From positions 1-48,293 of the forward strand of contig NZ_CAKMLL010000002.1 of NCBI RefSeq assembly GCF_927797785.1: DNA of 48,293 nucleotides, read 5' to 3'. Every line of letters starts with the position of its first letter. Within the stretch, counting starts at the first letter, position 1. Shown one piece after another: positions 1 to 48,293 of this stretch. The translations under genes and the position numbers were made by a program. The stretch is from Candidatus Nitrotoga sp. BS. GTDB taxonomy: Bacteria > Pseudomonadota > Gammaproteobacteria > Burkholderiales > Gallionellaceae. The notes under the pieces are model-generated. The model searched no databases. It was not told the DNA's origin and worked only from the letters and a program-made list of their open reading frames with translations.

Positions 1-43
1 CATTCGTGCCAACAGTCGATTAAGTTCCAAACAGAATGGCGCA

Positions 44-176
44 CTACACTAGCAGAAGCAGTGGCTCATTGAAAAATAATTGCTCTGCTTCCGCCATTGA
101 TACTCCGTGCTTATCGTTCTTACGGTCGTTAATCGTTGTCCCAATCAAAACCGATGATGTTGGTCAAATTAAGCAT
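44..176 (-). pseudogene. brnT toxin remnant (BrnT-family RNase toxin, frameshifted and truncated)
   Basis: Read on the minus strand from an ATG at 174-176, the frame gives a short start followed by FDWD (138-149), the usual N-terminal signature of BrnT toxins. It meets a stop at 129-131. Shifting one base at about 131 restores a frame reading KHGVSMAEAEQLFFNEPLLL, which matches the BrnT core pattern KHGVS..EAEQ.FF..PLL. That frame ends in TAG at 44-46, well short of the roughly 90 residues of a whole BrnT. The piece therefore carries a frameshift and a truncation. No BrnA antitoxin is visible, although it would lie beyond the window start. The homology is by motif recognition only. Confidence 0.6.
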
Positions 177-212
177 TTTTGTATATTGTCAACGTATACA
201 AGATGGCGCAAC

Positions 213-329
213 TCATGTCGCTTCATTGCGGCGACGATAGTCGTCGAACAAGGTTGATTGGACGATGACTACAAAGAGAATGGCTTCCCGATATTTGCCG
301 ATATTTATATGGACATCGAACTGCGCTAT
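213..329 (-). pseudogene. ccdB gyrase-toxin remnant without a start codon
   Basis: This 39-codon stretch lies immediately after the ccdA stop, where CcdB should start. It reads AQFDVHIN near the start and VQSTLFDDYRRR later, the N-terminal pattern of CcdB, which poisons DNA gyrase. The position expected to hold ATG is ATA (327-329), so no normal start exists. After DDYRRR the similarity is lost and the frame stops with TGA at 213-215, leaving about one third of the usual roughly 100 residues. The C-terminal residues CcdB needs for gyrase poisoning are absent. The overlap of the ATA with the antitoxin stop suggests the original genes were translationally coupled. Confidence 0.7.
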
Positions 330-580
330 TACAAAGTGGAGTGGTCGTCAGCAAATGAACCGGAACGCTCGTTAAACGCATACCATGCTTGTGCGGCGAC
401 TTCAGCGGTGCGGGCCTTTTCCTGCCGCACGCTGTTCTGCTTCATCACGAAGTCGGTTAACAGTTGTTCGGCCACGCCGGAGAGGTTGTCTGTCATCCCC
501 TTTGCTTGGGATACCAGTTCTTCGTTGAGGGTAAGATTGACCGGGCGCTTGCGCGATTGATTGCTTTGCATTGATTTCAT
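329..580 (-). CDS. ccdA: CcdA-family type II antitoxin (apparently orphaned)
   Basis: This 83-residue protein fits the CcdA family. It has an N-terminal ribbon-helix-helix DNA-binding region (about residues 12-50, starting RPVNLTLNEELV) and a polar, probably disordered C-terminal toxin-binding tail containing AWYAFNERSGSFADDHSTL. CcdA normally represses its own operon and neutralises the gyrase poison CcdB. The start at 580 has a strong Shine-Dalgarno sequence (AGGAGG) about 6 bases upstream. The cognate toxin gene directly downstream is a degraded fragment, so the antitoxin is probably kept as a relic, or as a repressor or anti-addiction factor against related toxins; that role is inferred. 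Confidence 0.85.
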   Translation of the reverse strand: MKSMQSNQSRKRPVNLTLNEELVSQAKGMTDNLSGVAEQLLTDFVMKQNSVRQEKARTAEVAAQAWYAFNERSGSFADDHSTL

Positions 581-725
581 GGCTTGCCTCCTGTGCGCAG
601 GGTATGCGCATCAGAAAGATTTGTGAATTGAAAATTTGCCTGCCATGCGAAAGACAAAAGTCATTGCATGCCGAAATCACGCGGCCTTACATCTGACATT
701 TTCAACCGGTTTGCCTGCATGGAAC

Positions 726-1019
726 TCACGCTGCCAGCCTCAGTTCGACTTTCTTACCGGCCCGAGTCGCCAATGTGATCAACATGTCCAGGCTGAACTT
801 TTCGAACTTGCCGCGGATCAGGTCGGACACGCGTGATTGGGAGATGCTTAGCGCTTGGGCTGCTTCGGCTTGTGTCCATTGTTTGTCGCGGATCAGGATT
901 TCAAGCTGACACATGAGTTCGGAGCGCATCGCGAGGATGACAGCCTCGTCCGGAGGAAAGCCGAGGTCGAGAAATACGTTTCCACTGGATTGGGTAATTT
1001 TGAGTTTTTCTTTTTTCAT
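726..1019 (-). CDS. higA: HigA-like antitoxin, XRE/HTH family
   Basis: This 97-residue protein has a helix-turn-helix of the XRE type at about residues 45-75, visible as WTQAEAAQALSISQSRVSDL, and a C-terminal strand KKVELRLA. It belongs to the short XRE antitoxins paired with RelE/HigB-type toxins, where it binds both toxin and promoter. Its ATG overlaps the end of the upstream toxin gene by 4 bases (ATGA), so the two are translationally coupled, toxin first. This toxin-then-antitoxin order is typical of higBA. Both genes look intact. Confidence 0.85.
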   Translation of the reverse strand: MKKEKLKITQSSGNVFLDLGFPPDEAVILAMRSELMCQLEILIRDKQWTQAEAAQALSISQSRVSDLIRGKFEKFSLDMLITLATRAGKKVELRLAA

Positions 1020-1345
1020 TTCGAGTTCTCCTTGAGTTGCCTGTAGCGGTTGGCTGCAAGCTCAATATCTTCTTTACGCGTTTGCTGCGTTTTCTTTTGG
1101 AATGCGTGCAGCACATAAATTGAATCGGCGAATTTCGCAACATAGATGACACGCCACTCGCCCAGTACATGAACGCGGATTTCATAAGCACCCGCCCCCA
1201 CCCCCACACTCAACATCGGCTTCCAATCGGCGGGCATCAGTCCGGCTTGAACGCGGAATAGCTGAAAGCCAGCAGCTTGCTTCACTTCACGGGGGAAGGC
1301 GGCAAGGTCGTCTTCGCTAGAGCCGATGAACTTGAGTGGTTTCAT
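1016..1345 (-). CDS. higB: HigB/RelE-like toxin (phage-derived Gp49-like family)
   Basis: This 109-residue protein matches the Gp49-like/HigB branch of the RelE superfamily, ribosome-associated mRNA endonucleases. It starts MKPLKFIGSS with DLAAFPREV, then has the central strands YEIRVHVLGEWRVIYVAKF and the C-terminal element VLHAFQKKTQQTRKEDIELA. The basic KKTQQT segment after the HAFQKK strand is characteristic of the family. Length is normal. It is the first gene of a two-gene unit and overlaps higA by 4 bases. The short upstream gap (1346-1400) is AT-rich and includes TATATAAATAC near the start, a likely promoter/operator zone that the antitoxin would control. Confidence 0.85.
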   Translation of the reverse strand: MKPLKFIGSSEDDLAAFPREVKQAAGFQLFRVQAGLMPADWKPMLSVGVGAGAYEIRVHVLGEWRVIYVAKFADSIYVLHAFQKKTQQTRKEDIELAANRYRQLKENSK

Positions 1346-1400
1346 GGCGTCAATATATTAGTATTTATATAGAAGCGCAAGCGAGGGGGTTCAACACATA

Positions 1401-2666
1401 TCAGTCGTAGCGGCGTTGCGCTTCTACCGCGAGACCCGCCCCGACGCTGCCAAACAAGTCACCTTCCATGCGTCTAGCCATAGGCAAGATTGCAGCAATG
1501 CGTTCGCGCAGCATGGGCACGCCACTGGCACCACCGGTAAAAAATATTGTATCCACCGACTCGCTACGCACGCCGGCTTTTGTCAGCAAGGTGCTCAGGG
1601 TGTCGCCGATCTTTTCTACCAATTCCGCCGACGCTTGTTCAAACTCGATGCGGGTCAGCGTGTGGCGCATGCCGGGGGCGAGTCTATCCAGATGCAGGGT
1701 TGCGCTATCGCCAGCGGACAGGGCGATCTTGGCTTCTTCCACCTGCACCGCCAGCCAGTGGCCGGTGCGGTCGCGGATCAGCTTGAGCAGGCGGTCCATT
1801 GCTTCGGGCGCCTGCGTGTCTAAATACAGTTCTTGCAGATCGGCCCAAGTGCGGCGGGTATAGGCCTGGTTGATGGTGTGCCAGGTGGCAAGGTTTAGGT
1901 AGTAGCTCGTGGGCATGGTCAAGCCGCGCTTGAGCGGGGTGCCATAACCCAGCAGGGGCATCACGCCTTTCAGGCTCAGTTGACGGTCGAAGTTGGTGCC
2001 GCCGATATGCACGCCGCTGTTGGCCAGCAGATCGTTGCGCCTGTCGGCTGCCAGTGCGCGTTGCGGCGAGAGCCGGATCAGGGAGAAGTCGGAGGTGCCG
2101 CCGCCGATGTCGGCGATCAGCACCAGTTCCTCGCGGTCGATCTGGCGTTCGTAGTGATAGGCGGCGGCGATGGGCTCGTACTGGAAGCTTACTTCGCTAA
2201 AACCCGCAGTGCGGGCTATGGCTTCCAGCGTCGCTTCGGCCTTTTGGTCGGCGGCCGTATCGTCATCCACAAAAAACACCGGCCGGCCAAACACGGCCTG
2301 TTCGAAAGTGCGATCCGCCGCCGTTTCGGCGCGGCGCTTGAGTTCGGTGATGAACTGGGTCAGCAATTCCTTGTAGGGCAGTGAGCGCCCATTGATTTCG
2401 GTTTTGCCTTCCATCAGGCTGCTGCCCAGCAGGCTTTTCAAGGCGCGCATCAAGCGTCCTTCGTAGCCTTCCAGATATTCCTGGAGGCCGGCCTGGCCGA
2501 CGCTTACGGTGTTCTCCTCGGCATTGAAAAAAACCACGGAGGGCAGGGTGGGCTTGCCGTTTTCCAGTGCCAGCAGGATAGGCTGGCCGGGACGCAGCCA
2601 GCCTACGGTGGAGTTGGACGTACCGAAATCGATGCCGCAGGCGCGGGCGGGAGTTTCAACAGGCAT
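1401..2666 (-). CDS. Hsp70-family protein, YegD-like (ATPase domain only)
   Basis: This 421-residue protein has the Hsp70/actin-type nucleotide-binding fold. The first phosphate loop is GIDFGTSNSTVGW near residue 11, the second is ADIGGGTSDFSLIRL in the middle, and the adenosine motif FFTGGASGVPML is near the C terminus. It is about 200 residues shorter than DnaK and has no substrate-binding beta-sandwich or helical lid. This is the layout of the YegD-type Hsp70 homologues found in many proteobacteria, whose clients are unknown. It appears monocistronic, with higBA downstream on the same strand and a short repeat element upstream. The start at 2666 is supported by the immediate entry into the domain. 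Confidence 0.88.
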   Translation of the reverse strand: MPVETPARACGIDFGTSNSTVGWLRPGQPILLALENGKPTLPSVVFFNAEENTVSVGQAGLQEYLEGYEGRLMRALKSLLGSSLMEGKTEINGRSLPYKELLTQFITELKRRAETAADRTFEQAVFGRPVFFVDDDTAADQKAEATLEAIARTAGFSEVSFQYEPIAAAYHYERQIDREELVLIADIGGGTSDFSLIRLSPQRALAADRRNDLLANSGVHIGGTNFDRQLSLKGVMPLLGYGTPLKRGLTMPTSYYLNLATWHTINQAYTRRTWADLQELYLDTQAPEAMDRLLKLIRDRTGHWLAVQVEEAKIALSAGDSATLHLDRLAPGMRHTLTRIEFEQASAELVEKIGDTLSTLLTKAGVRSESVDTIFFTGGASGVPMLRERIAAILPMARRMEGDLFGSVGAGLAVEAQRRYD

Positions 2667-2841
2667 GGTCAGGAGAGAGGTATGAAACCGAACCGATAAA
2701 AAATGGAGGGAGATGCTACCGCCCGCGCAGAAAAATGTCGAATGGCAGTTAGAAATGATTGTTCAAAATATGCTCCGAAACAACAGCAGAAGCCGATGAT
2801 CTGCCCGTCGGCCATTTTATTGCAAAGATGTTTTTATTTAT

Positions 2842-2980
2842 GGGCGCCTCTAAAAATTCAATTTTCTAGACAAGACAAGGCGCGAGTAAAAATTTGAGCG
2901 CGGCATATAGTTGATATGTAAGCGATAATTTTTTAGAGTAACGCAGTATTGTGACGAAAATTGGATTTTTAGAGGTGCCC
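2842..2980. repeat. Short inverted-repeat element, family 1 (complete copy, MITE-like)
   Basis: A non-coding element of 139 bp bounded by inverted repeats. The left end reads GGGCGCCTCTAAAAATTCAA; the reverse complement of the right end reads GGGCACCTCTAAAAATCCAA. About 23 of 26 terminal bases agree. It is flanked by TTAT on both sides (2838-2841 and 2981-2984), a candidate 4-bp target-site duplication. The right-hand TTAT contains the comEC stop codon. No protein is encoded, so any movement would depend on a transposase elsewhere. Related copies lie at 19973 and 48243. The rest of 2667-2841 holds nothing recognisable. Confidence 0.8.
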
Positions 2981-5422
2981 TTATGTTCCACCAGCAATGT
3001 CCTGGTGCCAGTATCGTGTGTGGCTTTTACGATATCGCTCCACGCTAATATTTTGCGCATCCATTTTTACGATGATGGCGCCGTCCCGGTCCGAACGCAA
3101 TGGTTCGCTGTCCACTGCAAGATAGCGTTCGACCACCTCCTTTTTCGGATGACCAAAGCGATTGCGGTAACCCACGGTGAATACAGCATAGCGAGGATGT
3201 ATGGCCGTTACGAAAGCATTCACCGATGAGGTTTTGCTGCCGTGGTGTGGCACCACCAAGAGTGTGGAGGGGAGCTTTTCTTCATGCTGTTTCAGTAATC
3301 GCCATTCGGAATCTTTTTCGATGTCGGCGGCGAGCAACACGCTGTTTTTGCCCGTGCTGATTTTCAACACGCAGCTGCGGTTGTTGTCGCGGATTTTTTC
3401 TACTGTATAACTTTCCGCTGTCGGGTGTAGCACTTCAAAGTGTACGCCGTCCCATTCCCATGTTTGCCCATCCATGCAGCGTTGTGTGTTCGAAGTGTGT
3501 TGTAACAGGGGATGGTTTGCGGCGAGCGAGGATGAGAGCCATCCTACTGGCATTCCTTGCAAAATAGATAATGCGCCGCCGGTGTGGTCGTTGTCATCAT
3601 GAGTAAGAATCAGGCCGTCGAGTTGAGAGATGCCCATGCCGCGCAGCGCCGGGATGAGAATGCGGTTGCCACTGTTGGCCTCGCTATTAAAATTGGGACC
3701 GGTGTCATATAGCAGTGCATGGTTGTGTGTCTGCGCGGCTACCGCCAAGCCTTGCCCGACATCGAAAATTACCAGGTGTAACGCACCTTCTGGCGGTACT
3801 ACGGGCAGTACCAGAAACATCGGCAGCAGGGCGATCAGTCCCAGCCAGCGTGCGGGAAATCCGCGCGGCAGCAGCATCCATAGCACACCAAACATGCCAA
3901 CGACTATGCTCCATGTGGGCGGTGCGTGCTGTGTCCATACCGCATCTGGCAAATTATTCAGCCATTCCAACAGGTTGATACACACGCCCATGACTTGATG
4001 TGCCAGCCACAGCGGCCAATCGAAGGGAAGCACCGCGCCCAGCAGGGTGAGCGGCACCACCACGAAGCTGACCAACGGAATGGCAAAAGCATTGGCGATG
4101 GGCGACACCAGTGAAATTTGCTGAAACATCGCCAACAGCGGCGGAATCAGCCCGATGCTCATTGCCCATTGAACTCGACCATAGGTTATTAACCAGTGTG
4201 GAGGGCGTAAACGGTGCGCAGTCACATAAAAAATCAATGCCACGGCACCGAAAGAGAGCCAGAATCCCGGCGACAGCACCGCCCATGGGTCGAGCAATAA
4301 CACAACGAGCAAGGCGGCGGCAAGAATTTGCGACGGTGCGACAGTGCGGGAAAGCCACAATATGGAAGCGATCGTCGCCAGCATATAAACCGTGCGTTGC
4401 GCCGGTACACCATAACCTGCCAGTAGCGCATAGCCGAGTGCCACCAGCAAACCAATGAGCGCAGCAGCTTTGCGTGCCGGTAGCGCGCGCGTGAGGCGCG
4501 CACTGCGTCGCCATAACCAATAGCTTGCAGCAAACGCCAGCCCGGATAGCATGGTGATGTGCAGGCCGGAAATACTCATCAAATGATTAACGCCGGTGCG
4601 TGTGAATACCTGCCACTGTGCTGCTGGGATACTGGCCTGGTCACCGATGGCCAGTGCGGTTAACACGCCGACGTAATTATTTTCTGCGACGACACTCACT
4701 TCAGCGTTATCGCGAACTACTTTCTCGCTTGCAGCTTGTGGGGTTTGCAGGGGATGAAGCTGATTGGGGAGGGGGTTTAACGTATGCTGGATATGGTCGC
4801 GTGCTTTTTCGCGCAGGCTCTGGATAGTGTAATCGGGTGATTTCACTAATGCATCCAGTCGCGAGTTATCGTGCTTTCGATTAATGTAACCGTTGGCGCG
4901 CAGGTTGTTTTCCAGCATCCATGCTTCAAAATCAAAATCGTGGGGATTGCTGCTGCCGTGCGGTTGCTTCAAGCGTACTGTGAGCCGCCAACGTTCACCG
5001 GCGTGGATGTCAAGAGGTTCTTCCCGTATACCATCGTAACTGGCTAGCAGGATGTGTGGCGGAACAATGGCATTAGGGGTGAGCACTTGTTCAACATCGA
5101 AGACAAAACGAAGTCCGTGTTCATGCTGTGCGGGTAGTTTTGCGACCACGCCTATGACTTGAATATCTTTGCCTTGCCATTCGGCAGGTAAAGCATCGGA
5201 CAGACGTTGCTGCGCAAAAAATGCGGCGTAGAAAAAACCAAGGGAACAGGCAAATGCCGCGAGAAAAACAAGATATGTCTTGCGTTGCACGAAAGTGTTA
5301 CGCGGTAGTACCCAAGTAACAGCAAATAATAATGTCAGTCCACTCCAGGCGAAGTTGGGAAGCGCTGCCTGTTGTTGCAAAAGCCATACGCCAAATACAA
5401 AAAATAAAACGGCATAGCGCAT
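2981..5422 (-). CDS. comEC: ComEC/Rec2 DNA-uptake channel protein
   Basis: This 813-residue integral membrane protein is ComEC/Rec2, the inner-membrane channel that passes single-stranded DNA into the cytoplasm during natural transformation. N-terminal membrane helices are followed by an OB-like DUF4131 region. The Competence domain includes TGVNHLMSISGLHITMLSGL near residues 285-305. A C-terminal metallo-beta-lactamase domain carries the metal motif THDDNDHTGG, with LLVVPHHGSKTSS further on. Length is normal for the family. The gene ends at an inserted repeat element whose flanking TTAT supplies the stop codon, so the natural last residues may have been altered. Only 7 bases separate it from the ATPase gene upstream, suggesting cotranscription. 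Confidence 0.93.
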   Translation of the reverse strand: MRYAVLFFVFGVWLLQQQAALPNFAWSGLTLLFAVTWVLPRNTFVQRKTYLVFLAAFACSLGFFYAAFFAQQRLSDALPAEWQGKDIQVIGVVAKLPAQHEHGLRFVFDVEQVLTPNAIVPPHILLASYDGIREEPLDIHAGERWRLTVRLKQPHGSSNPHDFDFEAWMLENNLRANGYINRKHDNSRLDALVKSPDYTIQSLREKARDHIQHTLNPLPNQLHPLQTPQAASEKVVRDNAEVSVVAENNYVGVLTALAIGDQASIPAAQWQVFTRTGVNHLMSISGLHITMLSGLAFAASYWLWRRSARLTRALPARKAAALIGLLVALGYALLAGYGVPAQRTVYMLATIASILWLSRTVAPSQILAAALLVVLLLDPWAVLSPGFWLSFGAVALIFYVTAHRLRPPHWLITYGRVQWAMSIGLIPPLLAMFQQISLVSPIANAFAIPLVSFVVVPLTLLGAVLPFDWPLWLAHQVMGVCINLLEWLNNLPDAVWTQHAPPTWSIVVGMFGVLWMLLPRGFPARWLGLIALLPMFLVLPVVPPEGALHLVIFDVGQGLAVAAQTHNHALLYDTGPNFNSEANSGNRILIPALRGMGISQLDGLILTHDDNDHTGGALSILQGMPVGWLSSSLAANHPLLQHTSNTQRCMDGQTWEWDGVHFEVLHPTAESYTVEKIRDNNRSCVLKISTGKNSVLLAADIEKDSEWRLLKQHEEKLPSTLLVVPHHGSKTSSVNAFVTAIHPRYAVFTVGYRNRFGHPKKEVVERYLAVDSEPLRSDRDGAIIVKMDAQNISVERYRKSHTRYWHQDIAGGT

Positions 5423-5429
5423 GGCCTGT

Positions 5430-7973
5430 TTAGTGTCGCCGAATGAATTTGAGCAATTCGAACCAAACTACGCTGCATAGACCGGCAGCACAACTTAGCG
5501 CGAGTTGATAGGGGGTGAGAGGCGCGAAGTGGAATATTTCGCGTAAAAAGGGTAAATGCAGGATCAGGAGCAGAAAGGAAAGTGCACCGCCCGTCACCCA
5601 CCACAGTGCAGGATTGCTGCTATTGAGGGAGCTGAATATGCTGAGTTGCCAGGAACGGTTGACTAAAATCAGCCCAATATTACCGATTACCAGCGTGGAA
5701 AAAGTCAGTGCGCGGGCCTCCTCTTCCGTTGCGCCATAATGCAGCGCATAGCCCAGCACTATGAGAGTGGTTAGCAATAGTAACGTACCCTGTATTAGGC
5801 TGAGCAGGATGACCTGCTTTCCGAACAACGGCTCCTGTGGGCTGCGCGGTGGACGCTGCATGACATTGCGTTCTGCCGGTTCTGCTTCGAAGGCGATGGA
5901 ACAGGCCGGGTTGATGATCATTTCCATAAACACGATATGGACCGGAGCGAATACCGTTGGCCAGCCCAATAACAGTGGGATCAGAGATAAGCCGGCGATG
6001 GGTATGTGTACCGCAAGAATATAAGCCATCGCTTTGCGCAGGTTATCGAAAATACGGCGCCCGATACGCACGGCGCGCACGATAGAAGCAAAATCATCAT
6101 CCAGCAATACCAGTGCGGCCGCTTCGCGTGCCACATCGGTGCCACGCCCACCCATAGCGATGCCGATGTGCGCCGCTTTTAACGCGGGAGCGTCGTTTAC
6201 CCCGTCGCCAGTCATCGCCACTATCTCGCCATTTGCCTTGAGCGCGTTCACCAGCCGCAGTTTTTGCTCCGGAACCATGCGCGCGAAAATATTGCTGTGG
6301 CGGATGCGTTCGCGCAATGTTGCATCATCCATTTTTTTAAGTTCAGTACCCGTAATAATGCTGCCGTGCCCACCGGGTAGACAGATTTGTTGAGCAATTG
6401 CGGCGGCGGTAGCAGGATAATCGCCGGTTATCATTGCCACGCGGATGCCCGCCGCAGTGCACTCCTTGAGTGCTGCTGCAACGGTAGGGCGGACTGGATC
6501 AGCCAACCCGATCAGGCCGATAAATTCGAACTCGAAATCATGCTGGATACCAGGCCATTCATGACCGCGATAACTGGCCTTGGCTACCCCCAATACGCGC
6601 ATGCCTTGTGTAGCAAGTATGTTTACCCGAGTAGAAAGTATGGATAATTGATGCTCATCCAGATGGCATAGATCGGCCACTGCTTCCGGCGCGCCTTTGG
6701 TTGACACTACATACTCATTGCGGTCGTTTGCCTGCCATACGTGCGAGAGCGCGAGTAGTTCCGGCGACAATGAATATTCATGTACCAGCGCCCAATCATG
6801 ATGTAGATGTTCTGTGTCGGTCAGATAATATTCGCCGAGTGCGTGGATGGCTTTTTCCATTGGGTCAAATGGATCGCTTTTGCTCGCCAGAATACTGAAC
6901 TCGACCAACTCATGAAATGTCTCGGGTAGTGGCGTGTGCGATGCATCCACTACAAACGATGCATCGCCAACGATTAATTGCTGCACCGTCATTTGATTAA
7001 GCGTGAGTGTGCCGGTTTTGTCTACACACAGCACAGTGGTCGAGCCCAGCGTTTCCACCGTGGGCATGCGGCGGGTCAGCACCTGATGGCGAGAAATGCG
7101 CCATGCCCCCATCGCCATGAAGACGATCAACACAAATGGATATTCCTCCGGCAAAATTGACATCGCCAGCGTGATGCCAGCCAGAAACCCGTGCAGCCAA
7201 TCACCACGGCTAAGGCCATAGATTATTACCAATAGCATGCTTAACAGAGCGCCGACAATGGCAAGGTTGCGCACCACCCTGTTGATCTCTTTTTGTAACG
7301 GTGTGGTTTCGTTATCCAAGACCTGTAATGCCTTGCCGATTTTGCCGAGCTCGGTGTGCGGCCCGGTTGCCAGTACACGTGCTGTGCCTTGTCCTTGAAC
7401 CACCAGCGTGCCGGAATACACAAACGGCAAGTCATCGCCGCCGGGCGGATGCAGTGTATGGGCATCAGGTTGGCCGATCTTGCGTACCGGAACTGATTCG
7501 CCAGTGAGCATTGATTCATCCGTCGCAAAATCATTGCAGGAAATCAGTGCCGCGTCTGCTGGCACCCGATCACCTTCGGCCAGAACCAGGATATCGTCGC
7601 GCACCACTTCACGTCCGGCGATGCGTTGCGCGACACCTTCACGCACCACTAGCGCGCGCGGACTGCTAATGTCGCGCAATGCCTCCAACACCCGTTCCGT
7701 CTTGCGTTCCTGATAAATGGTGATCCCCATCACCATGCATACAAAACCCAGCAACATCAGCGCATCACTGATATCGCCCAACAGCAAATAAATCATTCCA
7801 GCCACCAACAATAGCAAGAACATAGGTTCGCGCACCACTTCCAGTGCAATCGCCGGGATGTTGCGGCTCCTGCCTGTGGGCAATTCGTTCATACCTTCAA
7901 CTTCCAGTCGCCGATGTGCTTCGGCATGCGTCAGGCCGCGAATGTCGGTTGGATCGGGTATTTTCGGGCTCAT
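5430..7973 (-). CDS. P-type cation-transporting ATPase (P2-like)
   Basis: The start is placed at 7973 (MSPKIPD, preceded by GGGAAG), giving 847 residues; a longer reading to 8129 would overlap the divergent DUF2062 gene. Domain order is cation-ATPase N-terminal domain (LTHAEAHRRLEVEGMNELP), actuator domain with TGES (about 157-160), TM4 motif PEEYP (about 275-279) in place of the PEGLP of calcium pumps, phosphorylation site DKTGTLT (Asp about 318), TGDGVNDAPALK, and C-terminal membrane helices. The PEEYP-type TM4 belongs to a bacterial P2-like group whose transported ion is not certain. No heavy-metal-binding domain or CPC motif is present, so it is not a copper or cadmium pump. It is probably cotranscribed with comEC. 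Confidence 0.9.
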   Translation of the reverse strand: MSPKIPDPTDIRGLTHAEAHRRLEVEGMNELPTGRSRNIPAIALEVVREPMFLLLLVAGMIYLLLGDISDALMLLGFVCMVMGITIYQERKTERVLEALRDISSPRALVVREGVAQRIAGREVVRDDILVLAEGDRVPADAALISCNDFATDESMLTGESVPVRKIGQPDAHTLHPPGGDDLPFVYSGTLVVQGQGTARVLATGPHTELGKIGKALQVLDNETTPLQKEINRVVRNLAIVGALLSMLLVIIYGLSRGDWLHGFLAGITLAMSILPEEYPFVLIVFMAMGAWRISRHQVLTRRMPTVETLGSTTVLCVDKTGTLTLNQMTVQQLIVGDASFVVDASHTPLPETFHELVEFSILASKSDPFDPMEKAIHALGEYYLTDTEHLHHDWALVHEYSLSPELLALSHVWQANDRNEYVVSTKGAPEAVADLCHLDEHQLSILSTRVNILATQGMRVLGVAKASYRGHEWPGIQHDFEFEFIGLIGLADPVRPTVAAALKECTAAGIRVAMITGDYPATAAAIAQQICLPGGHGSIITGTELKKMDDATLRERIRHSNIFARMVPEQKLRLVNALKANGEIVAMTGDGVNDAPALKAAHIGIAMGGRGTDVAREAAALVLLDDDFASIVRAVRIGRRIFDNLRKAMAYILAVHIPIAGLSLIPLLLGWPTVFAPVHIVFMEMIINPACSIAFEAEPAERNVMQRPPRSPQEPLFGKQVILLSLIQGTLLLLTTLIVLGYALHYGATEEEARALTFSTLVIGNIGLILVNRSWQLSIFSSLNSSNPALWWVTGGALSFLLLILHLPFLREIFHFAPLTPYQLALSCAAGLCSVVWFELLKFIRRH

Positions 7974-8075
7974 ATGTGCAAACTTCCCAAAGAGGGCTGG
8001 CATATCAAATATAATCAGGTAATCTACTATCCTGATTTTGTTCAGTAACGATTTTGCCTCATTCAACGAATACCC

Positions 8076-8618
8076 GTGCCGAAAAAATATTTCAGAAAAC
8101 TCCTGCCCAGCCATGAAACATTCAAACAAAGCCGTTGGGCGCGTTGGTTTGGCGGCTGGCTACATCATCCCAATCTATGGCATCTTAACCGCCACTCAGT
8201 GTCGGGCGGTGTAGCCGTCGGTCTCTTCGCCGGACTGATTCCTGGTCCGTTGCAAATGATAGGCGCAGCTTTACTGGCAGTAATGTTCCGCGTTAATTTG
8301 CCGGTAGCTGCGGTCACCACGCTGTACACCAACCCGTTTACCATCGTACCTCTCTATGCGCTGGCATATGAGCTCGGTGTATTTGTTACCGGGCATGTTA
8401 ATGGCCAGTCGCCCGTCAACCTTTCCCTGCCGGAAATGACGTGGGTTAACTGGCCTGCCGTCATGCTGGATTGGATTGTGTCATTGGGTAAACCCCTCGC
8501 TGCAGGCTTGCCGCTTTTGGCGTTAAGTTTTGCTATTGCGGGTTATTTTGGTGTGCGTATGTTGTGGCGTGCGATGGTGATATGGGAATGGCGCAAGCGT
8601 GCATCACGGCGGCGCTGA
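8076..8618 (+). CDS. DUF2062 family membrane protein
   Basis: This 180-residue protein carries the DUF2062 pattern, including HSVSGGVAVGLFAGLIPGPLQ (about residues 40-60), TTLYTNPFTIVPLYALAYE and a C-terminal membrane helix followed by a basic tail (EWRKRASRRR). Three to four transmembrane segments are visible. The family is widespread in proteobacteria and often lies near comEC, but its function is not established. It runs divergently from the P-type ATPase, with about 100 bases between the starts. The start codon at 8076 appears to be non-ATG; the reading enters the conserved region at about residue 20, so a start a little further in is possible. Confidence 0.8.
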   Translation: MPKKYFRKLLPSHETFKQSRWARWFGGWLHHPNLWHLNRHSVSGGVAVGLFAGLIPGPLQMIGAALLAVMFRVNLPVAAVTTLYTNPFTIVPLYALAYELGVFVTGHVNGQSPVNLSLPEMTWVNWPAVMLDWIVSLGKPLAAGLPLLALSFAIAGYFGVRMLWRAMVIWEWRKRASRRR

Positions 8619-8718
8619 TGTTGCGCATGGAAAGCGTGTAGGACACTGAGCTCAGTTTTTTACTGCTTTGTATGGATTTCAGTAAACCGGATTTATCGAC
8701 TAAATATAAAATATTGCT

Positions 8719-10188
8719 ATGAAAAAATTGAACCAACTGAATTTCGACAACACTTTTTCTCGGCTGCCAGATATTTTTCATAGCCGTCAGAATCCTACGC
8801 CTTTGCCCCATCCCTATGTGGTTAGTTTTAATGCTAGTGCTGCCGAATTAATTAATCTGGATGTAACTGAAGTTGAACGCGCGGAGTTCACCGAGTATTT
8901 TATCGGCAACCGTTTGCTGTCCGGCAGCGAACCATTATCGATGCTTTACGCTGGGCACCAGTTTGGTTACTTTGTGCCGCAGCTGGGAGATGGACGCGCA
9001 ATTTTGCTTGGTGAAGTAAAAAATAACGCTGGAGAGTATTGGGATATTCAATTGAAAGGCGCAGGTATCACACCGTTTTCACGCAATGGCGATGGGCGTG
9101 CCGTGTTGCGATCAAGTATTCGTGAATACTTGTGTTCAGAAGCGATGCATGGCTTGGGTATTCCGACTTCGCGCGCTTTGTGCATTGTCGGCAGCGATGC
9201 AGAGGTGTACCGCGAGACTATCGAAAGTGCCGCCGTTCTTACTCGTTTGTCACCGTCGCATGTGCGTTTCGGGTCGTTTGAGGTGTTCGCCTATAGAGAT
9301 CAACATGAACCGATCGCCTTGCTCGCTGATTATGTTATCGCAAAGAACTTTCCTGACATTGGCGATGCGCCGGACAAGTACTTGCGTTTTTTGAATGAGG
9401 TAATCGCGCGCACCGCAAATCTGATGGCTAAATGGCAAGCTGTCGGTTTTGCACATGGCGTGATGAATACAGACAACATGTCGATCCTTGGGCTGACTTT
9501 CGATTATGGTCCGTTCGGTTTCATGGAAACCTACGACCCGGGTTTTATTTGTAATCATTCCGACCATGGTGGGCGCTACGCTTTTGATCAACAGCCGCAA
9601 ATCGGTCTGTGGAATCTGTCTTGTCTGGCGCAGGCTTTGACGCCTATTATCGAAGTGGAGAAAGCGCAAGAGGCTCTGGAAAATTACGAGCCGACATACT
9701 ACGCACACTATATCGAATTGATGGGCAAGAAGCTGGGGCTAACCAATGTCAGCAAAGAAGATGCTACTCTCATTACACCATTGCTGGAGATGATGCACGC
9801 AAGTCAGCTGGATTACACTAATCTGTTTCGCAATTTAGGTTTGTTCAAATTCGCACCGGATGAGAAGAACAGCGAGTTACGAGATCAATTCATCGATCGA
9901 CTAGCGTTTGACGCATGGGCCGAAGTTTATCGTGCACGCCTACAGAATGAGCCGGGAACGGATGAGGAGCGGAAGGTACGCATGGATAAGGCCAACCCAA
10001 AATATATTCTGCGCAATTCCATGGCGCAAAGTGCCATTGCCATGGCTGAGCGGGAACGCAATTTTTCGGAAGTAGATCGCTTGTTGGCATTGCTTAGCCG
10101 ACCCTTCGATGAGCAACCAGAGATGGAAGATTATGCCGCACCAGCACCTGATTGGGCGCGCCATGTCGTGGTAAGTTGTTCATCCTGA
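8719..10188 (+). CDS. selO: SelO/YdiU protein AMPylase, cysteine form
   Basis: This 489-residue protein belongs to the SelO/YdiU (UPF0061) family of pseudokinases that transfer AMP to Ser, Thr or Tyr of protein substrates, with a link to redox stress. Visible family motifs are YAGHQFGYFVPQLGDGRA, LKGAGITPFSRNGDGRAVLR, the catalytic-loop equivalent GVMNTDNMSILG with FDYGPFGFMETYDP, and SDHGGRYAFDQQP. The C terminus is SCSS: a cysteine at residue 487 occupies the place of selenocysteine in the eukaryotic homologue, so no SECIS element is needed. Length is as in E. coli YdiU. It stands alone between the DUF2062 gene and folC. The 200 bases after it hold nothing recognised. Confidence 0.92.
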   Translation: MKKLNQLNFDNTFSRLPDIFHSRQNPTPLPHPYVVSFNASAAELINLDVTEVERAEFTEYFIGNRLLSGSEPLSMLYAGHQFGYFVPQLGDGRAILLGEVKNNAGEYWDIQLKGAGITPFSRNGDGRAVLRSSIREYLCSEAMHGLGIPTSRALCIVGSDAEVYRETIESAAVLTRLSPSHVRFGSFEVFAYRDQHEPIALLADYVIAKNFPDIGDAPDKYLRFLNEVIARTANLMAKWQAVGFAHGVMNTDNMSILGLTFDYGPFGFMETYDPGFICNHSDHGGRYAFDQQPQIGLWNLSCLAQALTPIIEVEKAQEALENYEPTYYAHYIELMGKKLGLTNVSKEDATLITPLLEMMHASQLDYTNLFRNLGLFKFAPDEKNSELRDQFIDRLAFDAWAEVYRARLQNEPGTDEERKVRMDKANPKYILRNSMAQSAIAMAERERNFSEVDRLLALLSRPFDEQPEMEDYAAPAPDWARHVVVSCSS

Positions 10189-10388
10189 TGAATGTTGCCA
10201 GTTCCACATTTGGTTATTACAACACAAAGCCTTAACACGATACTTGGCCGGAATTTAAACTTGGCCGATAGAGTAGGCTGTGTGTGTTGTTTGATAATGA
10301 ATACCTGCGGCTAAAGTTACTTACACATATGCTACTGGAATGAGAAATTCACCACAAAAGTATTCAAAAAATAAACAGTCAGGTTGTT

Positions 10389-11723
10389 ATGTTAGCTAAG
10401 CATAGCGCGTTGAGCGACTGGCTCGACTATCTTGAGACCAAGCATCCCAAAGCCATTGAGTTGGGCCTTGAGCGCGTTGCAAAAGTTAAACAGCAGTTGG
10501 GACTCAACCCAACTTTCCCTGTCATTGTTGTCGGCGGCACTAACGGCAAAGGTTCAGTGTGTGCAATGCTCGAAAGCATGTTGCATGCAGCGGGTTATCG
10601 CGTTGGTTGTTACACCTCGCCGCATTTGCTGGATTACAACGAGCGTGTCCGCATCGGCCAGCGGCAGGCCAGTGATATGGAGCTGTGCGCAGCATTCGAG
10701 CGGGTAGAGCAAGCGCGTACTGCATCTCATTTGCAAAATACTGACTCTCATTTGTGGGGCAAGGATGAATTGTCAGAAGTTTCGTTAACTTATTTCGAGT
10801 TTGGCACGCTGGCTGCGATGCAATGTTTTATTGATCAAGCAGTAGAGGTGGCGATACTTGAAGTGGGTCTGGGAGGGCGGCTGGACGCGGTTAATGTGTT
10901 TGACCATGATTGTGCGGTGGTTACCAGCATTGACTTGGACCATATGGAGTATCTTGGTGATACGCGTGAAGAAATTGCGTTTGAGAAGGCGGGCATTTTT
11001 CGTGTTGGGAAAGTGGCGGTGTTTGGCGATATGGATGTGCCCATTACGATTCGTGCGCAGGCGCAGCATATCGGCGCGCAGCTGTGGTGTCTGAGCGAAC
11101 AATTCAGTTTTACGGCAGGTGCGCAACAGTGGAATTATCATGGTGTGAATAACACTCGCAGCGCCTTGCCCTATCCTGCTTTGCGTGGAGCATTTCAATT
11201 GCACAATGCCAGCGCCGCATTGGCGGCGCTGGATGCGCTTAAGAATAAATTGCCGGTGAGTATGGCGGCGGTGCGGCGCGGCTTGGTCGAGGTCGTATTG
11301 CCCGGTCGCTTTCAGATTGTGCCCGGTAGGCCGATGCTGATTTTGGATGTGGCGCACAATCCACAGGCGGCTCGCTCGCTGGCGCAAAATCTGACTGACT
11401 TGCCGCCTTGTAAGAAGACTTTTGCAGTGTTCGCCATGCTTAAGGATAAGGATATGGCCAGTGTGGCGCGTGCGCTTAAAGGGCAAGTGGATGTCTGGCT
11501 AGTGGCTGGCATAGCCGCGCCGCGCGGAGCAACGACTGCGGAATTATCCAGTGTGTTATATGCCGATGGAGTGAAATGCGCGGTGCTGACGTTCGTCACG
11601 GTAACAGATGCGCTTCAGTATGCCTGTAATGAGGCCGTCGAAAATGATAGAATCATAGCATTTGGTTCATTCTACACAGTAGCAGAAGTAATGCGTGCGC
11701 AGTCTATGCTGCGCTTGATTTGA
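10389..11723 (+). CDS. folC: Bifunctional dihydrofolate synthase / folylpolyglutamate synthase
   Basis: This 444-residue member of the Mur ligase superfamily makes dihydrofolate from dihydropteroate and glutamate, then adds further glutamates to folates. The ATP-binding loop GGTNGKGSV lies at residues 49-57. The family motif LEVGLGGRLDAVN is in the centre, SIDLDHMEYLGDTREEIAFEKAGI follows, and the C-terminal domain has DVAHNPQAAR. It begins a tightly packed rightward cluster: SPOR protein 10 bases on, then cvpA and purF. This order is conserved in beta- and gammaproteobacteria, usually preceded by accD, which is not present here. Confidence 0.95.
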   Translation: MLAKHSALSDWLDYLETKHPKAIELGLERVAKVKQQLGLNPTFPVIVVGGTNGKGSVCAMLESMLHAAGYRVGCYTSPHLLDYNERVRIGQRQASDMELCAAFERVEQARTASHLQNTDSHLWGKDELSEVSLTYFEFGTLAAMQCFIDQAVEVAILEVGLGGRLDAVNVFDHDCAVVTSIDLDHMEYLGDTREEIAFEKAGIFRVGKVAVFGDMDVPITIRAQAQHIGAQLWCLSEQFSFTAGAQQWNYHGVNNTRSALPYPALRGAFQLHNASAALAALDALKNKLPVSMAAVRRGLVEVVLPGRFQIVPGRPMLILDVAHNPQAARSLAQNLTDLPPCKKTFAVFAMLKDKDMASVARALKGQVDVWLVAGIAAPRGATTAELSSVLYADGVKCAVLTFVTVTDALQYACNEAVENDRIIAFGSFYTVAEVMRAQSMLRLI

Positions 11724-11733
11724 ACGGAGATAC

Positions 11734-12357
11734 ATGATGGCAAAACAACTCATGGATGATGAAATCAGTCTCAAACGTCGAGCAAGACGTCGGTTGATTG
11801 GCGCAGGAGCGCTTGCCATTGTGATTGTGGTATTGCTGCCCATGGTGTTGGATAGTGAACCCAAGTTAGTGGGGCAGGATATTGAGTTACGAATTCCAGA
11901 TAAGGATAAGGTGGGTGAGTTCATGCCCAAGATGGGCGTGCCGTCAGCGCCAGTCTCCTTTCCTGTGGATTCTTCACCGCTTGCTGTCCCTGCTTCAGCA
12001 GTGCCCGGCATGCCTGTTGTTAAAAGCCAAGTAGCCGCAGCACCGCAACAAGCTGATAAAAGTAAGCTTGCTCCAGTCAAGGCTGAAACTGCGTCAGTGG
12101 AGAATAATCCTATAGAAGATAGGCAACACACGCCACACTCTGGTTTTGTGGTGCAAGTCGGCGCATTTACCAACGCCGACACTGCACACCAATGGCAGAA
12201 AAAATTGAGCAAACAAAATATCAAGGCTTACACCGAGAAGATCGGTAACAAGACCCGTGTGCGCGCGGGGCCTTATGCCACGCGTGAAGCTGCAGAAAAT
12301 GTGAACAAAAAACTGGAGGCGCAAGGCCTGAAGTCGACGGTAAGTTCAGTGTATTAA
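11734..12357 (+). CDS. SPOR-domain cell-division protein (DedD-like)
   Basis: A 207-residue protein with a cytoplasmic basic start (LKRRARRRLIGAGALAIVIVVLLP marks the single membrane helix, about residues 14-38), a proline/alanine-rich periplasmic linker, and a C-terminal SPOR domain (about 130-207, beginning FVVQVGAFTNADTAHQWQKKL and containing TRVRAGPYATREAAE). SPOR domains bind denuded peptidoglycan glycans at the septum. Position between folC and cvpA matches DedD of E. coli. Two adjacent ATGs (11734 and 11737) follow a GGAG ribosome-binding site; either may be used. cvpA starts 2 bases after the stop. Confidence 0.88.
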   Translation: MMAKQLMDDEISLKRRARRRLIGAGALAIVIVVLLPMVLDSEPKLVGQDIELRIPDKDKVGEFMPKMGVPSAPVSFPVDSSPLAVPASAVPGMPVVKSQVAAAPQQADKSKLAPVKAETASVENNPIEDRQHTPHSGFVVQVGAFTNADTAHQWQKKLSKQNIKAYTEKIGNKTRVRAGPYATREAAENVNKKLEAQGLKSTVSSVY

Positions 12358-12359
12358 GC

Positions 12360-12860
12360 ATGACATGGTTTGATTATATTGTCGTTATTATCACCTTATG
12401 GTCGGTGTTGCTGGGATGGTGGCGTGGTTTTGTGTATGAGGTACTTTCGCTACTCGGCTGGGTCATAGCGTATGTGGTGGCACGTTGGCAGGCTGTTAAT
12501 TTTGCAACGTTTATGCCGACAGCGTTGGGAGTGGATGCGATTAAAGTCACGGTTGCTTTTGCTTTGCTGTTTGTGGCTACTTTGATTGTCAGTAGTATTG
12601 TGGTATGGATGTTATCGAAATTAATTAAATCGATAGGCCTTGGATGGTTGGATGGCTTATTCGGTAGCATGTTTGGCATGTTACGGGGCACGCTATTAGT
12701 GCTGATATTGGTGCTGCTGGCAGGATTAACTGATTTGCCGAAGGAGCCGTTTTGGCGTGAGGCGAAGCTGAGCAAGCCTTTGGAAAGAATGGCTCTGGCA
12801 AGTCTGGTCTGGTTGCCAGATAGCGTGGCGCGCCATGTCCATTTCGGATCGAAAAAATGA
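12360..12860 (+). CDS. cvpA: CvpA family membrane protein
   Basis: This 166-residue protein has four predicted transmembrane helices and the CvpA signature at its start (TWFDYIVVIITLWSVLLGWWRGFVYEVLSLLGW). A second characteristic stretch, GLGWLDGLFGSMFGMLRGTL, lies at about residues 97-116. CvpA was named for colicin V production but is better regarded as a conserved envelope-associated protein tied to purF. It is the third gene of the folC-SPOR-cvpA-purF unit, with 2 bases to the gene before and 16 to purF. Confidence 0.92.
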   Translation: MTWFDYIVVIITLWSVLLGWWRGFVYEVLSLLGWVIAYVVARWQAVNFATFMPTALGVDAIKVTVAFALLFVATLIVSSIVVWMLSKLIKSIGLGWLDGLFGSMFGMLRGTLLVLILVLLAGLTDLPKEPFWREAKLSKPLERMALASLVWLPDSVARHVHFGSKK

Positions 12861-12876
12861 TTATTGGGGTTAAAAT

Positions 12877-14397
12877 ATGTGTGGCATTTTAGGCGTTGTT
12901 ACGCAATCATCGGCCAATCAAATTCTATATGATGGGTTGCTTGTGTTGCAGCATCGCGGGCAGGATGCCGCAGGTATTGCCACCATTGAAGGAAATACCT
13001 TTCATCTGCACAAAGGTAATGGCTTGGTACGTGATGTGTTCCGAACGCGTAACATGCGAGCGCTGCGTGGCAATTCGGGCATAGCGCATGTCCGCTATCC
13101 TACTGCGGGTTCTGCCATCGATCACAATGAAGCACAGCCATTTTATGTAAATTCGCCATTCGGCATTGTGCTTGGACATAACGGTAACTTGACCAATACC
13201 GAGCAATTGCAGCAAGAATTGTTTCTGGAAGATAGGCGTCATGTAAATACCAAGTCCGATTCGGAAGTGTTGCTGAATGTGCTTGCACACGAGTTGCAAG
13301 CTAATTCCACAATGCGTTATCGGCTTGATATTAAAAGTATCTTTGCAGCCGTATCTGGAGTGCATCGTCGCTGCCATGGTGCTTACGCAGTGGTGGCAAT
13401 GATTGCGGGTTATGGTCTGCTGGCGTTCCGAGATGTTTATGGTATCCGGCCACTGGTATTGGGTAGTAATCAAACTGAAAATGGCACGGAATATTTGATT
13501 GCTTCGGAAAGCGTCGCGCTGGATACGCTAGGCTTCAAGTTTCTGCGCGATATTGCACCAGGTGAATCGGTATTTATTGAATTTAATGGGAACTTGCACA
13601 GTCAGCAATGTGCAGAAAATCCCACACTTAATCCATGCATTTTTGAGTATGTTTATCTGGCGCGTCCGGATTCAGTGATCAATGGGGTTTCGGTATATGA
13701 GACACGTTTGAACATGGGTGAAAATCTGGCCGACAAAATTTCTCGTGAATGGCAGCAGCATGATATTGATGTAGTAATTCCTATTCCGGACTCCAGCCGT
13801 CCTAGTGCCTTGCAATTGGCTAATCGTTTGGGTATCTCATTCCGTGAAGGTTTTGTGAAAAACCGTTATATTGGACGTACCTTCATTATGCCGGGACAGG
13901 CAATGAGGAAAAAGTCTGTGCGTCAGAAGCTAAATCCAATTAGCGTAGAGTTTAAGGATAAAAATGTCTTGTTGGTGGACGATTCCATCGTACGCGGCAC
14001 CACTAGCCGTGAAATTGTTCAAATGGCGCGTGATGCCGGAGCGCGCAAGGTGTACTTCGCCTCCGCTGCACCCCCGGTACGTTTCCCAAATGTGTATGGG
14101 ATTGATATGCCGAGTCGCAGGGAGCTGATTGCCACCGGCCGTAGTGATGAGGAAATTTGTCGTGAGATCGGTGCAGACAGATTGGTTTATCAGGATATTG
14201 AAGATCTTAAAGCGGCAGTGCGCAAGATGAATCCGAAACTTAAGTACTTTGATGCTTCATGTTTTGATGGAGATTACATAACGGGAGATGTTACATCAGA
14301 GTATCTCGATGCAATTGAAGCGGCGCGTGAAAATAGCAAGGTAAGTACGGATGATGATTCCAGCCAGCTTGATCTTGATTTAGTCGCGAACCAATAA
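12877..14397 (+). CDS. purF: Amidophosphoribosyltransferase
   Basis: PurF, 506 residues, catalyses the first committed step of purine synthesis, converting PRPP and glutamine to phosphoribosylamine. Cys2, exposed after removal of Met1, is the glutaminase nucleophile (MCGILGVV). The N-terminal Ntn-hydrolase domain shows [12 protein letters not shown] and GHNGNLTN. The phosphoribosyltransferase domain has the PRPP loop [14 protein letters not shown] at about residues 364-377. Length is normal. It is the last gene of its cluster; the ribosomal gene that follows has its own promoter. Confidence 0.96.
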
Positions 14398-14488
14398 TGT
14401 GAATTTCTGATAAAACTAAAGCGACCAGAAAATGCATGCTACAGAAATAGAAATGCTCCTTGGTACTGGAACCGAGAATTGAATTTGT

Positions 14489-14518
14489 TTGACAGGGGCC
14501 GGTCTTTTAGCATAGAAT
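14489..14518 (+). promoter_or_regulatory. Sigma-70-type promoter for rplM-rpsI
   Basis: A perfect -35 box TTGACA (14489-14494) and a -10 box TAGAAT (14513-14518) are separated by 18 bases. The predicted start lies some 30 bases upstream of the rplM ATG at 14562. This is the clearest housekeeping promoter in the window and fits separate, strong expression of the ribosomal pair. Confidence 0.65.
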
Positions 14519-14561
14519 TCGCGCCCTTGAAAGTTCACTAATTCTTGTTTTAGGAAGTGCT

Positions 14562-14999
14562 ATGAAAACATTTTCAGCTAAGGCTCATGAAGTCCAGCAT
14601 GACTGGTATTTGGTAGATGCTGCTGACAAAATTTTAGGTCGGTTAGCCAGTCAAATTGCAGCCCGTCTACGCGGTAAACATAAGGCAATATATACACCGC
14701 ACGTGGATACGGGCGACTTTATCGTCGTGGTCAATGCTGAGAAGCTGCGCGTTACCGGTAACAAGGCGCAAGACAAGGTTTATCATCGTCATACTGGCTA
14801 TCCTGGCGGACTTTATACCACCAACTTTATTAAGTTGCAGGAACGTCATCCAGACCGCGTGCTGCAAAAAGCGGTTAAAGGTATGCTGCCAAAAGGTCCT
14901 TTAGGCTATGCCATGTTGCGTAAGCTTAAGATTTATGGTGGAGCTGAACATCCACATTCGGCACAGCAACCTAAACCTATTGATCTATTGAAAGCTTAA
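14562..14999 (+). CDS. rplM: 50S ribosomal protein L13
   Basis: This 145-residue protein is uL13. It opens [20 protein letters not shown], contains [17 protein letters not shown] and the conserved [14 protein letters not shown], and ends with [22 protein letters not shown]13 is an early-assembly protein of the large subunit that contacts 23S rRNA. It is followed after 2 bases by rpsI, the standard bacterial pairing. Confidence 0.98.
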
Positions 15000-15001
15000 T
15001 C

Positions 15002-15394
15002 ATGAATGTGACTTACAACTATGGTACCGGTCGTCGTAAGAGCGCAGTAGCTCGAGTATTCATTAAACCAGGCAAGGGTGATATTGTGGTAAACGATAAG
15101 CCTCTCGATGTATTTTTTTCGAGAGAAACTGGTCGTATGATAGTACGTCAGCCGCTGGAGCTTGCTGAGATGGTTGATAAATTTGATATTTTGATTACCG
15201 TGTGTGGAGGTGGTGAATCTGGCCAAGCTGGAGCGGTTCGTCATGGCATCACTCGTGCTCTGATAGATTTTGACGCGAGTTTGAAACCAATGTTGAGCAA
15301 AGCTGGACTTGTTACCCGCGATGCGCGTGAAGTTGAGCGTAAAAAAGTTGGTTTACGCAAGGCGCGCCGTCGCAAGCAATTCTCCAAGCGTTAA
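15002..15394 (+). CDS. rpsI: 30S ribosomal protein S9
   Basis: This 130-residue protein is uS9. Visible features are [14 protein letters not shown] near the start, [19 protein letters not shown] in the middle, and the highly basic C-terminal tail RRRKQFSKR that reaches the ribosomal P site and contacts tRNA. It follows rplM by 2 bases and is closed by a strong rho-independent terminator 20 bases downstream. Confidence 0.98.
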
Positions 15395-15413
15395 GCGTAT
15401 TTGGAGTGTTTGG

Positions 15414-15437
15414 AAAAACCGCCTTTGGGCGGTTTTT
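15414..15437 (+). terminator. Rho-independent terminator of rplM-rpsI
   Basis: A 10-bp stem AAAAACCGCC / GGCGGTTTTT with a 4-base loop (15424-15427) lies 20 bases after the rpsI stop. The A-rich 5' arm makes it potentially bidirectional. The stretch 15438-15659 to argC shows no convincing gene. Confidence 0.92.
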
Positions 15438-15659
15438 CATTTTCAGATTTAATTTCGTAAAACAAATAGTTGGCAAACAGCTGAACATTGCATAAGCTGG
15501 GATAACGCATTGACATTATTTTGATAAGCTTGAAGAAGTCTGACGCGGTTAAATCTGTCACGTACTGAACGAGTTTAGCACTGTCGATCGCCTTCACAGT
15601 GATAATTGCTGCTGAATGATATTTGCAATACATAACGCAACGTTCAATAGGGGAAGGAA

Positions 15660-16688
15660 GTGATTAAAGTTGGTATCGTTGGAGGTACAGGTTATACGGG
15701 AGTCGAGCTGCTAAGGTTGTTAGCGCTACATCCGAAAGTGGAGTTGCGTGCCATTACCTCGCGCGCCGACCAAGGAGTGCCAGTCAGCCAGATGTTCCCC
15801 AGCTTGCGCGGCTATGTGGATTTATGTTTTACCCACCAAGACGAAGCACACCTAGATCAATGTGACTTGGTGTTCTTTGCCACACCCAATGGTATTGCCA
15901 TGCAGCATGCCCGAGCATTGCTTGACGCAGGTGTGCGGATAATAGATTTAGCGGCGGACTTTCGTATTCAAGACGTGGGGGTGTGGGAAAAATGGTATGG
16001 AATGAACCACGCTTGCCCTGATCTGGTTCCTGAAGCAATATATGGTCTGCCAGAGAGTAACCGCGAGCAGATTAAACATGCGCGGTTAGTGGCCAATCCG
16101 GGTTGCTATCCAACGGCCGTTCAGCTCGGTTTTATTCCGCTGCTGGAAGCGGGGATTGTGGACTGTAACAGCTTGATTGCTGATGTTAAATCGGGTGTGT
16201 CCGGTGCGGGACGCAAAGCAGAGGTCAGTATCATGTTTGCCGAAGCGGCGGACAACTTCAAAGCCTACAGCGTATCTGGGCATCGCCACTTACCGGAAAT
16301 TAGCCAAGGACTCGCGCGAGCGGCACAACAGAAAGTCGATCTTACCTTTGTGCCACATCTGACCCCGATGATACGTGGTATTCATGCCACATTGTATTCG
16401 CGTATACAATGTGACGTCGACCTGCAGGCGCTGTATGAGCGGCATTACGCCGATGAGATATTCGTGGATGTAATGCCAGCCGGTAGTCATCCGGAAACGC
16501 GTACGGTACGCGGTGCAAATTACTGTCGTATCGCGGTACATCGGCCGCAACAAGGTAATACTGTGGTTGTATTATCAATAATTGACAATCTGGTCAAAGG
16601 TGCAGCTGGTCAAGCGGTACAAAATATGAATATTATGTTTGGCCTACCTGAAACAACAGCACTGACTAGCATCCCACTCTTGCCTTAG
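15660..16688 (+). CDS. argC: N-acetyl-gamma-glutamyl-phosphate reductase
   Basis: ArgC, 342 residues, catalyses the third step of arginine synthesis, the NADPH-dependent reduction of N-acetylglutamyl phosphate to the semialdehyde. The Rossmann loop GGTGYTG is at residues 8-14 and the catalytic cysteine is Cys149 in [18 protein letters not shown] carries the conserved histidine. Translation starts at GTG (15660) after a strong purine-rich ribosome-binding site (GGGGAAGGAA). The location after rpsI is typical of betaproteobacteria. Confidence 0.95.
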
Positions 16689-16866
16689 AATAATTATAGA
16701 TGGCCTGAATGGACTTAAGCGAGAGGCAATAACCCAACGCACCTGCTTGCGTGCTTGGTAATAGCTTGCATGGCTTCTACACGAGGTTTTGAGCGGGTCA
16801 AGCTTCACTTTACTTTCGGCAGTTAATTTTTCAAATTTTAATCATCATGTTATTCCACTTACCCTG

Positions 16867-17069
16867 GCAGCCTGTCGGACTTAAAGAAAATCGGCTGCAT
16901 ATTTAGCTGAGTGGCGATTATTTCGCAGAATGCTTGGGAAATAGAACAACGATTACCCTGCAAAATCGTTAAGTAGGTAAGCAGGCATTTAGCCGCAAGG
17001 TGAAAGCTCGCAAAATCTACACTGGCTCAGCTAAACTTTAGCTACAATTCTTAAAGTCCGACAAGCTGC
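16867..17069. repeat. Short inverted-repeat element, family 2 (copy A, MITE-like)
   Basis: A non-coding 203-bp element in the 532-bp gap between argC and ilvE. The left end begins GCAGCCTGTCGGACTTAAAG; the reverse complement of the right end begins GCAGCTTGTCGGACTTTAAG. Internal sequence (TTGGGAAATAGAACAACGAT, then GCAAGGTGAAAGCTCGCAAA) is matched closely by the reverse complement of copy B at 24973-25179, which shows that the two are one family. No coding capacity is seen. The flanks 16689-16866 and 17070-17220 hold nothing else recognised. Confidence 0.75.
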
Positions 17070-17220
17070 TAGATCAAGAAGCTCACGAAATTCAGGACAG
17101 TTCGAAAAAATCGTTCATTAGAAACCTTTTGATTCATGTTTGAACGATACTATTACTTCATAAAGTACACGGAAAACGTTAGAATCGCGGTCTTTGCAAT
17201 ACTCTTGAGGAAATTCAACC

Positions 17221-18141
17221 ATGTCTATGGCTGACCGCGACGGTTTTATCTGGTATGACGGCAAACTCGTGCCTTGGCGAGATGCCACAACACATGTATT
17301 GACGCATACCCTGCACTACGGCATGGGTGTGTTTGAAGGTGTGCGAGCATACAAAACTGCTCAGGGTACGGCAATCTTCCGCCTTAAGGATCATACCGAC
17401 CGGCTGTTCAATTCAGCCTATATCTTTAAGATGAAGATGCCGTTCGACAAAGAAACTCTGATGGAGGCGCAACGAGAAGTAGTGCGCGCCAATAATCTGG
17501 AGTCCTGTTACATCCGGCCCATTGTGTTCTATGGCTCTGAAGCCATGGGTATCGCTGCCACTGCTGTAAGCGTCCATGTCGCCGTTGCGGCTTGGCCATG
17601 GGGCGCGTATCTTGGTGTAGATGGAATGGAAAAAGGCATTCGTGTAAAAACTTCCAGTTTCACCCGCCATCACGTAAACATTAATATGTGCCGTTCCAAA
17701 TCAGTCGGCACCTATACCAACTCCATTCTGGCCCATCAAGAAGTAGCGCATGATGGCTATGATGAGGCGTTGCTACTGGATGTGGATGGTTATGTGGCGG
17801 AAGGAGCGGGCGAGAATATCTTTATTGTGAAAAAAGGCAAGCTGTACACACCCGACCTGACTTCCTGTCTGGAAGGCATTACGCGCGACTCCATCATCAC
17901 ACTGGCGGCTGGTCTTGGTTTGCAACTGTTCGAAAAACGCATCACGCGCGATGAAGTATATTGTGCCGACGAAGCCTTCTTTACTGGAACTGCGGCAGAG
18001 GTTACACCGATCTGTGAGCTGGATAACCGCACTATAGGCAATGGGTCGCGCGGCCCGATCACAACGCGCCTGCAAGCGCTATTTTTCGATTGTGTCAGTG
18101 GAAAAAATCCGCAACATGCCGATTGGTTGGCACACGTTTAA
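17221..18141 (+). CDS. ilvE: Branched-chain amino acid aminotransferase
   Basis: This 306-residue protein is a fold-type IV PLP aminotransferase that makes leucine, isoleucine and valine from their keto acids. The PLP lysine is Lys160 (CRSKSVGTYTNS). Other family motifs are HYGMGVFEGVRAY near residues 32-44 and VDGYVAEGAGENIFIV, whose EGAGEN loop binds cofactor phosphate. Length is as in E. coli IlvE. It is followed 10 bases later by a small zinc-finger gene, a pairing common in betaproteobacteria. Confidence 0.94.
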   Translation: MSMADRDGFIWYDGKLVPWRDATTHVLTHTLHYGMGVFEGVRAYKTAQGTAIFRLKDHTDRLFNSAYIFKMKMPFDKETLMEAQREVVRANNLESCYIRPIVFYGSEAMGIAATAVSVHVAVAAWPWGAYLGVDGMEKGIRVKTSSFTRHHVNINMCRSKSVGTYTNSILAHQEVAHDGYDEALLLDVDGYVAEGAGENIFIVKKGKLYTPDLTSCLEGITRDSIITLAAGLGLQLFEKRITRDEVYCADEAFFTGTAAEVTPICELDNRTIGNGSRGPITTRLQALFFDCVSGKNPQHADWLAHV

Positions 18142-18151
18142 AAGGAATTAT

Positions 18152-18352
18152 ATGCAAACCGAACACGCCAAGCTACGCTATATCGAAGTGACCACTGCAG
18201 ACTTACCACTTTTTTGCCCCATGCCTAATATGAGCTTATGGAATGCACATCCTAGAGTGGCTATTCCCGTAGACAAAGTCGGCGAAGCGCGCTGCCCCTA
18301 TTGCGGCACACTTTACAAGTTCAAGGGAGAGTTACCTAAAGGACATCATTAA
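18152..18352 (+). CDS. CHCC-type zinc-finger protein
   Basis: A 66-residue protein. The start at 18152 is chosen because AAAGGAA lies just upstream and the family begins at this point. Zinc ligands follow the CHCC pattern: Cys in PLFCPMPN, His in NAHPRV, and two Cys in ARCPYCGTLY. The domain is related to the zinc-binding region of the complex I accessory subunit NDUFS6. Bacterial members are uncharacterised small proteins, often next to ilvE. The gene end overlaps the first of three inverted repeats. Confidence 0.85.
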   Translation: MQTEHAKLRYIEVTTADLPLFCPMPNMSLWNAHPRVAIPVDKVGEARCPYCGTLYKFKGELPKGHH

Positions 18353-18443
18353 AAATCCCCTTTAGGTGCGGACTCATGGAGTGCGCGATCACATCAAGCA
18401 CGCACTCCCGCTAACGTTGTTTCGTGACTCTTGATAGAGTCAC
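18334..18443 (+). promoter_or_regulatory. Cluster of three perfect inverted repeats (hairpins)
   Basis: Three hairpins lie in succession. ACCTAAAGG (18334-18342) pairs with CCTTTAGGT (18359-18367) and spans the zinc-finger stop. GGAGTGCG (18378-18385) pairs with CGCACTCC (18401-18408). GTGACTCT (18424-18431) pairs with AGAGTCAC (18436-18443) across a 4-base loop. None is followed by a T-run, so they are not standard terminators. They could stabilise the upstream mRNA, act with Rho, or influence expression of the mutase gene 35 bases further on. Confidence 0.5.
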
Positions 18444-18477
18444 ATGCATATCCTTATCCAATTCATGGAGTAAAACA

Positions 18478-19854
18478 ATGCAAAACATACCTAAGGAAAT
18501 TTTCAAGGCCTATGATATTCGTGGCATTGTCGGTAAATCACTGACCCAGGAAATTATTGAGATTATTGGCCATGCCATCGGTTCAGAAGCCACAGCACGC
18601 GGTCAGCACACGATTGCCATTGGCCGCGACGGTCGTCTATCTGGCGTGGAATTTGCCGCCGCTTTGGCACGAGGCATACAGAAGAGCGGCATCAACGTCA
18701 TTGATGTTGGGCGTGTGGCCACTCCCATGGTGTATTTTTCAGCTTATCATCTGGAAACGCATTCCGCAGTGATGATTACCGGTAGCCACAACCCCCCTGA
18801 TTACAATGGACTGAAAATGGTACTGGGAGGCGAGACGCTTTCCGGTGATGCCATACAAGCGTTACGCACACGTATCGAGCAAAATAATCTCAGCCATGGT
18901 GCGGGTGTTTATTCGCAATACGATATAAGCCCCGTATACATTGCACGCATCGTTTCCGACATCAAATTGGAACGACCCATGAATATTACGGTCGATTGCG
19001 GCAATGGTGTCGCTGGAGATTTTGCCGCCAATTTGTATCGCCAGTTGGGCTGCACAGTCACGGAACTGTTTTGTGAAGTGGATGGCAACTTCCCTAATCA
19101 TCATCCTGATCCTTCACAACCGGAAAATCTGCAAGACCTGATCCATGCACTCGCCAGTAATGATAGTGAACTGGGTTTGGCCTTCGACGGCGATGGCGAC
19201 CGCTTGGGTGTAGTCACTAAAAATGGCAATATCATTTTTCCAGACAGGCAGTTAATGCTTTTCGCTGCCGATGTGCTGGCACGCAATCCTGGTGCAGAAA
19301 TAATTTTTGACGTTAAATCCACGCGAAAGTTGTTTGGCTGGATCACACAACATGGTGGTAAACCCATACTCTGGAAAACCGGCCATTCCTTCATCAAGTC
19401 AAAAATGAAGGAATGCGGCGCATTGCTGGCCGGCGAAATGAGTGGCCATGTATTCTTCAAGGAACGATGGTATGGCTTCGATGACGGATTGTATGCGGGG
19501 GCCCGTTTGCTTGAATGCTTGAGCAAACAGACAGATGCAAATAGCACGCTGAATGATCTGCCCAATTCAATAAACACACCGGAACTGCAAATTAAGCTAA
19601 AGGAGGGTGAGAACTACGCTCTGATTACCCAACTGCAGAAAGATGCCAAATTTACCAATGTAAAAGACATTATCACCATAGACGGTCTGCGTGTGGAATA
19701 TGCCGACGGCTTTGGCTTAATACGATCCAGTAATACAACGCCAGTGGTCGTATTACGCTTTGAAGCAGATAATGAGGAAGCTTTAATCAGAATTCAACAA
19801 GACTTTCGCCACGTACTGCTGAATGCCAATCCAAGTTTACAGCTACCATTCTGA
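18478..19854 (+). CDS. Phosphomannomutase / phosphoglucomutase
   Basis: A 458-residue alpha-D-phosphohexomutase of the AlgC/ManB type that interconverts 1- and 6-phosphates of mannose or glucose for polysaccharide and LPS precursors. The start at 18478 is preferred because a GGAG site precedes it and the family begins KEIFKAYDIRGIVG. The active-site phosphoserine loop is MITGSHNPPDYNGLK, the metal loop DGDGDRLG, and the sugar-binding loop GEMSGHVFF. It lies downstream of the ilvE pair, separated by a set of hairpins, and marks the left border of the accessory region. Confidence 0.92.
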   Translation: MQNIPKEIFKAYDIRGIVGKSLTQEIIEIIGHAIGSEATARGQHTIAIGRDGRLSGVEFAAALARGIQKSGINVIDVGRVATPMVYFSAYHLETHSAVMITGSHNPPDYNGLKMVLGGETLSGDAIQALRTRIEQNNLSHGAGVYSQYDISPVYIARIVSDIKLERPMNITVDCGNGVAGDFAANLYRQLGCTVTELFCEVDGNFPNHHPDPSQPENLQDLIHALASNDSELGLAFDGDGDRLGVVTKNGNIIFPDRQLMLFAADVLARNPGAEIIFDVKSTRKLFGWITQHGGKPILWKTGHSFIKSKMKECGALLAGEMSGHVFFKERWYGFDDGLYAGARLLECLSKQTDANSTLNDLPNSINTPELQIKLKEGENYALITQLQKDAKFTNVKDIITIDGLRVEYADGFGLIRSSNTTPVVVLRFEADNEEALIRIQQDFRHVLLNANPSLQLPF

Positions 19855-19972
19855 TCTGAATGATTGGATGTCCTTTCTCAAAAATAATGGGCACCACAAA
19901 AGTCAAACTAAGTGTTGGACAAAGCCGCTACATGGAGAAACGCTATTTGTACTATCTGCGCCCACAATTAAA

Positions 19973-20010
19973 GGGCGCCTCTAAAAATTCAAGTTTCTAG
20001 CGAGTAAAAA
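19973..20010. repeat. Partial copy of repeat family 1
   Basis: The sequence starts GGGCGCCTCTAAAAATTCAA, then GTTTCTAG, and resumes at CGAGTAAAAA after loss of about 13 bases present in the copies at 2842 and 48243. No right-hand terminal repeat is seen. It is a decayed or truncated copy, 65 bases upstream of the reverse transcriptase gene. It occupies part of the 221-base gap 19855-20075, which otherwise holds only a short open frame ending in this repeat. Confidence 0.7.
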
Positions 20011-20030
20011 AGCAGCGCTTGGAAAAGATG

Positions 20031-20061
20031 TATAACAACCCAGAACCAAGCAAATGTTATA
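20031..20061 (+). promoter_or_regulatory. Inverted repeat in the leader of the RT gene
   Basis: TATAACA (20031-20037) is perfectly complementary to TGTTATA (20055-20061) with 17 bases between. The pair ends 14 bases before the RT start codon, just ahead of its AAAGGG ribosome-binding site. It could be an operator for an unseen repressor or an mRNA hairpin that controls translation. Confidence 0.4.
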
Positions 20062-20075
20062 GCTAAAGGGAAAAA

Positions 20076-21719
20076 ATGCCCGAAGTTACACGTGATCATT
20101 TCCTGCGAGCAGCTGCTGACATCAGCGCACATGGCGACAACGACACACTTCCGTTTGATATTGACACACAGTTTACTTCGTATAAGCAGTTTGAGCTTGC
20201 AAGCCTAGCGTTTGCTTTCTTCGAGCAGTTGCAAAATGATAATGAACAAAATAGCGCACGAAAAATATCCGCACTTAGTGTGTTTAGCGAACGTCTTCTA
20301 GCACCAACTGGGCCGACAGGCTTTCGCGTTGTAACCAAGATTCATCCATTCTGGAACATTTACTTCAACGGCCTCGGTATAGCAATTGCTGAAGCATTAG
20401 AAAGTAACCGTGATGGTCGTGCTCATTCATACCGCCTCCTGCTCAACGGCGGTAACGAACTGTTCGATAGAACATCCTCGTGGAAAGTATTCCGTGAAAA
20501 AACTGTTACCGATGCCAATGCATCCAGTGATGGAACAATCATAGTTCAAACCGATATTTCAAGTTTCTACGAACACATTTCACATCACCATATTGAGAAC
20601 TTAATAGACGACTTGTTTCCTGACAATGGACGTATTGGCAATCAGGTGAATGCCCTCCTTAGTAAGTTCTCATCTGGCAGGTCATTTGGCCTTCCAGTCG
20701 GAGGACAGTGCTCCCGAATTCTTGCGGAGCTATTCCTCAATTTGGTTGATCATCGAATGACGGGAGCTAGAATTCGATGGCACAGGTATGTCGATGACTA
20801 TGTACTTATAGCAAGCTCTCATGCGGATGCTTACAAAGCACTTGCTTTTCTTTCGCACACGCTTGCTGATTATGGACTTACGTTGAACAAGACAAAGACT
20901 GTAATGCTTACAGCCAAGCATTACTCGGACTATGTAACGGCTCAACTTGGCGGCAATGATGATGAAGCAGGAAAGCTTAGAGAGATTGACCTGCGCTTTG
21001 ATCCTTACTCAGATACATCAGTCGAAGATTACGAATCACTGAAGCAAACCGTCGAAAGCCTTCAAGTTCATAGACTTCTAAATCGAGAGTTGGAGAAAGC
21101 CATCCCCGATACTTTCTTAGTGACGCAGATTGGGAGAACTCTAAGGTTACAGGAGCCTAATATAGCAATTCAACTAGCGTCCGCGCTCCTCAGTCAAGGA
21201 AACCTTCACGCTTTCCGGGCATCTTGGTCAGCCATCATGCGAGGAATTGCAAATCTTCGCTCTTCTGAAGAACACAGCAACATCTTTGCCGAACTCGATC
21301 AACTTTTAGACCTTATCCCAGAGCATTCCGCACATCTATTGCAGGCAGAAGCAGGTCTTCTTCATTATCTCCGAACGCTGAGGTTCGCGAGGACAACTCA
21401 ACGCACAGCCTTCGCCCATAATGTTTACAGTAATACTCGTTCAGATACAGTCAGGAGGTCTTGCATTGATTGTTGGCGGCAGTGGAAAGACAGGGATGCT
21501 TTCACCTTCCTTCGAAATAGATGGAACGAACTTAGCGCAGAGTGCCAACGCATTGTGTGGCTTTCGGCATCGGTGTTTGGTGATCAAGGTGATGGGTTTA
21601 AGCGGCAAATTAAACCAAGCCTAGGTCAATCATGGAGGCTTGGGATTGAGTGCCAAGGTGTCACTAGTTATGCCACTATTTATCAGGAGTGGTGCGATGA
21701 CGCACAATCCTGTGAATGA
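20076..21719 (+). CDS. Defence-type reverse transcriptase with helical C-terminal region
   Basis: A 547-residue reverse transcriptase. RT motifs are in order: motif A QTDISSFYEHI with Asp160, motif B GLPVGGQCSR (205-214), motif C YVDD (238-241) and motif D GLTLNKTKT (267-275). Motif B reads LPVGG rather than the LPQG common in group II intron RTs, and there is no maturase (X) domain or HNH domain. After about residue 330 comes a roughly 200-residue helical stretch (for example AIQLASALLSQGN and LLQAEAGLLHYLRTLRF), comparable to the helical repeats following the RT core in AbiA, AbiK and Abi-P2-like and other unknown-group antiviral RTs. Some 150 residues precede motif A. It overlaps the next gene by 23 bases. 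It is clearly not a retron or intron RT; the subfamily cannot be named here. Confidence 0.85.
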   Translation: MPEVTRDHFLRAAADISAHGDNDTLPFDIDTQFTSYKQFELASLAFAFFEQLQNDNEQNSARKISALSVFSERLLAPTGPTGFRVVTKIHPFWNIYFNGLGIAIAEALESNRDGRAHSYRLLLNGGNELFDRTSSWKVFREKTVTDANASSDGTIIVQTDISSFYEHISHHHIENLIDDLFPDNGRIGNQVNALLSKFSSGRSFGLPVGGQCSRILAELFLNLVDHRMTGARIRWHRYVDDYVLIASSHADAYKALAFLSHTLADYGLTLNKTKTVMLTAKHYSDYVTAQLGGNDDEAGKLREIDLRFDPYSDTSVEDYESLKQTVESLQVHRLLNRELEKAIPDTFLVTQIGRTLRLQEPNIAIQLASALLSQGNLHAFRASWSAIMRGIANLRSSEEHSNIFAELDQLLDLIPEHSAHLLQAEAGLLHYLRTLRFARTTQRTAFAHNVYSNTRSDTVRRSCIDCWRQWKDRDAFTFLRNRWNELSAECQRIVWLSASVFGDQGDGFKRQIKPSLGQSWRLGIECQGVTSYATIYQEWCDDAQSCE

Positions 21720-22431
21720 CCCAAGAACAGTCGCCCGCAACATTCCCGGCGTTTTTGACTCATTATTTCCTCAGTTAACTCCCAGTATCGTCGCTCATTT
21801 TAACCGAACAGCGCAGGTTTCACTGTGCGCGCCTATCCCTATTAAGATGGTGCAGGAGAGTAAGCTTCTTAAAGCCATGCTCTTTGAACTTGGTTTCACT
21901 GTTGGTGAAAAGCAGCTCGCGGGAAATAAATTTGACTGGGATGATTGCTTGCGGATTGCTATCGCTCGGCAGAAACGTTATTTCGATGCACAAGTACCGA
22001 GTGAGCTTACCAAGCTTGACAAACAGGTAGCCGAAATGACTGGCAATAATATTGCAACAATGATTAAGGAATTGGCCGCAGAACGTAAACATCCTATAAG
22101 GTCAGCACCTGCTGTTTCGGGTTTTCAATGGATTTCTTCAGGGCACGGTGATTTTGCAATCGGCCCAACCCTTATAGAGGTGAAGTGTAGTAGTGGAAAT
22201 TTTTCAGCTCCAGACTATCGGCAGATAGTTATGTATTGGCTACTTAGCTTTTCTGCATCAGTAGAAGACAATCGCGCAGAATGGTCTGAAGGTATTTTGT
22301 TAAATCCACGTTCAGCAAAGTATGTGGCGTTTGAACTTGACGATTTTTTACGTGTAATAAGTGGCGGGCGTACAAAAGTTGAAATTCTTCAGCTTTTCTC
22401 ATCAATGGTTGGAACACGCGATGTTAAATAA
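21697..22431 (+). CDS. Putative PD-(D/E)XK nuclease (RecB/Cas4-like) paired with the RT
   Basis: The start at 21697 is chosen because AGGAG lies 8 bases upstream; the protein has 244 residues and the gene overlaps the RT gene by 23 bases in another frame. The C-terminal half has the three signatures of RecB/Cas4-family nucleases in order: G149-x-x-D152 (SGHGDF), E161-x-K163 (LIEVKCSSG) and Q176-x-x-x-Y180 (QIVMYW). This spacing supports a metal-dependent PD-(D/E)XK active site. No Cas4-type iron-sulfur cysteine cluster is obvious. The N-terminal 135 residues are helical and not recognised; they may contact the RT or nucleic acid. No CRISPR locus is present in the window. Translational coupling implies a joint role, probably antiviral; that function is inference. 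Confidence 0.7.
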   Translation: MTHNPVNDPRTVARNIPGVFDSLFPQLTPSIVAHFNRTAQVSLCAPIPIKMVQESKLLKAMLFELGFTVGEKQLAGNKFDWDDCLRIAIARQKRYFDAQVPSELTKLDKQVAEMTGNNIATMIKELAAERKHPIRSAPAVSGFQWISSGHGDFAIGPTLIEVKCSSGNFSAPDYRQIVMYWLLSFSASVEDNRAEWSEGILLNPRSAKYVAFELDDFLRVISGGRTKVEILQLFSSMVGTRDVK

Positions 22432-22534
22432 GGTAATGAAGATTAAGCTCGTCATCATATGGACCTGCGCATATCTTTTGAGGAATCGTTACCCATGGAT
22501 TCTAAGTATTGGGCAGTCGTGTAAGTCATAGTCA

Positions 22535-22559
22535 ACGCATTCAATGCGTAACGATTTTT
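22535..22559 (+). terminator. Possible terminator after the RT-nuclease pair
   Basis: ACGCAT (22535-22540) and ATGCGT (22544-22549) form a short stem with a 3-base loop, followed by AACGATTTTTA. The stem is only 6 bp, so it is a weak terminator at best. The rest of 22432-22660 contains nothing recognised. Confidence 0.4.
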
Positions 22560-22660
22560 ATCAAAGCGTTTTTTACTCTGATCTCAGGAGAAATATTGAT
22601 TCCTTGAGCGATCAAAAAGATCAAGTTCTCTCCCCGTATCGAAATGGCACATGTGTAACA

Positions 22661-24817
22661 TCAGTGACTTACTAAAGTATCGTCATAAAAAATAACCTCA
22701 CCTGTGGAGATATTATGAGTGCCACCGATAATTCCACATTCACCCTTTTCAATCATTTCTTTTAAAATCGGACTACTTTCCATAATGGCGTGGACTGTTC
22801 GTTTAACATTACCCGTGGAGACTTTTTCTACAAATTCATCATTACTTGAAGTGCGGTTATCGGTGACAGTTGTTTCATCATCAACTGCAGGTTGTAGCTT
22901 ACTTAACAAGGCTGTCAAATTCCCCATTTCTACATGATCGCAAGCCCCTTTTACCGCACCGCATTTAGTATGACCTAAAACCACGATGATTTTAGCGCCG
23001 GCGACTTTGCAACCAAATTCCATGCTGCCCAATATATCTTCATTAATGATATTTCCAGCTATACGCACACTAAAAATATCGCCCAATCCTTGATCAAAAA
23101 TCAACTCTGTAGATGTGCGGGAATCTATGCAGCTCAAAATTACCGCAAACGGATGTTGTCCATCGGAGGTTTCATTAGCCTGTTGCAGCAAGTTACGATT
23201 GACTTTCAAGTTATTGATAAAGCGCTCATTTCCTTCTTTTAATATACTTAATGCCATTCTAGGGCTAATGGCAGACTGTAGTTTTTTGGTTAATGTTTTT
23301 ATTTTTGTTTCAACCGTTACATTTTTTGTTCTAGCATTACTTTCATAATTTTTTATGATCTCAGCAACATCGTAAGCAATGAATTTTGAATAGGTGGCAT
23401 CAATAATCACTTTGGCATTATTAGGGATACTATTTAAAGTATTTAAGATCCCTGCTTTATTGATAAATGACACCTCTTCTGCCAAAACCAGATGATGAAC
23501 TTCTTGTCCGTTTTCTGAGCTAATAATTTTTTTCACAAAATGCGAATTTCGGTAGCTGTGGCGTAATGTAAAGAAAATACCAAAAGCCATACCAATCAAT
23601 ATACCGCCTAATAAATCGGTCGCCAATATGCCGATTACTGTCGCGATAAAAGGCACGAATTGCTCCCACCCTAACTCGTACATTTGTTTAAATAGCGCAG
23701 GTTTAGCTAATTGATAACCGACTATAAGCAAGATTGCCGCTAAACTAGCTAACGGAATTTTGTTCAATAATCCCGCAATGGTAATCGCGCTAATGAGTAA
23801 AAAGATGCCATGAAGTATCGTGGATAGTTTGCTTTTTCCACCAAAGGAAATATTAGCCGAACTACGCACAATCACTTGGGTAACCGGCAAACCGCCAATC
23901 AAGCCAGAAATGATATTACCCAAACCTTGCGCTTTTAATTCTCTATTTGCAGGGGTCACTCTTTTGTCAGGATCCAATTTATCGATTGCTTCAACACATA
24001 ACAGGGTTTCTAAACTGGCGACAATTGCAATAATTAACGCAACTTTCAAAACTTCAACATTGCTAATGGCCGAGAAATCAGGGAAGGTAAACTGATTAAT
24101 AAATCCGGACAAGTTATCAGGCACGGGAAGTCTCACGACTTGATCAGCTGCCAAACTAAAATTCAATAATCCATTTTGATAAGCCATGTTCATGAAAATG
24201 CCTAACACCACGACGACTATAGGCCCTTGAATAAATTGAAATATCTTATTTTTTTTGATTAAAACCGTATCCCATAAGATAAGAATAACCAAGGACAATG
24301 CTGCAATTAATAACGCGCCAGGGGAAAATGCATTTATAGCACTGACAATTGATGTAAAGGTGTTTTCTCCACTGACTTGCAAAAAAGCATCAGCTCCTAC
24401 AGCATCTTTGCCATAACCTAATGCGTGCGGGATTTGCTTTAGAATAATCAATAAGCCAATGCCTGTTAACATGCCTTTAATCACCGAAGAAGGAAAAAAA
24501 TAGACAATAAAACCCGCTTTAGCAAAACCCATAATAAGCTGGATAATTCCGGCTAAAACCACCGCTAATATAAAGACTGGCCACGAGCCAAGAGTCGCAA
24601 TACCTGAAAGCACAATCACAGCCAAACCAGCGGCGGGACCACTAACGCCATGAGACGAGCCACTGGCAATACCGACCACGATACCACCAACGAAGCCAGC
24701 AATAATTCCCGAGAATAAAGGCGCACCCGATGCCAAAGCAATTCCAAGGCACAAAGGAAGAGTCAACAAAAACACAACAATACTGGCAGGCAAGTCGTTT
24801 CTAATGTCTTTAAACAT
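22661..24817 (-). CDS. SulP anion transporter-STAS-beta-carbonic anhydrase fusion
   Basis: A 718-residue fusion. Residues 1-420 form the SulP membrane domain (SGSSHGVSGPAAGLAVIVLS at about 52-71). About 430-500 is a STAS-like domain (VIIDATYSKFIAYDVAEI). About 515-718 is a beta-class carbonic anhydrase with zinc ligands Cys563, His616 and Cys619 and the dyad Asp565/Arg567 (CIDSR, HTKCG). Such fusions are thought to take up bicarbonate and couple it to CO2 hydration; this is established for related SulP carriers and inferred here. Base composition is clearly richer in A/T than the neighbouring core genes, suggesting acquisition from another lineage. A GGAG site precedes the start. A TetR gene is divergent. 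Confidence 0.9.
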   Translation of the reverse strand: MFKDIRNDLPASIVVFLLTLPLCLGIALASGAPLFSGIIAGFVGGIVVGIASGSSHGVSGPAAGLAVIVLSGIATLGSWPVFILAVVLAGIIQLIMGFAKAGFIVYFFPSSVIKGMLTGIGLLIILKQIPHALGYGKDAVGADAFLQVSGENTFTSIVSAINAFSPGALLIAALSLVILILWDTVLIKKNKIFQFIQGPIVVVVLGIFMNMAYQNGLLNFSLAADQVVRLPVPDNLSGFINQFTFPDFSAISNVEVLKVALIIAIVASLETLLCVEAIDKLDPDKRVTPANRELKAQGLGNIISGLIGGLPVTQVIVRSSANISFGGKSKLSTILHGIFLLISAITIAGLLNKIPLASLAAILLIVGYQLAKPALFKQMYELGWEQFVPFIATVIGILATDLLGGILIGMAFGIFFTLRHSYRNSHFVKKIISSENGQEVHHLVLAEEVSFINKAGILNTLNSIPNNAKVIIDATYSKFIAYDVAEIIKNYESNARTKNVTVETKIKTLTKKLQSAISPRMALSILKEGNERFINNLKVNRNLLQQANETSDGQHPFAVILSCIDSRTSTELIFDQGLGDIFSVRIAGNIINEDILGSMEFGCKVAGAKIIVVLGHTKCGAVKGACDHVEMGNLTALLSKLQPAVDDETTVTDNRTSSNDEFVEKVSTGNVKRTVHAIMESSPILKEMIEKGECGIIGGTHNISTGEVIFYDDTLVSH

Positions 24818-24877
24818 TGTTTACTTCTCCAAACAGTTGGTTTAGGATCATGTGGAATAGCAACGCTATATGATTAA

Positions 24878-24892
24878 GATAGTAATGCTATC
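24878..24892. promoter_or_regulatory. Candidate operator between the SulP-CA and TetR genes
   Basis: GATAG and CTATC are inverted around a 5-base centre, about 60 bases upstream of the SulP-CA start. The location suits a TetR binding site, but the match is short. The wider 24818-25203 gap also holds a family 2 repeat element. Confidence 0.25.
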
Positions 24893-24972
24893 ATTATAAG
24901 CTAGTAAAGCGATTATTTTTTTCAAAAATTTGCTGAACAGCTCTGTCAAGACAATCAAAAAATTAAAGCTTC

Positions 24973-25179
24973 TAACAGTCTATCAGGCTTAAAGAATCGT
25001 AGCGGGAATTGAACTGAACGAGAATATATTTTGCAAGCTTTCACCTTATGGCGGAATGTCTGCTTACCCCCACTTGACGTTTTTGCAGAGTAATAGTTGT
25101 TCTATTGCCCAAAAAAAACGAAAAAGTCACCGCTCAGCTGAATTTTCTGCCGATTGCATTAAAGTCCGACAGGTTGTTA
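24973..25179. repeat. Short inverted-repeat element, family 2 (copy B, inverted)
   Basis: A 207-bp element, opposite in orientation to copy A at 16867-17069. The reverse complement of its right end reads TAACAACCTGTCGGACTTTA; the left end reads TAACAGTCTATCAGGCTTAA. The reverse-complemented interior contains TTGGGCAATAGAACAACTAT and AAGGTGAAAGCTTGCAAAAT, near-identical to copy A. It lies in the divergent promoter region between SulP-CA and TetR and ends about 24 bases before the TetR start, so it may affect that promoter. Confidence 0.75.
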
Positions 25180-25203
25180 AAACAAGCATAATTAGGTAGC
25201 GCA

Positions 25204-25881
25204 ATGGAAATTCAATTACACGTTAATATGAATGAGAAATTATTTCTCAGAAACCCAGAGCAATCGGAACTGGGTAGAAAAATCATCTTGCACAGCATTC
25301 AATTAATCCATAAAAATGGCTTTGAAGTCTTTACGTTTAAAAAGCTGGCAAAGGAAATGGGCTCTACTGAGGCCGGTATTTATCGGTATTTCGAGAATAA
25401 GCACAAGGTATTAATTTATTTGACAGCTTGGTATTGGAGTTGGCTTGAATATCAGGTTAGTTTCCAGACCAACAATATTAAAGATTCGATAGTTAAACTT
25501 AAAGTAGTTATCAAGTTACTCGCTGGCACTGTCGAGGATGATATCAGAACTGCCCATATTGATGAGCGTTGCCTGCATCAGATTATTATTACTGAAAGCT
25601 CAAAAACCTATTTAACCAAAAATGTATCCCAAGATAATAAAGATCAGCTATTTAAACCTTATAAAGACCTTTGCGCCGTCATCGGAAATATAATTATTGA
25701 GTGTAATCCGAATTACAAATACCCGAAATCATTAGCCTCTACGATCATTGAAGTGGCACATTTGCAGAACTTCTTTATGAATAATCTACCGTCATTAACT
25801 GATTTCGGCTCTCATAAAGATGAATTAGAAATTGTTTCATTTCTGGAAGATTTAGTGTTTTCCAGTATTAGTAAAGCTTAG
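25204..25881 (+). CDS. TetR/AcrR-family transcriptional regulator
   Basis: A 225-residue protein with an N-terminal TetR helix-turn-helix. Residues 44-66 read FTFKKLAKEMGSTEAGIYRYF and lead into ENKHKVL. The rest is an all-helical ligand-binding domain with no recognised ligand signature. It is divergent from the SulP-carbonic anhydrase gene and has a similar A/T-rich character, so the two probably arrived together, with this protein as the local regulator (inference). A start at the second methionine (residue 9) is also possible. The gap 25882-26086 contains nothing recognised. Confidence 0.85.
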   Translation: MEIQLHVNMNEKLFLRNPEQSELGRKIILHSIQLIHKNGFEVFTFKKLAKEMGSTEAGIYRYFENKHKVLIYLTAWYWSWLEYQVSFQTNNIKDSIVKLKVVIKLLAGTVEDDIRTAHIDERCLHQIIITESSKTYLTKNVSQDNKDQLFKPYKDLCAVIGNIIIECNPNYKYPKSLASTIIEVAHLQNFFMNNLPSLTDFGSHKDELEIVSFLEDLVFSSISKA

Positions 25882-26086
25882 AATAACTGCTGAATATTAA
25901 ACTTAATTATTTGAATGGCATGAGACACCTCACACGCTTGAGAAAATTTTGCCGCCGTATTACCTTGATAATCTGTCAGCTTCGAATTCGGTGACGCCCG
26001 CCCCTTGAGTTGAGCAAGAGGCTCTACAAGCAGTACATGCCCCGACACGCTTAACACGACTGCCAGACCGCTCTATTGCGAGCAAC

Positions 26087-27538
26087 CTACCACCCACCTC
26101 CAAGTGCTTTGTATAGCGCAATAAGATCAGTTACCGCAACTGTATGCGTTTTTGCGTATAAATCTTCGGCTTCGTGCAAACTGCGCACAACTTCCAACAG
26201 GTCTGCCAGCGCTATATCTCCGAACTTGAAACGTTGCTTGGCATGGCCATAACTACGACGAGCAGATTCTATAGCAGTGCGCTGAGCCTGAACCGACTCA
26301 AGCGAGAGTTGGTAATTGCTGAGGCTCCGCTCGGCATCTGTCAAAGCTGACAATACAGCCTTTTCGTAGGCGTGCGCCGCAGCTGTTTGGCGTTCCTCTG
26401 ATGCTCGGATCTGTGCTTTTACCCGGCCGCCATCGAAGATACGCCAGGAAATTAACGGGATGATCGACCAAGTCTGGCTGGTTGACTTAAACAGATCGTC
26501 AATAGCAAGCGCTTGGAACCCGCCATTCGCAGAAATTGACAATCGTGGAAACCACTCGGCAGTGGCGACCCCAATATTTGCCGTTGTAGCTGCCAGACGC
26601 CTTTCGGCAGAACGAACATCAGGGCGACGGCGTAGCACGTCGGCACGCTCGCCAACAGGGATAGTCCTGAGCATGATCTCAGCACTTTTGCTGTCAGCCA
26701 GCGCCAGTTGACTCTCAGGCAATTCCCCAAGCAAAACGCCAATACCTAATGCAGCAGCCCGGATGCGTGCCCGGATGCCAGGTAACACGGCGGCGGCAGT
26801 ATCGAATTGAGCCTGCGCCCGGTCAACATCACTCTGTGCGAGATCGCCCCCGACTGCACGTCGCCGTACCGTATCGGTAATGCGACGCAGCGTTTCGACC
26901 GACGCTGTGCGAGCGACCAACTCGCGTTGAGTTCCTCGCAAGGTCAAATATGTGCGAGCCACCTCGGCAACAATGCTTATTCGTATATCGCTTGCAGTTT
27001 CTTCGGTCGCTTGTAGTTGGGCTTCAGCAGATTCCACAGTCCGGCGTATACGGCCGAAAAGATCGATTTCCCAAGCTGTATCAAAGCCCACATCATGTAT
27101 GGTCTGGTCGCGACTGAGTCCCGGAATGGATCCGATCGGAAGAGGGCCGTTCTTACTTTGGCGTCGCCGGTTGACACTTGCATCGGCTCCTAGCGTGGGC
27201 GCTTTCGCACCAATTGCCAAGTCGCGCAATGCGCGCCCTTCAGCGATACGAGCTTGAGCCTGACGAATGTCCAGATTCTGCGCGAGCGCCATTTCAATCA
27301 GTTGATCCAGCATGGGATCGCCCAAGGAGCGCCACCATGTGGCCAGTTCCGGGTCAACCACCACAGCTACTGCTGGCTTGGACCAACCTTTTCCAGTGTC
27401 TATTTCGGGGACTCGGTACTCGGGACCGACCGTACACGCAGCAAGAAGCCAAACGGATGCGACCATAGCAATGCGCCACAACATAATCTGGCTGAATCGA
27501 AACGATATAGGCGCTCGGGTAGGTTTGGTAATTAGCAT
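26087..27538 (-). CDS. Outer-membrane efflux lipoprotein (NodT/OprM family)
   Basis: A 483-residue TolC-like outer-membrane factor with an N-terminal lipoprotein signal; the lipobox LAAC ends at Cys35, followed by TVGPEYRVPEI, the usual OprM-type start. Two repeated outer-membrane efflux domains follow, with the sequence LRRRPDVRSAERRLAATTAN typical of the NodT group. The start at 27538 has GAGG 8 bases upstream. It is the last gene of the efflux operon, 8 bases after the second permease, and would form the exit duct for the HlyD-ABC exporter. Confidence 0.92.
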   Translation of the reverse strand: MLITKPTRAPISFRFSQIMLWRIAMVASVWLLAACTVGPEYRVPEIDTGKGWSKPAVAVVVDPELATWWRSLGDPMLDQLIEMALAQNLDIRQAQARIAEGRALRDLAIGAKAPTLGADASVNRRRQSKNGPLPIGSIPGLSRDQTIHDVGFDTAWEIDLFGRIRRTVESAEAQLQATEETASDIRISIVAEVARTYLTLRGTQRELVARTASVETLRRITDTVRRRAVGGDLAQSDVDRAQAQFDTAAAVLPGIRARIRAAALGIGVLLGELPESQLALADSKSAEIMLRTIPVGERADVLRRRPDVRSAERRLAATTANIGVATAEWFPRLSISANGGFQALAIDDLFKSTSQTWSIIPLISWRIFDGGRVKAQIRASEERQTAAAHAYEKAVLSALTDAERSLSNYQLSLESVQAQRTAIESARRSYGHAKQRFKFGDIALADLLEVVRSLHEAEDLYAKTHTVAVTDLIALYKALGGGW

Positions 27539-27546
27539 TCAATACC

Positions 27547-28659
27547 TCACTGCAACTTACCGCGAACAAACAAGGTTGCAGCGGACAGGGTAACGAGAGC
27601 GATGACAGCCATCGGCCAAATATTTGCAAAGACTTCAGATGGGGGTAGCGCTTTTAGGAAGCTGCCCTGAAGAATAATTAAATAGTGCTTGAGCGGAATC
27701 GCCTGAGCCAGCCATTGAAGAAAGATTGGCATATTCTCAACGGGGGTAGCAAAGCCGGATATCAGAACAGCGGGTACACCAACGGCAAAAGTTCCGAGAA
27801 TAGCTTGCTGCTGGGTTGCGCATACCGATGAAATCATCAGACCAATACCTACTAGAGAGAGAATGAAAAGAACCATGCTGATTAGCAACAGGACAAAACT
27901 TCCAGTGAATGGGATGCCAAACACAAAAATGCCAGCCGCCACCATGAACAAGCCAAGCACGATATTGATCAACAAGGCTGGTGCCATCTTGGATACGATA
28001 ATTTCTATGGGTGTACAGGGGGAAACAAGTAGCTGATCGAAGGTCCCGAGCTCGCGCTCCCTGGCAATTGACAGCGCTGTAACGAGCAACGTTATAAATG
28101 TTACCAGTATGCCACCGATGCTCGGCACAATAAACCAACGGTAGATAAGGTTCGGGTTAAACCAATGGTTCACCACAGCACTCTCATTTGTGAGCCGGGG
28201 CCATGGAGTTAGTTCGGCACTGAGCCCGCTTGCGATGCTATTCAGGTACCCCAGCACGACTTGCCCTGCATTGGCACGGCGGCCATCGAGAATGACTTGT
28301 GCTTTTCCTATACGGCCGGCGTCGATATCTCGGGAAAAATATTCTGGTATGTTGATCACTGCAATGACTTCCCGCTGCTCGATCATCCTCTTGATCTCAG
28401 CAGGGCTTTGCACTGGAAGCAAACGGTGAACGAATTGAGCTGCACCAATACGCTCTACAAGTTCGTGTGACCATTTGCCAGCATCACGATCGTAAACGGC
28501 AATATCGACATTCTTCACATCAAGGGTTGCAGCAAATGAAAAGACAAAAAGCTGTACTAACGGGGGTACGATCAATACAAAACGGCTCTTGGGGTCGCGC
28601 AGCACGCTGAGTAACTCTTTGACAATTTGCGCCATAAGGCGTGGAGAGAACAGGCGCAT
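27547..28659 (-). CDS. ABC-2 type exporter permease (YhhJ/YbhR-like)
   Basis: A 370-residue ABC-2 permease. The N-terminal helix (SRFVLIVPPLVQLFVFSFAA) is followed by a large periplasmic domain containing VDIAVYDRDAGKW. Four or five C-terminal helices follow, with the conserved ERELGTFDQLLVSP segment at the ATPase-facing loop. It lies 3 bases after the first permease gene and 8 before the outer-membrane factor. The pair probably forms a heterodimeric membrane channel. Confidence 0.9.
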   Translation of the reverse strand: MRLFSPRLMAQIVKELLSVLRDPKSRFVLIVPPLVQLFVFSFAATLDVKNVDIAVYDRDAGKWSHELVERIGAAQFVHRLLPVQSPAEIKRMIEQREVIAVINIPEYFSRDIDAGRIGKAQVILDGRRANAGQVVLGYLNSIASGLSAELTPWPRLTNESAVVNHWFNPNLIYRWFIVPSIGGILVTFITLLVTALSIARERELGTFDQLLVSPCTPIEIIVSKMAPALLINIVLGLFMVAAGIFVFGIPFTGSFVLLLISMVLFILSLVGIGLMISSVCATQQQAILGTFAVGVPAVLISGFATPVENMPIFLQWLAQAIPLKHYLIILQGSFLKALPPSEVFANIWPMAVIALVTLSAATLFVRGKLQ

Positions 28660-28662
28660 GGT

Positions 28663-29802
28663 CTAGTTATCCAGACTCTTTGCCGTTTTTGCAAGTGCAA
28701 CGGCGAAAAACACAATACCAATGGCCAGCATCGCCAGCATATTTGGAAGCAGGAGTGCCCAAATATCCCCAGCAAGAAATACGGTTTGTAGCGAAGAGAC
28801 AAAATAGCGCGCTGGAATCACATAAGTCAGGATGCGAATCGGCGCTGGCATTGAATCAATTTCAAACAGATAACCTGAGAGCAGGAATGCGGGGAGGAAT
28901 CCAGATAAGAGTGCGACTTGAGCAGCAATAAACTGGTTCTTTGTAACCGCTGATATCAGTAAACCTTGACCCAGCGCGGGTACAAGAAAAACGGATGAAA
29001 GAGACAGCAGGGTCAGCCATGAGCCGCGCAAAGGTACGCCGAAAACAGTTATTGCCAGAAGCGCGGAGATGATAGTCGCGCCCAGACCAAGCACAAAATA
29101 GGGCAATAGCTTTCCAATCAGAATTTCAACGACTGATGCGGGTGTGGACATGATCGCTTCCATGGTTCCGCGCTCCCATTCTCGCGCTACCACTAACGCC
29201 GTAAGCAAGGTGCCTATCATCGTCATGATGATAGCAATAGCGCCTGGCACAAGAAAGTGACGGCTTTCAATCTCTGGGTTGAACCAGAATCGTGGCTCCA
29301 GTGTAAGCGCACTGCCTATAGCCGGGGAGTGAGCTGATTGCCATATTTTGATCACGCCTTGCGCATAGTTGGCGACAAAGCGAGCCGTATTAGGTTGTGC
29401 CCCATCAGTTATGATCTGAACAAGAGGAGGGCGGGTGCCGGATGCTAGCCTCTGCTCAAAATCCTGGGGAATTACCACGTAACCCCGGAGCCGCCCGCCA
29501 ACAACCTCCCCGGCAACCTCACGCCGGTCACGCGCAGGCGTAACAGCGAAATATCGTGTACCGGAGAAAGCCGCCGCTAATGATTGCGCAGCGGCACTGT
29601 CGGATTCCAAAACTATGCCGATGGGCACTTTCTGGGTATCGAGCGATACGGCATATGCAAAAAGAAAGAGCATTACCACGGGTAATACGAATGCGATTAG
29701 TATCGTCGAGGGATCACGGATTACTTGCAAACTTTCTTTTCGTACCAATGCCCATAGGCGCCGGAAATCGAATCGGGAAGCAACCTTTTCGGTGACACTC
29801 AT
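28663..29802 (-). CDS. ABC-2 type exporter permease (YbhS-like)
   Basis: A 379-residue ABC-2 permease, a paralogue of the downstream permease. An N-terminal helix (STILIAFVLPVVMLFLFAYA) is followed by the periplasmic domain (PIGIVLESDSAAAQSLAAAF) and C-terminal helices with the coupling segment REWERGTMEAIMSTP. It overlaps the ATPase gene by 4 bases (ATGA), so synthesis is likely coupled. The substrate cannot be read from the sequence. Confidence 0.9.
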   Translation of the reverse strand: MSVTEKVASRFDFRRLWALVRKESLQVIRDPSTILIAFVLPVVMLFLFAYAVSLDTQKVPIGIVLESDSAAAQSLAAAFSGTRYFAVTPARDRREVAGEVVGGRLRGYVVIPQDFEQRLASGTRPPLVQIITDGAQPNTARFVANYAQGVIKIWQSAHSPAIGSALTLEPRFWFNPEIESRHFLVPGAIAIIMTMIGTLLTALVVAREWERGTMEAIMSTPASVVEILIGKLLPYFVLGLGATIISALLAITVFGVPLRGSWLTLLSLSSVFLVPALGQGLLISAVTKNQFIAAQVALLSGFLPAFLLSGYLFEIDSMPAPIRILTYVIPARYFVSSLQTVFLAGDIWALLLPNMLAMLAIGIVFFAVALAKTAKSLDN

Positions 29803-31574
29803 TTAGTCTCCGTTGCCCGGGTGGTTGTGTTCTCTGCATCTGCTGATTGAATGAGCTGTATAAACGCGTCTTCCATCGTCGGCTCATCGCTCCCGTCCTT
29901 GAATACGCTCCGCTTCAGCGCGTCAGGTGTGTCCAGTGCGATCACCTTGGCTTGGTACATCAGCGCGACGCGGTCGCAATATTCGGCTTCGTCCATGAAA
30001 TGAGTGGTCACGAGCACAGTCACCCCCTTGCGCACTAGTCCATTGATGTGCGTCCAAAATTCTCGGCGTGTTATCGGATCAACACCTGAAGTAGGTTCAT
30101 CAAGAAACAACACTGGTGGCCGGTGCATCAGCGCACAAGCCAGTGCCAGCCGCTGCTTGACGCCAAGAGGGAGGTCGTCTGGCGACAAGTGTATATATTG
30201 CTGCAGGTGGAATATCTCGATCATTTCGTTTATACGTTCCCGCTTGGCAGCGCCGTCAAATCCGTAGACGCCTGCCGAGAATTCGAGATTTTGTCGTGCT
30301 GAAAGCAGACCATACAGGGAAAATTTCTGCGCCATATAGCCCAGCTGGCTCTTGGCTTCGCTCGTTGCTGTGCGAAGATCCAGTCCCATTACATGCGCTC
30401 CACCCGAGGTCGGTTTGAGCAAGCCACAAAGCATCTTGAAAGTCGTTGATTTGCCTGCACCGTTGGGGCCGAGGAGGCCAAATATTTCACCTTTCTTCAC
30501 CTGAAAACTCACATGATCGGTCGCGATGAAATCACCAAAACGGCGAGTGAGGTCAAGACACTCGACAGCAATGTCTCCCTTGAAATTTACGGTCGCCATT
30601 CGCTCTGCAAGTGCTGATGTTCCGCCCGGTCCCCCGCCGAGCAAATCAACAAAGGCATCCTCGAATCTTGGAGTAACGGGTGCAATTTCTGCGCCGACTT
30701 CCCCGGCCAAGGCATCAATCTCTTCCCGGGTAGCATTCTTACGCAGAACGGCTCGAACGGAATTACCCTGAATGACGCCATCACAAACTGATTTCAGGTC
30801 TAGCACCCGTGACAGAACGATCCGGCGCTCTTGCTGTGGATCGAGCAGACGAAAGCTTCTGTGCTTCAACGTCGTCGTCAGCTCGTCTGGTGGGCCATCG
30901 TATTCGATCTTGCCCTCATTCAGGAGGAGTACAGTTGCGCAGCGTTCGGCCTCGTCGAGATAAGCCGTTGACCACACCACCGCCATGCCTTCGTCAGTTA
31001 GTTCGCGCACCATTTTCCATAAATCTTGTCGACTTACGGGATCAACACCAACGCTTGGTTCGTCCAGCAGCAAGACGCGGGGTTTCCCCATCATCGCGCA
31101 GGCAAGCCCCAGCTTTTGTTTCATGCCGCCAGAGAGTCGGCCAGCTAGACGCTTTGTAAAGGGCGCGAGTCGGGTAAACGTGAGCAAGCGCTCGAATATG
31201 TCCTGATGGGTGTTAGGTTCGACTCCCTGTAACTGCGCATAAAGACGAAGATTCTCCATCACCGATAGATCCTCATACAGCCCGAAACGTTGCGGCATAT
31301 ATCCCGTTAACGTGTGAATGCGGTCGCTGTCGCGCACGGTATCGCAGTCGGCGACAATAATGCGCCCCGCGCTTGGTGCCATAAGCGCCGCCATCAAGCG
31401 CATCAAAGTAGTTTTCCCTGCTCCATCAGGCCCAATCAAGCCAGTCAGCCTGCCCGGCAAAATGTTTGCAGTAATTTCGTGTAGCGCCTCGACATTTCCA
31501 AAGAACTTTGTAACACCGACAATCTCGACTGCCGGCTGTGATGACAGCTTGACCCGAGAAACTTGTGTGCTCAT
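29799..31574 (-). CDS. Tandem ABC exporter ATPase (YbhF/RbbA-like)
   Basis: About 591 residues with two full ABC ATPase domains in one chain. Domain 1 has Walker A GPDGAGKTT (about residues 48-56), signature LSGGMKQKL and Walker B VLLLDEPSVGVDP. Domain 2 has GPNGAGKST, the variant signature LPLGVKQRL, and VLFLDEPTSGVDP. The replacement of SGG by LGV in the second signature resembles YbhF-type proteins and may make the two ATP sites unequal. The start is taken at 31574 (MSTQ), one base after the hlyD stop. An upstream ATG at 31586 would overlap hlyD and cannot be excluded; neither has a strong ribosome-binding site. Confidence 0.9.
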   Translation of the reverse strand: MSTQVSRVKLSSQPAVEIVGVTKFFGNVEALHEITANILPGRLTGLIGPDGAGKTTLMRLMAALMAPSAGRIIVADCDTVRDSDRIHTLTGYMPQRFGLYEDLSVMENLRLYAQLQGVEPNTHQDIFERLLTFTRLAPFTKRLAGRLSGGMKQKLGLACAMMGKPRVLLLDEPSVGVDPVSRQDLWKMVRELTDEGMAVVWSTAYLDEAERCATVLLLNEGKIEYDGPPDELTTTLKHRSFRLLDPQQERRIVLSRVLDLKSVCDGVIQGNSVRAVLRKNATREEIDALAGEVGAEIAPVTPRFEDAFVDLLGGGPGGTSALAERMATVNFKGDIAVECLDLTRRFGDFIATDHVSFQVKKGEIFGLLGPNGAGKSTTFKMLCGLLKPTSGGAHVMGLDLRTATSEAKSQLGYMAQKFSLYGLLSARQNLEFSAGVYGFDGAAKRERINEMIEIFHLQQYIHLSPDDLPLGVKQRLALACALMHRPPVLFLDEPTSGVDPITRREFWTHINGLVRKGVTVLVTTHFMDEAEYCDRVALMYQAKVIALDTPDALKRSVFKDGSDEPTMEDAFIQLIQSADAENTTTRATETK

Positions 31575-31575
31575 C

Positions 31576-32574
31576 TCATCGGTCATGTGCTTCAGTAGCA
31601 ACTCGTATCGTCACTGGCATCCCCTGGCGAAGGGCGCTATCTGAATTTGAAACGACAATTCGTATGCGGTATACAAGATCAGTTCTAAGATCTGTAGTTT
31701 CCACAGATTTCGGTGTGAACTCAGCACGCGGAGAAATAAACCCGATCTCTCCCTGGTAGACTTTGTCTGTTGAATCAGTTCGTACCGTCACCTTGACGCC
31801 AGGGATAACCCGACCAAGATCCGGTTCGCTCACATAAGCTCTTATGTAGACCGGATCACGAAGCGACAGGATGTAGACGGCCGAGCTCGCGTTCACCATA
31901 CTGCCCGGCTCGCGTACTCGAGACAGTACGGTTGCATTGGTCGGAGCAGCCAAGCGAGTATCAGCCAATGCTGTCATGGACTGTGCAACCATAGCCTCTG
32001 CTACGGCTAACCGTGCCTCTCCGGCAGCGACATCCTCCCGACGGGAACCTTCCTTTTTCAAGGCTAACGCTTGTTTTGCTGAGGCAAGAGCCGCCTCTGC
32101 CTGGTCACGTGCCGCACGAGCGGCATCGCTGACACGTTGGCTTACCGATCCTGATTTCACAAGCGCGCTCTGGCGTTTGAAATTATTATCCGTATTTTTG
32201 AATACGGCCTTGGCTTGGCGCACTGACTCATCTGCTTGTGCGATTTCTTGGGGACGATTGCCGTGGCGTAATTTTTCGAGTTCGGCACGGGCACGCAGCA
32301 CCTCGGCTTCAGAGACTGCCAGTGCATCGCGGTATGGGCGAGCATCAAGTTCAGCCATAACGTCGCCGGTCTTTACTGTGGCACCCTCGTCAAAGAACGC
32401 TTTCGCCAGACGACCAGGCTGTCGGAAAGCTAGATCAACCTCGCGAATATCGACGTTTCCATAGAGAAGGAGTGAATTTTTTGGACCCGGATTACGGCTC
32501 AACAACCAGTAGCCCGCCACCAAGATGGCAGCGATGGCAACAACAAGAATAACGCGAAGTTTGACGGAATTCAT
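31576..32574 (-). CDS. HlyD-family membrane-fusion protein (YbhG-like)
   Basis: A 332-residue periplasmic adaptor. The start at 32574 (MNSVKLR) is supported by GGAGG 7 bases upstream; a longer reading to 32772 is not. One N-terminal membrane anchor (VILVVAIAAILVAGYWLL) is followed by the first lipoyl half (GRLAKAFFDEGATVKTGDVMA), a long alpha-helical hairpin rich in Ala, Glu and Arg, the second lipoyl half (LAAPTNATVLSRVREPGSMV) and a beta-barrel domain. It is the first gene of the operon and should bridge the ABC permeases and the outer-membrane factor. Confidence 0.92.
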   Translation of the reverse strand: MNSVKLRVILVVAIAAILVAGYWLLSRNPGPKNSLLLYGNVDIREVDLAFRQPGRLAKAFFDEGATVKTGDVMAELDARPYRDALAVSEAEVLRARAELEKLRHGNRPQEIAQADESVRQAKAVFKNTDNNFKRQSALVKSGSVSQRVSDAARAARDQAEAALASAKQALALKKEGSRREDVAAGEARLAVAEAMVAQSMTALADTRLAAPTNATVLSRVREPGSMVNASSAVYILSLRDPVYIRAYVSEPDLGRVIPGVKVTVRTDSTDKVYQGEIGFISPRAEFTPKSVETTDLRTDLVYRIRIVVSNSDSALRQGMPVTIRVATEAHDR

Positions 32575-32978
32575 TTCAACCTCCGGAAAGGAAACGGACA
32601 GTGTGGCGATATTTCGGTGGATTTGGGTTTGACTAGAATCGAGTTCGATCTCTCCGATAATTTCCCATCCTATGAGCCACAGTATACCGCTTCGTGCAGC
32701 CCGAAACACCCGCTCCTGCCCAAGAATGGCTGCATTTAGCAAGCGTGCAGGAGTCGCCTCTCTGTAAGCCATGCACCCGTTGAGTCAGCATCAGTAAACG
32801 CTCCATGAGCCAGTCGTAGAAAACGGCGTGACGCAGCACGCTGCTTCACCTGTTCGGCCAGGTTGCGTACCAATGAGATTGGTGGCAGCATTAACATGTC
32901 CAGCCAGAACTTAACGTGAAGATAAGGATAGCTACCATGCCCGCTTTTTTCACTTGTCACCTTCTTTGAGCCAGTCAC
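32575..32978. other. Intergenic region between divergent exporter and DUF2235 genes
   Basis: This 404-base gap separates the leftward efflux operon from the rightward DUF2235 gene and must hold promoters for both. Minus-strand open frames cover parts of it, but none has a ribosome-binding site, a good start or a family match, so no gene is called. No clear -35/-10 pair or inverted repeat stands out. Confidence 0.5.
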
Positions 32979-35696
32979 ATGGCCTACGAGATCAATGCTA
33001 ATGCTCCACCTGTTGCCGTATCTCCTCCTGTGACCAAAAGAATCGTACTATTTTCCGACGGCACCGGTAACAGTTCCGCCAAGGCGGAAAAAACCAACGT
33101 GTGGCGTCTCTTTCAGGCGCTCGACCAAAAAGAGCCGGGCCAGATCGCATATTACGACGATGGCGTGGGGACATCGTCGAACAAGTATCTTGCCATGCTG
33201 GGTGGAGTCTTTGGCTGGGGCCTGAAGCGCAACGTCATCAATCTCTATAAATTCGTCTGCCGAAATTATGAGCCAGGCGCCGAGATCAGTGGTTTCGGTT
33301 TCAGCCGTGGCTCATTCACAATTCGAGTACTTACCGGGCTTATCACCACCGAAGGCTTGATCGCATTTCGCTCCGAGGAGGAGCTGGATCGCTACGCTCG
33401 CGCTGCCTATAGACACTATCGGTGCAAACGCTTTCCCTCCTACAGTCCAGTCGTTGTCATCATGCGCAAATTGCGCGATTTCATCATATGGGCGAGGGAT
33501 TACGTGCGCAGGTACCAAACCTACAAAGAACTGGCTGAGGTCACACGCAAAGCGAAACGCACTGACATTCCCATACACTTTCTCGGTTTGTGGGACACAG
33601 TGGCGGCCTATGGAATGCCAATCGACGAACTTAAACACGGGATCGACTGGTTATTGTGGCCAATGCTGTTTGCCGACTGCAAGCTCTCACCCCTAGTCAA
33701 GCATGCTTGCCATGCGCTCTCGCTCGATGATGAACGCACCACGTTTCATCCCGTGCTCTGGGATGAGATCGCGGAAGCCAAGATGGTGGCAAACAATGAG
33801 GTACCGGCCGGTCGTCTCACCCAAGTATGGTTTGCTGGCGTGCACTCCAATGTCGGCGGCGGCTACCCAGAAGATCGGTTGCCGTTGGTTTCGCTCGATT
33901 GGATGATGAGCCAGGCAGCCGCCAATGGGCTTACGCTGCTCAAACCTGCAGTCGATGAAGTCGCTTATGCAAAATCTGCGTACGCACGGATTTACGATTC
34001 GCGCGCCGGATTCGGAGTCTATTACCGCTATTCGCCACGGCAGATACCGGTCGGGACGGATACTGAAGATTTGAGAATTCGTCCGATTATTCACGGTAGT
34101 GTCGTAATGCGGATGGCTTACGGTTCTGATCTATATGCGCCGATTTCTTTGCGTCGGGAATTCTGGGTGCTGGCACCAAACGGCGAACTCTTACCGATGG
34201 AGGGTGGCCCGGGAGCCCTAAAGCTCGACTCGCTTAAACTGCGATCTGCGGCCGCGCCTTTACAAACGCTAAACATAGCCCAAATAGTTGCTGATAAAAC
34301 TGCGCTGCAACAAGCCATTGCATCACTCGATCGCCCGAACACCGACGCAGTCGGGTTAGTTTGGGACACCGTATGGTGGCGACGAACAGCCTATTTTATT
34401 ACCCTGACTCTCACCGCGCTTTTGGCCGCCTTCCCCTTGTTTGGTGAAAATATTGCTAAGTTGTTTTTGAATGTAACCGACGGCCCGGTGATCAGTGCCA
34501 TCACTTTCATCAGTAGTTACATGCCCAGCTACAGCGCTACGTGGACTAATTCATTCCGAAAATTTCCTACCGAGTTTACTCTGGTTCTTCTTGCCCTCCT
34601 GGTTAGCTTTTATCTCAGTCAAGTGATGAAGAAACGCATCCATGATCGTGCGCGTTTCGCTTGGCACAAGGAACTCAAACACGACTACCTCGACTGGCTG
34701 CTCCGATCAGAGTGCGGCGGCCGCAACGCCATGACGGTGTTTTTTGGCGGTGCATTATTGCTCCTGACTGCATCCTTCGTCTTAAGTTGGAGCGTGCTGA
34801 CAAGACTTGAAATTGCAGCAGTCGCAGTCGCGTTTTTACTGTTACTTGTGTGGCGCACAAAAAGGATTTCGAAGCTCAAAGTCGACTCGCAATCTCTACC
34901 GAACTCATCGACATGGCCAAGCACCTTTGCACTGTCACTCGCCCGCAAGCTGCGCACGAACGCCACTCTAACCCACATATTCAAGTGGGTTAACGATAAG
35001 CTGGTTCCCTTATTGTTTGCAGTGGGTCTGTTCGTCGTCTGCATGCTGATTGCAAATCGTGTGCTCTTCGATGCCATAGATTCGACAGGATACTTTTGCA
35101 CCAATAGTCATAGCGCCGGTAAGAGCAACGAGGATAACTTCAGCACCGATTATTTGTGTTGGGCATCGGGCTATACGCTTGACGAAGGTGTCCGTTATCG
35201 CATTACTTTGACGACGCCCGGTAACTGGTTTGATCGCGCAACTCGGGCTGATGTGAGTGGCATTTCGTCCTCCAGCGCAGTGCATTCAGCAGGGACTTTA
35301 ATGAAACGCTGGTGGTTTGAAGATTGGTTCAAGCCTATCGCAAGGATCGGCAGACCCGGCAACGATGAGTATGTCCTGGAACCCGTCGCACCATTCAAGC
35401 ACCACAGCTACCTGAATGACGCGAAGAAGCCACCTGGCAAGTTGTTCGAAAAAATTAGCCCTGATGATGCAAAGCAGCGTATGAGCTCCGATCCCACACC
35501 CGACGAACGAAAGACGCTCGTAGCCGAGTTTACTGCGAGAACAAAAGGAGAGATGTTCCTCTACGTGAACGATGCTGTTCTGTTGTGGCCCGGAAAGATT
35601 GATCTATTCTATGGCAATAATTCGGGCACCGGAATGTTAACGGTAGAGCGTGTGATGCCAGATGGACAATTGGCGCGACTTGATCGCCAGTTATAA
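32979..35696 (+). CDS. DUF2235 alpha/beta-hydrolase with membrane segments
   Basis: A 905-residue protein. Residues 20-370 form a DUF2235 domain: KRIVLFSDGTGNS at the start, the nucleophile elbow GFSRG at 107-111 (Ser109), IHFLGLWDTVAAYG, and FAGVHSNVGGGYPED containing the likely catalytic His. DUF2235 includes type VI secretion phospholipases (Tle1), but members with membrane helices also occur outside T6SS loci. Here several hydrophobic segments follow from about residue 465 (AYFITLTLTALLAAFPLF, then GGALLLLTASFVLSW, VAFLLLLVW and LLFAVGLFVVCMLIANRVLF), then a soluble tail of about 190 residues. No VgrG, PAAR or immunity gene is adjacent. It may be an envelope lipid hydrolase; the substrate is unknown. 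No obvious ribosome-binding site precedes the ATG. Confidence 0.85.
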   Translation: MAYEINANAPPVAVSPPVTKRIVLFSDGTGNSSAKAEKTNVWRLFQALDQKEPGQIAYYDDGVGTSSNKYLAMLGGVFGWGLKRNVINLYKFVCRNYEPGAEISGFGFSRGSFTIRVLTGLITTEGLIAFRSEEELDRYARAAYRHYRCKRFPSYSPVVVIMRKLRDFIIWARDYVRRYQTYKELAEVTRKAKRTDIPIHFLGLWDTVAAYGMPIDELKHGIDWLLWPMLFADCKLSPLVKHACHALSLDDERTTFHPVLWDEIAEAKMVANNEVPAGRLTQVWFAGVHSNVGGGYPEDRLPLVSLDWMMSQAAANGLTLLKPAVDEVAYAKSAYARIYDSRAGFGVYYRYSPRQIPVGTDTEDLRIRPIIHGSVVMRMAYGSDLYAPISLRREFWVLAPNGELLPMEGGPGALKLDSLKLRSAAAPLQTLNIAQIVADKTALQQAIASLDRPNTDAVGLVWDTVWWRRTAYFITLTLTALLAAFPLFGENIAKLFLNVTDGPVISAITFISSYMPSYSATWTNSFRKFPTEFTLVLLALLVSFYLSQVMKKRIHDRARFAWHKELKHDYLDWLLRSECGGRNAMTVFFGGALLLLTASFVLSWSVLTRLEIAAVAVAFLLLLVWRTKRISKLKVDSQSLPNSSTWPSTFALSLARKLRTNATLTHIFKWVNDKLVPLLFAVGLFVVCMLIANRVLFDAIDSTGYFCTNSHSAGKSNEDNFSTDYLCWASGYTLDEGVRYRITLTTPGNWFDRATRADVSGISSSSAVHSAGTLMKRWWFEDWFKPIARIGRPGNDEYVLEPVAPFKHHSYLNDAKKPPGKLFEKISPDDAKQRMSSDPTPDERKTLVAEFTARTKGEMFLYVNDAVLLWPGKIDLFYGNNSGTGMLTVERVMPDGQLARLDRQL

Positions 35697-35789
35697 GCGA
35701 ACTGATCCTGAACTACCTGCGAGCCAAAAGAGCAGCTATCACGGGCTTGGGTAGAGTAGAGAACAGGTTCTCGCCTGCCCTCCCTCATC

Positions 35790-35823
35790 AAACCGTACGT
35801 GCGCTACTAACGCATACGACTTT
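35790..35823 (-). ncRNA. Group II intron domain V
   Basis: A 34-base segment that, on the minus strand, reads AGTCGTATGCG, a short loop, then GCGCACGTACGGTTT. It matches the domain V hairpin pattern of bacterial group II introns, with AGT in place of the common AGC catalytic triad. The stop codon of the RT fragment lies inside it. The downstream GAGGGAGGGC region would be domain VI. Confidence 0.65.
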
Positions 35824-36344
35824 CCGATGTTCTACACGCCAAGGCATGCGCCGATTTCCAGCCTGCTGTTGTTGGAACCTTGTATAGCCCATATTTCGTA
35901 TAAAGCTGCTGGCTCGGGAAACGGCCTAAGCCGATCCCTCTGTCCTTGACCTTGTGACACTTCATCAGGTGCTTTCGCATTCGTTCTTCTGTATGCGTCT
36001 TCACCTTCTCCAATGCTTGGTTGGAATTGCGGTAATGAAAGTAGTTAGCCCAACCGAGAAGAGCGGAGTTCACACTTCCCACAACATCAACTATCGCTAT
36101 CGGTGTGCGTTTCCTTGTTCACCCTGATTGCAAATCCCAGGAAATTAAAACTTTCCTGTCGGGCATCAACAATGTGGGTCTGGCTCTCGTTTAGCGTGAG
36201 ATCAAGCCGTTCCAGTACATGCCGAACTGCTGCCAAGGGCGCATCTACCTTGCCCCTACATAGCACCACAAAGTCGTCCGCATAGCGGAAGATGTGCCCT
36301 TTCAGCTTCCAGCGCAGTTGACGTTTGTCCCATATCCGATCCAA
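35807..36344 (-). pseudogene. Group II intron reverse transcriptase/maturase, fragmentary
   Basis: Two frames together cover the back half of an LtrA-type protein. The first (36344-36087) has the RT catalytic box FRYADDFVVL, then LDLTLNESQTHI and FNFLGFAIRV. The second (36082-35807) has the maturase region LLGWANYFHYRNSNQALEK and YTKYGLYKVP. The frames differ, and about 35 residues that should link FLGF to the GWANYF segment are missing. Everything before the YADD box is also gone. It has at least two internal deletions and is not functional. Confidence 0.85.
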
Positions 36345-36595
36345 AAGTCGATGGATGCCACTTCCGTTATTTCAGCATCCATCCAACGGCCTTCCCCTTC
36401 TGACCACAGGGTCGGCTTCTCCAATTCATTTACGAGGCTACGTCTAGGTTCACTTGCGTTACGGCCTGCTCTCTTGCTGTGTGGAAACTCACGACCCCGT
36501 GTTACCACGACGACGCTTCCTTATGCTACCGAGGCGTACGGACAACTCCTCGGACGGGACTTTAACCCGTTGGATCTATTACATTTACTGCGAAC

Positions 36596-36614
36596 GGTCA
36601 GTTCTAACATTACA
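36596..36614. repeat. RAYT-associated terminal motif, copy 1
   Basis: GGTCAGTTCTAACATTAC adjoins the 3' end of the RAYT gene fragment. The same motif is found inverted at 46490-46508 and again at 47494-47513. It is probably the terminal or REP-like sequence recognised by this transposase. Confidence 0.55.
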
Positions 36615-36765
36615 ATATTATTTTCTTGTCTTCTTTAAATTTCCGCACTGCGCGACTTACCGTCATGTAGTGTACCCCGAAATGGCACCCGATCTCTTTC
36701 ATCGTATAAGCACCGGATAGGTAAGCCCGAGCTATCGCCTGATCTCTATCCGGGTAGCGCATCAG
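36610..36765 (-). pseudogene. RAYT C-terminal fragment
   Basis: On the minus strand this reads RYPDRDQAIARAYLSGAYTM, then a helix-turn-helix region and VHYMTVSRAVRKF, nearly identical to the last 50 residues of the intact RAYT at 45600-46463 and to its nucleotide sequence. The catalytic HUH domain is missing. It is the footprint of a former RAYT copy, cut at 36765. The stretch 36766-37056 after it shows nothing recognised. Confidence 0.85.
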
Positions 36766-37056
36766 AATAATGGGTAAGATGCTTGATTAATAATAAATTT
36801 ACAGGCCTCTGCTACTTCATTTGTCAATTCGAAATGCTTACTTTATTGCTTACTTACCAAACAGGTGATATGGCTAACTGAGCCTGAATGTCCAAGTCCA
36901 AAAATAGGCATTTTTATATTCGATTTGTTTGGGACGGGGCATGGGCGTGCGACAACATATCAATTATGTATTGATCAAGCGACTTCACCCGTTACTCTGT
37001 TTGCATAAAATTAGAGATCAGATGGTCTTGTGGCGCAAGTTAACGGCATAAGTGCA

Positions 37057-38529
37057 TCAAAACCCATAACGAAGCGCCAGATAAATATTACTGTTGTCCC
37101 TAAATTGGCCGAAAAAAGTATGGACATTTTTACCGCCAAATAGATTGCCACCCAGCTCTGATATCCAGTGATCATTTATCCGGTAGTTAACCTTGGGTCG
37201 TATATAAAAATCTGCATCCGAAGGCGAGTAATAGCTAAATACTGACCAGGTTACATTCTGGCTATGCGTTAGTAGCGTTAGTCGGGTAGTTAATAGGTGT
37301 CTATTTTCATCACGTGCGGGAGATCCGACAGGCAAGGTACGCAGGTAATTATTGTGATCAACCAGATGTTCCAGGTAATACTGGACACCCAGCGTCAGAT
37401 TCTTGACGATTTCCTGTTCATAACCAGCCAATACTCTAAACTCACTATTATTGACGAACGGATTGTTGCCGTTGTTATCATCACGTGAGTCATAGTAACC
37501 AACTTCAATATTACCGATACCATTCGCTAATGGACCGCGAATACTGCTTCCCGTCACACGCAACTTCGGAAACAACGCAAGGCTGTTAACTGAATCAAAA
37601 CCACCAGGACTTTTCCAGTGACCATCATAGAAATAAACTGCAGCTTCATAAGCACCTATGTTGCGATACAGTCGTAAAGCCAATTCACCATCGTTTGGTC
37701 TATTACTATTGGTAATGGCATTACGGCCAGCAATTGCGCCCAGTTGCGGTACAAAAAAGGAAATGCGACGACCATCGATAAATCGATCCGCATCAAATTC
37801 CGGTGTGTAAGCGATATCAAGATTGGCCAAATCACTGAACAATGAAGTCTTGAACGTATCCGATGGCGCCTTCAAATACTCTACGTCACGACCGATAAAG
37901 AATGCGTTCCAATCCTTGGGAAAGAGGTCATTGATAAACAGCAGATCGCCCGTACCCCAAGTGAGTATCTGTCTACCTGCTTTTATGTCCATAAAACCAG
38001 TTGGAGAAATAGTTAAGTTTGCGCTACGCAAATCAATCCAACCACGACCTGTATTGAGATCGATTCTGTGATCGTTGGCCACATTGTCATAAATCAGATC
38101 GGTCGTCAGATTGAATGACACAGCTCGAAAATTTTTGTCAAGCTCCAATTGCAAGCGGCTTTCTGCGATTGATGTGCCGCGTTCATGCGCATCATTAACG
38201 ACGCGTGTACCGCCTCGTGCTTCCCAGAAACCCGATAACGCAAACGGTAATTTCACATCTGTTGAGGAATCCAGCAAAGACTTGACGTCATTTTTCGCAC
38301 TTGGCATTCCTAGTAATGCTGGTGCTGATGCATTATTCAACCCGCTGGGTAAAGCCGGTTCGTCATCATGAACTTTAGGCAATGCTGGCTTTTTAGTGGT
38401 GAGGCCAGCGGGCAGATCTGGCTCATTGCTATTGTCTTTGCCGAGTCCAGCCGGTAAAGCTGGTTCTTCTGCCATGACCGGTAAAATAATCAGCCAATAG
38501 AAAAAAACTAGAATGAGCGATGATTTCAT
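37057..38529 (-). CDS. Outer-membrane beta-barrel protein with N-terminal proline-rich repeats
   Basis: A 490-residue protein with a signal peptide (cleavage likely after VMA, residue 20). Four related motifs follow in the first 65 residues of the precursor: EPALPAGL (22-29), EPDLPAGL (36-43), KPALP (47-51) and EPALPSGL (57-64). From about residue 90 the sequence alternates polar and hydrophobic residues and ends in Phe (LALRYGF), as expected for a porin-like barrel. It is the third gene of an operon with a LolA-like protein and an RND/MMPL transporter, and its start overlaps the LolA-like stop by one base. It is probably the outer-membrane component of that system. The family name is uncertain (DUF1302-like). 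Confidence 0.75.
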   Translation of the reverse strand: MKSSLILVFFYWLIILPVMAEEPALPAGLGKDNSNEPDLPAGLTTKKPALPKVHDDEPALPSGLNNASAPALLGMPSAKNDVKSLLDSSTDVKLPFALSGFWEARGGTRVVNDAHERGTSIAESRLQLELDKNFRAVSFNLTTDLIYDNVANDHRIDLNTGRGWIDLRSANLTISPTGFMDIKAGRQILTWGTGDLLFINDLFPKDWNAFFIGRDVEYLKAPSDTFKTSLFSDLANLDIAYTPEFDADRFIDGRRISFFVPQLGAIAGRNAITNSNRPNDGELALRLYRNIGAYEAAVYFYDGHWKSPGGFDSVNSLALFPKLRVTGSSIRGPLANGIGNIEVGYYDSRDDNNGNNPFVNNSEFRVLAGYEQEIVKNLTLGVQYYLEHLVDHNNYLRTLPVGSPARDENRHLLTTRLTLLTHSQNVTWSVFSYYSPSDADFYIRPKVNYRINDHWISELGGNLFGGKNVHTFFGQFRDNSNIYLALRYGF

Positions 38530-39347
38530 TAACGCAGAAATTTTCTTGGGGGGGTGCGTAGATAACGTTCGCTAAAGATATCATCGGGTAGGCCAATGTC
38601 ATATTTCACGTCACTATATTCCATCACTGTTTTGCTGCCAGTTTTCAGGTTTTCCATGCTGGCTTTGGTGACTGTCGCATGTCCTTGAATGATATCAACC
38701 TTAAGTGCAGTGGCAACGCGGTACTTGCTGCCTTTTGCATCATAATACTCAACTTGCACCGGGATGAATGAGTCCTTGTGGATATACATCTTGTAGTGAT
38801 CAAATTCTACCGATGATCGATCAATCGGCGTGTTTTTGAGTACGTAATAATTGTCTGTTGTCTCAATTAATTCGTGCTTATCTTCATCAATATCCCGACC
38901 AGATACATCCTCATAATAGAAATCAGAACCAACGAAACTGGTACGTTTATCTGATGCCGCAATACGTTTTACCAGATCCAGCGCAGGTAAATACAACCAG
39001 CGTTCATCATCGGTATCAAGTTCCTTCCAGACCAGAAAAGCCATTTTATTGACATCGGCAGGACGCGTGAAATAGACGTAGAATTTTTGCTTACCCCGAT
39101 AAGCACCTTTCTCCAGCGCATCCGTTTCAGGCATATCTTTACGCAGAATTGTCATACGGCGATTACGCACACGGTTCTGATTATCCGTTATAGTCATCTC
39201 TACTTGGGCACGTCCGTCCTGACCTGCGTAATAAGATACCTTGTTGGCGCGATGGACAATGTCTTCAACGGACGGGGATTTCGCAATAGCTTGGCCACCT
39301 GCAAACACAAGGCATGCAGCGATTAGATTTAATAGTTTGCCTTTCAT
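38529..39347 (-). CDS. LolA/RseB-like outer-membrane lipoprotein-sorting protein
   Basis: A 272-residue periplasmic protein with a signal peptide (cleavage about residue 22, after AIA). The fold is the half-barrel of LolA/LolB/RseB, here in the group annotated as outer membrane lipoprotein-sorting proteins. Typical stretches are VEDIVHRANKVSYY, FYVYFTRPADVNKMAFLVW, DDERWLYLPALDLVKRI and FVGSDFYYEDV. Such proteins commonly accompany MMPL/RND transporters and are thought to carry lipids or hydrophobic compounds through the periplasm. It lies 48 bases after the RND gene. Confidence 0.85.
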   Translation of the reverse strand: MKGKLLNLIAACLVFAGGQAIAKSPSVEDIVHRANKVSYYAGQDGRAQVEMTITDNQNRVRNRRMTILRKDMPETDALEKGAYRGKQKFYVYFTRPADVNKMAFLVWKELDTDDERWLYLPALDLVKRIAASDKRTSFVGSDFYYEDVSGRDIDEDKHELIETTDNYYVLKNTPIDRSSVEFDHYKMYIHKDSFIPVQVEYYDAKGSKYRVATALKVDIIQGHATVTKASMENLKTGSKTVMEYSDVKYDIGLPDDIFSERYLRTPPRKFLR

Positions 39348-39395
39348 GTTGCCTCCATCATGATTGATTAAAATAATTTAATTTGACAATATCCA

Positions 39396-42065
39396 TTACC
39401 GAAAAAGCCATTTTTCCAATATCCGGATCGTTGCCGGCAGAATCAACAATGAAGCGATGCCAGCACAGACGATAATCGCGGCAATGAATACACCCACTGT
39501 TTTATAGGGAATGAGGGGTGCTGCCAGTAAAGGCAGAAAACCTGCGCCAAGAACAATTGCATTGCGGGTAATAGCACGCGCCGGTTCGCCAAACATTTCG
39601 GGAATCGTTTCCTGCCATGAAGCATGATTTTTGCGAGCTTCGCGGGCTCTAGCCAGAAAGTGGATCGCATAATCTACCGCCAGACCCAGACTCAGTGAGC
39701 TTAATACCGCTACGGGCATATCATAGTTTTTGCCTGTTAGCCCGACAATACCGTAGATTAAGCCAACTGTGACTGTTAACGGGATCATGGCTAATATCCC
39801 CCACGGCAGCGAACGAAACAAGAACACCATCATCACTAATACAATTAAGAAGCTTCCGGCAAATGCTTCCAGCATTCCCGACACCATTTTGTCTTGCCAT
39901 ACGGTATTAATATAGGTTAAACCAAACCAGTGTGGCTGAAGCGCATGCGGTGGCGGGTTATCAGCAACAAATGTTTCGACAGATTTGATTACAGTTTCCA
40001 TATCCTGATTATCACCACTGGTCAGTTGTAACCAAAGCACCGCTTTACGGTAATCTGGCGTGACTAAATGCCAGAGATCCTGTGGGCGATGGCTGTTCTG
40101 ATAAGTAATGAGCGTTTGTGCCACCGCACTGGCCGTATCTGGTATGCGGAACGCCTCATCTTTGCCAAGCAGCAACTCTCTATGTACAGTTTTGACCACA
40201 TCGACCACAGAATTAGATTTACCGACGATACCGGTCGTAAGTAGGTGTTGTTGCAATTTATCCAGATAATTCAGAACTTCCGGTTGTTTGAAAAGCTCAT
40301 CACGCTGGCGCTCTTCATCAAAAAACAACAATAGATCATCCCACGCGTCGTATTCATCATCGGGCGCTTTATCAAGTGAGGTTTGCGCCATTAAGATCAA
40401 AGCGGACAACAGCTTGTTTTTGGATTCCGCAGAGGGCAATTCGGTCTCTATTTTGCTGATGGCCCGATCGAAAACTTTCCCGGAAAATAAGAATTTATTG
40501 CTTATAGATTGTGTCTTGCGTACTTGCAGCCTTTGTTTCAAAAGCTGCGCATAATCCGTGAGCGGTACACTATCGGATGATTGCTCAAATTGAAGATAAG
40601 CCATATAGGTGCCACCGAAGTGTTCATTTAACACCTTGTCGGCAACACGTATGGGATGTGAGGCAGTAAACCACTTGATTGGATTGTCGTTAATCTGGAT
40701 CAGGCTGATACCCCAGGCTGCGATTAGTACTAGCGCAAATGTGCCCGCAATGATTTTTCGTGAATGATCATAGGTCCATACCCCAACCTTGTGGAGCGTT
40801 CGGCTCATTGGCGTTGAATCTTCCGCTTCACTGGAAGCATGTCCGAAACTTGCCAGTTTATGTTCCGGAATTAGCATGATAAAAGCGGGTATAAAAACGA
40901 TAGTCCATAACCAGGCCAGGAAGACACCAATGGCAATGAAGATGCCAAATACCTGCACGGGTGGGATAGGCGTCAGCGCCAATGAAGCAAATCCGGCAAT
41001 GGTTGTCAGTGAAGTGAATAACATCGGCTTGAACAGGTGTTTCATCACTTGTTCTATGGTGCGCCGACGGTCTTTAATCTGCGGATAGCGATCAAAAAAT
41101 TCCGACAGAATATGCACTGAATCCAATACCGCAATAGGCATAATGAAAATTGGAATCATCGAACTCATGATATGCACGGTATTACCCGAAATTACCAGCA
41201 GTGCCATGGTAGATAGAGCGCAAACCACAGCTAGAATCATCGGTGAGATGATTAATACGAAATGTCGAAAAAACCACCAGAGCAGACAAAAGATCACCAG
41301 CATCGCCATCGGTGCCGATACAGCCATTTGGACAAACATCTCAACACCAAAGGTGTCTTCAGCTACCGGCAAGCCGGTAATGTAGACCTGGTCACCCGAC
41401 CCCTTCCAATCTTCAACATATTTCAGTAACGCTTTTCTGACTTCATAGGAAATATGCTTGTTGGTCAGCGGCAGATACAGGGCAATCGCTTTGCCGTCAC
41501 CGCTGACCAGCGTATCGTGCAAAAAGGGGATACGCGCAGCACGATCGCGTACAGCAACCGCCTCTTCCTCACTGGCGGGAGGTTGCGGCATCAGCCAGTC
41601 AAAATTTACTGCACCCAAACCACCTTGTTCAATATTGTCGACCATGGACGGCGCAATCATGTCGACTTCTACAACACCTTCCCACTGAGTGGGATCTTGG
41701 GCGCCTGGCCAGTTTAACTGTCGAGCGAATTCTGTTAATTTGAATATTCTTGTGAGAGAAGCGACGTTAAATACGCCATTCGGGTGTTTGTCATTGACGA
41801 TTCCGACAACAACCATGTCATACAACGAGAATTCCTTCTTTGCTTGATTATGGAAAACGCGCGCCGGTTCAGTTTCGGACAACATATTCTCGGGGTCGGT
41901 ATCTATTTTAAGGCTCTGCAAAACAGGAAATTGCTGCGGCCAGATACTAGGCAACGTTGCCAGCGTAACCAGCAACAGAGTCGACACAACCACTGCCAAT
42001 ATGATCGTTCGAGGTCTATCCAGGGAAAAACGGATAACGCTTTCAGCAAAAGTATTTTGCGTCAC
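39396..42065 (-). CDS. RND/MMPL-family transporter
   Basis: An 889-residue inner-membrane protein with the RND superfamily layout. It has a first helix (TIILAVVVSTLLLVTLATL), a periplasmic loop domain of about 200 residues, five helices, then a repeat of the pattern ending in GLAVDYAIHFLARAREARK and VLGAGFLPLL. A helical insert rich in Lys and Asp lies in the second loop. The architecture is like that of MMPL/HpnN lipid exporters, not tripartite drug pumps. It heads a leftward operon with a LolA-like carrier and an outer-membrane barrel, together capable of spanning the envelope. It is divergent from the sulfide regulator gene, with 83 bases between them, so shared control is likely. Confidence 0.88.
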   Translation of the reverse strand: MTQNTFAESVIRFSLDRPRTIILAVVVSTLLLVTLATLPSIWPQQFPVLQSLKIDTDPENMLSETEPARVFHNQAKKEFSLYDMVVVGIVNDKHPNGVFNVASLTRIFKLTEFARQLNWPGAQDPTQWEGVVEVDMIAPSMVDNIEQGGLGAVNFDWLMPQPPASEEEAVAVRDRAARIPFLHDTLVSGDGKAIALYLPLTNKHISYEVRKALLKYVEDWKGSGDQVYITGLPVAEDTFGVEMFVQMAVSAPMAMLVIFCLLWWFFRHFVLIISPMILAVVCALSTMALLVISGNTVHIMSSMIPIFIMPIAVLDSVHILSEFFDRYPQIKDRRRTIEQVMKHLFKPMLFTSLTTIAGFASLALTPIPPVQVFGIFIAIGVFLAWLWTIVFIPAFIMLIPEHKLASFGHASSEAEDSTPMSRTLHKVGVWTYDHSRKIIAGTFALVLIAAWGISLIQINDNPIKWFTASHPIRVADKVLNEHFGGTYMAYLQFEQSSDSVPLTDYAQLLKQRLQVRKTQSISNKFLFSGKVFDRAISKIETELPSAESKNKLLSALILMAQTSLDKAPDDEYDAWDDLLLFFDEERQRDELFKQPEVLNYLDKLQQHLLTTGIVGKSNSVVDVVKTVHRELLLGKDEAFRIPDTASAVAQTLITYQNSHRPQDLWHLVTPDYRKAVLWLQLTSGDNQDMETVIKSVETFVADNPPPHALQPHWFGLTYINTVWQDKMVSGMLEAFAGSFLIVLVMMVFLFRSLPWGILAMIPLTVTVGLIYGIVGLTGKNYDMPVAVLSSLSLGLAVDYAIHFLARAREARKNHASWQETIPEMFGEPARAITRNAIVLGAGFLPLLAAPLIPYKTVGVFIAAIIVCAGIASLLILPATIRILEKWLFR

Positions 42066-42083
42066 TTAAAACTCCGATTTGAA

Positions 42084-42146
42084 TTGACAGTAAGAAAACA
42101 TTAACATAATATTAGTATATTATAATATAAGAATCAACTAATATTA
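42084..42146. promoter_or_regulatory. Promoter and operator of the sulfide module
   Basis: TTGACA (42084-42089) and TAATAT (42107-42112) are 17 bases apart, a good rightward promoter for the regulator gene. An inverted repeat, TAATATTAGT (42107-42116) and ACTAATATTA (42137-42146), covers the -10 box and reaches the start codon. Each half contains AATATT. BigR-type repressors bind A/T-rich inverted repeats that overlap promoters, so this is the likely autoregulatory operator. It may also control the leftward RND operon, which starts at 42065. Confidence 0.6.
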
Positions 42147-42148
42147 AT

Positions 42149-42448
42149 ATGGAAGATATGCAACAAAATGCTTACGCCGCATCGAAATTACTAAAGACGC
42201 TGGCGAACCCGGCCCGTTTGATGATTTTGTGCAACATTGTTAAGCAAGAGCGCGCAGTCGGTGAACTGGAAAAGCTGATTGGTTTGAGTCAGTCAGCATT
42301 GTCACAACATTTGTCACGCTTGCGCCATGAAGGGATCGTGGAATGTAGACGAGAAGGACAGAGTGCCTATTATTCTTTGAAGGATGAAGGCGCACGCCGT
42401 GTACTTGAAGTGCTGTATGGCATCTACTGTGGAACAGAGAATGAATAA
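42149..42448 (+). CDS. ArsR-family persulfide-sensing repressor (BigR/SqrR-like)
   Basis: A 99-residue winged-helix repressor. The recognition helix is in IGLSQSALSQHLSRLRHEGI. Cys28 (MILCNIV) and Cys94 (GIYCG) are 66 residues apart, the same spacing as the sensing pairs Cys42/Cys108 of BigR and Cys41/Cys107 of SqrR. Those pairs form a polysulfide link with sulfane sulfur and release DNA; a third Cys66 is also present. The metal-binding ELCVCD motif of arsenite sensors is absent. An ATG at 42158 (residue 4) follows GGAAG and could be the true start. It precedes the sulfide:quinone oxidoreductase gene by 55 bases. Confidence 0.88.
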   Translation: MEDMQQNAYAASKLLKTLANPARLMILCNIVKQERAVGELEKLIGLSQSALSQHLSRLRHEGIVECRREGQSAYYSLKDEGARRVLEVLYGIYCGTENE

Positions 42449-42503
42449 TTAATCAGTCAATCAGCATAAAAATTCAGCATAAAATTTTTAGGAGGAATGA
42501 ATA

Positions 42504-43772
42504 ATGGCAAAAATTATTATTATCGGTGGTGGCATTGGCGGTGTATCCATGGCTTATGAAATGCGCTGTCTTGCTCGCAAGGAAGACGAAGTTATGTTGG
42601 TCTCTGATAGCGAAACTTTTCATTTTGTGCCGTCTAATCCTTGGGTCGCTGTCAATTGGCGCAAACCAGCAGATATTAAAGTTGAACTTGCTCCCTGTCT
42701 AAATAAGAAAAATATTAATTTTAGTGCTGTGGGGGTCAAACGTGTGCATCCAGAAGAAAACCGTCTGGAATTGTGCGACGGATCCGATTTAATCTATGAT
42801 TATCTGGTTATTGCCACCGGACCACGTTTAGCATTTGAAGAGATCGAAGGTCTGGGGCCAGAAGGCTTTACGCAATCCATTTGTCATGTTGATCATGCCA
42901 ATAATGCAGCGGCAGCTTGGGATGGTTTCATCCAAAAACCGGGCCCTGTTGTCGTCGGTGCGGTGCAAGGTGCCTCCTGTTACGGGCCAGCCTATGAATT
43001 CGCGTTCATTATGGATGCAGATCTGCGCAAACGACGCTTGCGGGATCAAGTACCTATGACCTACGTGACAGCAGAGCCTTATATTGGTCATTTGGGACTG
43101 GGTGGTGTCGGCGATTCTAAAGCTATGATGGAAGGTTTGCTCCGCGAGCGTCACATCAAATGGATTACTAATGCCAAAGTAGAACGTGTTGAAGATGGCG
43201 TGATGCACGTGCTCGAACATAATGAAGACGGCTCTGAAAAACAACGCCACGAACTTCCCTTTAGTTATTCAATGATGTTGCCGGCATTCACCGGTATTGA
43301 GGCCGTTAGCAATATCGAAGGCCTGACTAATCCACGTGGCTTTATTAAAATTGATAAGTATCAACGCAATCCCCGTTATGAAAATATTTATGCGATTGGT
43401 GTATGCGTTGCGATTGCACCACTAGAGAAAACACCAGTACCAGTCGGTGTACCGAAGACTGGGTACATGATTGAATCAATGGTGACCGCAGCCGCGCATA
43501 ATATTCGTGACGTTATCAATGGCAAAATACCCTCTACTGAAGCGACATGGAATGCCATTTGTCTGGCAGATATGGGAGATACGGGTGTCGCTTTCGTGGC
43601 TATCCCGCAAATACCACCACGTAATATTACCTGGACAAAATCCGGCAAATGGGTGCATCTCGCCAAGATAGCCTATGAAAAATATTTTTTGCACAAAGTC
43701 AGAAAAGGAACGACGGAACCAATCTATGAACACTACGTATTAAAGGTATTGGGTATTAATAAACTCAAATAG
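42504..43772 (+). CDS. sqr: Sulfide:quinone oxidoreductase
   Basis: A 422-residue FAD protein that oxidises sulfide to sulfane sulfur and reduces quinone. It has the dinucleotide loop GGGIGG (8-13) and the second FAD motif YAIGVCVAI (about 296-304). Three cysteines, Cys127 (SICHVDH), Cys159 (GASCYGPAYEF) and Cys353 (NAICLADMG), correspond to Cys128, Cys160 and Cys356 of the Acidithiobacillus ferrooxidans enzyme. The GASCYGPAYEF motif supports SQR over flavocytochrome c or NDH-2. A very strong ribosome-binding site (TAGGAGGAAT) precedes it. The C-terminal amphipathic segment (YEKYFLHKVRKG) would attach to the membrane. Confidence 0.93.
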   Translation: MAKIIIIGGGIGGVSMAYEMRCLARKEDEVMLVSDSETFHFVPSNPWVAVNWRKPADIKVELAPCLNKKNINFSAVGVKRVHPEENRLELCDGSDLIYDYLVIATGPRLAFEEIEGLGPEGFTQSICHVDHANNAAAAWDGFIQKPGPVVVGAVQGASCYGPAYEFAFIMDADLRKRRLRDQVPMTYVTAEPYIGHLGLGGVGDSKAMMEGLLRERHIKWITNAKVERVEDGVMHVLEHNEDGSEKQRHELPFSYSMMLPAFTGIEAVSNIEGLTNPRGFIKIDKYQRNPRYENIYAIGVCVAIAPLEKTPVPVGVPKTGYMIESMVTAAAHNIRDVINGKIPSTEATWNAICLADMGDTGVAFVAIPQIPPRNITWTKSGKWVHLAKIAYEKYFLHKVRKGTTEPIYEHYVLKVLGINKLK

Positions 43773-43790
43773 ACAAAAGGCGCAATAACC

Positions 43791-43994
43791 ATGAATATTG
43801 ATCGTATGGTAATAGCATTCGCTGGCGTCATGATTCTCGTGAGCCTGTTGTTATCGCAACTACACTCTGACTATTGGTTATGGCTGACAGCCTTTTTCGC
43901 CGCAAACCTTTTTCAGGCATCTTTCAGCGGCTTCTGCCCACTGGCGATGTTTCTGAAAAAGATGGGATGTAAGCCGGGCGTCGCTTTTTATTAG
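43791..43994 (+). CDS. DUF2892 (YgaP-like) small membrane protein
   Basis: A 67-residue protein with two transmembrane helices (VIAFAGVMILVSLLLSQL and YWLWLTAFFAANLFQASF), followed by the conserved SGFCPLAMFLKKMGCKPG, whose Cys residues and GFCP motif mark DUF2892. The same domain forms the membrane part of the rhodanese YgaP and often accompanies sulfide or persulfide genes. It lies 18 bases after sqr and probably belongs to the same transcript. Confidence 0.88.
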   Translation: MNIDRMVIAFAGVMILVSLLLSQLHSDYWLWLTAFFAANLFQASFSGFCPLAMFLKKMGCKPGVAFY

Positions 43995-44037
43995 CAGGAT
44001 CAGAAATATCGTACGGTTACGGTTGAACAACATTCGC

Positions 44038-44250
44038 TTACTTCGGACTGAATTCATCCGACTGCAAATCTCCCAAAGGATTTTGTGCTGCGCTGATCTG
44101 TAGCTGTATGAGTAGTTTATTTGCGACACGAACTACGTCGTTTGGCACACCTGCCATTAAAGCAACTTGCAGACCGTAGTTTTGACTGGCCGCGCTTTCG
44201 ATAACGCTGAGCAGGCTCTGTTGTGCAAGAATCCAGGCGTGCCGAATATT
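44038..44250 (-). pseudogene. mutS C-terminal remnant
   Basis: On the minus strand, directly after the TAG stop of the TAXI gene and in the same frame, a reading of 71 codons contains SAASQNYGLQVALMAGVP, then VVRVANKLLIQLQ, and ends with TAA at 44038-44040. The (A/G)ASQ.YGLQVA.LAGVP pattern followed by a helix is the C-terminal end of the MutS mismatch-repair ATPase core. It has no start, no Walker motifs and lacks all upstream domains. It is a fragment left by a rearrangement. The first 15 or so codons do not resemble MutS. Confidence 0.65.
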
Positions 44251-45570
44251 CTAGTGAGCGTTATTTAACAGCCTTTCGCGCACTAAATTAATGTGCTGGC
44301 GGAGAATATAGAACTGGTCGCCAAACGACTTGGGTACCGTTATCCTGTTAACTGCCTGTTCGATCTCATCCAGCCTCTTGATCAGTTCACCTCGTTCCTT
44401 TGGTGCGCGAACATCAAGCTGTCCTCGTTCAAGTTCCAGTAACGCGCCATACCATTTGTAAAGGCGTGACCTGATGCGCCAGCGATAAATTGGAGGCAGC
44501 AATCGTAATCCGGGGATCAGCACGACCAGAATGGGTACTATCACAATCAGGACGCGGTTCAGAAGTGTGGCCAGCCAGAACGGCAAGTTACGGTAGAGGA
44601 AGCTCTTGCCCGTTTTGTAATAACGGCTGGCATCTTCGCTAATACGAAATTCATGCTCAAGTGGCGCGGGGAATTCCCCTTGACGCTGTAACAGACCGCT
44701 ACCGCCATGAACCTCATGTGCAGCCTCGAGCAATAGGTCGGATAAAGCTGGGTGCAAGCCTTTACGCGCGACAAGTTCAACCGTGGGGCCGACCAGCATC
44801 ACGTTGTGTCCGGGAATGTTCTTGCCAAGGTCTAGAGAACCTTCCGGTAATTCAATCTTGTTGAGATAGCCTAGTTGACGACTATAAGCATCGGCCCGTG
44901 AGAAGCTCATGAGCTTTATTTCCGGGGTGTTCAGCATTTTGCGCGTGGTTTTCAGCGAAGCTGATTCTCCCATCATGAACACGGCATCGATCTTGCCTGC
45001 AATCAAGTTTTCTGCAGCCTCGTCCGTTTCCAGGTTCAGTAGTTCGGTGATGCCGCCTAATTCGATGCCGTTGGCCTTGAGTAATACTGAAGACAGGTTG
45101 TAGGTACCGCTGTTGATTTGGCCGATAGCCAACTTCTTGCCACTTAACTGGGTTAGTTTGTCTATCGTCTCTTTGTCACGGTAGAACACCATCAGCGGTT
45201 CATAGAAAATGCTGCCGAGGGAGATAAGTTGGTCTGTGTCCATGCCTTCTAGCAAGCCCCCTTGTATCAACCCACCCTGAACAAAACCGACATCCAGATG
45301 GTACGAAGGATCGATCAGATGTGCCAGGTTTTCTAGCGAACCTTGCGAAGGAATGACATTCAGTTTTACCCCGCTACGCGCCAATATTTCTTCATATTTC
45401 TTGGCAGTGAGTTGGAACATGCTGTCCTTCGGGCCACCGATTAAGGTAATAGTGTTAGGAGGTGCCGAGTCGACAAACCATAGCACGGCGAAAAGCAGGA
45501 TCAGTGCCGTCGACATGATGGTGATAATTCCCAGTATCTGGCTAAGTCCAATCATTTCTAGGACGGTCAA
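44251..45570 (-). CDS. TAXI-family (TRAP-type) binding protein with membrane anchors
   Basis: A 439-residue protein with one N-terminal membrane helix (ILGIITIMSTALILLFAVLW), then a TAXI/NMT1-like periplasmic binding domain (about 38-320). It shows ITLIGGPKDSMFQLTAKKYEEIL, VDVGFVQGG-like and KKLAIGQINSGTY segments. A second hydrophobic segment (VLIVIVPILVVLIPGL, about 345) is followed by a charged tail of about 80 residues predicted to lie in the cytoplasm. Ordinary TAXI proteins are free in the periplasm and act with a DctQM permease; none is nearby, so this is a membrane-fixed sensor or orphan form. The ligand is unknown. Confidence 0.8.
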   Translation of the reverse strand: MTVLEMIGLSQILGIITIMSTALILLFAVLWFVDSAPPNTITLIGGPKDSMFQLTAKKYEEILARSGVKLNVIPSQGSLENLAHLIDPSYHLDVGFVQGGLIQGGLLEGMDTDQLISLGSIFYEPLMVFYRDKETIDKLTQLSGKKLAIGQINSGTYNLSSVLLKANGIELGGITELLNLETDEAAENLIAGKIDAVFMMGESASLKTTRKMLNTPEIKLMSFSRADAYSRQLGYLNKIELPEGSLDLGKNIPGHNVMLVGPTVELVARKGLHPALSDLLLEAAHEVHGGSGLLQRQGEFPAPLEHEFRISEDASRYYKTGKSFLYRNLPFWLATLLNRVLIVIVPILVVLIPGLRLLPPIYRWRIRSRLYKWYGALLELERGQLDVRAPKERGELIKRLDEIEQAVNRITVPKSFGDQFYILRQHINLVRERLLNNAH

Positions 45571-45599
45571 CTATATCTCTGAAAACGGCTTGATCTTCG

Positions 45600-46463
45600 T
45601 CATTGCATTACAACATTTTTTTTCAGATCTTCTTCAAATTTCCGCACTGCGCGACTGACCGTCATGTAGTGTATCCCGAAATGGCCCCCGATCTCTGCCA
45701 TCGTATAAGCACCGGATAGGTAAGCCCGAGCTATCGCCTGATCTCTATCCGGGTGGCGCATCTGGTACTCATCCAGCGACAAAGCGACCGATCTTCGATG
45801 GGCCTTTGAAACTTCCCGTAGCGCTTCTCGATTTTTTGTTTGCCAGTGGCGCTCTACGAAAGCATTGTCACCCAGCAACAATTGATGGCGAGTTTCCAGC
45901 ATGGGGCTGGGCAAGCCCCTGCCCGCCATCACGAACTGGCGATAACCCCTGAGCGCTTTGCTGCGCTGTGAACCAAACTGACCAAGCAACCAGTCCGCAT
46001 CCAGCCACGGAGGGGCTGCCTCCTGTCCCGTGATAAAAGGGTAACTGCTCCAGCGCCAGTCCTCAAGCGATTCCACCATGTTGGCGCGCAGTGGGTTCAG
46101 CACCACATAGCGCGTTAACTCCAGTAAATAGGCTTCCTTTTGTACCAGGATCGCCTTGTAGCGCCCCTGAAAAAGATGCCCCGCCAGGCCATGGCGGCGG
46201 TTGAAGCGCTGGGTATACAGGCCGTTCAATTGCCGCATCCCACCGGACAAATTACCGTCCACCGTCTCCACCAGCAGGTGATAGTGATTGGTCATCTGGC
46301 AAAAAGCATGAACCACCCAGTTAAATCGAGCGCAAACAATGCCCAGCACCGCCAGCCAATCACTGCGATCATCGTCGCTCAGGAAAATATCTTCCCGACG
46401 ATCCCCACGCGAGGTGACGTGATAAAGGGCACCCGAAAATTCTAGTCTGAGAGGTCTAGCCAT
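45600..46463 (-). CDS. REP-associated tyrosine transposase (RAYT)
   Basis: A 287-residue member of the Y1 (IS200-like) HUH nuclease family domesticated as RAYT. The HUH motif is His60-Tyr-His62 (MTNHYHLLVE), and Tyr83 in NGLYTQRFNRRHG is the likely nucleophile. GHLFQGRYKAILV and LTRYVVLNPLRANMV are family stretches. The C-terminal helix-turn-helix (YTMAEIGGHFGIHYMTVSRAV) is typical of the longer RAYT class. It looks intact. Its C-terminal end is duplicated as a remnant at 36610-36765, and motif copies lie nearby, so it or a relative has been active in this genome. Confidence 0.92.
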   Translation of the reverse strand: MARPLRLEFSGALYHVTSRGDRREDIFLSDDDRSDWLAVLGIVCARFNWVVHAFCQMTNHYHLLVETVDGNLSGGMRQLNGLYTQRFNRRHGLAGHLFQGRYKAILVQKEAYLLELTRYVVLNPLRANMVESLEDWRWSSYPFITGQEAAPPWLDADWLLGQFGSQRSKALRGYRQFVMAGRGLPSPMLETRHQLLLGDNAFVERHWQTKNREALREVSKAHRRSVALSLDEYQMRHPDRDQAIARAYLSGAYTMAEIGGHFGIHYMTVSRAVRKFEEDLKKNVVMQ

Positions 46464-46489
46464 CAGTGAAGTGTAACAGAGTTTGTTGG

Positions 46490-46513
46490 AATGTTAGAAC
46501 TGACCCCGTGCGC
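46490..46513. repeat. RAYT-associated terminal motif, copy 2 (inverted)
   Basis: AATGTTAGAACTGACCCCGT, followed by GCGC, is the reverse complement of the motif at 36596 and 47494. It lies 27 bases upstream of the RAYT start. A further GACCCCGTG doublet occurs at 46614-46632, and CGCTTT/CGCTGTT follow each. These look like REP-type half sites. Confidence 0.55.
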
Positions 46514-46647
46514 TTTAGCCATCCAAAATAAAGGTTGTGGCCAGAGCAGTAAATGTTTATCGCGGCTGTTTGCGAGTATTTTTTTGCGCTCTTGACTTAG
46601 GGGAGGCTAATGGGTGACCCCGTGACCCCGTGCGCTGTTGAGCTGCG

Positions 46648-47454
46648 TTAAGAGCCGTCTGAGTTGAGCATGCGATCGATTAGCCAACGTCCAGCAGCAG
46701 TGTGATCCAGTTCGGCAAAAACCGTTTCGATTGAATGATACTCAATCGGCGCGGGACATTGATGTTGAGCGTCCGCTGGCCCAAAAAAATGAAGCGTACG
46801 GTTTGGCTGAGCCAATCGCAAGAGCTTTGCCGCCTTGGTGGCGACATGATTCGTGGAGACGGTTGTTTGGGCCAAGAGTTCCTGGCCGTTTTGCCGATAG
46901 CCAGCATGATCGATATCTTCGAAGGCGCGCGAGCCGCTCCACACACACACGCACATGCCGCTGGCAACAAGATAGTTGGTGACAAGCGTTTCGACATCGC
47001 GATTGTGCAGCGACCAAACGGCGCGAGGTGAGCTCTCACCGCGAACCAGCGCCGAGAGTCTACCCCTCGCACGTTTAGCGCATGATTGAACAGTACATTG
47101 TCTCGGAGGAAGGTTGCCCAGAAAATTTGCGGATGAGTCGACCACGCGAGCGTCGGAGAGCGGCAAGCACAGTAATCCATTGAGCCGTTGAAATTCGGTG
47201 CCCGGTCTGATTAATCCAACGAGACGGTCCGATCGATTGGTCGTGGCACCTTTGTAAGCGGCGATCACAGCTGCGCCGTCCCGCCGCATGGTGTGAAACA
47301 AGGTTACGTCAGTGTGGCCGCGGCCTATATAAAGACTTGGATCGGGACCTTTGCGGTCCCAAGCGAGCGCAATGAGTCGGCGGCGAAACAGTTCAGCGAC
47401 CTCTGTCAGGTCGGTCAAGTTGTGCGTAATCGTGATTTCGAGTAATTCAGCCAT
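46648..47454 (-). CDS. Protein of unknown function, possibly degenerate PD-(D/E)XK-like
   Basis: The start is placed at 47454 (MAELLE), giving 268 residues; the longer reading to 47508 would translate the REP-like repeat (THIQ/THIH-like residues). I do not recognise the family. From about residue 150 the layout resembles restriction-endonuclease folds: a helix with Glu156 (RDVETLVTNYLVASGM), a strand, Asp180-Ile-Asp182 and the strand QELLAQTTVS (191-200), where a nuclease would have Gln-x-Lys but here has Gln-Thr-Thr. The N-terminal half has LYIGRGHTDVTLFHTMRRDG and VDSSANFLGNLPPRQC with no family match. No ribosome-binding site is obvious. It is flanked by GACCCCGTG-type motifs on both sides. 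The end (RWLIDRMLNSDGS) looks intact. Confidence 0.5.
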   Translation of the reverse strand: MAELLEITITHNLTDLTEVAELFRRRLIALAWDRKGPDPSLYIGRGHTDVTLFHTMRRDGAAVIAAYKGATTNRSDRLVGLIRPGTEFQRLNGLLCLPLSDARVVDSSANFLGNLPPRQCTVQSCAKRARGRLSALVRGESSPRAVWSLHNRDVETLVTNYLVASGMCVCVWSGSRAFEDIDHAGYRQNGQELLAQTTVSTNHVATKAAKLLRLAQPNRTLHFFGPADAQHQCPAPIEYHSIETVFAELDHTAAGRWLIDRMLNSDGS

Positions 47455-47493
47455 GAGTTCGGAAGGGTGAATGTGTGGGGTCTGAATGTGTGG

Positions 47494-47513
47494 GGTCAGT
47501 TTTAACATTACAA
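47494..47513. repeat. RAYT-associated terminal motif, copy 3
   Basis: GGTCAGTTTTAACATTACAA, continuing CATTTCTTTT, repeats the motif at 36596 and the last bases of the RAYT gene region near 45605. It is preceded by a GTGTGGGGTC doublet (47473-47497). Nothing of the RAYT coding sequence follows, so it is a minimal footprint. Confidence 0.55.
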
Positions 47514-47620
47514 CATTTCTTTTGTGCCATGAAGGTCAGACTCGATTTAATCTTTATGTCCTCGTTACCATTGATTTAATCGAGTCCGATCCCAATTTCG
47601 ACAATTTCGAAAATTGCGTC

Positions 47621-47950
47621 TTAAGCTGCGCTTAACTTCATCAGCCAATACATGAGCGCTGCACCGAGGATAAAGCCGGCGAAGAACAGTTGGGTGTCGC
47701 CTGCGGTGCGGGTCTCCTGTGTGGATTCTGCCACTGGCGGTTGTATTGCTTCCCATGCGCTGATGATCTGTCTGGCTTGGTCATAGTCTTCCTCCTCCAC
47801 CATCACCCGCACGAATCCCATTGCCTGTAGTTCGCCGATACCGCCTTGCAGATATTCGCCCTCAATGCGTCCCTTAATGCTGCGCTGTTCGAGCAAATTC
47901 AGGATCATGTGTCCGTCCAGTCCGCTGGAGGCTTCGTAAACGCTTTTCAT
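47621..47950 (-). CDS. DUF2007 domain protein with C-terminal membrane helix
   Basis: A 109-residue protein. Residues 1-65 form the DUF2007 (putative signal-transducing protein, ferredoxin-like fold) domain: KSVYEASSGLDGHMILNLLE, an IEGEYLQGGIGELQAMG segment and VRVMVEEEDYDQARQII. A single membrane helix (FFAGFILGAALMYWLMKL) lies at the C terminus. Function is not established. The intervals 47514-47620 and 47951-48242 show no gene; the first has an imperfect inverted repeat (GACTCGATT at 47539 and AATCGAGTC at 47578). Confidence 0.8.
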   Translation of the reverse strand: MKSVYEASSGLDGHMILNLLEQRSIKGRIEGEYLQGGIGELQAMGFVRVMVEEEDYDQARQIISAWEAIQPPVAESTQETRTAGDTQLFFAGFILGAALMYWLMKLSAA

Positions 47951-48242
47951 TTCGATATCATTTCGGTCATGTGTATAGTGCCGTGCTCAGTGAGGCGACA
48001 GAGAGGATGAATGAAAGCGAGGGCGAGCTGTATTATAGCGAAATGTGTCTGCCTGCCATCCCTGCATTATTATTTTCGACCTTGTCTGCAATGTCGGTTC
48101 GACCCACCATCGTTAAGCCGAGCAGTCTTAAAGCCTCCGCATGTCAGTCAGCAGGAATGGTGTTAGTCATTGCCTTGTGCATATTTCGCACATTTTGCAA
48201 GTTACAATGACTGACCCAAATTTCGTTTTTCGAACTCTTCAA

Positions 48243-48293
48243 GGGCGCCTCTAAAAATTCAATTTTCTAGACAAGACAAGGCGCGAGTAAAAA
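48243..48293. repeat. Repeat family 1, copy cut by the window end
   Basis: The last 51 bases start GGGCGCCTCTAAAAATTCAA and are identical to the first 51 bases of the complete copy at 2842, through the GCGCGAGTAAAAA segment. The right end would lie beyond the window. Confidence 0.85.

Follow-up and report, generated by a model that had tools for sequence, protein, structure and literature searches.

A pair of overlapping genes on the forward strand encodes a reverse transcriptase (RT) and a nuclease (Table 1). All coordinates are positions in the window, the 48,293-nt stretch of DNA that was analyzed. RT motifs A, B and C are as a sequence-only reading of this DNA had described them. Among the 25 aligned RTs the tyrosine of motif C (Y238) is replaced by F in L090 and L091. 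Pfam finds RVT_1 alone in the RT (E 7e-16, residues 141-281), in agreement with the earlier statement that there is no maturase domain, and the long helical C-terminal region is present in the AlphaFold2 model (mean pLDDT 85.8, pTM 0.86). With limits read off that model, the RT domain spans residues ~80-290 and is followed by a low-confidence linker (~291-330) and the helical C-terminal domain. An origin from a group II intron or a retron was rejected, as Pfam matches RVT_1 only and the maturase and retron models of NCBIfam score far below their cut-offs.

The nuclease gene begins inside the RT gene, with the 23-base overlap that had been noted. The three motifs of its product are also as first reported, and the last of them, Q-x-x-x-Y, is a RecB-type motif. 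Their residues D152, E161, K163, Q176 and Y180 are invariant across an alignment of the window protein and 24 homologues with identity down to 19%. Foldseek matches the AlphaFold2 model (pLDDT 87.7) to ACE1 (from the Argonaute-associated Cas4 family), Dna2 and AdnAB, although the superposition on ACE1 is loose (TM 0.35-0.37, rmsd ~12-13 Å). Alignment, model and fold search together place a D...E-x-K site on a PD-(D/E)XK core fold, which upholds the earlier description of a PD-(D/E)XK partner. The Cas4 half of its RecB/Cas4 label is weak. Cas4 has four cysteines for an iron-sulphur cluster; the window nuclease has cysteines at 44, 84 and 164 only, incompletely conserved among homologues, and membership of Cas4 was rejected since the cluster cysteines are absent. 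The protein has the fold, the PD-(D/E)XK residues and the Q-x-x-x-Y motif in common with ACE1, Dna2 and the RecB/AddAB/AdnAB nucleases, but it differs from them in having no helicase, no Cas4-type cysteines and a different partner.

Table 1. Features of the RT-nuclease locus (window coordinates)
Feature	Coordinates	Strand	Basis
Short conserved leader with AAAGGGAAAAA just upstream of the start codon	20045..20075	+	Left limit of the similarity to L002
Drt8 RT	20076..21719	+	ATG, 547 aa; PADLOC Drt8, Pfam RVT_1, AlphaFold2 model
RT motif A aspartate D160	20553..20555	+	Invariant in 25/25 aligned RTs
RT motif B LPVGG, residues 206-210	20691..20705	+	P207, G209, G210 invariant in 25/25
RT motif C YVDD, residues 238-241	20787..20798	+	D240, D241 invariant in 25/25
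FDPYS-x6-Y element, F308 to Y319, in low-confidence linker	20997..21032	+	RT alignment
Overlap of RT and nuclease genes, 23 bases	21697..21719	+	ORF coordinates
RTasPDDEXK, PD-(D/E)XK nuclease, 244 aa	21697..22431	+	ATG inside RT gene; PADLOC; AlphaFold2; Foldseek
Nuclease D152 of G149-x-x-D152	22150..22152	+	Invariant in 25/25 aligned nucleases
Nuclease E161-V-K163 (E-x-K)	22177..22185	+	E161, K163 invariant in 25/25
Nuclease Q176-x-x-x-Y180	22222..22236	+	Q176, Y180 invariant in 25/25

Assignment to DRT type 8

Profile searches against PADLOC identify both proteins. The RT matches Drt8 with E 7.9e-148 and 491.8 bits over positions 2-491 of the 493 in the profile, compared with 103.9 bits for the runner-up, RT_UG21. 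Its partner matches RTasPDDEXK over the full length (E 1.8e-71, 238.5 bits), a name that we read as RT-associated PD-(D/E)XK. We take UG7 to be a synonym of DRT type 8. RTasPDDEXK has had its own model since PADLOC-DB 2.0.0 of 2023, and in the available text of a 2025 paper DRT8 is named by its PD-(D/E)XK domain (PMC12596737). Each of the 25 coupled RTs has a Drt8 match with E no higher than 1e-40. With Drt8 as the best family, an adjoining PD-(D/E)XK gene and both catalytic sites intact, the window pair is almost certainly a DRT type 8 system, as judged by sequence.

The sequence-only reading was therefore right to call this a defense RT, as the Drt8 match bears out, but not to call the system undescribed or its partner one that fits no named type. 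DRT8 had already been described with a PD-(D/E)XK domain, an outcome that the sequence-only reading had itself named as refuting its claim, and the pair is a kind of antiviral system that has a name, hence not a new one. To a defense type unrelated to any named DRT we give practically no credence. Neither protein reaches the cut-off of any NCBIfam model and the nuclease matches no Pfam model, as such a type might lead one to expect; set against this are the full-length PADLOC matches and the published DRT8 with PD-(D/E)XK. Searches with the nuclease also gave no match in PHROGs, none in the PDB with the single protein, and a single chance-like one (E 0.58) with the alignment. The window pair has the RT family, partner family, gene order and coupling of DRT type 8. 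We found no type-defining difference; the copy differs in its host lineage and in the absence of recognizable defense neighbors.

Protection against phage by DRT8 has been reported, and its mechanism is given as not established, in the accessible parts of two 2026 reviews (PMC13213688, PMC13314766). Literature searches for DRT8/UG7, confined to papers outside subscription, found no mechanistic study. The excerpt of a table in PMC10952713 also gives a PNP-domain protein, Cap17, with DRT8.

Pairing of the two genes and their relatives

In 23 of 26 related genome loci the nuclease gene is next to the RT gene; in the other three the RT is cut or broken. These loci were found through exact short peptides of the window RT, so they lean to close relatives. 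Pairing holds further afield on plasmids (4/4), on a viral contig (1/1) and in two further whole genomes (G661 and G513; 2/2). A search of viral contigs with the window RT alone, and one of phage records, each gave no match. An overlapping start codon could be used in 22/22 homologous pairs, these being the 23 genome-contig pairs less L018, with putative starts chosen by position.

In five pairwise comparisons dN/dS was 0.084-0.112 for the RT and 0.045-0.135 for the nuclease, calculated without the eight codons per gene that lie at the overlap and with dS above 1, and so saturated, against L007. By this measure of codon change both genes are under purifying selection. Low dN/dS and full-length family matches (491.8 and 238.5 bits) together show that the reading frames are not there by chance. 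The locus is intact and complete as a DRT8 anti-phage system and very probably works as a translationally coupled pair.

Coupling is not without exceptions. An intact RT stands beside a nuclease gene with an in-frame stop in L018, an assembled metagenome where the stop may be an error. Conversely, a broken RT lies beside an intact nuclease in two copies, one on a Comamonas plasmid and the other, L010/L027, a single interrupted RT gene. The RT alignment includes L018 and omits L010, L024, L026 and L027, while the nuclease alignment omits L018 for its stop and includes L010; the two 25-member sets therefore differ by one member.

Five Drt8 RTs (L085, L086, L087, L092 and L093) are solitary, matching Drt8 at 315-484 bits, and their genomes contain no match to RTasPDDEXK. 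They keep the catalytic aspartates of the RT, yet are only 20-23% identical to the window RT and have no FDPY. Such nuclease-free RTs make the nuclease look like an added component. In a tree of 25 coupled RTs, from which the partial RTs (L010, L024, L026, L027) the four plasmid copies and the viral one were left out, the coupled RTs form one side of a branch (support 77/79, in 78% of bootstrap trees, long branches flagged). A single origin of the RT-nuclease pairing is likely on this phylogeny. L089, in G372, is a 96-residue fragment of Drt8.

Flanks and genomic setting

DNA similarity to the window extends over 20045-22431 in L002 (where the sequence runs on for just 80 bases past the nuclease), 20010-22441 in L003, 20074-22431 in L004 and 20059-22434 in L006. 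Beyond these limits there is just one 32-base repeat match, in L003. Shared DNA thus ends at the two genes in four near relatives, and we see no conserved flanking RNA. At the gathering threshold Rfam matches nothing near the pair, the only match in the window being a distant piece of a group II intron. A flanking non-coding RNA was rejected; the conserved RNA gene beside the RT that characterizes retrons and the ncRNA-templated DRT2, DRT9 and DRT10 was not found in the flanks. The genes themselves could still contain an RNA. The edge at the gene is not sharp in every pair of relatives, some of which have upstream DNA in common. L009 and L026, both from Paraburkholderia, are 74% alike over ~240 bases across the start region, and L017 and L023 have ~100 bases in common ~150-250 bases upstream.

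The pair had been placed in an island between repeat elements, which is only partly borne out. On the left there is a ~30 bp repeat (~19966-20001) that matches the genome at 44 or more places, but the right flank (22432-22663) is single-copy; when the surroundings of the pair were searched for repeats, nothing but short two-copy matches appeared. The phosphomannomutase loci of 18 other congeners were also compared, and in 7 of them similarity breaks off at 19855-19876, where the phosphomannomutase gene ends or just beyond. No exact empty site was found at the 18 congener phosphomannomutase loci, which extend only 1500 bases further.

None of the 29 other window proteins of at least 120 aa matches a PADLOC model over most of its length, and common domains account for the partial matches of three. 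The window copy therefore lies outside any recognizable defense island. This, and the group II intron piece elsewhere in the window, would suit a non-defense RT, either an intron remnant or an RT domesticated by the host. Such an origin is very improbable given the Drt8 score, the missing maturase domain and the setting of four relatives (L006, L009, L011 and L012), each of which has Old, Hhe/PDC-S37, Mokosh (MkoA, MkoB) or Tmn genes no more than 6 kb away. The test for such neighbors covered 4 of the 23 coupled loci, with loci and proteins chosen by eye as defense-like, and the solitary L086.

Possible mechanism

The best PDB fold matches of the RT model are UG15/DRT4, DRT6, Abi-P2, AbiK and AbiA, with DRT9 and DRT2 ranking lower. 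The superpositions are loose, with TM 0.58 by query length for DRT6 and 0.40-0.49 for DRT4, and rmsd of 8-16 Å to the DRT4, DRT6 and Abi entries. The best solved chains by sequence profile are UG15/DRT4 and Abi-P2. The fold matches also include a retron I-A complex that contains an HNH nuclease. AbiA, AbiK and Abi-P2 have the RT-plus-helical architecture in common with the window RT, but to our knowledge no separate nuclease gene. Class 1 UG RTs, which are template-independent, have the RT fused to a HEAT-like helical (alpha-Rep) domain (PMC13174585, in excerpt), and by this definition the C-terminus of the window model, with its loosely superposed fold matches, has the Class 1 helical domain. 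DRT4 (UG15) and DRT6 are the best matches over the whole length, and a flanking RNA is likewise not in evidence; they differ in being only 12-15% identical in fold alignments and in being single-gene systems (PMC13213688, in part).

These nearest relatives by fold and profile, and the lack of a flanking RNA, lead us to favor template-free synthesis. We consider it improbable that DRT8 is RNA-templated like DRT2, DRT3, DRT9 and DRT10, with an RNA hidden in the coding sequence or too divergent to be recognized. Several DRT types do use such RNAs (PMC13213688, PMC12632851), and two pairs of relatives have upstream DNA in common; however, in four near relatives homology to the window goes no further than the genes, Rfam matches nothing nearby, and DRT9 and DRT2 are not the nearest folds.

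In AbiA, Tyr298 and Tyr303 lie in a disordered linker (290-310) between the RT and helical domains, and changing both abolishes synthesis and defense (PMC11077055, in excerpt). The window RT has tyrosines at an AbiA-like position. F308, D309, P310, Y311 and Y319 of the linker are invariant in 25/25 nuclease-coupled RTs, and S312 is replaced by T in L019. By analogy, two invariant tyrosines in a matching low-confidence linker make Y311 and Y319 candidates for protein priming. In AbiK, by contrast, the priming residue is Tyr44, near the N-terminus (PMC9508834, in part). A linker tyrosine is by itself no proof of priming, and the linker is poorly predicted (pLDDT < 50 at 303-318). On balance, we think that template-free, protein-primed synthesis by the window RT is somewhat probable.

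The RT would thus make single-stranded DNA with no RNA template, as AbiA, AbiK and DRT4 do, primed from its own Y311 and/or Y319. The RecB-like nuclease would trim or clear that DNA, keeping it harmless before infection. On infection a phage factor might block the nuclease or shield the DNA, which would accumulate and stop phage growth. Taken whole, we give this reading an even chance of being correct. That the nuclease acts on the product of the RT, and not on phage or host DNA, is plausible but falls a little short of even. It is suggested by the DNA-processing relatives ACE1, Dna2 and AdnAB, by the Drt8 RTs that have no nuclease, by the two broken RTs beside intact nucleases, and by the precedent of DRT4, where single-stranded DNA falls to an exonuclease until a protein from the phage shields it (PMC13213688, in excerpt).

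The nuclease could instead be the effector, restrained or activated by the RT or its DNA product until infection leads to degradation of phage or host DNA. We regard this as a possibility to be taken seriously, though rather doubtful. Invariant catalytic residues in 25/25 nucleases, strict pairing with overlapping genes and the intact RT retained beside a stopped nuclease gene in L018 are all consistent with it, and retrons with nuclease effectors provide a precedent, the retron I-A/HNH complex being among the RT fold matches. The five nuclease-free Drt8 RTs, the two broken RTs and the nearest folds, which are DNA-processing nucleases, argue against it.

Returning to a nuclease that acts on the RT product, L018 disfavors an indispensable antidote. 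It is nonetheless conceivable, if unlikely, that nuclease-coupled Drt8 is a self-contained poison and antidote: random single-stranded DNA would be made on Y311/Y319, the coupled nuclease would be a built-in exonuclease keeping the product low, and a phage that blocked the nuclease or shielded the DNA ends would spring the trap.

The comparison narrows DRT8 to a compact two-gene unit without visible flanking RNA and with a fold nearest to Abi, DRT4 and DRT6, and adds two named candidate priming tyrosines. It also separates nuclease-coupled from solitary Drt8 RTs by the FDPYS element, as FDPY is present in 0/5 of the latter. If right, the comparison would explain how a nuclease partner came to be attached to a polymerase that needs no template. 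On the poison-and-antidote reading, FDPYS, found here only in coupled RTs, would be a docking site for the nuclease or the handover point of the DNA 5' end.

DRT type 8 in the window

Within the window an RT gene is followed on the same strand by a second gene that overlaps it by 23 bases. The RT carries D160, LPVGG and YVDD, and the second protein has G-x-x-D152, E161-x-K163 and Q176-x-x-x-Y180. The sequence-only reading had described both genes accurately in position, overlap and RT and nuclease motifs, and had called them a candidate undescribed system. That claim is not borne out. The full-length PADLOC match of the RT is Drt8 (E = 7.9e-148, 491.8 bits; the runner-up, RT_UG21, scores 103.9 bits) and that of the nuclease is RTasPDDEXK (E = 1.8e-71, 238.5 bits); PADLOC lists both models as DRT. 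Each of the 25 aligned RTs (the window's and 24 others) hits Drt8 with an E of 1e-40 or lower, a level that no other family reaches. We take UG7 to be a synonym of DRT8. In PMC12596737, DRT8 is described as characterised by a PD-(D/E)XK domain. The pair is an intact further member of this already named type, with both genes under purifying selection (dN/dS 0.084-0.112 for the RT and 0.045-0.135 for the nuclease). It can look unnamed because in Pfam the RT hits just the broad RVT_1 family and the nuclease hits none, and because NCBIfam matches neither above cut-off. What the pair offers is a narrower view of how DRT8 works, a type that PMC13213688 and PMC13314766 list as antiphage but mechanistically unresolved.

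Coordinates of features, in the window unless a relative's locus (L number) is named
Feature	Position	Strand	Remark
RT gene (Drt8)	20076-21719	+	547 aa
Nuclease gene (RTasPDDEXK)	21697-22431	+	244 aa
Sulphate permease fused to carbonic-anhydrase domain	22661-24817	-	Pfam Sulfate_transp + Pro_CA; stretch of lower GC, 0.37-0.41
~30-bp repeat	19966-20001; also 2836-2869 and 48238-48270		at least 44 genome matches; 40 of 93 first-look candidates scored
Partial PADLOC matches via common domains	2981-5422; 12877-14397; 29799-31601
Group II intron piece (Rfam group-II-D1D4-6)	36332-36563	-	53.7 bits; gathering 49
287-residue protein	45600-46463	-
L026, RT broken off after YVDD	6001-6777
L010, contig end	1-140
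L027, contig end	6514-6650
L018, nuclease gene with one in-frame stop	7565-8344

Pairing of the RT with the nuclease

RT relatives in genome_contigs were located by exact peptides, giving 26 loci that are mostly close kin. The nuclease gene directly follows the RT at 23 of them; counting neighbours was a check that the sequence-only reading had suggested. At L024, where no nuclease was seen, the locus stops at the contig end. At L026 the RT is cut off just past YVDD and an unrelated reading frame follows; by eye this frame looks transposase-like. L027 holds RT residues 1-171, with residues 171-547 and an intact nuclease in L010; these are one genome, so the 26 loci represent 25 RT genes. Both contig ends carry about 140 further bases with a 42-base inverted match (81%), and the gene looks to have been split at residue 171 by an inserted element. 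At L018 the RT is intact, and the stop in its nuclease gene is perhaps an assembly error, since the sequence is metagenome-derived. A nuclease start codon overlapping the RT end is available in all 22 pairs examined, with overlaps of 11 bases (13 pairs), 23 (six, the window's own being extra) and 20, 13 and 4 (one each). The RT occurs in four plasmid records, each with the nuclease adjoining; in one, from Comamonas, the RT lacks its 5' part and lies beside an IS3 transposase, the nuclease being intact. One viral contig holds both genes, and phage records gave no match.

Whole genomes were searched in three overlapping sets (100 relatives, 398 from the phylum and 289 from one class), and 12 genomes had a Drt8 match above 300 bits. 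A strong RTasPDDEXK match adjoins it in seven (the window's own genome, G017, G040, G046, G055, G661 and G513), and the other five (G304, G283, G306, G489 and G688) have no RTasPDDEXK match. Not every DRT8 has the nuclease partner. Wherever RTasPDDEXK scored above 100 bits, a Drt8 lay alongside; the five remaining nuclease hits were weak and incomplete (20-47 bits). Several of these genomes also stand among the genome_contigs records (G017 and L003, for example), so the genome counts and the 26 loci are not independent. In a tree of 32 RTs, which carries long-branch warnings, one side of a branch holds all 25 coupled RTs (support 77/79, 78% of bootstrap trees). The Drt8-family RTs of L085, L086, L087, L092 and L093 are solitary, with no RTasPDDEXK match in their genomes; that of L086 has a HerA-like ATPase gene on one side and an AbiEii gene on the other. 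Two distant relatives, L088 and L094, proved to be RT_UG20-family RTs (759 and 736 bits), with no RTasPDDEXK match listed for their genomes.

Structure models, priming and mechanism

The RT model (pLDDT 85.8, pTM 0.86) has its best PDB fold matches in UG15/DRT4, DRT6, Abi-P2, AbiK and AbiA; DRT9, group II intron RTs and DRT2 rank lower. The fits are loose, with a query-length TM of 0.38-0.58 and an rmsd of 8-16 Å. A sequence profile of the 25 RTs again places UG15/DRT4 and Abi-P2 first. UG15/DRT4, DRT6, Abi-P2, AbiK and AbiA form the group that synthesises DNA without a template (PMC9508834, PMC11077055 and PMC13174585, and for DRT4 PMC13213688), the DRT6 product being less resolved.

Between the RT and helical domains of the model lies a low-confidence linker (about 291-330, with pLDDT below 50 at 303-318) containing an FDPYS-x6-Y element. 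F308, D309, P310, Y311 and Y319 are invariant in all 25 coupled RTs, including those of L090 and L091 at 27-29% identity. FDPY is found in none of the five solitary RTs; all five have a tyrosine aligned with Y311, in a region that is loosely aligned. In AbiA the priming tyrosines, Tyr298/Tyr303, lie in a disordered linker (290-310) between the same two domains, and synthesis and defence are lost when both are changed (PMC11077055). Y311 and Y319 are predicted as candidate priming residues because AbiA primes from tyrosines in the corresponding linker. The NCBIfam AbiA model aligns with residues 81-352 of the window RT, scoring 25.7 bits (E = 4.4e-6) where the cut-off is 250.

The nuclease model (pLDDT 87.7) matches the PD-(D/E)XK enzymes ACE1 (E = 1.1e-4), Dna2 (1.1e-3) and AdnAB (6e-3), with E below 0.001 reached by the two chains of one ACE1 entry only. 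On this modelling it is a RecB-like PD-(D/E)XK enzyme. Of the earlier label RecB/Cas4 the first half stands and the second falls, as the window nuclease lacks the cysteines of Cas4.

In our best reading the Drt8 RT would make DNA by template-free, protein-primed synthesis, and the coupled nuclease would act on that DNA. DRT4 offers a precedent (PMC13213688): its single-stranded DNA is removed by exonuclease as long as no phage protein shields the end. As the chief alternative, the nuclease itself would be the effector and the RT would control it. The Drt8 RTs that lack the nuclease are in keeping with the nuclease as an added control gene. Broken copies are evidence in both directions, with a stopped nuclease beside an intact RT at L018 and a broken RT beside an intact nuclease in the Comamonas plasmid and L010/L027.

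Extent of the unit and genomic context

DNA shared by the window and four near relatives (L002, L003, L004 and L006; protein identity 87-91%) begins at 20045, 20010, 20074 and 20059 and stops at 22431-22441. The flanks are otherwise unrelated, save for a 32-base genomic repeat in common with L003; the right flank of L002 is just 80 bases. Similarity ends at the genes in all four, so what moves seems to be the gene pair together with at most about 65 bases of leader. An edge this sharp is not seen everywhere: across the start region L009 shares about 240 bases with L026, and further upstream L017 shares about 100 with L023. No conserved RNA gene lies beside the pair in the comparison with the four near relatives, and Rfam at gathering threshold finds no RNA near it. 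The edges and RNA searches speak against a plan like that of DRT2, DRT9, DRT10 or retrons, although an RNA lying inside the coding genes is possible.

Defence genes lie within 6 kb of four related pairs (Old at L006, Hhe/PDC-S37 at L009, MkoA and MkoB at L011, Tmn at L012), the loci and proteins for this test, including L086, having been picked by eye. Unlike these, the window pair has no recognisable defence-gene neighbours; none of the 29 other window proteins of at least 120 aa has a PADLOC match over most of its length. The pair is flanked by a phosphomannomutase gene and the sulphate-permease/carbonic-anhydrase gene. In seven of the 18 other congeners compared, the shared DNA runs out at the phosphomannomutase stop or just beyond it, so the region to its right is accessory; G017, one of these seven, carries a DRT8 pair of its own elsewhere, on a different contig. 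The proposed accessory island between repeat elements holds as to accessory and fails as to repeats on both sides, only one repeat arm being found beside the RT. Elsewhere four facing pairs of the repeat, 117-119 bases apart (contigs C29, C31, C83 and C100), resemble a short element with inverted ends. The 287-residue protein, which has no PADLOC match and by eye resembles REP-associated transposases, is possibly linked to the short repeats. Rfam also places a piece of a group II intron in the window.
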